DNA from: Isoetes taiwanensis
Taxonomy: Eukaryota > Streptophyta > Lycopodiopsida > Isoetales > Isoetaceae
Assembly: GCA_021234155.1 (NCBI GenBank)
Contig: JAJEKV010000037.1
Coordinates: forward strand, 1,420,171 to 1,484,170
Reading direction: 5' to 3'
Length of the DNA: 64,000 nt
A program made the translations under genes and the position numbers. Below the pieces are notes generated by a model. That model did not search any database. It had not been told where the DNA came from and was given only the letters and a program-made list of their open reading frames with translations. Position 1 is the stretch's first letter, and each line of letters begins with the position of its first letter. Shown here in pieces: positions 1 through 64,000 of this stretch.

Positions 1-572
<572 letters not shown>

Positions 573-932
573 GTTTGGCTCTTTGAAGCCCATTTTTGGC
601 GCTACCTTGCTCTCTTTGCTTTTGTTTCCAGAAATGCCTTTTGTCTTTGCCTTTTGCTCCCTTTTTTGCCTTCGTTTCAACCAGACATCGGGATCAGCCG
701 GTTGACCCAAATCGGCTTTGATCAACGGCATCGAATTTCTGGGTCTCTCTCTGCGCGGGTTGAAAACAATGAGGGGCATCCGATTCTCCATCCATCCGGT
801 GGCGTGAGCAGTTCCACGGCAATCGTGGCGGCGTGCAATCGGGGAAACCGATTTGGGCACCACCGGGTCCCCACAGTCTGCCGAGGGCGAATCAATGCAG
901 TGGCGAGGGTAGTGCATGGCGGGCCGGTTTCA

Positions 933-1911
933 ATGGGGAAACCTAAGAAAGACTCTGATAACACCAAGCCCGGCACTGCAGGCACGTCTAAATCCATGAA
1001 GAAGGATGTAAGAAAAACTTAGAAAGCTGCTGCTGCTGTGTCCGACCTTCTAGAAGCCGAATGTGAATCTGATTCCTCTGTGGGACCTCTGTACTGCCAA
1101 TAGATGAAGGAGTGGTCATGGGGGGATTCGGTACTGCAGCTATGGCTACCTACCAATCTATGCTAATGAATAACCTTAAGCAGGATTTATTGGATACCAT
1201 GCAAGGCACGATGCAAGCAGCATTGAAATTTGCGGTGGACTCTCTTATACATGATCTCAAGCAGACTTTCTTAGATCAGATGAAGGTGGACTAGACAGTT
1301 TTAAGTAGCAACTGAGGGCTGAGTTCTCGGATTTTAAGGAGCAAATGCGGGCTGAGCTAGCTCAAGAACGTGCTGAAGAAGAATCTGGTGATGATGGGGA
1401 GGAGGATGGCACTTCAAATCAAGATGTGGATTTAGTACAGCAACTGTTAACATTGTTTATGGAGGCCCAGGAACAACGCAATAAAACCCTTGCAGCTTTC
1501 ATGGAGGAACAGGAGAAGCGGAACCGAGCTCTAAACATTCGTTTGGTGGGCATTCCAGAAGAGCCAAAGGAAAACACTGCGTCTAAGGTTAACTCTCTCT
1601 TTTCTGATAAAATGCAATGCATAAATTTTCAAGTTGTAGAAGCATTCAGGGTCGGGAAACCTACTGGGCATCCCAGGCATATTGTGGTTAAGTTTGCAAA
1701 CAGGGAATCCAAGATGGAGGTTCTGAAAAAGAGAGTGATGCTAAAGGGTGAGGGGATTTGGGTGAATGAAGACCTGACAAAAGAGCAATATGAAGAGCAC
1801 AAAGGAGAAGTTTTGAAGATGAAGGAAGCCAGGAGGAATGGGAAAAAGGTTGTTTGGAGGAAGGGGCGTGTAGTGGTAGAGGATGTTGTTGCTAATGATA
1901 TTCCCGCATAG
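933..1911 (+). pseudogene. LINE ORF1 protein (nucleic-acid chaperone-like), broken
   Basis: The likely start is the ATG at 933 (MGKPKKDSDNTK). In-frame stops follow near 1019 and 1102, and the reading frame changes before 1345. The best preserved part (1345-1911) has a Glu-rich coiled-coil-like stretch, then the typical LINE ORF1 core: NIRLVGIPEEP, a segment with HIVVKFANRESKMEVL, and the WVNEDLTKEQ and KVVWRKGRVVV blocks. Such proteins bind LINE RNA to form the transposition particle. The family assignment rests on these motifs. Activity is excluded in this copy by the stops. Confidence 0.8.
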
Positions 1912-1932
1912 GGATGTGCCACCGCCAGGATA

Positions 1933-4900
1933 ATGTGCTGGAACATTAACACTCTGACGCAGGAAAACATTCTCACTATGGGTGATCAATTAGTTAATGT
2001 CGATATTAGTCTGGTCCCCCAAAGGGTGGAGGTATAAAAGCTATGGTGGCATCGCATGTTTTGTAAGGAATGAATTTGTTCATTTGGTTACTGTTCTTTA
2101 TGCAAAGGCATCTCTTCAGTGTATATGGATTGTTGTGCCCGGGCAATTTGGGGATATCCATGTTGCTGGATGTTATTATCCACCTCGTGGCTCACCTGTG
2201 TATAACTCTGGGGAATTGGATAGGGATGATACTTTTGCACAGTTGGAACAAGATATTTTTGCACTTAGTGAAACAGGTGACGTCTTGTTAATGGGTGACT
2301 TTAATGGAAGAACTTCTCATAAACAGGCAGCCATGGTTAGTGCGGAGGGGCAGCCAGAATGGGTTGAATTGTTAGATGAGTCTGAATTGACCGAACTTGG
2401 TTGGTTTAGGAAATCAGCGGACAAAATACGTTGGCCTTCTCCTCAAGGCAATCATGTTTTGGCATTATGCAGTGGTTTGAACCTGGTTATCTACAATGGT
2501 ACGGCCTCCCAGGAATAGGGGAACTAACATGTAGGGGAGCAAGTGTTGTAGATTATGTATTGGCAAAACCATCCTTTGCAGAGTAAGTGGTCGGTTTCTC
2601 CATTGGTATGGACAATTGAATCAGATCATGTACCCTTATTTCTTGCTTTTCGTATTGTAGGTATGCCTTCACACATAGATATACCATGGCCATCGCTTAA
2701 GCTTATCATGAGATATGACAAATCTCAAACATATAAAGAGTGTTGTGAGCGACTTGCTTCAATCATTTCATGGCCAGCCAATGCAAAGGATATTAGTCAT
2801 ACTCTTACTGAGATGATTTTAGACGCTGCTAATACATGTTTTATTTCAAATAGACAAAGGGCAGGGCTGCCATGCAATGGATGGTTTGACCGAGATTGCA
2901 AGCTACAAAGGAAAAGGTTCAAATTGGCAAAGGGTGAGGCAAAGGTCAAAGCAAGGAAGGAGTATGTTAGAATGGTTAAGAGGAAGAAAAAAGCCTACTT
3001 ACATAGAAAACATGAGCATATGGTGATGGAGTTACTTGGGAATCCAAAAAAGTTCTGGAATAGACTGAAACCATCCCAAAAACCAAGCACACTACTTGAT
3101 ACTGGTATATTGTTGAGGCATGTTGAGCAGCTTTACCACATACCAGGGGTTGTCACAAAGATGGATGACATGGATGGTGAGGGGTTGTGTTTCTTGTTGG
3201 AGGATGTATATGGTGGGTTGCAAAGAATGTCCAATGGTAAGGCGACTGATGCAGAAGGATTGATGGCTGAAATGTTTAAGTGGGCAGGAGATAAGGTAGC
3301 TGAAGTTCTAGTGAAATTATTCAATGTTGTCATACAAGATCCTCTTCATAAGGCAGGTAATGACTCTGATCCTAATAACTACCGTATTATTATGATATGT
3401 AGTTTTTATGCTAAGCTCTTTGCAACCATGCTGAACACTAAAATCAGTATGTGGGCTGAGACCAATGATATGAGGGCCAAAGGGCAAGCAGGATTTAGGG
3501 TTAAGAAATCTACAACCGATCATTTGGTTACTATGAGAGCCATGATGGACTCTGTTATTGGGAAGCGGAAGCCTTTGTATGCGCTCTTTGTAGACTTCTC
3601 GAAAGCCTTTGACATGGTGGGAAGAACACATTTGTGGGATAGAATGGCATTGCTTGATGTACCCCCTGCGCATAGACAAGCAGTCGCGGGGCTTTATGAT
3701 AAGGTCTTGGTTCAGCTTTCTTTTCCATACAATAGTGCGGAGGTTGTTGAGAGCAATGTGGGGGTTAAGCAAGGCTGCCCTCTCTCGCCTACACTTTTTG
3801 GTCTTTTTATAGATCAGTTGGAAGAATGGGTAATACAGAATGGCGGTGCTGGAACGCTTCTGCACGGGTATGTTCTTCTGCTGTTATTATATGCTGATGA
3901 TGTGGTATTATTGGCTAGGAGTGTGGTGGACCTGCAAAAACATTTAGATGTTCTAAGCGATTTCTGTGATGCAAAGAGTATGCGAGTCAATATGTCTAAG
4001 ACCAAAATAATAGTATTTGGGGCTACGAAGGTGGACCATGTAAAAGTATTTTACAAAGGGAATCCAGTTGAACTTGTGGATAGTTATAAGTACCTTGGCC
4101 TGGTTGTGGACAAGAGCCCCAATTGGAACATTGCGGCCGAACATAAGGCAGATGGTGGGCTTAAGGCTCTATATGCTATGCAACACAGATGTAGGCAAGC
4201 AGACATATGGAATTTTGAGATGAAGAAGCGGCTATATATTGCTTTGGTGCGGTGCTGTGGCGTTATATGGGTGTGAGGGTATGGGGTCCGGACACAGTCT
4301 TGGACAGATGGAAAAAGATTGAGAAAATACGAAAAAAGATTTTTTCGAAATGAGCTTGGGACTAAAATCTGATACACCATACGACATGCTTCTAGCGGAA
4401 TGTGAAATGCTTTCCTTGGAATCAGAAGCACTTTGCAGGACTCTTCATTATGTATATAAAGTCTTGTTTGTGATGCCAGATGGTAGTTTACCCAGGTTGG
4501 CCCTAGAAGAGACACGCACAAAGGGCTGGTTTGCAGACATAGAGGTGTGGCTAGCAAGATGGGGGATGCACATGGAGGACCTGGAGAGCTACAAGAACGA
4601 TATTTGGGTTTGGGTTATGGAGAATGTCACCAGAGTAAATTGGAGGGAAGGTGCGGTCAAGAAGGAATTCTATAGAAGACACATCAATCCCACGTTACAA
4701 GGAGCCAGGTACCTACATGAAGATATTTCTATTAAGCATAGACAAGCTATTTGTAGAATGCGCTTGAGCTCGCATAGATTGGGCGTAGAGATAGGCCGGT
4801 GGAGCGATATCCCACATGAACTTCGATTGTGAACTTCGATTGTGCAGGTTATATGATAGCGGGACACTTGAAGATGAGGCACATGTGCTCCTTCATTGTC

Positions 4901-5124
4901 CGGCATATACTGGCTTACGTACTAAGCATGTTTTACAGACTCATACACTTGCTGGTTTTTTTTATCTACCAGGTGGTCAGATTGGGCCATATATATTGGA
5001 TGTTTTGGAACATCGGGATGGAGGTTTGAACACAATGGGTGTGAAGGAGGTGGAGGAGGAGGAGCTGGGGGGAGTTAATGCATTATTATCAGATGATGCA
5101 TTAGATGATTTTTTTTATACTTAA
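1933..5124 (+). pseudogene. LINE ORF2: endonuclease and reverse transcriptase, broken
   Basis: ORF2 begins at the ATG at 1933 (MCWNINTLTQ), the usual start of an exonuclease-endonuclease-phosphatase domain. It leaves frame near 1995. The frame from 1997 has GDVLLMGDFNGRTS, and another short frame at 2521-2580 carries the SVVDY motif. From 2555 the frame has SDHVPLFL and then reverse transcriptase blocks: FVDFSKAFD (about 3589), GVKQGCPLSPTLFG, the YADD catalytic motif (about 3890) and YKYLGLVVD. After a stop at 4276, further frames (4350-4832 and 4816-5124) hold the C-terminal region with a Cys/His cluster, C-R-L...EDEAHVLLHCPAY. The segment that normally holds the endonuclease catalytic Glu (QET-like) is missing at the first frame break. 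Confidence 0.9.
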
Positions 5125-5283
5125 CAATGTACTGAGTTGAACGTCTTATAGATCTGGCGGTCTCACAGACGTAATAATACAATTTCAATTCAATTCTATT
5201 TTCTCTTCCTGCTCGTGAGTCCATGCAGGGATATGACTTCTAAGTCCTTGGACAGCTTCAAGGACGCCCGGTGTCATTTTGTC

Positions 5284-5377
5284 GTGAACCAGTTTTTGCC
5301 TTCTTGCTACCTTTATGGACATTTTTATGGAAGCCCGGTCTATTGTTGTGAACCAGGTTTTGCCTTCTTGCTACCTT
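5284..5377. repeat. 30-bp direct duplication
   Basis: A 30-base segment beginning GTGAACCAG and ending TTCTTGCTACCTT occurs at 5284-5313 and 5348-5377, differing by one base. Confidence 0.85.
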
Positions 5378-5706
5378 AATACGTTGATATTGAGTAGCTG
5401 GAGAGTAGCTGGCAGTGTTTCTTTGCTTTTGGCAAGTTCACTTTCAGCATTTACAAGGCCAAGTTTTAGAGTAGTGCATTTCGTATGTTCTATCAAAGCA
5501 ACGGGTATGCAGGATTTTGAGTTGTTTCAATATGTTCTCGTGAATGTTTAGTCGTACGATGGTATATGTTCCTAGACATTAGGCTTGCTTGTGGATAAAT
5601 ATCAAGAAGCACCATGACATTTTGGGGTGGTTTGGTCTCTTTGGTCAATTTTTGTCCTTAACCTTAGGTCCATTCCCTAGTCGGTTCTTTCTCCCACATT
5701 GTATGT

Positions 5707-5826
5707 ATCTCTTAGGCAACTTAGGTACCTCTCTTACTCTTAACATTGTATACATGTCCCCCACATGATTTATATCTCTTATGCAACTTAGGTACCTCTC
5801 TTACTCTTGTCGTTGTATACATGTCC
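5707..5826. repeat. 53-bp near-tandem duplication
   Basis: The segments at 5707-5759 and 5774-5826 share the core CAACTTAGGTACCTCTCTTA and end GTATACATGTCC, with a few substitutions. Confidence 0.85.
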
Positions 5827-5964
5827 AGGGTTCACTATTCTAGTCGATTCCTTTTCTCATATTTTAGTCTCTTATCTCATACACTTTATTGCCTTAGGGT
5901 TCACATTTCTAGTCGTTTCCTTTTCTCATATTTTAGTCTCTTATCTCATACACTTTATTGCCTC
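5827..5964. repeat. 69-bp tandem duplication
   Basis: Two adjacent copies (5827-5895 and 5896-5964) beginning AGGGTTCAC and containing TTTTCTCATATTTTAGTCTC. They differ at only a few positions, so the duplication is recent. Confidence 0.9.
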
Positions 5965-7200
5965 TCTTAATCTCCTGGTGGTTGTCATGTGAGGTATTTA
6001 GTATTGTGAAGTCTAGTCGTTTTCCAATCAAGTTAGGTCCTTGTCTTCTCATGTGCATCTTATTGCAACGTTACCCATGTGCATCTTATTGCAATGTTTG
6101 TTGTTTTATTTGCACCGTATTTATGTATAATTTCGAGGACACCTTGGACTTTTTTACCCTTATAGTGGCTTGCACCCTAAGTTTATGTTTTTTTCTATGG
6201 AAGGGCCGTTCCCAAGTTGAGCTTCCTCCTTTGGTCACTTGGTTTACCGCTTTCTATCCTGGGTAGTTGCACCCTATTAGGACCATTTTACAGGCATACT
6301 AGATGTGATCTAAGGTTATGGCATCTTCTTGACCGCGTTAAGAGCTAGTTAAAGTTGCTACATGGTAATTGCCCACAAGAGTCTACATTGTAAGGGTGCC
6401 AAGTATGTGTATAGTGACACAATTTACTGCATGTATGTGGTCTTAATGGGCAGGGCAACAAGTTAGGCATTGTAGGTTGTTAGGATTTTAAACCTTTTAA
6501 TTCAGATTCCACTCTAGTTGATCAAGTAACCAGTTTGGGATGGGAGTTGCCTTCCTTGAAGGGCGTCTTTGGTTTTTATGTAGTTTAGTTTGGTTGCGCC
6601 ATGGTGATCTTGAAGCTTTGGTAATTTGGTGTAGTATGCCCTTTTAAGGTTTAACAGATAGTTCTTGTGTGATTGGTTTGCAATGTTTTTTAATTGTTAG
6701 TCCACTGCTTATTGACCTTTCCAGCTTGCTCTTCTGTTTTCTTTCGAGTTGATAGTTACATGCTTTATACAGGAGGCATCTTCAATTGGGTTAGTTTGTT
6801 GGGTTTTGGGGGAATGTTTTGTGTCTTGTCATGCATTTTTAGATGGTGTTTTATGACAGTTGGAGCTTCGTCTATGCGTCACATTTATTTTTTGATACTA
6901 TAGCCTAGTTGTTTTTACAATGTTTGCCAATGGTAATATGGTCCTTTAAGCTTATGTTGCTAGCATATTATGGATCTTGTAGCTTTGTGCTTGTTAATTA
7001 CGAGTTGCGTCGATGTTTCCTCGTGCGGGTTTGCAGGCCAGTCTGCCTTGGTCGACTCTCATGCCAATATTGTGGCGGTGCATGCAAGATTGGTCAAACT
7101 AGCTATCTTTTGAGCCTTATGTCCACCTCTAGCATATCGCATGCCTTCATCCCTTTGTAGTGTTGTGTCCTTCATTTCTCTCTTTGTGTGGTTAGTTGTT

Positions 7201-7314
7201 TGCATCTGCCTTGGTCTTTGTCTGAATCGCTTGCTCATTATCTCTCTGCTTCCTTTTTGCATCTGCCTTGGTCTTTGTCTGAATCGCTTGCTCATTATCT
7301 CTCTGCTTCCTTTG
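7201..7314. repeat. 57-bp tandem duplication
   Basis: Two adjacent, nearly identical copies starting TGCATCTGCCTTGGTCTTTG at 7201 and 7258. Confidence 0.9.
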
Positions 7315-7440
7315 AATTAAGTATGGCATCGAACCTTTACTTTCTGTTGCAGTATTTGTTTAGTTATATGCCTTGATTGGCTCTTGATCTTTAGAACAAC
7401 TCTTGTGTCGTTACGTCGTTGTTTAGATTGGTTCAGTAGG

Positions 7441-8369
7441 GAATGAATGAATGAATGAGCCATATGGCCCTCCCCCTTTATTTCCAAGTCAAACATTACA
7501 ACACTTCCTCATGTCACCTTAATAAATAATCACTTTCATAAACCCTAACACTTTCAATAAACCCGCATGCACACCGGCCTTTTTGGGCATACAAAAACAT
7601 CAAATTGCCATCTATAAACTCGAATAAGTTTTGAATGAAGATTTATACGCCCTCATTGCTAATGTCTACCCACGACCCCAACAAGCTAAGATCCTCGCAA
7701 AGCCCTTGATGCTATAACCATAACGAATCCCAATGAACTGCACTAGTCCGAATACATCCTCGAGGAAACCTGCAAAAAGAAGAAACAACATATACATGGA
7801 CCCGTTCTTGGCACAAAGGCCAGTATATTCTAGGCACGAGGGCCACCACCCCAAGTCACATCACCATTACTTGTCACGAAGGCCACTATAACCCAGGCAC
7901 GAGGGCCACCACGCCAAATCACAAACACCATTACGTGACACGAGGGCCATTATTCTCCACCGAAAGACCTTCCATATGAACTCTCCAAATCTATACATGG
8001 ACCATCCTGATAATTGAGCAAAAAGATCTCCAAACATGATTGCCTTCCCTTAATCTATATATGATACATCTATATAAGAAACAATAAAAAGGAGCCTGCT
8101 TCTATAGTATTACATGAATCAAACTCTTAGCAAGAAGGCTAGCATTGCTTTGGGAACCAATGATCTGAGACTTAAGGTCCAACATGATGAAAAGAAGAAA
8201 TCTAAGACAAAGCCATATGGGAAGGGGGGGTGGGACAATCGACCAAAGGAGAGGCTATTAGACTACCGATAAGGATGAACAATGACAAGATGGATATATA
8301 GACTATAAAGGACCTTTCAACTAGCCTCAAGAAGCGGATTTATCTGCTTATCTTGAAACGCAGATAAAT
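7441..8369. other. GAAT-tetranucleotide run and gene-poor spacer
   Basis: The stretch opens with four GAAT units (7441-7457). Read on the minus strand this could be the simple-repeat tail of a minus-strand LINE, but no coding sequence links it to the LINE fragment at 8372. A loose repeat with the core CACGAGGGCCA recurs about four times at 7835-7950. No gene was seen. Confidence 0.35.
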
Positions 8370-8371
8370 CG

Positions 8372-8881
8372 TACACAATGTGTCTCTACCACTGGGACGA
8401 AAAAATCCCATGCGGGAGGAAAAACCCTTGTAATAGGCATTCAAATTCCCTATCCGACACTCAAATTCCCTCTTTTGTGAGGAACTCTCGACGATGGAGA
8501 CTTGCAGAATGTAGGGGCCAGGCGTGCAACCATTGGCGAAGCCAACAATTGATGAATTGCTATCTCGAGCATCCCGAGATCGGCATGAGCTGTTGGGATG
8601 TGTGCATATGCGGACACTCTAAATAAGCATGGTGTTCATCTTCTACTATCCGCATGTGACAACACCGCATAATCCACCCCCGGTGCCGGCCCCTCAATTA
8701 CACTCGGAGATGGTGGGACCCCCGCCCTCATTGCAGCTATGGCTCTCCATTTCTTGGTAGAGATGTGTGCCTTCAAATATTGGTGAGGGCCATGTTCGAA
8801 AGGACGGATTAACCCCGTGTGGTAGTAGTGCTTTTGGCGCTTTCTAAGAGTGAGCACATCCCACGAGAGGCGACAAAGCAC
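8372..8881 (-). pseudogene. LINE ORF2 C-terminal fragment, duplication copy 1
   Basis: Read on the minus strand, the fragment encodes HQYLKAHISTKKWRAIAAMR and then, in another frame, remains of a Cys/His zinc-knuckle region (EDEHHALRECPAY in the better copies). This is the C-terminal tail of a LINE ORF2 of a different lineage from the one at 573-5195. It is homologous to the pieces at 17737-18036, 31018-31267 and 47331-47846. Compared with copy 3 it differs mainly at CTG/CAG sites and is the most altered copy. Confidence 0.75.
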
Positions 8882-9990
8882 TCATTCAAATGCAGCTCCT
8901 GTTCCTCGATATCCGGCATAGCCGTAATTTGTTGATAGTTTATGAACCATCTTGTAATGAATGTGCGTTACTAAATGTGCATTACAGAGAAACATATGGA
9001 TTTGGTGACTTTGAACTTTTAGAGCTTCGGTGGAAGGAAAGATGCATGTATGTCTTCAGCTATTTAGCTCTAGAAATCCGTGTTCTCAAAAACATATATG
9101 AAGAAGCTTATGATATTCTAGTTAAGCAGATGCCGATTGAAGCTAGATTTTGTAGTGAAGCGATTTTTATTAATATATGGAAAATGAGTTCTTTAAAATG
9201 TTGTTGGCGATTGAAGCTGGATTTCGTATTGGAACTACTTTTATAAATATATGGAAAATGAGTTGTTTGGAATGCTGTTTGACAGAATGGAGAAGTGGGA
9301 TGATATTTGAGAATGGATAAGTAGGATGATATTTGATAAGTAGGATGCTGCATAACCCTTGATATTTAAAATAAAAAAGTTTTAAGCAAATGAAATGGCA
9401 TGTGGGAGCACATTTGACTCATGCTCCAATTTGGCTGGGAATTTGGGGGAATGTTGTCAGATATGGGCACGAACATTGGTAGTGAGGAAAGGAGTATGCA
9501 CATTGCAGAAGGAAAGTGGTAGATTTTTGAGAAAAGGGGATATTAAACTACAAGATCACAGAAGGGGGGAATTGTTGAGAAAAGTGGTGTTAACTGAGTA
9601 AGGGGATATTAAACTATAAAATCACAAAAAGGGGATGGTTGAGAAAAGGGCATGAATGGAGTAAGGGGATATCGGGATTGTTAAGAAAAGGGTATGAACA
9701 TTGGTTGCAAGAAATGGGGTAGGAATATTGCATATGTCGAAATTGGGTATAAAAAAAAAAAAAAAAAAAAAAAAACAAGTAAGGGGATATTAAACTACAA
9801 AATCACAAAAGGGGGATTGTTGCTAGAAAAGGGTATGAACATTAGTTGTGAGAAAAGGGGTATGAACATTGGATATGCCAACGGAGGATATAAAAAAAAA
9901 AAAATTAATTCGGGGAATACTAATCTACAAAATCATAAAGGGGGGATAGCCAAATACCCCGTTTCTTAAAATCATATCCATTACAGGAAA
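8882..9990 (+). repeat. Unrecognised duplicated block with minisatellite, copy 1
   Basis: The block is present three times (8882-9990, 31268-32340 and 47847-48950). Its first part holds a 118-codon open frame (8890-9246) containing YGFGDFELLELRWKERCMYV, well kept between copies but matching nothing I know. The second part (about 9530-9965) is a degenerate minisatellite built from AAGGGGATATTAAACTA and GAAAAGGGTATGAACATT. It contains a poly(A) run whose length differs between copies (26 here; shorter in copies 2 and 3). Function unknown. Confidence 0.6.
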
Positions 9991-10345
9991 AGGGGGATTT
10001 TGCGGGGTTGCTTGTGGGAGATTTTAAGGAGAATGTGGGCATCGTTTTTGATGTGATATGGCCATGTTTCTTTGCAGCATCAATGGCTCTCATGCCATAT
10101 TGGTTATCAATGCTAGTAGATGCACCAGTTTGGGGAAGAAATGTTATAAACCATGTTGAAACTCGTCTTGAAGCAATATGAAGTGCAGTTTGTCTATATA
10201 ATTTTTTTTGCATCTAGCAGTTTTGTGCAAACCTTATTGTCCTCATCTGCATAGTAGGAAAGGTTGTTATAGTACCCGATTGCCTGAAATAATATTTTTG
10301 CCATCTCCTGCATGTCAACAATGCCAATAATAGAGACTTGCTGCA
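9950..10345 (-). pseudogene. Ankyrin-repeat protein fragment, copy 1
   Basis: The minus strand encodes LYRQTALHIASRRVSTW and then DNQYGMRAIDAAKKHGHI, the pattern of ankyrin helices (TALHxA...G...A). Upstream in the frame are QEMAKILFQAIGYYNN and YADEDNKVCTKLLDAK. In this copy a run of eight T at about 10202 (seven in copy 2) breaks the frame ahead of the repeat. Ankyrin repeats bind partner proteins; the parent gene cannot be named. Copies lie at 32300-32671 (-) and 49248-49566 (+, inverted). Confidence 0.6.
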
Positions 10346-11552
10346 TTACATATTATACAGGACTAGGTGCTTTCAATGGCAAAGTACAATAGAGGCCAAT
10401 TTTTTTAGTCAATCAAAAGTTGAAATATAGTTAAGTTAATCACAAAGAACAAAAGAGCTTGCAGATTAATGTTTAATGTGCCCTTTCAAACTCTGTACGC
10501 CAAACAGTATGCACATTCCTTGCTCCTTAACCTTTGTTTTGTCTTTACCATTTAAAACCATGTGGTGTTAAACCAAAAGATTATCAATTTATCACAAAAA
10601 ACAAAAGATCTAGTTCAATATAAGCACCTTATATCCTTCAAGTTACATTTGTTTATACGATGTATCCTTTGAATGTCAACGTCATTATATTTGTTTCTTG
10701 AACTCTTGCGTCTTTTCTTTTCTGGCCAATACAACATGTTTATAGTTTTTCTTTTGTCATGGTTGTTGTACAGAGGTGACAACTTGCAAAAAGATAGGAG
10801 GACAAGACAACCACTTTGTATGATTAGACTATAGACCAAGGATACAAGGTGAATGTGATCCTATTATTATAGCTATTTACAACCGTAGAAGCTTATTCAC
10901 AAATGCAGTGCAACCAAACTGAAATTCAAACCAAATTGTATTGTCATTTATCATATTCAGCCAACTTGCAAACTAAGCATGTGAATTGAAGCTTGCTACC
11001 AATGATTTGCACGATGTATTCTATATTTTGGTATTATATTTTGCATTAAGATTAAGACTTCTTTTTACTGTGGGTGCTGGCCTTCTGTGGCAATCCCGTG
11101 ATCTGCAGCAGAGGAGTATTGCTCATTCCTAGGACTTGCCATTGACATAGATCTAGCAAAATGTGAGAACTTCTAACTCGCATGAGAAAGTATAGATAGT
11201 TTTAAGCTTTGTGCTTCTTCCTGCAAGACTGCCAGCTGCAGGCAAACCATTGGTTGTATTATACCATTTCTTCTCCCACAGGGAGCTCAATACAGGGCAT
11301 AAGTTGCAAATATTTGCCATAAAATGACAATTGTCTACCATTTGATGCACCAATGACATACTTTTGCGCTTCACTTTTGAAAGCAAGGTATTTTCATAGT
11401 AATAAAATAATCAAAACATGGCATTATGACAATGCATGCTAGTATGCATCTCTTAGTGTTTGACCTACTATTATATAAACCAGTTGAATCCCTAGAACAT
11501 GTAAGCAGGAGAACAGGCATCTCTCCTCATATCCCATCTGAGCAATTTTAAT
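10346..11552. other. Duplicated spacer, then unique non-coding DNA
   Basis: The part at 10346-10915 is shared with 32672-33240 and, in two pieces, with 48961-49900; no gene was seen in it. From about 10990 the sequence is unique to copy 1 and leads into the PPR fragments. The short frames here have no recognisable content. Confidence 0.5.
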
Positions 11553-11559
11553 ATGCAGT

Positions 11560-12477
11560 TATTTACCTTGTCTAGGGCACCAGTGCTCCCACAAGCCTTC
11601 AAACTGCATAGGAAAGTTACAATATTAGGACGGATGCCTTCAAGCTGCATACTGTCAAACCACACTAATGCTTACATGGCAAAACCATGTTCCATATATC
11701 CTACAATTACTTTAGTCCAACATACAACATTCCGAACAGGCAAATTGCTAAAGATTTCACGTGCCTCTCTGAGTGATCCAAACTTGGCATACATGTCCAT
11801 CAAAGTGTTGCCAACAAAAAGATCTTTGTGATAACCTTTCTGCATAATCTGGACATGTAGTTTTCGCCTTTTTTATGGCTCCTAGGCTGCCACAAGCCTT
11901 TAAGCAAGAAATATATGTTGCAGCATCTGGAAAGATACCCTCTAGCTGCATCAAGTCAAAACATCTAAGTGCCTCTTTAGCAAGTCCATTTCTAGCATAT
12001 GCTCCAATTAGAACGTTCCAAGACACAACAGTTTGAACTGCCATGTTGTTAAACACATTGCATGCCTCTGAAATGAAGGCATACATGTGAACCAAGGTGT
12101 TGTCCGGCAAAGATATTTCTTTCAAGTCTGTTTTAACAAATCTCAGCATGAATCACTACCAATTTCCATGTTCTTTATATTTGCACATGCTCTCAGAAGA
12201 ACCACAAAGGTATAAGTACTAGGTTGAATGCTCATACCACCGCATTGCATGTGGCAATTGTCCATATCCTATATATCCTAATATAAGGAATGTCCAACAG
12301 TTCCGATCAATCAACCTACAGAAAACCTGAGCATCAAGCACACTGCCACACGCCACCAACATTGGCACAATATGGTTGCCCAAATGCTCATGCCCTTCTA
12401 GCCCATGCTTGGATACATTCTCATGCACACGCCTAGCACAAGATACATTTTCTTCCTTTCTGCAATCCTGCACGCTG
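11560..12477 (-). pseudogene. PLS-type PPR protein, broken
   Basis: Three minus-strand frames, in order from high to low coordinate, give successive PPR motifs. First is CARRVHENVSKHGLEGH with LGNHIVPMLVACGSVLDA. Next is VVSWNVLIGAYARNGLAKEA with DLMQLEGIFPDAATYISCL and LKACGSLGAI. Last is LFVGNTLMDMYAKFGSLREA with VVCWTKVIVGYMEHG and MQLEGIRPNIVTFLCSLKAC. These are plant organelle RNA-binding repeats of the PLS type. Frame changes near 12150 and 11850, and an internal stop after YMEHGFAM, show a decayed copy. It is present only in duplication copy 1. Confidence 0.88.
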
Positions 12478-13036
12478 GAAATAAAATTCCCAATGCAAGA
12501 AGGCTCTGATATCCGTTGCTTCCTCCAAGCCAGTCATCTCTGTTTGCTTATTCCATCAAGCGAACCAGAAATTGTTGCAATATCTATTGAACTTACTATG
12601 AAAAATTCCAACTGGCCTCATATGCAGCAGCTAACATAGCTCTGATAAGATGTCCAATCACTAAAAAATAACAACCACACTATTGCCATCACAGACATCC
12701 GCTGTAAACATCTTGTGATTTACGAGTCCAGTACAGCAAATGGATGGAGTACAATACCTCTACCTCCAGATGTCTTGTCTGTAGACAACCATTAGACCAT
12801 CTTTGGAGGTTCTTTCGATATTATAGATTTGCCTACTACATACAAACATACAAATGGTTTCATCTTGTCATCTATCACTATAAGGTCTAAATGGACATGC
12901 TAACTTCGGACGTGGATCACATCGTTGTATTCTTCTTAAACATAAATCTGCATCATAGTAGAGATAAGATTCTTGTAATTGTTGTTAAACCTCTGTTTTA
13001 CCGATACCAATATACTTGGAAAAATGCCAACCATAC

Positions 13037-13325
13037 CTATTATGTTCTCACACATAGTCAGATTTGGGAGCACATTATCCTTCATTGCTGCAAGGTAAAG
13101 CTCAATCCCAGCTTCATAGTCATCTTCCCTGTTCATTAATAGATACTAGAGGATAACTTTTACCTACATATGCTTTATATTTCCTTTAATTGAATCTTAC
13201 TTTTCACTAGCTTCTAAAAGAGCACTGTAAGTAATTTGGTTAGGCGCAATGCCAGCCTGTTTTGCTTCAGTTAAAGCTTGAATAGACTGCCGCAACTGAT
13301 TTCCTTTGCCTAAAGAAGAGATAAT
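13037..13325 (-). pseudogene. P-type PPR fragment (MRL1-like), two exons
   Basis: On the minus strand, 13325-13203 encodes QSIQALTEAKQAGIAPNQIT then YSALLEASEK. After what looks like a short intron, 13139-13037 encodes EAGIELYLAAMKDNVLPNLT then MCENIIG. The alternation of A-helix, turn and P-N-x-x-T-Y/M matches P-class PPR repeats. The wording resembles MRL1, which stabilises chloroplast rbcL mRNA; I infer that from memory. No start or stop is attached, so this is an isolated fragment. Confidence 0.6.
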
Positions 13326-13438
13326 TAAATTGCCAGCTTATAGAAATGCTTGAGACATGAATACAGCTATTTTATACATTCTCATTGACTTACAAAGGGC
13401 CGTGATCAGGGCATTTAAGGTAGAGACAGTGGGTTGCA

Positions 13439-15128
13439 TACCATCTCCCATTTAAAGACGGGGGCTTGTTTGTCAAAAGATAGAGCCATGTGAAATCGTT
13501 GCTATTAGTTTCATCCGGATTCCAAGGGCTGATCCTTCCACCAGGCGAAACGTCGGTCCTAAATAGCTGTATTAGTTTTGTTCGACCGTTCTGCACTCTG
13601 AGCATCCTTTGTGTTCTGCATTGCCGGTAAGCCTGCTCAACCTGAATAGCTTTTCTTATGCGGAAAAGCTTTTTAGATTCAGATTTGTAGCTTCAGTTGG
13701 CCAAATTTGATTAATGGAGGTCGCATGCATATATTATGCTTCACTGAGGATCCCACTCACAAAAAACGGTTGTTGGAGATGACGGGCCTAAAATTCCAGA
13801 CTCTAGACTGATGTCATTTGTGTTCAACTCTTCAGAAAGGACAGTGTTCTGCATCACAAATGAAGGCATTGCAGTAGAAGAGGCTGAAAGCCCATTGTCG
13901 AGGTTTGAAGGAAGCACAACTTCTAAGTCCTCTAAAAGGAAATCTGCTTCATTAGCTTCCTCAACAGGTAGCTGAGGGTAAGACATTGTCGCAGTGGAGA
14001 TAGCCCTGTGAAAACCTTCTGCCTTGGAGCCTTCCTGTTGTGTGGGCACCAGAGACGGTGTAACTTGCAGAGTGCCAGAACTAACATGGGAGGAGGGTCT
14101 CGCCCCTTGAGGAAATTTGGCTGTTGATGCTGGTGGAGGAGACTTTTTGAACCTCAGCCTTACTACATACACCGACACGCCCTGAAAATGACTTTTCATG
14201 CTCAACTGCTGTCCTTTTCTATTGATGATTGTCTGCCTTTGAATACCTAGTATATGTAGAACAATTACTAATGTCATATATGCCCATCATAATCTTATTT
14301 CACAAAGAGCTTCAATAATGAAAACCAAATTTACTGTTCTCTAATCATTTTGAAGGCCTCCTTTGTGGCATACGGAAGGCCAGTTAATGGATCACGATAC
14401 CTGCACATTCAAATATTTCAGGATTGCCATTTCGGAAAATTTATGCCAAACGATTAGATTAAGTTAAAAAGGACAAAGGTCCTACATGTCTTACCTTGCA
14501 GGTAAACCAGTAATAACGCACACGTGCCTATCTGGATCTGCAACAACATTCCATTATCAGTGCCAAGGTCCGTTTTTAATTAATAAATAAAAATGTTGAA
14601 AGAAGTTGAATTCTCCTAAATCAAAAAATTATTTCTTGACTATCCAAGGCAAAAGATAAAAAACCGTAAGCTTTTGAGTTAATAACCTCTGGAAATGTAG
14701 AGACTTTTGTGAATTCCAGTACGTTCTTACCTGGATATAGAAAAAAGAAATTAGGTTTCTAGAACATACAAAATTCAATCACCTCTCAATATCGATACAA
14801 ATGCACACCCCCAAGCGAGTAAAAATCTGATTTGAGGCCCAAAGATAAAGAAGTTTCGGATAATAGCTTTTTCTTCACCTCCTCTTCCCGAGCCAAAGAT
14901 CTTCTCTAATGACCGCGGGTTCATAATCTCTAAAAAGCAGATGAAAATCATTTTCTCGCATAAGACACGTTCCCAAAAATTATTGTCCTATCAATATAGA
15001 TGCTAAACAAACTGTTTGTCTTTGCTTCTAGAAGCATATCCTCTTGTGTCATCCTCCTTTCCTCCTCGTTTCCTTTTTTCTTCTTGACAGGCTGGAACAT
15101 AAGAGACGTTGCATAAGCAATGAAAACT

Positions 15129-15159
<31 letters not shown>

Positions 15160-17544
15160 GGTCATCGCGATTTTGCACCGCAACCAGATCAAACCTCCTT
15201 TTTCTTTAACTGATGTCTAATGCTGGATGAAAAGAAAATCCTGGCATTCCCACATGAGAACTAACCTCTGGACATCAATGCAGTTAAACAAGGATATGGC
15301 AGAGGATAAAATGGATTGTGGAAACCGACATAACAACGACTGCTTTTTTCAGCAAACAAATCCCAAGCTGTGCTAGACACAATTAGTGGATTCTTCTCAA
15401 AATCTCAAGAACAGAGCAAAACTTCATTAAGATGCTATAGTTGTTGACAATCGAGGACAAGCAGATGACATTGTTTGGGGTGTTCAGAAATGCTGTCCAT
15501 AAACACACAATTTTAGCATAGACCTTCCAAACAGTTTAACCTAAACCTACTGATAAATCATTTATAAATTACCATGTCACAAATTGAAATGGAAGAGAAA
15601 CTTTTGTCGTTAAAGTGAGCAAAGTACGGTATATGAAAAAACATGAATACATGCAATTCAATACATTAGCATGAATAGAATAGAAAACATGTTTTTGCTT
15701 CATAATGATTTACAGTGCCGGAAAAAGAATCTATTGCATACCTTTTGAGTACTCTGTAAAGCTGCACGCAATGCGTCTCTCTCAGCTTGCCTAACAATTA
15801 CGGCCATTCTTGAGGATTTTCTTACTATTTTCTCCCCTTCATCTTGCAGCAATTCTTGATTATCAACATCAGCAAAGTCGAGCTTCTTTTGTGTTGAACT
15901 GGACGGTTGAGACAGTTTTGACACTTCTTCCACGTCTCCTTCAGTTGCTGCAGCAACAGCTCCTTCTAAAACATTCATTCCCCTTTTTATAGGCTTTGAT
16001 CCCTTTTTCTTGTCGCTAAATGCCTTCTTCCCTGGAAATATCCGTCTCTTCTTAACTTGCTTCCTGCCCAAAATCAATACTCAGACCTCCAATGTAACTA
16101 AACAAATTTCTACATGCTGCACAAAATACGTCTCTTGAGCAGAATAACCCACCTCTCATTTTCCTCTGCTTCTTCATTATCTGATTCAGGCACCTGGAAA
16201 TATAAAAGTTGATCTTAGCATTAAATCCTTGAAATAATTTAAACTGCAACACATGCTTTTAAGTTTGAAATGTCCAGCTCAAAATCCAACTATCGTACAT
16301 AGACTGCACAGAACTCTGGCTTCTCAGACACCAGGAATAATAAGCCAAGTCTGAAGTTTCACTTATGTGAGCACAAAACAGTGCATCTAAGCTATCTTGA
16401 ATATATAAGGGGATTAGATGAACAGGTTGCATCATGCATTAATAGTAACTCTTATTTAATGCATACTTCTGCTCCTCACGCAATTAAAGGTAGATGTCAC
16501 ACGAGCTTCAATTTTTGCATGGAAAGCAGAAAAACACAAAATCCAAAATGATAGAGTAGGCAAGTACAAAAACGGAATGGATACGTATTGACATCAGTTC
16601 GTCTGCTTACATCTTGATCAAAATCGACTGTCAAAGACATCAACTTGCTCTTCTTCCTCTTCATACTCATTATCAACTGCATCCTGTAGTCGAATAAAAA
16701 CTTAGTCAGGTGCATAAATAGGTTCTGTATTCTTTATAAGATGATGAATGCATGCACCATCAGATTCAACAAGTGAAAACACATTACGAGAGTAGACATT
16801 GCACAAGACATATTCAAGTTGTTAATTCTGAAGTTATATGTATGATTTTCATTGGAAAGAGCAAGGATATCACAAGATATTCAAGATACAATAGTTCTAT
16901 AATCCTAATTCCAATGTATAGTTTGTACATGTAAATATGCATTACCAGAGTGGCATTGCATAAGATGTATTGAAATTGTTAATTCTGAAGTTGTATGTAT
17001 GACTTTTATTGGAAAGAGCATGGATGTCACAAGATATTCAAAATACTATAATTCTATAACCCTAATTCCCACCGACTCCTTCAGAGATAAGATTAGGATT
17101 TGCTATGGGAATGTAAAACTTGATCCGGTGGCAAGATTTTCATCCTTTTGTCGACTACTACCACTAATTAAGTGTGTCCCCGCTTCTTTGAATAGACTAT
17201 CTTACTAATGGTTAAATTTGTGAGTGATCTTCCTTGGTCTGTTACTATAGAGCTATAAGGCGGCAAAGTTACTTGAGAACGGTCAAGAAAATGATATCGT
17301 TTAGCATTTTATGAACAACGCAACAAATAATGAAAACTTCGTTTTCTATTTTCACAAAAAGCTTGCACCTCTTTCAATGCCCCCGATTCCAAAATATTTC
17401 ATCAGCTTCCGTTTCCTCGTCAAACCAACTTAGCCATCCTATACATAACAACGATTTCAAATGTCATGCCAGGTAAATGAAGGCTGGAAAAGGAGAAAGT
17501 AACCTTTTGCCCCGGCTGGCACGAGAGGCGCGAGGAAGGCCCAT
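13439..17544 (-). pseudogene. SWC2: SWC2/YL1-like gene, duplication copy 1
   Basis: The exon order is the same as in the better copy at 56889-60704. Exon 1 (17504-17544) encodes MDLPRASRASRGK. Exon 2 (17369-17438) has an extra A that creates a stop just after MAKLV. Exon 3 (about 16612-16686) has an inserted base near 16626. Further exons encode VPESDNEEAEE, the long basic exon (15743-16066), the MTQEDMLLEA exon near 15030-15100, the LAREEEVKKKAIIQK-like exon near 14815-14930, and the last exon ending at 13741. A small insertion and deletion in the last exon (14160-14230) change its start. SWC2/YL1 is the SWR1-complex subunit that handles H2A.Z-H2B. This copy should not make a full protein as read. 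The downstream shared 3' flank reaches 13439. Confidence 0.85.
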
Positions 17545-17736
17545 GGCTATGGCGAATGCGCTCCGACGAGATTTACATTGTTTTAAAGGTTTACTACTTG
17601 TTTTTTGGGTTTCTGGTGGAATATTCAGAGATTCACTCTGTTTTATTGGCTGAAGGGTATTCGCTTAAAGGAAGGAAGTATGAGACGGTCACAATACAAT
17701 ATATCGGATAGTAGGCATTCGAAAACCACAAAAGCC
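17545..17736. other. Short spacer between SWC2 promoter side and LINE fragment
   Basis: Shared with 47136-47330 and partly with 60705-60830. No gene was seen. It should contain the SWC2 upstream region, but no clear TATA box is visible. Confidence 0.4.
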
Positions 17737-18036
17737 CTATACAATGTGTCTCTACCACTAGGACGAAAAAATCCCATGCGGGAGGAAAAACCCTTGTAAT
17801 AGGCATTCAAATTCCCTATCTGGGCACTCAAATTCCCTGTGCTGTGAGGAACTCTCTGACGGTGGAGACTTGAAGAATGTAGGACGCGAGACGTGCAACC
17901 ATTGGCGAAGCCAGCAATTGATGAATTGCTATCTCAGAGCATCTGAGATCGGCATGAGCTGCTCGGATGTGTGCATATGCCGGACACTCCCGTAGAGCAT
18001 GGTGTTCATCTTCTACTATCTGCATGTGACAACATT
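17737..18036 (-). pseudogene. LINE ORF2 C-terminal fragment, copy 2, left part
   Basis: On the minus strand this encodes VEDEHHALRECPAYAHIRAA and the final residues to a stop at 17828. It is the 3' part of a LINE ORF2 fragment split by insertion of the LTR retrotransposon; the other part resumes at 31018. The uninterrupted equivalent is at 47331-47846. Confidence 0.8.
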
Positions 18037-18041
18037 GGCAT
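18037..18041. repeat. 5-bp target site duplication, left (GGCAT)
   Basis: GGCAT directly precedes the LTR (TGTGACG) and recurs at 31013-31017 directly after the LTR end (CGTCACA). The homologous copy at 47633-47640 has one GGCAT and no element. Confidence 0.95.
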
Positions 18042-19698
18042 TGTGACGTTCCAGGGGAATATACGCTATAAATACGTATATTCCTGGACCCGTCACCATA
18101 CAAGACTACCTAGGTAGCCTTGTATAGGTAGCCTTGTATACATTAGAAAGTGGCAAGGGGTGCACATCTAAGTTAATTGTTTAACTTAGATAACCTTAGG
18201 ATAAGACCCATTTCCACATGGCCTTATCCTATTGGGCAATCGCCACACGGCCTCATCCTAGTGGTGCCACGTGGCATCCCATGTGGACCCACACCTATAT
18301 TAGCTCTAACCCTAACCCTAGACCCTTTTCCCTGACCTAGCACCTGAACTCTCATCTACGTGCCCGAAACCCCGTTTCGAGCACCGTTCGTCATAGCCTA
18401 GCCTGGAGCAGCAGCCCCTGGGAGGTGTGTATGATCGTTGAGGGAGCAAGCCATCGAACCACGTCGAGGAGCATGGAGACGCCAGGGATGGGAGGAAGCG
18501 CTTCTGGAGGAGGTAGGTTGAGTAGAGTTCATGATAGTTCATCTGGAAGTTAGCACTCCAGATGGGTTAGTATTTCGTGTCTAGAGTAGAGCCACCCTAG
18601 AACCTTCGTTGAACATCTTGAACCCTAATCAAAGAACCCTAACTGTTAGTTAGATATGTATGATTAGGTTAAGATGTTCATATGATATTGTTCATGATGT
18701 GATATATGTGTTGTTGGTTGATCATGTTGTTCCTCTTGTGTTGGGAAGGGGGGTAGAGACCTAGGGCCATATGTAGTATGCTCCTAGTGTAGATCCCTTA
18801 GTTCCTATTAGATGCGGCCTGTGCATAGGAACCCACCGGGCTATGGACGCTACGGTGTGACTCAGCACTACACAACGGGGCTAGAGACAAGATGGAGGGA
18901 GGATCCCTACCGAGTGGGGGCTACGGGGGATCCCATAGTGGGCTAGGCTTATGGTCGGTCACTTCGTGTGGGTCGGGCATGGGTCCGACACCTCCTGGGG
19001 CAATGGTGTTGCCCTGCCTCTCAAGAGTTGCAAGTGTCAGCTTGGCTCTTGTTTTGGGGTCAGTCGGGTACGAATCGTGTGTCGTCACGATTCTCTAGTC
19101 GCCCGTGGAGCCTCTAGACCCCGGGAAGGGGAGATGCAACCCTTCCTACCTCTACAGACCAGGGAGATGCAACCTGGAGTAGTCCCGATGGGTGATGCCA
19201 TGGGATTGCGTATCCGGAAGGTTAGAGTCATGTCAGAGCCTGATCTAGCCCATCTGCAAAGTATGCACAGGAGGGGCGGATGGAGTGGTCAACCCTAGCC
19301 ATTGTCTTATGCCAGCCCCGCCATTGTTATGACTCGGTCTGATCTATCTTGAGGCCTAGCCAGTCAGTCGACTTCCCTATGCGTCGGAGCCATGGGTAGT
19401 AGCTCTCATGCTTTATGGTATATGATTATGTTCTTTGCGTCTATGGATATGTGGATGAGCTACCCTTCGAGGTAGTATGTTATATTGCTTTGTATTGCTA
19501 GTTCTGATGATGTTGTGCTTCCACTGTGATAGGAGCCTATAGGAGAAGGGCACGCAAGACACCTTCGTGTCCCCTACCCGCACTACGATCATCTCAGAGT
19601 GCGGGATAGACGGAGGGCCTGTGCGGTTGTTGAACCGGACGGGGGATTTCCTGTCGAGTGTACGGCCGGGTGCCGTATATTTAGCAGGGAGCATCACA
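18042..19698 (+). repeat. 5' LTR
   Basis: The LTR starts TGTGACG and ends CATCACA, giving the usual TG...CA ends. It matches 29384-31012. Compared with that copy it has an extra 14 bases near 18340, extra bases near 19225 and lacks 3 bases near 19055. TATAAATA at 18067-18074, inside a palindrome, is the likely promoter TATA box. Confidence 0.97.
18043..18097 (+). promoter_or_regulatory. Palindrome enclosing a TATA-like box at LTR edge
   Basis: GGAATATACG (18056-18065) and CGTATATTCC (18075-18084) are perfect reverse complements flanking CTATAAATA. Outside them, CCAGG pairs with part of CCTGG, and GTGACG near the LTR start pairs with CGTCAC near 18092-18097. The palindrome is kept in the 3' LTR with one change. 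It could be a dimeric factor site, a hairpin in RNA, or a terminal structure used by integrase. Confidence 0.6.
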
Positions 19699-19699
19699 A

Positions 19700-19711
19700 T
19701 GGTATCAGAGC
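19700..19711 (+). promoter_or_regulatory. Primer binding site for initiator tRNA-Met
   Basis: TGGTATCAGAGC lies one base after the 5' LTR. It is the classical plant primer site complementary to the 3' end of initiator tRNA-Met. Confidence 0.97.
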
Positions 19712-20273
19712 GATGTTCTTGGTTGACTAAGAACTAGCACTGACCATAACCATGAAAGTAGTCTAACAAGCCTATAGGGGTGAGAAATAGAAGTTTCCAC
19801 CATCGAGCCTCGAAAATGAGGGAAAAAATTTTCCCTAGGTAGTGAGTTCGAGATTAGGCTAAGTTAGAAGGAATGAATGAGTCAAATTTACCTTCTAGTA
19901 AATTTGGAGTGAAAATTATGCATCTGCATCAAATTTCACCTAAAATGGGTCGAAGAAGCATGCCAATCTGAGACCCGAGTGAAAAATGGCGCAAATCCAT
20001 AATTAACACTTCAAACTATTAGGAAATTTGGAATTTTAAAGGTATAATACGAATTTTAGTATGTGTATGAAGAATTAAACATATATTAATATTAAGGGTA
20101 CTATGGTGTAATTAATAAGGGGGGGCTAATAAGTAGGCCTATTAATGGTAGAGAATATTCCCAGGGACCCTCCCTTTTTAAATACCCCTGACACCTCATT
20201 TTCCCTCCAACCTTTTGCTCCTCCTTATCTCTCTTGCTCAGCCTTACGTCACCCGTTTTCTAGACCGTTAAGT
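19712..20273 (+). other. Untranslated leader of the retrotransposon
   Basis: No conserved frame was seen. The AT-rich part (20030-20130) is followed by a pyrimidine-rich stretch (20180-20260) that leads to the ATG at 20274. Confidence 0.5.
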
Positions 20274-21360
20274 ATGGCTCGAACCAAGCAGACAGCGAGG
20301 AAGTACAACGAGCGACCTACGCTCTCGATGGCACATGTAGCAGCGGGACGACATACGAAGAAAATTTAAGAAGGGGGAAGAGGAGTTTCCCTCCAGCAGC
20401 AGCGACGAAACCTATCACGATGCTGAGGAGGAGGCGCCTAGCAGCCGCAGCTCTTCGTCGGCGGGCACCCAGAGAACTGGCGAGTCCCGCCACTTTGGGC
20501 CTCACTCGGACACAGAGGTGGAGGAGCAAATTGAAGAGCAGGTTGAAGAGGCGGGCCCTTCAGTGCCCAAGAAGAAGGGCAAGGAGAAGGTTGCAGAGTG
20601 GCCGGAAGAGAGGGCTGCGAGGCAGAAGAGGGAGCGCGAGCGGGAGCTGAGGGAACAGGAAAGAAGGACCAAGAGAAGAAACGATCGGCCCCGAAGGACC
20701 GTCGTGATTGAAGAGCCTCCCCGACGTGAAGAGGAGGAAGAAGAGGAGGTAGAAGCAGAGGACGAGGAAGACGAGCGCGCCGGGGAACCTTCAAACCCCG
20801 ACGCAAGACCACCCTACCCAAAGTGGCCCGAGCCATCTAAGGTGGTTAAGAAGCAGAAGGCGGGTGAGCGATCGTTCGCCTTGAAGGAAGATCGACTCTT
20901 CAGACGTCGCCTCAAAGTGTACCAGCAGTACCTCCGTCGTTGGACGAGGTATAACGACTGGTACTGCCGCCAGAACATCCAACGCCACGTGGAGGGGGGC
21001 CGACCAGCAAAGAACCAGCCCAAACCGCCGCCGCCACGACCGGAGAAGCCGAAGAAGGTCCATCACGGGCCTAACTCTCCGCACGCCCGAGTTTTTCGGG
21101 AGATTAAGCACTTCCAGCAGTGCACTAATCTCCTGATTAGGAAGGCGCCCTTCGAGCGGCTCATGCGGGAGGTTATGCAGGAGTTCGTCACCGACTATAG
21201 GGTGACGTCGCTGACCACGAGGGTGTTGCAGGTAGCTGCGGAGGCCGAGCTCACCCAACTCTTCGAGGAAGGAAACCTCTGCGCGATCCACGCGAAGAGG
21301 GTAACCCTGATGCCCAAGGACATACACTTGGCGCGTCGCATCCGCAAGGAATACCCTTGA
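20274..21360 (+). pseudogene. Histone H3-like protein encoded by the retrotransposon (one frameshift)
   Basis: From the ATG at 20274 the first residues are M-ARTKQTARK, identical to the H3 tail through K4 and K9, then diverge (Y instead of S10). This frame stops at 20369. The frame one base over is open from 20341 to 21360; an AAAA run at 20361-20364 is the likely site of a one-base indel. It continues with a Ser/Glu-rich then strongly charged linker, an aromatic-rich segment ([18 protein letters not shown], about 20917-20970), a Pro/Lys-rich hinge, and a C-terminal H3 fold from 21097. The fold shows [20 protein letters not shown], then [15 protein letters not shown] and LARRIR. Against canonical H3 recalled from memory it aligns without gaps over about 87 residues, about 60 percent identical. 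Loop 1 has canonical length, while HFQ-x2-TNLLI and RVTLM resemble plant CENH3. About 361 codons in all, against 136 for H3. Confidence 0.92.
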
Positions 21361-22067
21361 GGATGCAATTTTGTATAAATTAATATAACTGATAAATTGT
21401 CCCCCTATAAATATAAAATTTTGTTTTGCAATTGGTATTAGATAAATTGCTCCTTGCATTAGATAATTCTTTTGAAAAATTATTAGATCAAAAAATGCGC
21501 GAACCCTCGAAATCGAGTCACACCGCGCAGGACCCACCTGCGTTCGGGGCGCAGAGGCATTTTGCGCGCTCTGACCCGGTTTCGCAAATTTTACCCCAAT
21601 CCAACCCCAATTCACGCAGGAAAAATTCCTAGTTAGATTAGAATCATCCTAGTAGTTATCCTAGCATCTTTAATTTTTCCAAAATCTTCGGTAGAACTTA
21701 GAAAAGACCCAAATCGGGTCACACCGCGCACGTCCGCGACGCAGAGGCAATTTGCGCGCTCTGACCCGATTTCGCCCATTTTCGCCCAAATTGACCAATT
21801 TCGACCCAACAAACTGCCAGGTAGTGTTTCTTGCTTTGCTTTGCTTAGATTTGCACTTCATGGTAGCTCATTTGGACACCTATAGCCATAGAATAGAAGT
21901 CCTCCCCATCAAGAACCCTTGTGCACGGAACCCGAGGCATCCCTAAGTCTATAAAAAGGGGCCTCATTTGTCATTTTCTCCCCATCAAAACTGCTCTCAG
22001 GCCTTTTGGCGATTTCCTAGCTCTTTGCTTATCCCCATCAACCATTTTTCATAGCCATCTCTGTTCA
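21361..22067 (+). repeat. Spacer with a 70-bp direct repeat
   Basis: The AT-rich part (21361-21480) is followed by two related segments, 21525-21597 and 21716-21787. They share CACACCGCGCA, CGCAGAGGCA and TTTGCGCGCTCTGACCCG. No coding frame is convincing. The GC-rich repeats contrast with the AT-rich surroundings and might be regulatory or a recombination scar. Confidence 0.7.
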
Positions 22068-23021
22068 ATGGCGCCATCAAGCTTTGTTAGATGGTACAAT
22101 GACGCCAATCACATCCGTGATTGTCCTGCTGATCAAGTCTTCCATGTCTTTGATCATCTCTTCGATCTTCATGCCACCTTGACCAGAACTCCCTACTACA
22201 CTGACATCATTTGTCAATATGATCAGCACATTCTACCCTCGGAAGTTAGCTTGCCACCTAGGGGAGGGAAATGGGTTTCCTTAGACTCTCTTACCCAAGC
22301 CATAGGTGGGGGATCTAGGGGCAAGAATAGGTTGTGGGGTAGAACCAGAAACATGCCAGACTATATGACCTGTAAGCATCATAGGCATAGGTACCTCTCA
22401 GCCCAAGCAGCCTTAGCTTTGTTCATGCAGTACAGGGCAGTCAACCAACCAGGGGAGCCGTCAATTCAACCTTTGGATTTGGCACCTCTCGACACTCGGA
22501 GGCAGCAGATAGGAATCCATGAGATCGAGACTGCGGAGTACGAACACTACGGCTCCACATCGGAAACACCTATGTTGCAGATTGAGCAGGATTATGAAGA
22601 GCAAGAGGAAGAAAACCCAAGTTGGGAAAGGAGGGAGGCAAGAAGGATGGAGAGGCGTCTAGCCCGGCAACAGGAAGTACTAAGGCGAGACTTCGAACCG
22701 CCAGTTGGCATTACGGCCCTGACTCCAGTGATCGTCGACGGCGAAGAGTACATATTCGCCACCGACATCCTCAACCTTCCCTATTGTCAAGAAGAAGGTC
22801 TCAGGATTGATGAGCTCCTAGGCCTAATTGCACAAGAGCAGGGCAGTGACTTCATCGACTACTCTTACCAAGAAATTCCAAGGGAAGTAGCCGAGCGACA
22901 CTCCTATGCGGGGGAAACTATGTCAGACATCCAAGCTTACCAGCAGATAAGGCAGATGTTTCAGCAGCAGCAACCCATCATCCCAGAAGAGGAATTCCAG
23001 GAGATCCAAAGCATTGTATAA
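22068..23021 (+). CDS. Retrotransposon extra ORF, unknown protein (317 aa)
   Basis: The ATG at 22068 is preferred over the upstream ATG at 21921 because the intervening stretch looks like leader. The protein starts MAPSSFVRWYNDANHIRD. It has an aromatic/His-rich N-terminal half (including LPPRGGKWVSLDSL), a Glu/Arg-rich likely helical middle (EEQEEENPSWERREARRMER) and an acidic C-terminus ending QQQQPIIPEEEFQ then EIQSIV. No membrane segment, zinc knuckle or protease motif was seen, so it is not an envelope-like or second Gag protein by these signs. It overlaps the next frame by 8 bases. I do not recognise the family. Confidence 0.7.
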   Translation: MAPSSFVRWYNDANHIRDCPADQVFHVFDHLFDLHATLTRTPYYTDIICQYDQHILPSEVSLPPRGGKWVSLDSLTQAIGGGSRGKNRLWGRTRNMPDYMTCKHHRHRYLSAQAALALFMQYRAVNQPGEPSIQPLDLAPLDTRRQQIGIHEIETAEYEHYGSTSETPMLQIEQDYEEQEEENPSWERREARRMERRLARQQEVLRRDFEPPVGITALTPVIVDGEEYIFATDILNLPYCQEEGLRIDELLGLIAQEQGSDFIDYSYQEIPREVAERHSYAGETMSDIQAYQQIRQMFQQQQPIIPEEEFQEIQSIV

Positions 23022-23586
23022 GCCAGGAAGAGGCCCAAGCTCCAGCCGACCAGTGCGCTCCAGAAGTATGCGCGAAGCTTCTAGCAGCATCAACCTGGAA
23101 AATGCGACTACTATGTGGAGGGACCACGAGGATCTTATGGCATTAGATATCTTCGGCGAAGCAGCTGGGAGAAGAGGTGCGGGAGCCGGGGGCGGAACCA
23201 AGGGCAAATCACTCAGGTACTATCTTCCGGCCCTTAGCCAAGGGCAGATGATAGTTTTCCATAAAGAATTCAGCCCAAGGGGTGAAGAGTCCGTGGCACT
23301 CCTTATAGCACTTTCAGGCTTCGGGCAGCATGCGAGAATAGACGTGAAAGTAGACCATGTTATTCTCTTCAAAAGATCTGTAGCCCTTCATGCTCTTGAC
23401 TTCGCAAGGGGCCACCTCAGGGATGCACACTTGTCAGTAGTGGCGGCAACTGCACCAGAACTTCCGGCACCTCAGATGGCAAGAGCATTGGAAGGAGGAT
23501 CGGCGGCAAGAACCCTGCAGAACGTCGGCAAGGGGATAGGATTGAAAAATGTCAAGAACTTCTTCAAATCCATGAGGAGGCACTGA
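23014..23586 (+). CDS. Retrotransposon extra ORF, unknown basic protein (up to 190 aa)
   Basis: The frame is open from 23014 and overlaps the previous ORF by 8 bases in the +1 frame. The first ATG in this frame is at 23068 (MREASSSINLENATTMW). A Gly/Arg-rich patch (GEAAGRRGAGAGGGTKGK) precedes a globular-looking part with RYYLPALSQGQMIVFHKEF and VALLIALSGFGQHARIDVKV. It ends in a basic amphipathic tail (GLKNVKNFFKSMRRH). It could be a separate protein, the second half of the preceding ORF reached by frameshifting, or the product of a one-base error. Not recognised. Confidence 0.65.
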   Translation: MYKPGRGPSSSRPVRSRSMREASSSINLENATTMWRDHEDLMALDIFGEAAGRRGAGAGGGTKGKSLRYYLPALSQGQMIVFHKEFSPRGEESVALLIALSGFGQHARIDVKVDHVILFKRSVALHALDFARGHLRDAHLSVVAATAPELPAPQMARALEGGSAARTLQNVGKGIGLKNVKNFFKSMRRH

Positions 23587-23800
23587 TGAGAAAAATTGCT
23601 TTGTTAATTAAGTAATTGTATTAATATTCTCTTCAGTTATTATCATGTACTTTATATATATTAATTAATGTCTTACCATGATCTTAACTTGTAAGTGGAA
23701 TTTTCATATGATTTCTTTTATGCCTAACAACAATTGAATTGTAAGCAAGAATGATTAATGTGTAACCCAAATAACAAGTATTGATCATTAATCCTTGCAG
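23587..23800 (+). other. AT-rich intron-like block before gag
   Basis: A very AT-rich stretch contains the donor-like GTAAGT near 23691 and ends with the acceptor-like ATCCTTGCAG at 23791-23800. The gag frame is open backwards exactly to that acceptor, which suggests spliced expression of gag. Confidence 0.45.
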
Positions 23801-23898
23801 CAAGGAACACCGGCTCAGGTTCTCAAGGCCAAGGCCGACATCACCAGTGGGTACCCAGAAACCTATTTGGACGTGATCAGGATGACAACAACGAGGAA

Positions 23899-25080
23899 AT
23901 GACGCCGGAAGCAATCAACGCAAGGCTCGTCCAGATGAGGAATCAGATGCATCAGCTGATCCACTGGGCCACACCATTGATGAATGCCCAAGAACATGCA
24001 CCACCTCCACCTCTACCTCAACAAGGCATTGAAGAAGGTCCACAGCAGGAGGGGCAAGACAATCAGGGGAATGTCAGAGACAGGAAGAGGAAAAGGAAAA
24101 ACAGAAGATCTCCAACTCCACCTAGCTCCAGTTCATCAGATACTTCAGATAGCCAAGACAGTTCTAGCTCAGAAAGTGAGTCCGATACCTCACAGGTAAG
24201 AGCCAGGGCAAGGAAGGCAGGGGACTATCAGAAGAAGGTTGACAGTGCTATGAGCAATGTGTGGAAGACTAGGAAGTTGGGTCAGTTCTCAGGCAAGAAC
24301 AGGTCAGGTATGGAGGCTGAAGCTTGGCTTGACGAAATGGAAGAATTTGGCAACTCCTACGGCATGAAAGATAAGGACATAGGAAAAGTTGCTACAGCTA
24401 ACCTCATTGGACCAGCAAGGATTTGGTGGAAAGGATATGCGAAATCTAACAAGCTAAAAAGGAACAATTGCAGATTCAAGACCTTTAGCAAAGCTTTCCG
24501 CACTATGTGCCAAGATCGCACACGAGCAGGCAGATCCAGCAGTTCTATAGATTGAACCAGGGCACACTGTCAGTAGCAAAGTATACAGAGGAATTTATGC
24601 GGCTCAGGCTCCATGTTCCTGGAGTATCAGAAAGGCAAGCGGCTGATACCTATATTGAAGGGTTGAACAGCAATATCAAGAGGCTAGTTAGAGCAATCAA
24701 CCCAAAGTCAGTTGCAGAAGCTGAGGACAAAGCTATAAGTTTGGAGGAAGCACCATCAACCCCAGCAGAGAAGCAGTCGACCTTCAGGGGTAAAGCTTCA
24801 GGGCAGTACCAAGGGCAGTACCAGAGTAAGCAATCAGCAGCTACACCTTCAGGAGGCCAACAGCAAGGAAAAGCTCATGGTAAGACCTTTGGGGATCGTA
24901 AGCCGCAGAATGCATCAGGGGGCAGCGTCCTAAAGCGTATTTTAGACAGCTTGACTAAAGAGAAGAAACAGGAATGTATTGAGAAGAAGTTATGTTTTAG
25001 GTGCTTCCAGCCAGGGCACCGAACGCATCAGTGCCCATTCGTTATGCAGGCAGCTTTGGCAGAGCTTGGGGATTGGGACT
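23899..25080 (+). pseudogene. gag: gag: capsid and nucleocapsid, one frameshift
   Basis: From the ATG at 23899 (MTPEAINARLVQMRNQMHQL; the frame is open back to 23800) a Pro- and Ser/Asp-rich segment leads into the Ty3-type capsid region, with KLGQFSGKNRSGMEAEAWLD and LIGPARIWWKGYAK. The frame shifts near 24505-24510. The capsid continues in the next frame with [20 protein letters not shown] then MRLR. A CCHC zinc knuckle, [14 protein letters not shown] (about 24994-25035), marks the nucleocapsid that packages the RNA. Gag and pol share one frame after the shift, so they would be made as a single polyprotein. Confidence 0.93.
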
Positions 25081-28000
25081 CACCAACAGAAGCAGATGAA
25101 GACGACGACCAGCAGGAGGCCCAGGACTTCATAGATGGTGAGTGCCATATTTGTGCAAACATTGAGTCAGATAAGATTGAAAATCAGTCCACAGTCATTG
25201 CGGCTGAGGGGATCATAGATAGCAGTCCATATCTAGTATTGATAGATACAGGTAGCTCTCATAATTTTGCCTCTCCTAGGCTAGCTGCCCTAATGAAGAA
25301 CAAGGTATTGAAGTCTAAGCCAAGGCCAGTTGCTATGGCAAACGGCGCCATCCGGCACACTAAGGGGAAGAGGATCATATTCGACATAGACCTTAGTGGA
25401 AGTAAGTGGCCGATGGGAGCAGAAGTCATGGAAATTGGAAGGTATGACCTGATAGTGGAAATGGAATTCCTAAAGCCAGCGAAAGCCATGATCGACTGCG
25501 ACCGCAATGAAGTCTCCATGACGGCACCGGACGGCACCAAATTCATAGTGAAAGGTAAGAAGGCAGCTTCTTCTATGCAGTGTATTTCTTTGAAGCAGCT
25601 AAGGAAAAGTATAGAAAGAAATAAGGTGGATTACCTCTTGAGGTTAGAGGCAATTGAGCCCAATAAGCAGGATGGAAGTGACCAACTCCGGCAGCTACCA
25701 CCTTATAGGGGTGTGGAATGTGAGATCACATTAGCTCCAGATGCTAAGCCTACCAGCAAGGCACCTTACAGGATGAGCACCCCGGAATTGATTGAACTCA
25801 AGAAGCATCTCCAGGAATTGCTTGAGCTTGGGTTTATTAGAGCAAGCGTGTCTCCTTTTGGAGCACCTATACTCTTCGTCAAGAAGAAGGATGGGAGCTT
25901 AAGAATGTGCATAGACTATCGCCAGCTCAACAAGCAGACGATTAAGAATAAGTATGCATTGCCAAGAGCAGATGATTTAATGGACCAGCTCCAGGGAGCC
26001 AAGGTATTCTCTAAGATTGACTTAAGGTCAGGGTACCATCAGATAAGAATAAAAGAAGAGGATATCCATAAGACCGCCTTTAGAACGCGGTATGGTCACT
26101 TTGAGTTTACAGTAATGCCCTTTGGGTTGTCGAATGCTCCAGCAACCTTTATGCGCCTCATGAACGACATCTTCAGAGATTTCTTGGATGAGTTTGTTAT
26201 TGTATTCTTCGACGACATTCTAATCTACAGCAAGTCTATTGAAGAGCATTGTCAGCATTTGAGGAAAGTGTTGGAGAAGTTGAGATGTCATCGGTTGTAT
26301 GGGAAGCTCTCCAAGTGCCACTTTGCAACAGGTAGAGTGGAATATTTGGGGCATGTGGTAACATCAGAGGGAATTTCTACAGATCCATCTAAGATTGAGG
26401 CAATAGTTGATTGGCCAGCTCCAAGGAATGTGGCAGAAGTAAGAAGCTTTCTCGGGTTGGCGGGATATTATAGAAAGTTCGTGAAGGACTTTGCTAAGTG
26501 GGCATCCCCTTATCGGACCTCACTAAGGCCAAGAAGATTAAGGATTGGACTAGCCATTGGTTAGAGAAAGTCCAAGCTTCCTTTGAGAAGCTCAAAGAGG
26601 CCTTAACAACAGCGCCAGTGCTTGTTCTCCCGGATCCGAGTAAAGATAAGTTGGTAGCAACAGATGCAAGCAAGATAGCAACAGGAGCAGTCTTGATGCA
26701 AGAAGGAAGGGTAGTCGCCTACGACTCGAAGAAGATGAACGATGCCGAGCAACGCTACCCAACCCATGATCAGGAGTTGCTAGCCATTGTCAGGGCATTA
26801 AGGATATGGAGGCATTATTTGCTGGGAAGGAAGTTTCAGTTGGATACTGATCACCAGAGCCTTCAATATCTTTTCACTCAACCACTCCTTAATCTAAGGC
26901 AAAGGAGGTGGATGGAATTCCTTGAGGAGTATGATTTTGATATAGTATATAAGCCCGGCAAGCTTAATGTTGTGGCAGATGCTCTCTCTAGGAGACCATT
27001 TGAAACAAGAACGCATTGTAATGCGATTTCCACTCTTACGAGTGAGTTTGGTAAGAAGATTGAAGAGACCCTGCAATCAGATGCTGATTTCAAGGAAGTA
27101 TGGGCAAGTCTATCTAGGGAAGCCAGAACAGATAAGGAACGAGAAGCCTTCAAGCATTATAGAAAGGAAGGTAACTTGTTGTATCACAAGCATAAGTTGT
27201 GTGTGCCCGAATCGTCAGGTATAAGGAAGTTAATTCTTCATGACACACACAACAGCCCAATAGTAGGGCATGCAGGGTTTATGAAGACCTACTTCAAGAT
27301 TCGAAGTAGTTATTTCTGGCCAGGGATGAAGAAACAGATAGCCAGATATATTCGGGAATGCCAGTTGTGTCAGCAGACCAAAGCAGAGCAGCTTCGAATT
27401 CCAGGTGCTTTAGAGCCATTGGGGGTGCCAAATGCTAAGTGGGAGGTCATAAGTATGGATTTTATCACAGGACTCCCTAGAACTCTTCGAGGCAAGGATG
27501 CATTAATGGTTGTCGTAGACAAATTATCTAAGATGGCACATTTTGTGCCTTGTAGAACTACGGACACCGCATTAGATACTGCCAAGTTATTTGTAAAGGA
27601 GATTTTTAGACTCCATGGCATGCCTCGGGAGATAATTTCAGACAGGGACTCCAAGTTTATGAGTGCCTTTTGGCAGGACCTCTTTAGCACCATTCAGACG
27701 AAGCTCTCCATGAGCACGGCATATCATCCGCAGACAGATGGTCAGACGGAGAGGACGAATCGCATCATCGAGGATATGCTTCGAAGTTATGTGTGGAATA
27801 AGCAATCCAAGTGGGATGAGTTCATCCACTTGGTGGAATTCGCCTACAATAGTGCCAAGCAGGAGTCATCCCAGATGTCTCCTTTCATGGTGAATTATGG
27901 GTACCAGTGCCTAACCCCGGATACTTGGCACAATCCCGTGTCAAAGGTTGAAGTATCCCAGCAGATGCTTGGTGATATGCAGCAGTTGGTGGAAGAAGTA

Positions 28001-28504
28001 AGGGGTTACTTATTGGCAGCAAGAAGTCGGCAGAAGAGTGTAGCCGACAGGCACAGGACCGTAAGGGAGTTTAAGGAAGGTGATAGCGTTTGGTTGAAGA
28101 TCAAGGTTAAGCAAGCTAAGCTTCGGATTGGCAGTTGCAAGAAGCTTGCCCCTAGGTGGGCTGGTCCGTTCAAGATTTTGGAGAGAGTGGGCTCCCAAGC
28201 CTACAAGTTGGATCTTCCGGCCCATCTTAAGGTTCACAAGGTTTTCCACGTAAGTTTATTGAAAATGCACAATCCTAACCCTGAGGAGGTTTTGGATACT
28301 CCAACTTTGTTGAAAATGACGGAAGAACAAGTGGAAATTGTGCCTGAGTTACTTCTTGATAAGTCATTCAAGAAGACTAGGAGGTCTCAGTTCCTCCAAT
28401 ACTTGGTCAAGTGGAAGCACTTGCCCGTGGAAGACGCGACTTGGGTATTGAAGCAAGATTTGGAGAAGCAATACCCAGATTTTATGAAGGAGTTTGATGG
28501 GTGA
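25081..28504 (+). pseudogene. pol: pol: protease, RT, RNase H, integrase with chromodomain
   Basis: The domains run in order. An aspartic protease has [13 protein letters not shown] (about 25235). The reverse transcriptase has [31 protein letters not shown] and the catalytic FFDDILIYS (about 26205). A one-base frame change follows near 26500-26515 (after FVKDFAKW). RNase H has ATDASKIATGAVL and TDHQSLQYL. The integrase has a HHCC zinc-binding part (H...H...CQLCQQ) and a D,D-35-E core with SMDFITGLP, SDRDSKF and DGQTERTNR. The C-terminal chromodomain (about 28390-28500) has FLQYLVKWKHLP and DATWVLKQDLEKQYP. The first aromatic-cage position looks substituted, whereas both Trp residues are kept. 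Chromodomains steer integration to marked chromatin. Confidence 0.96.
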
Positions 28505-29370
28505 GTCGTCTCCGACTTGGTCGACCCCGACTTGCCAGGAGGTTAGCTTAGTATGCTTCTTAGTTAGCCTTAAGTTCTGGCTCATGTCTTCTAGTTGGTA
28601 AGAATACATGTGCCAGAATCTTGGAACGTGTGGGCGATGATGGGATACGCCTTTAAGGCATTCTCTAGGCCAACACGCACCAAGAGGTGCGCATGACAAT
28701 TAGGGTCATGTGAGTGAGGAATGAGGCATGGTGGGCGATGATGGGACATCGATCGGATGCTCTCTATGCCGCGATGCGGGGTACGCACACCTGACCGTAG
28801 GAGGGTCATGGTGAAGGTTAAAGTGATCATGCGCGATGATGGGATCGTGAGACGTTCCCTAGCTTAAGACCCTTGGGGCATGATGCACTAGGGGTACTCG
28901 GCACCGGGTAACCGAGTACAAGGTAGCACTTGATCATGGGCGATGATGGGATCATCCTAAATGGTCCTTAAGCTCAAATCCGAAAGGGCCATGATCGAAT
29001 GCAAGGTATTGTAAGGGGGGTGGTCCCCTAAAACCACAAATTTATTAATTAAACTAACGTAATGTGCTCCTTGTGCAGACAAGTGAGAAGAAGCATCGGG
29101 GTGGGGCGCATTACGAGAAGATGGGGGAACCATAATTTAGATTATGAACCCTAATAACTCTTATAATAATGTTTTGAATTATTGTAAGAAGGAACCTTGT
29201 TAAGGCTATATAATTTTGTATAAGTACAAATATAGCCTAAATTTTGACATCTAACTCTTTAATAGGAAGTTGATCGTTTAAATTAAATTTTAAGTGTATG
29301 TTCTTATGATTGTTTTGCAGGATAGAGTAGGCTCGTCACCTTAGCGCAATGCTGAGGACAGCATTGTCCT
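28505..29370 (+). repeat. 3' internal non-coding region with ~100-bp degenerate repeat
   Basis: The motif GCGATGATGGGA occurs four times, near 28633, 28735, 28831 and 28941, with similar flanking words (GGTCATG, GATCATG). Two acceptor-like sites follow, CTTGTGCAG near 29079 and TGTTTTGCAG near 29320, separated by AT-rich DNA. No protein frame was seen. Confidence 0.7.
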
Positions 29371-29383
29371 AAGGGGGGGAGAA
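29371..29383 (+). promoter_or_regulatory. Polypurine tract
   Basis: AAGGGGGGGAGAA lies directly before the 3' LTR, the standard primer for plus-strand DNA synthesis. Confidence 0.95.
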
Positions 29384-31012
29384 TGTGACGTTCCAGAGGA
29401 ATATACGCTATAAATACGTATATTCCTGGACCCGTCACCATACAAGACTACCTAGGTAGCCTTGTATAGGTAGCCTTGTATACATTAGAAAGTGGCAAGG
29501 GGTGCACATCTAAGTTAATTGTTTAACTTAGATAACCTTAGGATAAGACCCATTTCCACATGGCCTTATCCTATTGGGCAACCGCCACACGGCCTCATCC
29601 TAGTGGTGCCACGTGGCATCCCATGTGGACCCACACCTATATTAGCTCTAACCCTAACCCTAGACCCTTTTCCCTGACCTATCTACGTGCCCGAAACCCC
29701 GTTTCGAGCACCGTTCGTCATAGCCTAGCCTGGAGCAGCAGCCCCTGGGAGGTGTGTATGATCGTTGAGGGAGCAAGCCATCGAACCACGTCGAGGAGCA
29801 TGGAGACGCCAGGGATGGGAGGAAGCGCTTCTGGAGGAGGTAGGTTGAGTAGAGTTCATGATAGTTCATCTGGAAGTTAGCACTCCAGATGGGTTAGTAT
29901 TTCGTGTCTAGAGTAGAGCCACCCTAGAACCTTCGTTGAACATCTTGAACCCTAATCAAAGAACCCTAACTGTTAGTTAGATATGTATGATTAGGTTAAG
30001 ATGTTCATATGATATTGTTCATGATGTGATATATGTGTTGTTGGTTGATCATGTTGTTCCTCTTGTGTTGGGAAGGGGGGTAGAGACCTAGGGCCATATG
30101 TAGTATGCTCCTAGTGTAGATCCCTTAGTTCCTATTAGATGCGGCCTGTGCATAGGAACCCACCAGGCTATGGACGCTATGGTGTGACTCAGCACTACAC
30201 AACGGGGCTAGAGGCAAGATGGAGGGAGGATCCCTGCCGAGTGGGGGCTACGGGGGATCCCATAGTGGGCTAGGCTTATGGTCGGTCACTTCGTGTGGGC
30301 CGGGCATGGGTCCGACACCTCCTGGGGCAATGGTGTTGCCCTGCCTCTCAAGAGTTGCAAGTGTCAGCTTGGCTCTTGTTTTGGGGGGTTCAGTCGGGTA
30401 TGAATCGTGTGTCGTCACGATTCTCTAGTCGCCCGTAGAGCCTCTAGACCCCGGGAAGGGGAGATGCAACCCTTCCTACCTCTACGGACCAGGGAGATGC
30501 AACCTGGAGTAGTCCCGATGGGTGATGCCATGGGATTGCGTATCCGGAAGGTTAGGAACTAGCCCATCTGCAAAGTATGCACAGGAGGGGCGGATGGAGT
30601 GGTCAACCCTAGCCATTGTCTTATGCCAGCCCCGCCATTGTTATGACTCGGTCTGATCTATCTTGAGGCCTAGCCAGTTAGTCGACTTCCCTATGCGTCG
30701 GAGCCACGGGTAGTAGCTCTCATGCTTTATGGTATATGATTATGTTCTTTGCGTCTATGGATATGTGGATGAGCTACCCTTCGAGGTAGTATGTTATATT
30801 GCTTTGTATTGCTAGTTCTGACGATGTTGTGCTTCCGCTGTGATAAGAGCCTATAGGGGAAGGGCACGCAAGACACCTTCGTGTCCCCTACCCGCACTAC
30901 GATCATCTCAGAGTGCGGGATAGACGGAGGGCATGTGCGGTTGTTGAGCCGGACGGGGGATTTCCTGTCGAGTGTACGGCCGGGTGCCATATATTTAGCA
31001 GGGAGCGTCACA
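29384..31012 (+). repeat. 3' LTR
   Basis: Starts TGTGACG and ends CGTCACA. It matches the 5' LTR with about 20 substitutions, nearly all transitions, and three indels. Confidence 0.97.
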
Positions 31013-31017
31013 GGCAT
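31013..31017. repeat. 5-bp target site duplication, right (GGCAT)
   Basis: Pairs with 18037-18041. Confidence 0.95.
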
Positions 31018-31267
31018 AATCCGTACCCCAGCGGCCTGTCTCAATTCTGAGATGGTGGGACCCTGTCCTCATTGCAGCTATGGCTCTCCATTTCTTGGTA
31101 GAGATGTGTGCCTTCAAATATTGGTGAGGGCCATGTTCGAGTGACGGATTAACCTGCGTGTGGTAGTGCTCTGTTTTGCGCTTCGCAAGAGTGAGCACAT
31201 CCCACAGAGAGGCAGCAAAGCGCTCATTCAAATGCAGCTCATGTTCCTCGATATCCGGCATAGCCAT
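31018..31267 (-). pseudogene. LINE ORF2 C-terminal fragment, copy 2, right part
   Basis: The minus strand encodes HQYLKAHISTKKWRAIAAMR and HHLRIETGRW. It continues, across the LTR element, into the part at 17737-18036. Confidence 0.8.
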
Positions 31268-32299
31268 AATTTGTTGATAGTTTATGGACCATCTTGTAAT
31301 GAATGTGCGTTACTAAATGTGCATTACAGAGAAACATATGGATTTGGTGACTTTGAACTTTTAGAGCTTCGGTGGAAGGAAAGATGCATGTATGTCTTCA
31401 GCTATTTAGCTTTAGAAATTCGTGTTCTCAAGAACATATATGAAGAAGCTTATGATATTCTAGTTAAGCAGATGCCGATTGAAGCTAGATTTTGTAGTGA
31501 AGCTATTTTTATTAATATATGGAAAATGAGTTCTTTAAAATGTTGTTGGCGATTGAAGCTGGATTTCGTATTGGATATAAATATATGGAAAATGAGTTGT
31601 TTGGAATGCTGTTTGACAGAATGGAGAAGTGGGATGATATTTGAGAATGGATAAGTAGGATGATATTTGATAAGTAGGATGCTGCATAACCCTTGATATT
31701 TAAAATAAAAAAGTTTTAAGCAATTGAAATGGCATGTGGGAGCACATTTGACTCATGCTCCAATTTGGCTGGGAATTTGGGGGAATGTTGTCAGATATGG
31801 ATACGAACATTGGTAGTGAGGAAAGGAGTATGCACATTGCAGAAGGAAAGTGGTAGATTTTTGAAAAAAGGGGATATTAAACTACAAGATCACAAAAGGG
31901 GGGAATTGTTGAGAAAAGTGGTATTAACTGAGTAAGGGGATATTAAACTATAAAATCACAAAAAGGGGATGGTTGAGAAAAGGGCATGAATGGAGTAAGG
32001 GGATATCGGGATTGTTAAGAAAAGGGTATGAACATTGGTTGCAAGAAATGGGGTAGGAATATTGCATATGTCGAAATGGAGTATAAAAAAAAAAAAAAAA
32101 AGTAAGGGGATATTAAACTACAAAATCACAAAAGGGGGATTGTTGCTAGAAAAGGGTATGAACATTAGTTGTGAGAAAAGGGGTATGAACATTGGATATG
32201 CCAACGGAGGATATAAAAAAAAAAAAATTAATTCGGGGAATACTAATCTACAAAATCATAAAGGGAGGATTATAGCCAAATACCCCGTTTCTTAAAATC
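31268..32299 (+). repeat. Unrecognised duplicated block with minisatellite, copy 2
   Basis: Same content as 8882-9990. The open frame (31160-31654) holds the same conserved segment and here runs on through an internal repeat (NIWKMSxLxCC twice). The minisatellite lies at about 31860-32290, with a poly(A) run shorter than in copy 1. Confidence 0.6.
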
Positions 32300-32671
32300 A
32301 TATCCATTACAGGAAAAGGGGGATTTTGCGGGGTTGCTTGTGGGAGATTTTAAGGAGAATGTGGGCATCATTTTTGATGTGATATGGCCATGTTTCTTTG
32401 CAGCATCAATGGCTCTCATGCCATATTGGTTATCAATGCTAGTAGATGCACCAGTTTGGGGAAGAAATGTTATAAACCATGTTGAAACTCGTCTTGAAAC
32501 AATATGAAGTGCAGTTTGTCTATATAATTTTTTTGCATCTAGCAGTTTTGTGCAAACCTTATTGTCCTCATCTGCATAGTAGGAAAGGTTGTTATAGTAC
32601 CCGATTGCCTGAAATAATATTTTTGCCATCTCCTGCATGTCAACAATGCCAATAATAGAGACTTGCTGCAT
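32300..32671 (-). pseudogene. Ankyrin-repeat protein fragment, copy 2
   Basis: The uninterrupted minus frame from the ATG at 32671 carries QEMAKILFQAIGYYNN, YRQTALHIVSRRVSTW and DAAKKHGHI. It has seven T where copy 1 has eight, so the frame is intact here. No flanking exons were recognised. Confidence 0.6.
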
Positions 32672-33240
32672 TACATATTATACAGGACTAGGTGCTTGGC
32701 AAAGTACAATAGAGGCCGATTTTTTTAGTCAATCAAAAGTTGAAATATAGTTAAGTTAATCACAAAGAACAAAAGAGCTTGCAGATTAATGTTTAATGTG
32801 CCCTTTCAAACTCTGTACGCCAAACAGTATGCACATTCCTTGCTCCTTAACCTTTGTTTTGTCTTTACCATTTAAAACCATGTGGTGTTAAACCAAAAGA
32901 TTATCAATTTATCACAAAAAACAAAAGAGCTAGTTCAATATAAGCACCTTATATCCTTCAAGTTACATTTGTTTATACGATGTATCCTTTGAATGTCAAC
33001 GTCATTATATTTGTTTCTTGAACTCCTGCGTCTTTTCTTTTCTGGCTAATACAACATGTTTATAGTTTGTCTTTTGTCATGGTTGTTGTACAGAGGTGAC
33101 AACTTGCAAAAAGATAGGAGGACAAGACAACCACTTTGTATGATTACACTATAGACCAAGGATACAAGGTGAATGTGATCCTATTATTATAGCTATTTAC
33201 AACCATAGAAGCTTATTCACAAATGCAGTGCAACCAAACT
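32672..33240. other. Duplicated spacer, copy 2
   Basis: Corresponds to 10346-10915. No gene was seen. Homology to copy 1 ends at about 33240, exactly where the tandem array begins. Confidence 0.6.
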
Positions 33241-36200
33241 GAAGTTAAATTCTAGACTTCCTGAGGCGGGATTCTATCCTGCCTACAAAGTGTGCATGTA
33301 TGGCTAAAGTTTTGCCCAACGGATGTGTGGTGAGTTGGTATAGGCCTAGTAATGCCAAAATAAATGTGCACTTGGTCGGGGGTTCAAACCCGGCCAGTGT
33401 ATGTTTATATTTGGGAGTTGGTTACTGGGGTTATACGGCCATGATCCCCGACGTGGTAGAACTTGTGTCTATACATGTCCTCCACTTTGTCTGCCATAAG
33501 GCAGCAGGATAAGCTCCACAATAATTGTGTGAGTATGCACCAGTAAAAATTGGCTTCCATGTACTGGGGCTGGTATACTGGTTGTTGCCTAAAAAATTCT
33601 AGACTTCCTGAGGCGGGATTCTATCCTGCCTACAAAGTGTGCATGTATGGCTAAAGTTTTGCCCAACGGATGTGTGGTGAGTTGGTATAGGTCTAGTAAT
33701 GCCAAAATAAATGTGCACTTGGTCGGAGGTTCAAACCCGGCCAGTGTATGTTTATATTTGGGAGTTGGTTACTGGGGTTATACGGCCATGATCCCCGACG
33801 TGGTAGAACTTGTGTTTTGTCTGCCATAAGGCAGCAGGATAAGCTCCACAATAATTGTGTGAGTATGCACCAGTAAAAATTGGCTTCCATGTACTGGGGC
33901 GCCTAAAAAATTCTAGACTTCCTGAGGCGGGATTCTATCCTGCCTACAAAGTGTGCATGTATGGCTAAAGTTTTGCCCAACGGATGTGTGGTGAGTTGGT
34001 ATAGGCCTAGTAATGCCAAAATAAATGTGCACTTGGTCGGGGGTTCAAACCCGGCCAGTGTATGTTTATATTTGGGAGTTGGTTACTGGGGTTATACGGC
34101 CATGATCCCCGACGTGGTAGAACTTGTGTTTTGTCCTCCACTTTGTCTCGCCATAAGGCGGCCGGGATAAGCTCCACAATAATTGTGTGAGTATGCACCA
34201 AGAAAATTGGCTTCCATGTACCGGGTTGTTGCCTAAAAATTCTAGACTTCCCGAGGCGGGATTCTATCCCGCCTACAAAGTGTGCATGTATGGCTAAAGT
34301 TTTGCCCAACGGATGTGTGGTGAGTTGGTATAGGCCTAGTAATGCCAAAATAAATGTGCACTTGGTCCATGGTTCAAACCCGGCGGTGTATGTTTATATT
34401 TGGGAGTTGGTTCTTGGGGTTATCTGGCCATGATCCCCGACGTGGTAGAACTTGTGTCTATACATGTCCTCCACTTTGTCTCCGCCATAAGGCACGGGAT
34501 AAGCTCCACAATAATTGTGTGAGTATGCACCAGTAAAAATTGGCTTCCATGTACTTTGGGGCTGGTATCTTGGTTGTTGCCTAAAAAAATTCTAGACTTC
34601 CCGGTAGGGATTCTATCCCCGCCTACAAAGTGTGCATGTATGGCTAAAGTTTTGCCCAACGGATGTGTGGTGAGTTGGTATCTTTGGCCTAGTAATGCCA
34701 AAAAAAATAAATGTGCACTTGGTGTGGGGGCTTCAAACCCGGTGAGTTGGTATAGGCCTAGTAATGCCAAAATATTTGGGAGTTGGTTTATATTTGGGAG
34801 TTATCACGGTTATACCCATGATCCCCGGCGTGGTAGAACTTGTGTCTATACATGTCCTCCACCCCGACGTGGTAGAACTTGTGTCATAAGGTCCTCCACT
34901 TTGTCGCCATAGGATAAGCTCCACAATAATTGTGTGAGTATGCACCAAAAAAAATTGGCTTCCATGTACACGGGGCTGGTATCTTTGGTTGTTGGCCTAA
35001 AAATTCCAAAAATTCTTCTGAGGTGGGATTCTATCCTGCCTACAAAGTGTGCATGTATGGCTAAAAGTTTTGCCCAGGGATGTGGGTGAGTTGGTATAGG
35101 CCTAGTAATGCCAAAATAAATGTGCACTTGGTGGGGGGTTCAAACCCGGCGGTGTGTTTATATTTGGGAGTTGGTCCTCCCATGATCCCCGACGTGGTAG
35201 AACTTGTGTCTATACATGTCCTCCACTTTGTCTGCCATAAGGCAGCAGGATAAGCTCCACAATAATTGTGTGAGTATGCACCAGTAAAAATTGGCTTCCA
35301 TGTGTAATTGGGCTGGTATAATGGTTGTTGCCTAAAAATTCTAGACTTCTCGAGGTGGGATTCTATCCCCGCCTACAAAGTGTGCATGTATGGCTAAAGT
35401 TTTGCCCAACGGATGTGTGGTGAGTTGGTATAGGCCTAGTAATGCCAAAATAAATGTGCACTTGGTCCCGGGTTCAAACCCGGCGGTGTATGTTTATATT
35501 TGGGAGTTGGTTCCTTGATCCCCGCGTGGGTTATCTATACATGTCCATGATCCCCACAATAATGGTAGAACTTGTGTCTATACATGTCCTCCACTTTGTC
35601 CTCCGCCATAAGTAGCCATATGGCTAAAGTTTTGCCCAACGGATTATTAGGATAAACTCCACAATAATTGTGTGAGTATGCACCGGTAAAAATTGGCTTC
35701 CATGTACACAGGATAAACTCCACTAATTGGTATACTAGTTGTTGGTTAAAAATTCCCTTTGGTTGTTGGCTAAAAATTTCTTCGACTTCTGCGGGATTCT
35801 ATCCTGTCTACAAAGTGTGCATGTATGGCTAAAGTTTTGCCCAACGGATGTGTGGTGAGTTGGTATAGGCCTAGTAATGCCAAAATAAATGTCCACTTGG
35901 TGGGGGGTTCAAACCCGGCCGGTGTATGTTTATATTTGGGAGTTGGTTCTTTGGGGTTATCACGATGATGATCCCCCACGTGGTAGAACTTGTGCCTATA
36001 CGTGTCCTCCACTTTGTCTGCCATAAGGCAGCAGGGGATAAACTCCACAATAATTGTGTGAGTATGCACCAGGTAAAAAATTGGCTTCCATGTACCTTTG
36101 GCTAATACTTCAATTCATGGGCCATGGATGTTGTTGCCTAAAAATTTCTAGACTTCCCAACTTCGAGGTGGGATTCTATCCTGCCTACAAAGTGTGCATG

Positions 36201-38560
36201 TATGGCTAAAATTTTGCCCAACGGATGTGTGGTGAGTTGGTATAGGCCTAGTAATGCCAAAATAAATGTGCACTTTGTCGGGGGTTCAAACCCGGCCAAT
36301 GTATGTTTATATTTGGGAGTTGGTTACTGGGGTTATACGATGATGATCCCCGACGTGGTAGAACTTGTGCGTATACGTGTCCTCCACTTTGTCTGCCATA
36401 AGGCAGCAAGATAAGTTCCACAATAATTGTGTGAGTATGCACCAGTAAAAATTGGCTTCCATGTACCGGGCTGGTATCTTTGTTGTTGGTTAAAAATTCC
36501 CGACCAAGTTGGGATTATCTTGTCCTACAAAGTGTGCATGTATGGCTAAAGTTTTGCCCAGCCTATGTGTGGTGAGTTGGTATAGGCCTAGTTTGCCAAA
36601 ATAAATGTGCACTTGGTGGGGGTTCAAACCAGCTATGTTTAGCTTTGGGAGTTGGTTAAGGGTTAGTCTAGTATGGACCTTAAACAAGCTCCGTGTAAAA
36701 ATTCATGGGCCATGGATAGACCGGGGATAAACTCCACAATAATTTCTGGCGGCTTCCATGGTGCCCAACTTCCTAAGGCGGGATTAAATCCTGCCTACAA
36801 AGTGTGCATGTAAGGCAAACGTTTTGCCCAACGGATGTGTGGTGAGTTGGTATAGGCCTAGTAATGCCAAAATAAATGTGCATTTGGTCATGGGTTCAAA
36901 CCTTGCCAATGTATGTTTATCTTTGGGAGTTGGTTACTGGGGTTATACGACGATGATCCCCGACGTGGTAGAACTTGTGCCTATACGTGTCCTCCACTTT
37001 GGCCCATAAGGTAGTGGGATAAACTAGCTTCCAGTGCACCGGGCAAAGATTAGTCTAGTATGGACCATTAACAAGCTCTAAAAATTCATGGGCCATGGAT
37101 AGGATAAAGTAGCTAGTCTGTACAAGATTTCTGGCTATGGTGCCCAACTTCCTAAAGGGGGATTAAATCCACGCCTACAAAAGTGTGCATGTAAGGCAAA
37201 CGTTTTGCCCAACGGATGTGTGGTGAGTTGGTATAGGCCTAGTAATGCCAAAATAAATGTGCATTTGGTCATGGGTTCAAACCTTGCCAATGTATGTTTA
37301 TCTTTGGGAGTTGGTTACTGGGGTTATGCGATGATGATCCCCGACGTGGTAGAACTTAAAAGCCTATATGTGTCCTCCACTTTGGCTGCCGCAAGGTAGT
37401 GGGATAAACTAGCTAGTCTGTACAAGATTAGTCTAGTATGGACCATTAACAAGCTCTAAAAAATTCATGGGCCATGGATAGACCCTTTGTCTTCTACGGC
37501 TATGGTGCCCAACTTCCTAAAGCGGGATTAAATCCCGCCTACAAAGTGTGCATGTAAGGCAAAAGTTTTGCCCAAACGGATGTGTGGTGAGTTGGTATAG
37601 GCCTAGTAATGCCAAAATAAATGTGCATTTGGTCATGGGTTCAAACCTTGCCAATGTATGTTTATCTTTGGGAGTTGGTTACTTTGGGTTATCACGATGA
37701 TGATCCCCACGTGGTAGAACTTAAAAGCCTATCGTGTCCTCCACTTTAGCTGCCGCAAAGGTAGTGGGATAAACTAGCTAGTCTGTACAAGATTAGTCTA
37801 GTATGGACCTTAAACAAGCTCTACAAAATTCATGGGCCATGGATAGACCCGGAATTGTCTTCTGTTGCATATGGTGCCCAAACTTCCTAAGGCGGGGATT
37901 AAATCTTGCCTACAAAGTGTGCATGTAAGGCAAAAGTTTTGCCCAACGGATGTGTGGTGAGTTGGTATAGGCCTAGTAATGCCAAAATAAATGTGCATTT
38001 GGTCATGGGTTCAAACCTTGCCAATGTATGTTTATCTTTGGGAGTTGGTTTTATCGATGATGATCCCCGGTAGAACTTAAAAGCCTGATCCTCCACTTTG
38101 CGTGGTAGGGATAAACTAGCTTAAAAAAGCCTATCTAGTATGGACCTCCACTTTCTAAAAATTCATGGGCCATGGATTTTTTTGACGCTAAAGCGGCGAA
38201 AAGAACTAGGTGCCTAACTTCCTATGGTGCCCAACATCAAAGGTAAAGGTATGGGATAAACTAGCTAGTCCGTACAGATTAGTCTAGTATGGACCTTAAA
38301 CAAATGTCTAAAAATTCATGGGCCATGGATAGACCAATGTATGTTTACCTTTGGTGCCCAACTTCCAATTTATTTTGGATTAAATCCTATACAACTCACC
38401 ACACATCCGTTAAGGCAAAACTTTTGCCATACATGCACATTTGTGGTGAGTTGGTATAGGCCTAGTAATGCCAAAATAAATGTGCATTTGGTCATGGGTT
38501 CAAACCTTGCCAATGTATGTTTATACTTTGGGAATTTATTACAAAGCTTATCCTGATGAT
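33241..38560 (+). repeat. Tandem array of tRNA-related ~350-bp repeat, left arm
   Basis: About 14 units, the first at 33241. Each contains GTGGTGAGTTGGTATAGGCC, which resembles a tRNA A box (AGCTCAGTTGGTAGAGC), and about 50 bases on GGGGTTCAAACCC, which matches the B box. This is the internal polymerase III promoter layout of a tRNA-derived SINE. A unit also carries the palindrome-like AGGCGGGATTCTATCCTGCC. The first units are nearly identical; units between 34.1 and 38.5 kb are ragged, with many indels at CTG/CAG sites. Units are head to tail, unlike dispersed SINEs. Short frames that repeat once per unit are by-products. Confidence 0.88.
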
Positions 38561-39100
38561 CCCGGCGTGGTAGAAAGTGGAAGCCTATAAATGTCCATTT
38601 GGCTCAACCCTTGACCACATGCCGGGATTATCATCTATAAACTAGCTTTGAATTGCAACTCCACATTTGTAACTTAATACCTTATGGACCTTTGAACCCC
38701 ACTCTAAAAAATTCATTTTGGGCCTTGTTTACCAACTCCATACTAGAAATCCGCTCTAAAAATTTATTTACATGCACACTTTGTGCCCTACTTAGAATCC
38801 CTCCCTCCTACAAAGTGTGGCATGTAAGGCAAAAATCATTTTGCCCACGGATAAACATTTGGTGAGTTTTTTAGGCAACAATGCCAATAAATGTGCATTT
38901 GGTCATGGGTCCAACAATTTTAACAATGCATACTCAGTTTATTGTGGAGTTATCCTGCTGCCTTATGGCGTATCAAAGTGGAGGAACTTCTTATGCGGAT
39001 AGGCACAAGTTCTACCACGTTTGGGGATCATCATCATTTAACCCAAATAACCAACTCCCAAAGCTAAACATTTGGGTCTAGTATGGACCTTGAACCCTGA
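38561..39100. repeat. Scrambled centre of the opposed array
   Basis: Pieces of the repeat occur in both orientations here. For example, near 38395-38435 a minus-oriented fragment (CACCACACATCCGTT) is followed within 25 bases by the plus-oriented GTGGTGAGTTGGTATAGG. This is the turning point between the arms. Confidence 0.75.
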
Positions 39101-42100
39101 CCAAATGCACATTTATTTTGGCATTACTAGGCCTATACCAACTCACCACACATCCGTTGGGCAAAACTTTAGCCATACATGCACACTTTGTAAGGCAAAT
39201 AGAATCCCGCCTCGGAAGTCGGGGAATTTTTAGGCAACAACCATGCCTACCAATTACATGGAAGCCAATTTTTTTGGTGCATACTCACACAATTATTGTG
39301 GAGCTTATCCTGCTTTGGCTTACAAAAGTGGAGGAGCCAAGGCACAAGTTCTACCACGTTTCATCATCATATAACCCCGTAATCAACTCCCAAAGCAACA
39401 ATTATTGCCAGGGAGTTGAACCCCAACGCCAACTTTTTGGCATTACTTTTATACCAACTCACCGGTTTGAACCCACGACCAAGCCATTTACATTACTAGG
39501 CCTATACCAAATCCGTTGGGCAAAACTTTAGCCATACATGCACAAATTGTAGATAGAATCCCGGCCAGAAATTTTTAGGCAACAACCAATCTACCAGCCC
39601 GGTGTACATGGAAGCCAATTTTTCTTGGTGCATACTCACACAATTATTGTGGAGCTTATCCCAAAAGTGGAGGACACGCATAGGCACAAGTTCTACCCGT
39701 CAAATCATCATCGTATAACCCGGTAACCAACTCCCAAAGCTAAACATACACTGCCCAGGGTTTGAACCCCCGACCAAGTGCACATTTATTTTGGCATTAC
39801 TAGGCCTATACCAACTCAACACACATCCGTTGGGCAAAACTTTAGCCATACATGCACACTTTGTAGGCGATAGAATCCCATACCCGAAGTCGGGGAATTT
39901 TTAGGCAACAACCAGTCTACCAGCCCCAGTGTACATGGAAGCCAATTTTTACTGGTGCATACTCACACAATTATTGTGGAGCTTATCCTGCTGCCTTATG
40001 GCAGACAAAGTGGAGGACACGCATAGGCACAAGTTCTACCACGTCGGGGATCATCATCATATAACCCCAGTAACCAACTCCCAAAGCTAAACATACACTG
40101 GCCAGGGTTTGAACCCCTGACCAAGTGCACATTTATTTTGGCATTACTAGGCCTATACCAACTCACCACACATCCGTTGGGCAAAACTTTAGCCATACAT
40201 GCACACTTTGTAGGCAGGATAGAATCCCGCCTCAGGAAGTCGGGGAATTTTTAGGCAACAACCAGTCTACCAGCCCCAGTGTACATGGAAGCCAATTTTT
40301 ACTGGTGCATACTCACACAATTATTGTGGAGCTTATCCTGCTGCCTTATGGCAGACAAAGTGGAGGACACGCATAGGCACAAGTTCTACCACGTCGGGGA
40401 TCATCATCATTATAACCCAAAGAACCAACTCCCAAAGCTAAACATAACATACACCGGGGGTTTGAACCCCCGACCAAGTGCACATTTATTTTGGCATTAC
40501 TAGGCCTATACCAACTCACCACACATCCGTTGGGCAAAACTTTAGCCATACATGCACACTTTGTAGGCAGGATAGAATCCCGCCTCAGGAAGTTGGGGAA
40601 TTTTTAGGCAACAACCAGTATACCAGCCCCAGTGTACATGGAAGCCAATTTTTACTGGTGCATACTCACACAATTATTGTGGAGCTTATCCTGCTGCCTT
40701 ATGGCAGACAAAGTGAAGGACATGTATAGGCACAAGTTCTACCACGTCGGGGATCATTATCGTATAACCCCAGTAACCAACTCCCAAAGCTAAACATACA
40801 CTGGCCAGGGTTGAACCCCTGACCAAGTGCACATTTATTTTGGCATTACTAGGTCTATACCAACTCACCACACATCCGTTGGGCAAAACTTTAGCCATAC
40901 ATGCACACTTTCTAGGCAGGATAGAATCCCGCCTCAGGAAGTTGGTGAATTTTTAGGCAACAACCAGTATACCAGCCCCAGTGTACATGGAAGCCAATTT
41001 TTACTGGTGCATACTCACACAGGAGGACATGTATAGGCACAAGTTCTACCACGTCGGGGATCATTATCGTATAACTCCAGTAACCAACTCCCAAAGCTAA
41101 ACATACACTGGCCAGGGTTGAACCCCTGACCAAGTGCACATTTATTTTGGCATTACTAGGCCTATACCAACTCACCACACATCCGTTGGGCAAAACTTTA
41201 GCCATACATGCACACTTTCTAGGCAGGATAGAATCCCGCCTCAGGAAGTTGGGGAATTTTTAGGCAACAACCAGTATACCAACCCCAGTGTCCATGGAAG
41301 CCAATTTTTACTGGTGCATACTCACACAATTATTGTGGAGCTTATCCTGCTGCCTTATGGCAGACAAAGTGGAGGACATGTATAGGCACAAGTTCTACCA
41401 CGTCGGGGATCATTATCGTATAACCCCAGTAACCAACTCCCAAAGCTAAACATACACTGGCCAGGGTTGAACCCCTGACCAAATGCACATTTATTTTGGC
41501 ATTACTAGGCCTATACCAACTCACCACACATCCGTTAGACAAAACTTTAGCCATACATGCACACTTTCTAGGCAGGATAGAATCCCGCCTCAGGAAGTTG
41601 GGGAATTTTTAGGCAATAACCAGTATACCAGCCCCAGTGTACATGGAAGCCAATTTTTACTGGTGCATACTCACACAATTATTGTGGAGCTTATCCTGCT
41701 GCCTTATGGCAGACAAAGTGGAGGACATGTATAGGCACAAGTTCTACCACGTCGGGGATCATTATCGTATAATCCCAGTAACCAACTCTCAAAGCTAAAC
41801 ATACACTGGCCAGGGTTGAACCGCTGACCAAGTGCACATTTATTTTGGCATTACTAGGCCTATACCAACTCACCACACATCCGTTGGGCAAAACTTTAGC
41901 CATACATGCACACTTTCTAGGCGGGGATAGAATCCCTACTCGGGAAGTTAGGGAATTTTTAGGCAACAACCAATACTACCCCGGTATACATGGAAGCCAT
42001 TTTTTTTGGTGCATACTCACACAATTATTGTGGAGCTTATCCTGCTGCCTTATGGCAGACAAAGTGAAGGACATGTATAGGCACAAGTTCTACCACGTCG

Positions 42101-43669
42101 GGGATCATTATCGTATAACCCCAGTAACCAACTCCCAAAGCTAAACATACACTGGCCAGGGTTGAACCCCTGACCAAGTGCACATTTATTTTGGCATTAC
42201 TAGGCCTATACCAACTCACCACACATCCGTTGGGCAAAACTTTAGCCATACATGCACACTTTCTAGGCAGGATAGAATCCCGCCTCAGGAAGTTGGGGAA
42301 TTTTTAGGCAACAACCAGTATACCAGATTTTTACTGGTGCATACTCACACAATTATTGTGGAGCTTATCCTGCTGCCTTATGGCAGACAAAGTGAAGGAC
42401 ATGTATAGGCACAAGTTCTACCACGTCGGGGATCATTATCGTATAACCCCAGTAACCAACTCCCAAAGCTAAACATACACTGGCCAGGGTTGAACCCCTG
42501 ACCAAGTGCACATTTATTTTGGCATTACTAGGCCTATACCAACTCACCACACATCCGTTGGGCAAAACTTTAGCCATACATGCACACTTTCTAGGCAGGA
42601 TAGAATCCCGCCTCAGGAAGTTGGGGAATTTTTAGGCAACAACCAGTATACCAGCCCCAGTGTACATGGAAGCCAATTTTTACTGGTGCATACTCACACA
42701 ATTATTGTGGAGCTTATCCTGCTGCCTTATGGCAGACAAAGTGGAGGACATGTATAGGCACAAGTTCTACCACGTCGGGGATCATTATCGTATAACCCCA
42801 GTAACCAATTCCCAAAGCTAAACATACACTGGCCAGGGTTGAACCCCTGACCAAGTGCACATTTATTTTGGCATTACTAGGCCTATACCAACTCACCACA
42901 CATCCGTTGGGCAAAACTTTAGCCATACATGCACACTTTCTAGGCGGGGATAGAATCCCCGCCTCGGGGAAGTTGGGGAATTTTTAGGCAACAACCAGTA
43001 TACCAGCCCCAGTGTACATGGAAGCCAATTTTTACTCGTGCATACTCACACAATTATTGTGGAGCTTATCCTGCTGCCTTATGGCAGACAAAGTGGAGGA
43101 CATGTATAGGCACAAGTTCTACCACGTCGGGGATCATTATCGTATAACCCCAGTAACCAACTCCCAAAGCTAAACATACACTGGCCAGGGTTGAACCCCT
43201 GACCAAGTGCACATTTATTTTGGCATTACTAGGCCTATACCAACTCACCACACATCCGTTGGGCAAAACTTTAGCCATACATGCACACTTTCTAGGCAGG
43301 ATAGAATCCCGCCTCAGGAAGTTGGGGAATTTTTAGGCAACAACCAGTATACCAGCCCCAGTGTACATGGAAGCCAATTTTTACTGGTGCATACTCACAC
43401 AATTATTGTGGAGCTTATCCTGCTGCCTTATGGCAGACAAAGTGGAGGACATGTATAGGCACAAGTTCTACCACGTCGGGGATCATTATCGTATAACCCC
43501 AGTAACCAACTCCCAAAGCTAAACATACACTGGCCAGGGTTGAACCCCTGACCAAGTGCACATTTATTTTGGCATTACTATGCCTATACCAACTCACAAC
43601 ACATCCGTTGGGGAAAACTTTAGCCATACATGCACACTTTCTAGGCAGGATAGAATCCCGCCTCAGGAA
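39101..43669 (-). repeat. Tandem array of tRNA-related ~350-bp repeat, right arm
   Basis: About 14 units in the opposite orientation, with landmark CTATACCAACTCACCACACA near 39133, 39808, 40151, 40504, 40855, 41162 and so on to 43589. Spacing is mostly 343-353 bases; 307 and 329 mark internal deletions. Units from 40 kb on are very similar to one another. The arm fuses to the last exon of SWC2 copy 2 at about 43669, within a shared AGGAA. Confidence 0.88.
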
Positions 43670-46600
43670 TTTGGCTGTTAACGGAACGAAGAACCTCAGC
43701 CTTTGAGGAGACTTTTTGAACCTCAGCCTTACTACACCGACACACCCTGAAAATGACTTTTCATGCTCAACTGCTGTCCTTTTCTTCCGAAAACTGACAT
43801 GTGAAGCCTGATGATTGTCTGCCTTTGAATACCTAGTATATGTAGAACAATTACTAATGTCATATATGCCCATCATAATCTTATTTCACAAAGAGCTTCA
43901 ATAATGAAAACCAAATTTACCGTTCTCTAATCATTTTGAAGGCCTCCTTTGTGGCATACGAGTTAATGGATCACGATACCTGCACATTCAAATATTTCAG
44001 GAATTGCCATTTCGGAAAATTTATGCCAAACGATTAGATTAAGTTAAAAAGGACAAAGGTCCTACATGTCTTACCTTGCGGGTAACCCGGTAAATAACGC
44101 TGCGTGCCTATCCGGATCTGCAACAACATTCCATTATCGATGCCAAGGTCCGTTTTTAATTAATAAATAAAAATGTTGAAAGAAGTATTTCTTGACTATC
44201 CAAGGCAAAAGATAAAAAACCGTAAGCTTTTGAGTTAATAACCTCTGGAAATGTAGAGACTTTTGTGAATTCCAGTACGTTCTTACCTGGATATAGAAAA
44301 AAGAAATTAGGTTTCTAGAACATACAAAATTCAATCACCTCTCAATATCGATACAAATGCACACCCCCTGTCGAGTAAAATCTGATTTGAGGCCCAGTAT
44401 AAAGAAGTTTCTGGATAATAGCTTTTTTCTTCACCTCCTCTTCCCGAGCCAGCATCTTCTCTAATGACTGCAGGTTCATAATCTCTAAAAAGCAGATGAA
44501 AATCATTTTCTGCATAAGACACGTTCCCAAAAATTATTGTCCTATCAATATAGATGCTAAACAAACCTGTTTGTGCTGCTTCTAGAAGCATATCCTGTTG
44601 TGTCATCCTCCTTTCCTCCTCGTTTCCTTTTTTCTTCTTGACAGGCTGGAACATAAGAGACGTTGCATAAGCAATGAAAACTATCATATATATATATGGT
44701 CATCGCGATTTTGCACCGCAACCAGATCAAACCTCTTTACATCTGCTTTTCTTTTTCTTTAACTGATGTCTAATGCTGGATGAAAAGAAAATCCTGGCAT
44801 TCCCACATGAGAACTAACCCCTGGACATCAATGCAGTTAAACAAGGATATGGCAGAGGATAAAATGGATTGTGGAAACCGACATAACAACGACTGCTTTT
44901 TTCAGCAAACAAATCCCAAGCTGTGCTAGACACAATTAGTGGATTCTTCTCAAAATCTCAAGAACAGAGCAAAACTTCATTAAGATGCTATAGTTGTTGA
45001 CAATCGAGGACAAGCAGATGACATTGTTTGGGGTGTTCAGAAATGCTGTCCATAAACACACAATTTTAGCATAGACCTTCCAAACAGTTTAACCTAAACC
45101 TACTGATAAATCATTTATAAATTACCATGTCACAAATTGAAATGGAAGAGAAACTTTTGTCGTTAAAGTGAGCAAAGTACGGTATATGAAAAAACATGAA
45201 TACATGCAATTCAATACATTAGCATGAATAGAATAGAAAACATGTTTTTGCTTCATAATGATTTACAGTGCCGGAAAAAGAATCTATTGCATACCTTTTG
45301 AGTACTCTTTAAAGCTGCACGCAATGCGTCTCTCTCAGCTTGCCTAACAATTACGGCCATTCTTGAGGATTTTCTTACTATTTTCTCCCCTTCATCTTGC
45401 AGCAATTCTTGATTATCAACATCAGCAAAGTCGAGCTTCTTTTGTGTTGAACTAGACGGTTGAGACAGTTTTGACACTTCTTCCACGTCTCCTTCAGTTG
45501 CTGCAGCAACATCTCCTTCTAAAACATTCATTCCCCTTTTTATAGGCTTTGATCCCTTTTTCTTGTCGCTAAATGCCTTCTTCCCTGGAAATATCCGTCT
45601 CTTCTTAACTTGCTTCCTGCCCAAAATCAATACTCAGACCTCCAATGCTGCACAAAATACGTCTCTTGAGCAGAATAACCCACCTCTCATCTTCCTCTGC
45701 TTCTTCATAATCTGATTCAGGCACCTGGAAATATAAAAGTTGATCTTAGCATTAAATCCTTGAAACAATTTAAACTGCAACACATGCTTTTAAGTTTGAA
45801 ATGCAAAGCTCAAAATCTCATTAGCACATAGAATGCACGAATTTATGCATGCTTTTAAGTTTAATGTTTCCAGCTCAAAATCCAACTATCATACATAGAC
45901 TACACAGAACTTGGCTTCTCATACACCAGGAATAATAAGCCAAGTCTGAAGTTTCACTTATGTGAGCACAAAACAGTGCATCTAAGCTATCTTGAACATA
46001 TAAGGGGATTAGATGAACAGGTTGCATCATGCATTAATAGTAACTCTTCTTTAATGCATACTTCTGCTCCTCACGCAATTAAAGGTAGATGTCACACGAG
46101 CTTCAATTTTTGCATGGAAAGCAGAAAAACACAAAATCCAAAATGATAGAGTAGGCAAGTACAAAAACGGAATGGATACGTATTGACATCAGTTCGTCTG
46201 CTTACATCTTCATCAAAATCACTGTCAAAGACATCAACTTGCTCTTCTTCCTCTTCATACTCATTATCAACTGCATCCTGTAGTCGAATAAAAACTTAGT
46301 CAGGTGCATAAATAGGTTCTGTATTCTTTATAAGATGATGAATGCATGCACCATCAGATTCAACAAGTGAAAACACATTACGAGAGTAGACATTGCAAAA
46401 GACATATTCAAATTGTTAATTCTGAAGTTATATGTATGATTTTCATTGGAAAGAGCAAGGATGTCACAAGATATTCAAGATACAATAGTTCTATAATCCT
46501 AATTCCAATGTATAGTTTGTACATATAAATATGCATTACCAGAGTGGCATTGCATAAGATGTATTGAAATTGTTAATTCTGAAGTTGTATGTATGGCTTT

Positions 46601-47135
46601 TATTGGAAAGAGCATGGATGTCACAAGATATTCAAAATACTATAATTCTATAACCCTAATTCCCACCGACTCCTTCAGAGATAAGATTAGGATTTGCTAT
46701 GGGAATGTAAAACTTGATCCGGTGGCAAGATTTTCATCCTTTTGCTGACTACCCTGCTAATTAAGTGTGTCCCCTGCTTCTTTGAATAGACTATCTTACT
46801 AATGGTTAAATTTGTGAGTGATCTTCCTTGGCTGTTACTATAGAGCTATAAGCTGGCAAAGTTACGGAGAACGGTCAGTAAAATGATATACGTTTCGCAT
46901 TTTATGAACAACGCAACAGTAATGAAAACTCGTTTTCTATTTTCACAAAAAGCTTGCACCTCTTTCAATGCGTCCTGATTCCAAAATATTTCATCAGCTT
47001 CCGTTTCCTCGTCAACCAACTTAGCCATCCTATACATAACAACGATTTCAAATGTCATGCCAGGTAAATGAAGGCTGGAAAAGGAGAAAGCAACCTTTTG
47101 CCCCGGCTGGCACGAGAGGCGCGAGGAAGGTCCAT
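43670..47135 (-). pseudogene. SWC2: SWC2/YL1-like gene, duplication copy 2, 3' truncated
   Basis: Exon 1 (47095-47135, MDLPRASRASRGK) and exon 2 (46960-47029, MAKLVDEETEADEIFWNQDA) are intact, as are the acidic exon 3 and the long exon 5 (ending near 45295). The exon encoding YRDPLTGLPYATKEAF has lost 7 bases at 43960, shifting the frame. The DPDRH exon near 44105 carries balancing one-base changes that scramble four residues. The last exon keeps only about 50 codons (RYSKADNHQ to LRFKKSP) before the array replaces it. A truncated remodelling subunit could compete with the full protein if expressed, but nothing shows that it is. Confidence 0.85.
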
Positions 47136-47330
47136 GGCTATGGCGGATGCGCTCCGACGAGATTTACATTGTTTTAAAGGTTTACTACTTGTTTTTTGGG
47201 TTTCTGGTGGAATATTCAGAGATTCACTCTGTTTTATTGGCTGAAGGGTATTCGCTTAAAGGAAGGAAGTATGAGACGGTCACAATACAATATATCGGAT
47301 AGTAGGCATTCGAAAACCACAAAAGCCCTA
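47136..47330. other. Spacer upstream of SWC2 copy 2
   Basis: Matches 17545-17736 almost base for base. No gene was seen. Confidence 0.45.
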
Positions 47331-47846
47331 TACAATGTGTCTCTACCACTGGGACGAAAAAATCCCATGCGGGAGGAAAAACCCTTGTAATAGGCATTCA
47401 AATTCCCTATCTGGGCACTCAAATTCCCTGTGCTGTGAGGAACTCTCTGACCGTGGAGACTTGCAGAATGTAGGACGCGAGACGTGCAACCATTGGCGAA
47501 GCCAGCAATTGATGAATTGCTATCTCAGAGCATCTGAGATCGGCATGAGCTGCTCGGATGTGTGCATATGCCAGACACTCCCGTAGAGCATGGTGTTCAT
47601 CTTCTACTATCTGCATGTGACAACACTGGCATAATCCGTACCCCAGCGGCCTGTCTCAATTCTGAGATGGTGGGACCCTGTCCTCATTGCAGCTATGGCT
47701 CTCCATTTCTTGGTAGAGATGTGTGCCTTCAAATATTGGTGAGGGCCATGTTCGAGTGACGGATTAACCTGCGTGTGGTAGTGCTCTGTTTTGCGCTTCG
47801 CAAGAGTGAGCACATCCCACAGAGAGGCAGCAAAGCACTCATTCAA
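47331..47846 (-). pseudogene. LINE ORF2 C-terminal fragment, copy 3 (unoccupied target site)
   Basis: The same fragment as copies 1 and 2, continuous here. The minus strand encodes HQYLKAHISTKKWRAIAAMR, HHLRIETGRW and, after a frame change, VEDEHHALRECLAYAHIRAA. At 47633-47640 a single GGCAT marks the place where copy 2 received the LTR retrotransposon. Confidence 0.8.
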
Positions 47847-48960
47847 ATGCAGCTCCTGTTCCTTGATATCCGGGCATAGCCATAATTTGTTGATAGTTTA
47901 TGGACCATCTTGTAATGAATGTGCGTTACTAAATGTGCATTACAGAGAAACATATGGATTTGGTGACTTTGAACTTTTAGAGCTTCGGTGGAAGGAAAGA
48001 TGCATGTATGTCTTCAGCTATTTAGCTTTAGAAATTCGTGTTCTCAAAAACATATATGAAGAAGCTTATGATATTCTAGTTAAGCAGATGCCGATTGAAG
48101 CTAGATTTTGTAGTGAAGCTATTTTTATTAATATATGGAAAATGAGTTCTTTAAAATGTTGTTGGCGATTGAAGCTGGATTTCGTATTGGAACTACTTTT
48201 TATAAATATATGGAAAATGAGTTGTTTGGAATGCTGTTTGACAGAATGGAGAAGTGGTATGATATTTGAGAATGGATAAGTAGGATGATATTTGATAAGT
48301 AGGCCCTTGATATTTAAAATAAAAAAGTTTTAAGCAATTGAAATGGCATGTGGGAGCACATTTGACTCATGCTCCAATTTGGCTGGGAATTTGGGGGAAT
48401 GTTGTCACATATGGGTACGAACATTGGTAGTGAGGAAAGGAGTATGCACATTGCAGAAGGAAAGTGGTAGATTTTTGAGAAAAGGGGATATTAAACTACA
48501 AGATCACAAAAGGGGGGAATTGTTGAGAAAAGTGGTATTAACTGAGTAAGGGGATATTAAACTATAAAATCACAAAAAGGGGATGGTTGAGAAAAGGGCA
48601 TGAATGGAGTAAGGGGATATCGGGATTGTTAAGAAAAGGGTATGAACATTGGTTGCAAGAAATGGGGTAGGAATATTGCATATGTCGAAATGGGGTATAA
48701 AAAAAAAAAAAAAAAGTAAGGGGATATTAAACTACAAAATCACAAAAGGGGGATTGTTGCTAGAAAAGGGTATGAACATTAGTTGTGAGAAAAGGGGTAT
48801 GAACATTGGATATGCCAACGGAGGATATAAAAAAAAAAAAAAATTAATTCGGGGAATACTAATCTACAAAATCATAAAGGGTTTTATAGCCAAATACCCC
48901 TTTCTTAAAATCATATCCATTACAGGAAAAGGGGGATTTTGCGGGGTTGCTTGTGGAGGA
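47847..48960 (+). repeat. Unrecognised duplicated block with minisatellite, copy 3
   Basis: Same content as 8882-9990. The open frame at 47791-48279 includes the NIWKMSSLKCC / NIWKMSCLECC internal duplication. The minisatellite occupies about 48475-48905. Confidence 0.6.
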
Positions 48961-49574
48961 TATAAGGTGCTTATATTGAACTAGCTCTTTTGTTTTTTGT
49001 GATAAATTGATAATCTTTTGGTTTAACACCACATGGTTTTAAATGGTAAAGACAAAACAAAGGTTAAGGAGCAAGGAATGTGCATACTGTTTGGCGTATA
49101 GAGTTTGAAAGGGCACATTAAACATTAATCTGCAAGCTCTTTTGTTCTTTGTGATTAACTTAACTATATTTCAACTTTTGATTGACTAAAAAAATCGGCC
49201 TCTATTGTACTTTGCCATTGAAAGCACCTAGTCCTGTATAATATGTAATGCAGCAAGTCTCTATTATTGGCATTGTTGACATGCAGGAGATGGCAAAAAT
49301 ATTATTTCAGGCAATCGGGTACTATAACAACCTTTCCTACTATGCAGATGAGGACAATAAGGTTTGCACAAAACTGCTAGATGCAAAAAAATTATATAGA
49401 CAAACTGCACTTCATATTGCTTCAAGACGAGTTTCAACATGGTTTATAACATTTCTTCCCCAAACTGGTGCATCTACTAGCATTGATAACCAATATGGCA
49501 TGAGAGCCATTGATGCTGCAAAGAAACATGGCCATATCACATCAAAAACGATGCCCACATTCTCCTTAAAATCT
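48961..49574 (-). repeat. In-place inversion of a 0.6-kb segment in copy 3
   Basis: 48961-49574 is the reverse complement of 10018-10638 of copy 1, while both flanks stay in the original orientation (GCTTGTGG before, AGTTACATTTG after). About two bases are missing at the left junction. It contains the ankyrin fragment, so that fragment reads on + here. Confidence 0.92.
49248..49566 (+). pseudogene. Ankyrin-repeat protein fragment, copy 3 (inverted)
   Basis: The plus-strand frame from the ATG at 49248 carries the same residues as copies 1 and 2 (QEMAKILFQAIGYYNN, YRQTALHIASRRVSTW, DAAKKHGHI) and runs out of homology at the inversion junction near 49574. The frame is intact over its length. 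Confidence 0.6.
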
Positions 49575-49925
49575 CAGTTACATTTGTTTATACGATGTAT
49601 CCTTTGAATGTCAACGTCATTATATTTGTTTCTTGAACTCCTGCGTCTTTTCTTTTCTGGCCAATACAACATGTTTATAGTTTGTCTTTTATCATGGTTG
49701 TTGTACAGAGGTGACAACTTGCAAAAAGATAGGAGGACAAGACAACCACTTTGTATGATTAGACTATAGACCAAGGATACAAGGTGAATGTGATCCTATT
49801 ATTATAGCTATTTACAACCGTAGAAGCTTATTCACAAATGCAGTGCAACCAAACTGAAATCCAAACCAAATTGTATTGTCATTTATCATATTCAGCCAAC
49901 TTGCAAACTAAGCACGTGAATAATA
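49575..49925. other. Duplicated spacer, copy 3
   Basis: Matches 10639-10980, then joins directly to SWC2 exon 7 sequence at about 49925. The PPR fragments and SWC2 exons 8-11 are absent. Confidence 0.6.
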
Positions 49926-51797
49926 GCTTCTGGATAATAGCTTTTTTCTTCACCTCCTCTTCCCGAGCCCGCATCTTCTCTAATGACTGCAGGTTCATAA
50001 TCTCTAAAAAGCAGATGAAAATCATTTTCTGCATAAGACACGTTCCCAAAAATTATTGTCCTATCAATATAGATGCTAAACAAACCTGTTTGTGCTGCTT
50101 CTAGAAGCATATCCTCTTGTGTCATCCTCCTTTCCTCCTCGTTTCCGTTTTTCTTCTTGACACACTGGAACATAAGAGACGTTGCATAAGCAATGAAAAC
50201 TATCATATATATATATATGGTCATCGCGATTTTGCACCGCAACCAGATCAAACCTCTTTAGATCTGCTTTTCTTTTTCTTTAACTGATCTCTAATGCTGG
50301 ATGAAAAGAAAATCCTGGCATTCCCACATGAGAACTAACCTCTGGACATCAGTTAAACAAGGATATGGCAGAGGATAAAATGGATTGTGGAAACCCGACA
50401 TAACAACGGCGCTTTTTCAGCAAACAAATCCCAAGTCGTGCTGACACAATTAGTGGATTCTTCTCAAAATCTCAAGAACAGAGCAAAACTTCATTAAGAT
50501 GCTATAGTTGTTGACAATCGAGGACAAGCAGATGACATTGTTTGGGGTGTTCAGAAATGCTGTCCATAAACACACAATTTTAGCATAGACCTTCCAAACA
50601 GTTTAATGTAAACCTACTGATAAATCATTTATAAATTACCATGTCACAAATTGAAATGGAAGAGAAACTTTTGTCGTTAAAGTGAGCAAAGTACGGTATA
50701 TGAAAAAACATGAATACATGCAATTCATAGAAAACATGTTTTTGCTTCATGATGATTTACAGTGCCGGAAAAAGAATCTATTGCATACCTTTTGAGTACT
50801 CTGTAATGCTGCACGCAATGCATCTCTCTCAGCTTTCCTAACAATTACGGCCATTCTTGAGGATTTTCTTACTATTTTCTCCCCTTCATCTTGCAGCAAT
50901 TCTTGATTATCATCATCAGCAAAGTCAAGCTTCTTTTGTGTTGAACTGGACGGTTGAGACAGTTTTGACACTTCTTCCATGTCCCCTTCAGTTGCTGCAG
51001 CAACAGCTCCTTCTAAAACATTCATTCCCCTTTTTATAGGCTTTGATCCCTTTTTCTTGTCGCTAAATGCCTTCTTCCCTGGAAATATCCGTCTCTTCTT
51101 AACTTGCTTCCTGCCCAAAATCAATACTCAGACCTCCAATGTAACTAAACAAATTTCTACATGTTGCACAAAATACGTCTCTTGAGCAGAATAACCGACC
51201 TCTCATCTTCCTCTGCTTCTTCATTATCTGATTCAGGCACTTGGAAATATAAAAGTTGATCTTAGCATTAAATCTTTGAAACAATTTAAACCGCATCACA
51301 TGCTTTTAAGTTTGAACACATAAAATGCACGAATTTATGCATGCTTTTAAGTTTAATGTTTCCAGCTCAAAATCCAACTATCGTACATAGACTGCACAGA
51401 ACTCTGGCTTCTCAGACACCAGGAATAATAAGCCAAGTCTGAAGTTTCACTTATGTGAGCACAAAACATTGCATCTAAGCTATCTTGAACATATAAGGGG
51501 ATTAGATGAACAGGTTGCATCATGCATTAATAGTAACTCTTCTTTAATGCATACTTCTGCTCCTTACGCAATTAAAGGTAGATGTCACACGAGCTTCAAT
51601 TTTTGCATGGAAAGCAGAAAAACACAAAATCCAAAATGATAGAGTAGGCAAGTACAAAAACGGAATGGATAAGTATTGACATCAGTTCGTCTCCTTACAT
51701 CTTCATCAAAATCACTGTCAAAGACATCAACTTGCTCTTCTTCCTCTTCATACTCATTATCAACTGCATCCTGTAGTCGAATAAAAACTTAGTCAGG
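49926..51797 (-). pseudogene. SWC2: SWC2/YL1-like gene, duplication copy 3, exons 3-7 only
   Basis: The minus strand keeps the acidic exon 3 (about 51701-51776), the VPESDNEEAEEDER exon, the long exon with RKQVKKRRIFPGKKAF and SSRMAVIVRKAERDALRAAL (50790-51113), the MTQEDMLLEA exon and most of exon 7 (LAREEEVKKKAII). Exons 1-2 and 8-11 are missing. Homology ends at about 51797, where an unrelated gene fragment begins. This is a dead internal fragment. Confidence 0.88.
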
Positions 51798-52641
51798 TCC
51801 AATACATAGAATTCCTATCCAGTCGAGAGTTATCAAGTACTTCATTACAAGCTTGTTCGAGGGAGATCAGATTGTATGCGAGTGGTATATGAATGGCCTG
51901 TTCTCTCAAGATTCAATTGCGCAGGAAGACACTGCATCCAAAAAAGGTAGTCAAGTACAAGACAGTTGGACCATCAAGAAAGGACCTGAAAGAATAATGA
52001 TCCCAGCTCTGGATCCCGATCAAGAAATCTGGTCAGAGCCAAACTCAAACTGGGATCCAGACGGGCCCATCAAACTTGTAATTTTTGACGTGAATAGAGT
52101 CTTGGCTGCAGTATACCACGATGGTGATGTCCCTAAGCTTAATATCTCACAGAAGCCAACAAAAATAGGGTCTAAGATCGTCTATCCTCGGCCTCAAGCA
52201 AAAACGATTATTCAATGGTGCCTGGAATGGGGATTCGAAATGGCCATATGGTTTTGTATGGCAAAGAAAAATGTTGTCAATGTCCTTGGTGTACTCGACC
52301 TGCCTGTTTTTAAGTTCAAGTTTGTTTGGGGAAACGAAAGTGTCAAGCATGTGTCAGACCTCGATCTGGCCATCACGAAGGGGAAGCCTATTATGGTGAA
52401 AAGAATGGAAAGAGTTTATAAAGCATACCAGGATTTTAACAAACACACCACGCTGATCATAGACAACACCGCCTACAAGTGTTATCATAACTCGAACAAT
52501 ACAATCATTGCAAAGAGTTATCGACCAGAAGAGCATGAAACAGATAAGTGGTTGTCTTATAATCTCATTCCAGTGTTGGCGGAATCCATGTTTTCCATTC
52601 TTGTGGCCGATGTGATTAGGAACTATCCGAACCTCAAGTAG
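51793..52641 (+). pseudogene. FCP1/NIF-like HAD phosphatase domain, 5' truncated
   Basis: The frame is open from 51793, right at the duplication junction, to a stop at 52639-52641; the first Met in frame is near 51891. After an acidic, unrecognised N-terminal part comes GPIKLVIFDVNRVLAAVYHD, matching the first HAD motif of FCP1/small CTD phosphatases in its plant DLN variant (DVN instead of DxD). Later blocks are YPRPQAKTIIQWCLEWGFEM, FVWGNESVKHVSDL and TTLIIDNTAYKCYHNSNNTI, the usual IDD-type motif. With Asn at the second position, true phosphatase activity is doubtful. The gene's beginning was probably removed by the adjoining rearrangement. Confidence 0.7.
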
Positions 52642-52993
52642 GTTGAACTGGAGAGCAGCGCGATCATGAGGGCTATGGACGGGAAATATTATGATGATTA
52701 AGATCAGTGACCTCTGATTTCATCTAGCAAAATTCTGTAGAGTTTTGAAAGAAACGTGAACAATTGTATTATATTCTGTAATGAAAATACTTGTACATTG
52801 ACTTCCTAGGGCCTTTCTCGACGAGAAAGGCACTGCTTGTCCCAATGATGAGACCGTTTGTATGCTTCTTTGTGTGATTGGATGCACCTATATGGAATGA
52901 ACTCTCCAATCTATTTTGAATTCTGCAACCTTTTCTTCGTTACTCATGACTAATGGCACCGTAATTGTTAATCATAGACTCTTTTTATTCTAG

Positions 52994-53298
52994 GTAGCTC
53001 GACACATGGCACAGATCCAGCTCAGGCTACACTCTTACCAGGGCTTTGGGATAAGCTTGCTCGTGATTGCAGATGCTATGGGACCTCAAGAAATGAGGAA
53101 GAGAGCAAGAACATTTCGCAACTCCAGAAAGCTCAAAGGATCTTCCAAGCATTGCACGACATCCACGGAGGTTGGGGAACGAGCATATTCGACCCGGCGA
53201 TTGATGAAAAGATGCGAGAGGAGGGTGGAGAAATTGGTTGGACAGGCCAGTGGTTGGCTCACGAGGCACCTCCTCGTGAGGCATTTCACGTTCTTTAG
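52994..53298 (+). CDS. Terminal exon of unrecognised protein
   Basis: Right after an acceptor-like TTTTTATTCTAG, one frame stays open for about 100 codons to a TAG at 53296-53298. It contains PGLWDKLARDCRCYGTS, KAQRIFQALHDIHGGWGTSI and GWTGQWLAHEAPPREAFHVL. The composition is protein-like and there is no early Met, as expected for an internal or last exon. It may be the end of the FCP1-like gene, but the splice phase with the stop at 52639 does not fit, so that link is unproven. The overlapping 114-codon frame starting at 53006 is a shadow. Confidence 0.5.
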
Positions 53299-53929
53299 GT
53301 TGCCCCCAAAGCTTATAGACGGCAAGAAGCCCCGCACATTCTTCCTGTAAGGTGGACCACCTACCATGATGATGTAACTGTAGTGGCAGCAAGACCGCCA
53401 TGGTCTCTGCGTCCGATATAAATATATTGTAACTAATTAATTTATCAATAATAATTCTTTGTTTTCAATGTGTAATGAAATTCCTTTGTTTGAGTTGTAT
53501 TCTTGGTGTTCTCGACTCGCGATCCGAGAAAACAGAGGGAAAGATATAGGATGCTTGGACCAACCTAACACAGAAATACTCAAATTTGGATAGTTATAGA
53601 GGCCGAAAACTTTTCGCTCGTCCTTTTCGTGCAAAATAACAAAGTTCCAAAAAAAAAGTGGGAATCACATGTGACCCACTTTAATTAAATGCGACTTTTG
53701 AAATTCTTTTGATCATCAACAATCTTGGAGAGCATTAGCATATGCTAAAGTTTTGGCATTTTTGTCTGTGAGGATTATCTTAAAGGAGGAGTCTTCTATT
53801 TTAAATATGAGTAAAGGAGTTGGGAGACCCATAATTCTTTTCACAAGAAGAACATTGAGGTTGCTTTGCTGACCTCTTCTTCAATAATGATTGCTATTAC
53901 ATGAGGTCAGATATAGACCTTATTCAAAT
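53299..53929. other. No gene seen
   Basis: AT-rich sequence without a recognisable frame. It probably includes the 3' untranslated region of the preceding exon's gene. Confidence 0.4.
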
Positions 53930-54851
53930 GGGAAAATTTTAAAAATGCCTTTATATTTTCGTGTATTTGCCAAAATGCCCTTGTATTTTTTATATTTATC
54001 AAAATACCCTATTTTTTCATACGCTTCATGATTCCTGGAGACGTACACAGGTTCGGTAGATGAATCGTCTCGGCCTCCTGTGACAGAAAGTTTCTGATGT
54101 GGTCTTGAACTAGAGGAACTCCATAATTCTATAGACGTCTCTCTCGCCGGACCTATTTGGAGGCCTTATTTCTTCATCTAGAAGTCTGCTGGCAGCAACT
54201 TAGCAAAACGCTGTCAAATTTAGGGATCTTGATTGAGCCAGATTATTATACAGAAGCCTGGATTTGAACAATTTATTTCAGATTTGAGACAAAAAATTCT
54301 GTTGCTTATTTCTATGGAAATAAAATAGAATGTCATAAGTGCTTATCTTCTGCACCCAAATTATATTTGTTTTCTCTTTCTGGATATGGAGGCTCTGGAT
54401 TGTGTATTACTTGTGCATAGAATACTACGCCTCTATGTCAAAGATATATATCCTTCGATTGTGCGCATGGCAGCAGATAAGGTGATGTCGATTCGCAGAA
54501 TAAAACTTAGTTCCAACGATTATAGTTGTTCCATCGTTAACGGATTTGTACAAGGCAATCAATCAATTTTATAGCCATATACAGAAGATCTACAAATAGG
54601 AAATCTTTCAAATCAGAGAGAAGAATCAGTCATGAATCTCTGCACCCTAAAATGTAGGGCAAGCATTAGGCCATAAATGCTTTTACAATGATGATCAGCA
54701 GGAGGAAATTGGGCAGGAAGATGAGCTTGCTATGGCAAAAAACAGAAGGCTGTGAAAGTTTTTGAATTAAGGGCATTTTGATGAATTCTAGAAATATAGG
54801 GGCATTTTGACAAATATTAGAAAATACAAGGGCATTTTTAAAATTTTCCCC
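53930..54851. mobile_element. 922-bp TIR element (MITE/MULE-like)
   Basis: Both ends carry an imperfect inverted repeat of about 85 bases starting GGGAAAATTTTAAAAATGCC, with further matching words (CAAAATGCCC, TGTATTT). ATTCAAAT at 53922-53929 is repeated directly at 54852-54859, giving an 8-bp target duplication. The interior has no transposase frame, so it is a non-autonomous element. The TIR wording looks Mutator-like, while 8 bp would also suit hAT. Confidence 0.82.
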
Positions 54852-54859
54852 ATTCAAAT

Positions 54860-55576
54860 TAATACTTTCGTTAATCTCCGTGTTGAATATGCTATGCTCT
54901 GATAGCATGTCATATTTTGGCCAGTGGGAAACTGAATAAGTTTTAAGAACATATAGAATCTGATAACACTATTTTTGGATTTGGCAATATTTTGCTCATA
55001 TAATATGTTATCTTTTGTTTTCTGGACCATGACCATATGTACAAGTCACTAGATAGTCTTAAGTTTTGGAAGTGCAATGTGAACAATAAATAAATAAGTG
55101 AAACTATTTCTATGAGACGTTGCATTTGTGAATAAGTGTATTGTATAGTTCCTTCCCGTTATATAAATGATCAGTACTTGACCAACGTGGCCATCAATCA
55201 ACATACGATCTATTATACCTTGTTCCAAAGGCAACCTCTAGTGTTAGCATGGTCAAAGTTTTCAGTTAAGGTGTATGCTAGCTTATTTAGGTGTAGATTA
55301 CATTACTATTGCATTAGATGTTACAAAATCAATTTCAAGAAATTGAGTATTACATACTGGAATTGATTTTTTTCATTTCGCAATAGTGACAAGTTTTTCT
55401 TCACTTTCCATTAATCACCCAACTTCGATAATAGATGCTGCTGGAGCTTTTCCATATACACAATTAGTAGATACAGAAAAAGATAAGTAACCATATTTCT
55501 TCACAGTTAGTTCGTAATATAATCTGACTTATAAGGAAGCACAATTGTACGTTTTCCATGGATGTTTTGTATTCAA
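54860..55576. other. No gene seen
   Basis: AT-rich, with only short unsupported frames. Confidence 0.4.
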
Positions 55577-55857
55577 GGGGGGCTTTTATAGTGCAGCTAG
55601 TGAATAGGCTCTATGTATGGCGAGGAAGGAAGTGTGACAGGGCAATGATGGTAGCCGCAGATCGTGCAGCATTTCAGCTGCTCAGATATGAACATGCGCA
55701 GGGACCAATAATCAGTGTGAGAGAAGGCAGGGAACCACAGTTTTCACTTGCAGCAATTTGCCCTGGAAAGCATTCACCTCACAGTATTCCTAAAAATTTT
55801 GGCCCACAAGGTGCAGCATTGAAACTAGTCTCAGGATACAATAAGGACTGCGCTTGA
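55577..55857 (+). pseudogene. Gelsolin-like exon fragment (MKP1-type phosphatase)
   Basis: Following an acceptor-like TATTCAAG, the frame reads GAFIVQLVNRLYVWRGRKCD then LLRYEHAQGPIISVREGREP before losing similarity and stopping at 55857. The LYVWRGRKC pattern followed by RYE...GPIxxVxEGxEP is that of the gelsolin-like segment in plant MAP-kinase phosphatase MKP1 as I recall it. No phosphatase active-site motif is nearby, so this is an isolated exon or relic. Confidence 0.5.
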
Positions 55858-56029
55858 AGGTCCTTTCCAACATAAAAGAAATAGATTGATCTCCTATTTC
55901 TTCCAATCTAACACTAGGTCGCCGCTCTCTCTTTGTGTTGATACTGGCTGCTGGGGCTTCCAAAGGGCCATTTTCAACATCAGCAGCTGCAGCGTCAATT
56001 TTGGGCATCTCCTGCTGCAAATCGCCCAT
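55856..56029 (-). pseudogene. Unrecognised N-terminal exon with RRPSVRLEEIGDQ motif
   Basis: From the ATG at 56029 on the minus strand: MGDLQQEMPKIDAAAADVEN, then INTKRERRPSVRLEEIGDQS. The R-x-SVRLxEIGDQ stretch recurs in plant proteins of unknown function, so the exon may be real. Nothing downstream could be joined to it. Confidence 0.35.
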
Positions 56030-56647
56030 GCTTCCAAGAATTTGGACAACCCTAAGCGAGAAAGAAGTGGGTGCTCAACTACGGTGGTTCAAAAGATTTC
56101 TGGAAGTTTGATTGGGAAGGCAGAAATGCAAGAACTTAGACTTACACCAGACGCAGCTGCTCTCTGAGAAAAATGCCGACCGATTCCAGGCCAAAGTTGT
56201 GCACAAGCTTCACGCCGGACCTGTGCAAAGAAGCTCTTCACAGTTTTGCTCTTGTTGCCGCCATAGCTTCTCGCCATCGCTGTAGCGCCTCTCGGATCCA
56301 GCTTCTCTGCCAGGCGTCGAGATCTTTGAGGAAGAAAAAATACGTGGCAACAAAACATCAAATTAGATTGCGGCGCAGAAAAAATAACGACGACAAAAAC
56401 AGAAAATAGAAATTGGAAACTGACTTATATATGTTCAGATTGTTCTCTTCCGTATAACACATTAATGCATAAATTTAAGTCTTGCACGCAGTTTCTGCAA
56501 GTTCCAATGGGCAACCCATTGATGCGTTTAAACATGCCTCATGGCACGGCGCTAGTGGAGGACGCAACAGAATGCTTCCCGAGTGTGTTTTACTTTGCAG
56601 TAAATCAAGCGAATTTAAAGTTCTTTTTTGCACAGGTTAAAATATAT
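56030..56647. other. No gene seen
   Basis: Several overlapping short frames exist on both strands, none with recognisable motifs. The duplicated SWC2 3' flank begins at about 56648. Confidence 0.35.
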
Positions 56648-56888
56648 ACCATCTCCCAATTTAAAGACTGGGACTTTTTTGTCAAAAGATAGAGCCATGT
56701 GAAATAGAGCTATGGTCAAGCATCGTTGCTATTAGTTTCATCCGGATTCCAAGGGCTGATCCTTCCATCAGGCGAAACGTCGGTCCTAAATAGCTGTATT
56801 AGTTTTGTTCGACCGTTCTGCACTCTGAGCATCCTTTGTGTTCTGCATTGCCGGTAAGCCTGCTCAACCTGAATAGCTTTTTTCATGG
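56648..56888 (-). other. 3' flank of SWC2 copy 4
   Basis: Homologous to 13439-13740 of copy 1. A short minus frame (VQNGRTKLIQLFRTDVSP) is kept in both but lies after the stop, so I read it as untranslated DNA. Copy 1 has an additional insert just before the stop. Confidence 0.5.
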
Positions 56889-59800
56889 TCACTGAGGATC
56901 CCACTCACAAAAAACGGTTGTTGGAGATGACGGGCCTAGAATTCCAGACTCTAGACTGATGTCATTTGTGTTCAACTCTTCAGAAAGGACAGTGTTCTGC
57001 ATCACAAATGAAGGCATTGCAGTAGAAGAGGCTGAAAGCCCATTGTCAAGGTTTGAAGGAAGCACAACTTCTAAGTCCTCTAAAAGGAAATCTGCTTCAT
57101 TAGCTTCCTCAACAGGTAGCTGAGGGTAAGACATTGTCGCAGTAATAGCCCTGTGAAAACCTTCTGCCTTGGAGCCTTCCTTTTGTGTGGGCACCAGAGA
57201 CGGTGTAACTTGCAGAGTGCCAGAACTAACATGGGAGGAGGGTCTCGCCCCTTGAGGAAATTTGGCTGTTGATGCTGGTGGAGACTTTTTGAACCTCAGC
57301 CTTACTACACCGACACGCCCTGAAAATGACTTTTCATGCTCAACTGCTGTCCTTTTCTTCCGAAAACTGACATGTGAAGCCTGATGATTGTCTGCCTTTG
57401 AATACCTAGTATATGTAGAACAATTACTAATGTCATATATGCCCATCATAATCTTATTTCACAAGAGCTTCAATAATGAAAACCAAATTTACCGTTCTCT
57501 AATCATTTTGAAGGCCTCCTTTGTGGCATACGGAAGGCCAGTTAATGGATCACGATACCTGCACATTCAAATATTTCAGGAATTGCCATTTCGGAAAATT
57601 TATGCCAAACGATTAGATTAAGTTAAAAAGAACAAAGGTCCTACATGTCTTACCTTGCAGGTAACCCAGTAATAACGCACACGTGCCTATCTGGATCTGC
57701 AACAACATTCCATTATCAGTACCAAGGTCTGTTTTTAATAAATAAAAATATTGAAAGAAGTTGAATTCTCCTAAATCAAAATATTATTTTTTGACTATCC
57801 AAGCAAGAAGATAAAAAACCGTACATGTTGGAGCTTTTGAGTTAATAACCTCTGGAAATGTAGAGACTTTTGTGAATTCCAGTACGTTCTTACCTGGATA
57901 TAGAAAAAAGAAATTAGATTTCTAGAACATACAAAATTCAATCATTTCTCAATATCGATACAAATGCACACCCCCTGTCGAGTAAAATCTGATTTGAGGC
58001 CCAGTGTAAAGAAGTTTCTGAATAATAGCTTTTTTTTTCACCTCCTCTTCCCGAGCCAGCATCTTCTCTAATGACTGCAGGTTCATAATCTCTAAAAAGC
58101 AGATGAAAATCATTTTATGCATAAGACACGTTCCCAAAAATTATTGTCCTATCGATATAGATGCTAAACAAACCTGTTTGTGCTGCTTCTAGAAGCATAT
58201 CCTCTTGTGTCATCCTCCTTTCCTCCTCGTTTCCCTTTTTCTTCTTGACAGGCTGGAACATAAGAGACGTTGCATAAGCAATGAAAACTATCATATATAT
58301 ATATGGTCATCGCGATTTTGTACCGCAACCAGATCAAACCTCTTTACATCTGCTTTTCGTTTTCTTTAACTGATGTCTAATGCTGGATGAAAAGAAAATC
58401 CTTGCATTCCCACATGAGAACTAACCTCTGGACATCAATGCAGTTAAACAAGGGTATGGCAGAGGATAAAATGGATTGTGGAAACCAACATAACGACTGC
58501 TTTTTTCAGCAAACAAACCCCAAGCTGTGCTAGAACATAATTAGTGGATTCTTCTAAAAAACTCAAGAACAGAGCAAAACTTCATTAAGATGCTAGAGTT
58601 GTTAACAATCGAGGACAAGCTGTTTAACGTTAAACTGTTTGGAAGGTCTATGCTAAAACTGTTTATAAATTACCATGTCACAAATTGAAATGGAAGAGAA
58701 ACTTTTGTCGTTAAAGTGAGCAAAGGACGGTATATGGAAAAACATGAATACATGCAATTCAATACATTAGCATGAATAGAATAGAAAACATGTTTTTGCT
58801 TCATAATGATTTACAGTGCCGGAAAAAGAATCTATTGCATACCTTTTGAGTACTCTGTAAAGCCGCACGCAATGCATCTCTCTCGGCTTGCCTAACAATT
58901 ACGGCCATTCTTGAGGATTTTCTTACTATTTTCTCCCCTTCATCTTGCAGCAATTCTTGATTATCAACATCAGCAAAGTCGAGCTTCTTTTGTGTTGAAC
59001 TGGACGGTTGAGACAGTTTTGACACTTCTTCCACGTCTCCTTCAGTTGCTGCAGCAACAGCTCCTTCTAAAACATTCATTCCTCTCTTTATAGGCTTTGA
59101 TCCCTTTTTCTTGTCGCTAAATGCCTTCTTCCCTGGAAATATCCGTCTCTTCTTAACTTGCTTCCTGCAAGACCAAAATCAATACTCAGACCTCCAATGT
59201 AAGTAAACAAATTTCTACATGCTGCACAAAATACTTCTCTTGAGCAGAATAACCCACCTCTCATCTTCCTCTGCTTCTTCATTATCTGATTCAGGCACCT
59301 GGAAATATAAAAGTTGATCTTAGCATTAAATCTTTGAAACAATTTAAACCGCAACACATGCTTTTAAGTTTGAAATGCGAAGCTCAAAATCTGATCAGCA
59401 CATAGAATGCACGAATTTATGCATGCTTTTAAGTTTAATGTTTCGAGCTCAAAATCCAACTATAATACATAGACTGCACCAGAATTCTGGCTTCTCAGAC
59501 ATCAGAAATAATGAGCCAAGTCTGAAGTTTCACTTATGTGAGCACAAAACAGTGCATCTAAGCTATTTTGAACATATGAGGGGATTAGATGAACAGGTTG
59601 CATCATGCATTAATAGTAACTCCTTTAATGCATACTTCTGCTCCTCAAGCACTTAAAGCTAGATGTCACACGAGCTTCAAGTTTTGCATGGAAAGCAGAA
59701 AAACACAAAATCGAAAATGATAGAGTAGGCGCAAGTACAAAAACGGAATGGATACGTATTGACATCAGTTCGTCTGCTTACATCTTCATCAAAATCACTG

Positions 59801-60704
59801 TCAAAGACATCAACTTGCTCTTCTTCCTCTTCATACTCATTATCAACTGCATCCTGTAGTCGAATAAAAACTTAGTCAGGTGCATAAATAGGTTCTGTAT
59901 TCTTTATAAGATGATGAATACATGCACCATCAGATTCAACAAGTGAAAACACATTGCCGAAGTAGACATTGCACAAGAGGTATTCAAATTGTTAATTCTG
60001 AAGTTATATGTATGGTTTTCATTGGAAAGAGCAAGCACGTCACAAGATATTCAAGATACTATAGTTCAATAATCCTAATTCCCACCGAATTCCAATGTAA
60101 AATTTGTACATGTAAATATGCATTATAGCGGAGTGACATTGCATAAGATGTATTGAAATTGTTAATTCTGAAGTTGTATGTATGACTTTCATTGGAAAGA
60201 GCATGGATGTCACAAGATATTCAACATACTATAATTCTATAACCCTAATTCCCACCGATTCCTAGAGTCAATCAGAGATAAGATTAGGATTTGCTAATGT
60301 AAAACTTAATCCGATGGCAAGATTTTCATCCTTTTGCTGACTACCCTGCTAATTAAGTGTGTCCCCTGCTTCTTTGAATAGACCATCTTACTAATGGTTA
60401 AATTTGTGAGTGATCTTCGTTGGCTGTTACTATAGAGCTATAAGCTGGCAAAGTTACGTACGTTTCGCACTTTATGAACAACGCAACAGTAATGGAAACT
60501 CGTTTCTATTTTTGCAAAAAGCTTGCACCTCTTTCAATGCGTCCTGATTCCAAAATATTTCATCAGCTTCCGTTTCCTCGTCAACCAACTTAGCCATCCT
60601 ATACATAACAACGATTTCAAATGTCATGCCAGGTAAATGAAGGCTGGAAAAGGAGAGAGCAACCTTTTGCCCCGGCTGGCACGAGAGGCGCGAGGAAGGT
60701 CCAT
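56889..60704 (-). CDS. SWC2: SWC2/YL1-like SWR1-complex subunit, copy 4 (11-exon model)
   Basis: The exons are 60664-60704, 60529-60598, 59782-59853, 59258-59298, 58843-59164, 58174-58252, 57972-58091, 57820-57893, 57654-57696, 57493-57558 and 56889-57405. Reading phases agree at every junction except one. The product (about 480 residues) has the family's order: RASRASRGKRMAKLVDEETE and ADEIFWNQDALKE; an acidic H2A.Z-binding-type segment (VDVFDSDFDED, VPESDNEE); a basic stretch (KKRRIFPGKKAF); SSRMAVIVRQAERDALRAAL; RRMTQEDMLLEAAQT; LAREEEVKKKAIIQKLLYTG; VLEFTKV; and the YL1-C block CVITGLPARYRDPLTGLPYA then TKEAF. It acts in the nucleus in H2A.Z deposition. Exon 8 has 8 extra bases relative to copies 1 and 2, which would shift the frame before YL1-C unless splicing compensates. 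Hence this best copy may also be defective. Confidence 0.85.
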
Positions 60705-62788
60705 GGCTATGGCGGATGCGCTCCGACGAGAATTACATTGTTTTTAAATGTTTACTACTTGTTTTTTGGCTTTCTGGTGGAATATTCGGAGATTCACTCT
60801 GTTCTATTCGCTGAAGGGTATTCGGTTAAAGTAGATAGATAGTAGGCCATAGGTTATGGGGAACACACCCACGTGGGCTTCCTTTGGAACATACTTAAAT
60901 GGTCTTCCCGAGTTCCCCTAGACGTATGGGACAATTTACAACACACCCAAATAAGTCCTTGCCCCACCATTGTACATGGTTGAAGTGGGCCCTTCCCCCA
61001 CTACGATCACGACACATCAGCTTTTTTCGTGCGCAACACTTCTATGGAAATTTTTTCGACACGTTGCAAACTTTTCTGGCTATGGCATGTTCGGCAACTG
61101 TGGCAACCCAATCGCTGAAGCATCTCCTCCGGCTATGGAATCGCCAGCGAGTCTGTTGGAGGAGTAATGCCGCATTAGCGCACCTTTTATGTTTTGAAGC
61201 GAATGGACTTGAGATGAGAGCAGTTGCGCCAAGTTTTTGCTGGCTATGGCGTATGCTTTGCTTGGATGCCAAGCTACATCGCTTATCTGCAATCTTCTGC
61301 GGCGATTTATTTTCTGGCGAGTTCGGATGAACTGCAGAAGCAGGAAGGCTTTTTTTTGCAAACTTTTGGTGGGGAGATGGAGTCTGATAGAAGACGTTTT
61401 CAATGTGTCGACTTACAAAACCAAAGGGCAAGCTTTGTTGAAAAGATATCGAAGGTTAAGTTTTGGGTTCCTTGGTTTTTGGCCGAAGGCCGTGGCGCCA
61501 AGCGGTATACTGTGATCTTACCTGGATATACCAGATGCTAAGATAAAATTAGCCAAATGTGCTGGTAGCTGCCGGATTTTAGTCTACAATAGTTGTTAAG
61601 AGGGCTTTTGCCTGAGCGATAAGTGTGTGCAATATCTACAGGCTTCGCATTTGGTGCATATCTGCATTCTTCACCTCGTGGCATGGACACTGAGCAAATC
61701 TGGGAATGAGTTACTTATGAGTTGAAGGGCTATGAAAAAAATGCAAGAAAGCATGAGTCCTTTTGTGGCTATGGCCAGTTCGATACTTCAAGTATTCCAT
61801 TTGTTCTCATAAACCTTGAAAGCGGCTAAGGAGAAGCTTGGATAATCGAGTCAAATAATAAAAAGGGAGCTCCTCTTATCAGGTTTGACTAAACATGGAT
61901 TTGATAATCTAGTTTCATATCTCGAATTCAGTGCTTAGGCATGAAACGTTTAAGGAGAATGCTTTGCTGGAACTTCCTTATGGTCTTGCTGGATAGGTCT
62001 TGCAGGATAAGAATAGAACTGCATTTATTCATGTGTGTATGTTGGTTATTGTTTGCTATACTTCAATTTTATGGTGCAGGAATTCATCCTTAGAAAGGCA
62101 CAGCAATTAGGTGAAGGGGTGCTTTTGAGGGCAGGAATCAAACTGCCAAGGAGGATGGTTGTTTGCTAATAGATTAATGACTTCATATTAACTTGGAGAC
62201 CTGAACTTCACATGATCTTGAATGTGCTTATAAAAAGAGAACTTGGACTAATCGTATTGGAAAGCTGCCTGGTATCTATGCTTTTGATTCCCTGTCTATC
62301 AAAAACCATATATTTCATGCACAATAACTGCATTTCGGCTATGTTTTTCACTTCAACATGCCTATTGTTGATGCCAGGAAACCATTTCTACATCTACTGT
62401 GGCAAATGGAGCACTAAAATTACTTTTGCATCCATTTTATGTTAATCCATTCTACAATCATAGATATTCGAACAGTAGAAATATAATGCACTGCTGTTCT
62501 TGTGCCAGCAATTTTTCTTGCATGCGAAAAGGAAGTGCTGTCCTCATGCAGATAATATGAATTGAAGTGTATTTGAAACTTCACATGGATAGCATACATA
62601 GCACATAGAGCTGACTTTGAAGGGAAAAATTAGGTGCTGAATTTAGGGTCATTATTTACAAATATGATAAAGGGATGCAAAGTTAATTTGTTTCTACCAG
62701 TGACGCCTTATTAATCACTAATGATAGCAAACATTTTGTGTACGAGAATGACATTCTCATGTGAAAACATTGCCGACGACGAAGGCAG

Positions 62789-62842
62789 GCGGCAATGAAG
62801 ACAAAACCAAACATAGGCGGCAATGAAGACAAAACCAAACAT
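62789..62842. repeat. 28-bp tandem duplication
   Basis: GCGGCAATGAAGACAAAACC plus 6 more bases occurs at 62789 and again at 62817. Confidence 0.95.
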
Positions 62843-63432
62843 GTTTGAAGAATCCTCATCTTGGTTACTGTTTGCTTATGAAATGACAAGTGACTCTGAA
62901 CAATGCTTCTTGAAGAAAAGTCCAGTTATATCTTTGGACTCAAGAAGTCCCAGAATTAATGATGTTCTTGTGATATCATAAAATCCACGAAAAGAACACG
63001 AAATGATGGTGCAATGCCTGCAAGAACTATATCATGTAAATAAAAAACTATTAAATGACAGATAGGAAGGTAAGGCAATAAAAACATAAAGGAACAGGAA
63101 GGACTAATCGGAAGTTCTTTCTTAGCTGGTCTTAGCCCTATTGAATTTTATCATCAGGCTGTGGCAGGCAAAAAATGTCGAAGCAGAGGATAGGAATGAA
63201 GGAGCCCGGAAATCTCTTTAAAGATCTTATGTTATTTTTAAGGGATGCCTTTGTGAGGTATGACAAGACCATTACATATAGACACAAGTTTCTTGCTCCT
63301 CCGTTGTTTGCCGCGTCTCCTCCTCTCTCCATAGTGTTTTGCTATTCAGATCATCTTCTCCACTCAAACATTTGCTAAAGGCATAGTGATGCAACATGGA
63401 TTTCATTAGTCATTCACATAAACAATCGAATG

Positions 63433-63540
63433 CCTAACTCAATACATTGTTTCCTAACTCAATACATTGTTAGATGTTATGTTAAGGCCCCCTTGCTCCG
63501 TGGCATGCAAACATTGTTAGATGTTATGTTAATGCCCCCA
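63433..63540. repeat. Nested short duplications
   Basis: CTAACTCAATACATTGTT is repeated at a 20-base interval, and CATTGTTAGATGTTATGTTA is repeated 46 bases apart, followed both times by a run of C. Confidence 0.9.
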
Positions 63541-64000
63541 TAATTAAAAGCAACAACTTTTTATCCCATGGGCATATAATATAGGTTCAACCCCTGCATG
63601 TTTTCCCTATTGATCTAGTTGAAGTCCAATTATTATATCCAAGGCTGGTAATATCTAAAATATGTTATGTAATGTCATTTTTCATTTGCAAGTGGGATAG
63701 AACAAAATAAATGGTTGCGGCGGCCAAAAGCATGGCTTTTGATTTTTTTTGGGAAATAATTTGAAGATTATAGTTCTCCAACTTAGACACATTTAATTCA
63801 ATTTTGCAAGCCCATAACTGAGATCCTTTTTGACTTGATACAAAAATCTACTTTGCCGCAAGTTGGGCAAGAGAAATGTTCGCAGCGGCCTTGGCCGCCG
63901 CGATAAATTTCTTGTATCATGTAAATGTTATCTATAAATAGAAAATTGACGCGCTTGTGGATGGTTCCCTCAGAATTGGAGGAGCCGAGTATTTGAGCAG

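Follow-up and report, generated by a model that had tools for sequence, protein, structure and literature searches.

The window, the 64,000-nucleotide stretch of Isoetes taiwanensis DNA analyzed here, contains a Ty3/gypsy chromovirus of 12,971 bp (positions 18042 to 31012) that is a complete insertion with clean ends and hosts a histone H3-like region (Table 1). This region comprises an H3 tail, a long charged linker, and an H3-type histone fold. It lies in sense with gag-pol, between the primer binding site and gag and within the two long terminal repeats (LTRs), where the initial annotation had placed it. Elsewhere in the window are a LINE represented by pieces of an RBD-like ORF1, endonuclease, and reverse transcriptase (1345 to 4276), a PPR-repeat fragment on the minus strand (11757 to 12149), a plus-strand fragment of an NLI-interacting-factor phosphatase (51853 to 52638), and large arrays of 300- to 380-bp repeats on both strands (33247 to 43674) that contain a tRNA-like GGTTCAAACCC stretch and may be tandem SINEs or a satellite. 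The LINE and the two gene fragments are in keeping with a land-plant host. Searches for tRNAs and Rfam families within the window returned no match.

Table 1. Features of the histone-bearing chromovirus and its unfilled paralogous site, in window coordinates
Feature	Position	Strand	Evidence or detail
Target-site duplication GGCAT, left copy	18037..18041	.	Sequence
5' LTR (TGTGACG...CATCACA)	18042..19698	+	blastn of flanks; ends read from sequence
Primer binding site TGGTATCAGAGC	19700..19711	+	Sequence; one base past 5' LTR end
Weak TATA-like TTTAAATA	20177..20184	+	Sequence; does not match TATAWAW
Tail frame, 31 codons, starts MARTKQTARK	20274..20369	+	Codons 20274-20366, stop TAA 20367-20369
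Charged linker, 247 residues, +1 frame	20341..21081	+	Translation; AlphaFold2
H3-type histone fold, H3 positions 44-135, then stop	21082..21360	+	Pfam, PDB sequences, gap-free identity, structure comparison
TATA box TATAAAAA	21950..21957	+	TATA scan; next downstream ATG is that of the second extra ORF
Second extra ORF, 317 codons	22068..23021	+	ORF; probably continued in frame 22951-23583
gag, first part	23899..24555	+	Retrotrans_gag profile positions 1-51, E 0.014, below cut-off
gag second part (profile 43-96), CCHC knuckle, protease, reverse transcriptase	24507..26564	+	Domain matches
RNase H, integrase, chromodomain	26498..28504	+	Pfam; chromodomain PF00385 above cut-off
Polypurine tract AAGGGGGGGAGAA	29371..29383	+	Sequence; directly 5' of 3' LTR
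3' LTR	29384..31012	+	blastn of flanks; ends read from sequence
Target-site duplication GGCAT, right copy	31013..31017	.	Sequence
Unfilled paralogous site	47624..47632	.	Window self-blastn

Two LTRs, a primer binding site, a polypurine tract, a target-site duplication, and the order gag-protease-reverse transcriptase-RNase H-integrase assign the element to Ty3/gypsy, and a chromodomain at the C terminus of the integrase (PF00385, E = 1.7e-10) identifies it as a chromovirus. The primer binding site is presumably of the initiator-methionine tRNA type. Blastn of the two flanks gave 96.7% identity between the LTRs; the 1660 aligned columns contain 20 mismatches and six indels (6 gap openings). Older segmental duplications of 93 to 99% identity occupy 8372 to 18041, 31009 to 33249, and 43705 to 60831, and because of them a copy of the insertion site lacking the element lies inside the window: in a self-comparison by blastn, 16252 to 18041 and 31009 to 32343 matched contiguous DNA at about 47624 to 47632 (97.3% and 97.2% identity, respectively). 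From the LTRs, target-site duplication, primer binding site, polypurine tract, empty site, and ordered gag-pol, it follows that the H3-like region is internal to one complete insertion and thus part of the element, as had been proposed. The gag-pol region itself is interrupted by two frame breaks: the gag domain is split over two frames, and reverse transcriptase and RNase H lie in different frames. Among the best 120 of 6526 protein matches, the nearest pol proteins are jgi and ena entries with up to 50% identity. Named relatives among the matches listed come from Pinus (up to 48% identity over 85%) and Adiantum (42 to 43%), and a Closterium pol has the top score among them, though with 41% identity over 51% of the query. 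Scans of viral contigs with the gag-reverse transcriptase frame, the window ORF, three H3 proteins discussed below (P0106, P0256, and P0075), and alignment A1 confirmed no relative.

The fold at the 3' end of the H3-like region belongs to the H3 type. It matches the Pfam Histone profile with 105.3 bits (E = 3.2e-30; cut-off, 26.4), a search that the initial annotation had recommended. The best 60 of 176 PDB-sequence matches are labelled histone H3 or H3 variants (best E = 4.1e-30); the top-listed match carries the label "Histone domain-containing protein." Identity to plant H3, estimated by eye at about 60% in the initial annotation, is 59.8% (55 of 92 residues, without gaps). Among the nucleosome positions of DNA contact and of the H3-H3 bundle, 11 of 13 and 8 of 8, respectively, are retained, F84 and Q85 being the exceptions. 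Substitutions include K56 to Q and K79 to V; the F84 position is V, and the RPGTVAL segment is altered. At the other end, the exact H3 N terminus that had been reported, M-ARTKQTARK, is present. The tail does not run from ARTKQTARKS through K36 into the fold: residues 1 to 9 of H3, including K4 and K9, are all that is retained, in a frame other than that of the fold in this copy, and K14 to K36 are replaced by the linker. The linker, described from the outset as long and charged, is composed of 17.8% E, 14.2% R, 10.5% P, and 8.9% K. AlphaFold2 applied to the translation of 20386 to 21357 predicted higher-confidence helices in the linker at residues 73 to 98 and 161 to 203.

The initial annotation read tail, linker, and fold as one reading frame, which did not hold. 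Linker and fold share a +1 frame that is open from 20341 to 21357 (339 codons) and overlaps the tail frame by 26 nt, and a tail-linker-fold protein cannot come from one frame in this copy. Because gag-pol is itself broken twice and the LTRs differ by six indels, decay of this copy would be the simplest reading of the shift in frame from tail to fold. A short intron or programmed frameshifting might also account for it; given the two interruptions in gag-pol, neither appears to be needed.

There are 14 ATGs between the primer binding site and the H3 ATG, the last of them at 20145. Translation of H3 from genomic RNA would therefore require an internal promoter, splicing, or some other device. 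The first ATG downstream of the TATA-like stretch at 20177 is that of H3. The element contains 10 TATAWAW sites, against 4.4 in mononucleotide shuffles; a scan of the element for this motif found none at the H3 start, and the idea of an internal promoter is thus weak for H3. The weak TATA-like stretch at 20177 and the good TATA box at 21950, each ahead of an extra ORF without an intervening ATG, suggest candidate internal promoters. The second extra ORF gave nothing above the cut-off in a Pfam search, and its single-sequence AlphaFold2 model was uninformative (mean pLDDT, 37). Judging from these reading frames, the element seems to carry two added genes ahead of gag.

The age of the insertion and the divergence of the fold differ widely. 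Substitutions between the LTRs amount to about 1.2% (20 in about 1626 aligned bases). At a plant rate of 1.3e-8 substitutions per site and year, the insertion would be about half a million years old, or older if the rate was slower. In the fold, 37 of 92 residues are changed relative to H3 (40% divergence). We compared these changes with column conservation in 75 other folds, those left of 204 after filtering for gaps and at 93% identity. At columns conserved in at least 95% of these 75 folds, 29 of 34 residues are retained and 5 are changed, versus 13.7 expected (hypergeometric p = 9.9e-5), and changed sites are less conserved than retained sites (p = 1.8e-6). None of 2000 neutral simulations to equal divergence changed as few as 5 conserved columns (minimum, 7), and 1713 of the 2000 gained a stop. 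Because 37 of 92 fold residues have changed in a pattern that avoids conserved columns, versus LTR substitutions of about 1.2%, the H3-like sequence is judged to have been under selection over a long period that preceded this insertion, whether it resided in the element or was a host gene; part of the constraint could stem from a host gene that was captured only later. A fold divergence far older than the insertion is not that of a fresh pseudogene, and we consider it very probable that the region is an element-borne H3 variant.

Long-linker H3 proteins are also found elsewhere. The protein searches covered the best 120 of 198 and the best 120 of 571 matches, and all counts of relatives are lower bounds; linkers were clustered after setting aside 13 proteins that contain multiple folds. 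The window's linker was not found in any protein among the matches listed (best 120 of 198). A fern long-linker family of five (P0057, P0069, P0078, P0097, and P0106; two from Adiantum nelumboides, one from Ceratopteris richardii, and two from ena contigs) forms a group of its own by linker similarity and in the fold tree (support, 98/95 and 93/86). Two of the five proteins start with MARTKQTARKDP, and the other three begin later. In shared derived fold residues with the window, these five occupy ranks 1 to 5 of 77 rows (permutation p = 0 to 0.0016), in a test that was set up after inspection of the alignment and whose p values site-specific preferences could inflate; at least seven other, non-fern rows likewise have p < 0.01, and two CENH3 sequences give p = 0.056 and 0.48. 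Among 76 rows, an aromatic residue at position 82 paired with an aliphatic one at 84 occurs only in the fern five, the window, and P0067. By hhalign, the window and the fern set are 48% identical over 107 columns, extending slightly into a proline-rich stretch before the fold; for the part of the window's linker that precedes its final proline-rich stretch, no match was detected. The two Adiantum proteins are 81% identical to each other.

Trees of the 92 fold columns place the window on a very long branch without a supported position. On these columns the AU test rejected neither a clade of the window with the fern family (p = 0.698; the constrained tree scored 6.4 log units above the free search) nor one with the two CENH3 sequences (p = 0.502). 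Log-likelihoods by placement are -2235.5 with P0067, -2237.0 with the fern set, -2238.5 with CENH3, -2238.9 for a single free run, and -2239.9 with P0012, which puts the P0067 placement 1.5 log units above that with the fern set; a partial LG+F+G4 search put the window beside P0243. A further type of long-linker H3 protein from ena contigs (P0075/P0256 type) comprises 47 linker clusters with about 380 members among the matches listed. In rows picked by fold motif, 10 of 44 start with an H3-like tail (AKTKQTERK, AKTKRTKRK, VKTKQTERK, or ARTKQTARK). Like the window's protein, these have a long linker, an H3 fold, and in some cases an H3-like tail, and their copies are many; unlike it, they have a fold nearer to canonical H3 and a linker unrelated to the window's. 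Multicopy long-linker H3s exist beyond this element, and the P0070-P0319 proteins, some of which start MAKTKQTERK or MARTKQTARK, may represent a second family of mobile elements that encodes an H3. One more long-linker family (P0012, P0020, P0035, P0038, and P0095) has an MTKTKTTKRK start in two of its five members and lies on contigs of up to 745 kb.

In the integrase chromodomain, aligned to solved chromodomains and read by eye, W45 is the sole residue kept of the three aromatic ones that form the H3K9me cage of type I domains; the residue at position 24 is nonaromatic, and L occupies position 48. Loss of cage residues one and three is the pattern given for type II chromodomains, whose binding partner is described as unknown, in the chromodomain passages of PMC6317226 and PMC3350952. 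That the element's chromodomain might read H3K9me on the element's own H3 is an attractive idea, weakened because two of the three cage residues are absent.

Our best explanation, offered tentatively, is that an H3 variant gene is carried as an additional ORF between the primer binding site and gag, where it would bias chromatin; the gene would be long resident in the element lineage or in a close donor lineage, with selection acting on the fold. The element's H3 would pair with host H4 and enter nucleosomes on element DNA or at target sites, and there the absent K27 and K36, the altered K56 and K79, and the bulky linker would yield chromatin that resists silencing or more readily accepts integration. 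For this nucleosomal, chromatin-biasing mechanism we infer expression, entry into nucleosomes, and benefit to the element alike, and we regard it as possible but short of probable. The changes at the DNA-contact positions F84 and Q85 and in the RPGTVAL segment speak against a nucleosomal reading. Alternatively, the element may have recently captured a divergent host H3 variant, copying the host's own long-linker H3 gene and carrying it passively. Related linker-plus-fold proteins are indeed annotated as plain genes in A. nelumboides and C. richardii, the constraint on the fern-type proteins would then be host constraint, and captured host genes are known from plant LTR elements, according to the part of review PMC7264820 that treats them. 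However, no close donor was seen, the linker before its final proline-rich stretch has no detected match, and the fern copies are diverse, unlike ordinary host histones; we think such a capture unlikely. No better chance is given to a packaging or targeting cofactor that would form no nucleosomes but would condense element RNA or cDNA or anchor the integration complex on chromatin. The charge-rich linker with its two long predicted helices and the presence of an integrase chromodomain would suit that role, whereas the conserved positions are those of nucleosomal H3-H3 pairing and DNA contact, and the loop in which the integrase reads its own H3K9me is weak. H3 needs H4 for stable folding, which also counts against a nonnucleosomal role.

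The remaining explanations are less probable still. The ARTKQTARK end could act as a decoy that soaks up or misdirects host H3K4 and H3K9 enzymes and readers, the fold serving only to stabilize it. By eye, K4 and K9 are kept in all 15 long-linker H3 rows with a tail-like start, while positions 2, 5, and 7 vary; yet the constraint was demonstrated for the fold, and the tail is out of frame with the fold in this copy, which leaves the decoy improbable. CRM elements aim at centromeres, and descent of the fold from centromeric CENH3 could target this element there too. The motifs EI(K/R)HFQ..TNLLI and RVTLM resemble Arabidopsis CENH3, and the corresponding tree was not rejected. In CENH3 (CENP-A), though, loop 1 is longer and W stands in place of F84, whereas the window's fold aligns without gaps to H3 and has V at position 84; the tail is an H3 tail, and derived-residue sharing with the two CENH3 sequences is not significant. 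We consider this origin very improbable, and equally so a single, dead event in which a processed H3 pseudogene fell into this copy, an outcome that the initial annotation had named as fatal to its proposal. The tail/fold frame break and the single copy of the element seen would agree with such a pseudogene, but a 40% divergence of the fold is too great for the age of the insertion and is constrained in its pattern, and the frame break fits the general decay of gag-pol and LTRs.

The resident H3 variant that we tentatively prefer accords only in part with the earlier proposal that the element captured a host H3 and reshaped it: the fold was reshaped under constraint, for far longer than the age of the insertion, but the element itself would be only a putative captor of a host H3, and the donor could have been an already divergent host variant. 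Extended to other plants, this reading would make such genes "selfish histones." Fern and perhaps other land-plant chromoviruses may have carried H3 variants for tens of millions of years, keeping the mark-bearing ARTKQTARK, turning the silencing-relevant remainder of the tail into a linker, and maintaining a fold fit for the nucleosome, thereby writing the state of their own DNA or landing sites; similar long-linker families of H3 from other genomes would then be separate inventions of this device. We advance this as a conjecture that could well be wrong.

Among the papers listed by targeted full-text searches of open-license literature, none reports a histone in an LTR retrotransposon, in line with the initial annotation, which knew of none. 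The closest precedent lies in Dothideomycete fungi, in which hAT DNA transposons captured H3 (Pseudocercospora fijiensis and Pyrenophora tritici-repentis; sections of PMC6710886 on the captured genes, as for all statements on these elements). As here, a mobile element carries an H3 coding sequence, captured without introns and amplified in the hAT copies; these are inactivated by RIP in Mycosphaerellaceae, and 23 of 26 are probably functional in Pyrenophora. The fungal elements are class II, with terminal inverted repeats, whereas the Isoetes element is a chromovirus, an LTR element of class I, and its H3, remodelled under constraint, is flanked by LTRs and gag-pol and not by inverted repeats and a hAT transposase. 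Those sections describe no linker between tail and fold, in contrast to the 247 residues found here. Viral genomes supply histones as well. CpBV-H4 of the Cotesia bracovirus joins host nucleosomes, as stated in portions of PMC5423620; it is likewise a histone supplied by a mobile or viral genome, but it is an H4 delivered by the wasp to the parasitized insect, and its function was tested there. Single H3s occur in a xenomavirus, a prasinovirus-related virus, and Sylvanvirus, with nucleosome formation expected (viral H3 passages of PMC9145170). They too place H3 in a selfish genome; they belong to DNA viruses and are 75 to 87% identical to cellular H3, versus 59.8% to plant H3 here. The main text of that review has no match for "retrotransposon" or "retrovir."

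Gain of a host-type domain as an additional Ty3/gypsy ORF has a parallel, with a different domain, in orchid elements that acquired an AlkB-type demethylase ORF (relevant parts of PMC9289625 and of the review PMC7264820). In PMC9289625, "histone" appears twice, in connection with the chromodomain and with histone demethylation, and the main text of PMC7264820, a review of plant LTR elements, has no match for the word. The chromovirus integrase chromodomain engages H3 chromatin as a reader of marks and is not itself a histone, as set out in parts of PMC3350952 and PMC6317226. In the Isoetes element, this domain is the one that lacks two of the three cage residues.

Transposons are targets of H3 marks, and chromoviruses are readers of them. 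If our interpretation is true, an LTR element with an H3 of its own would instead write nucleosome identity and would thereby have a direct route to escape from silencing or to the marking of integration sites. An arms race over H3 would become testable through one gene, and genes annotated as "histone H3-like" in plants could be genes of such elements.
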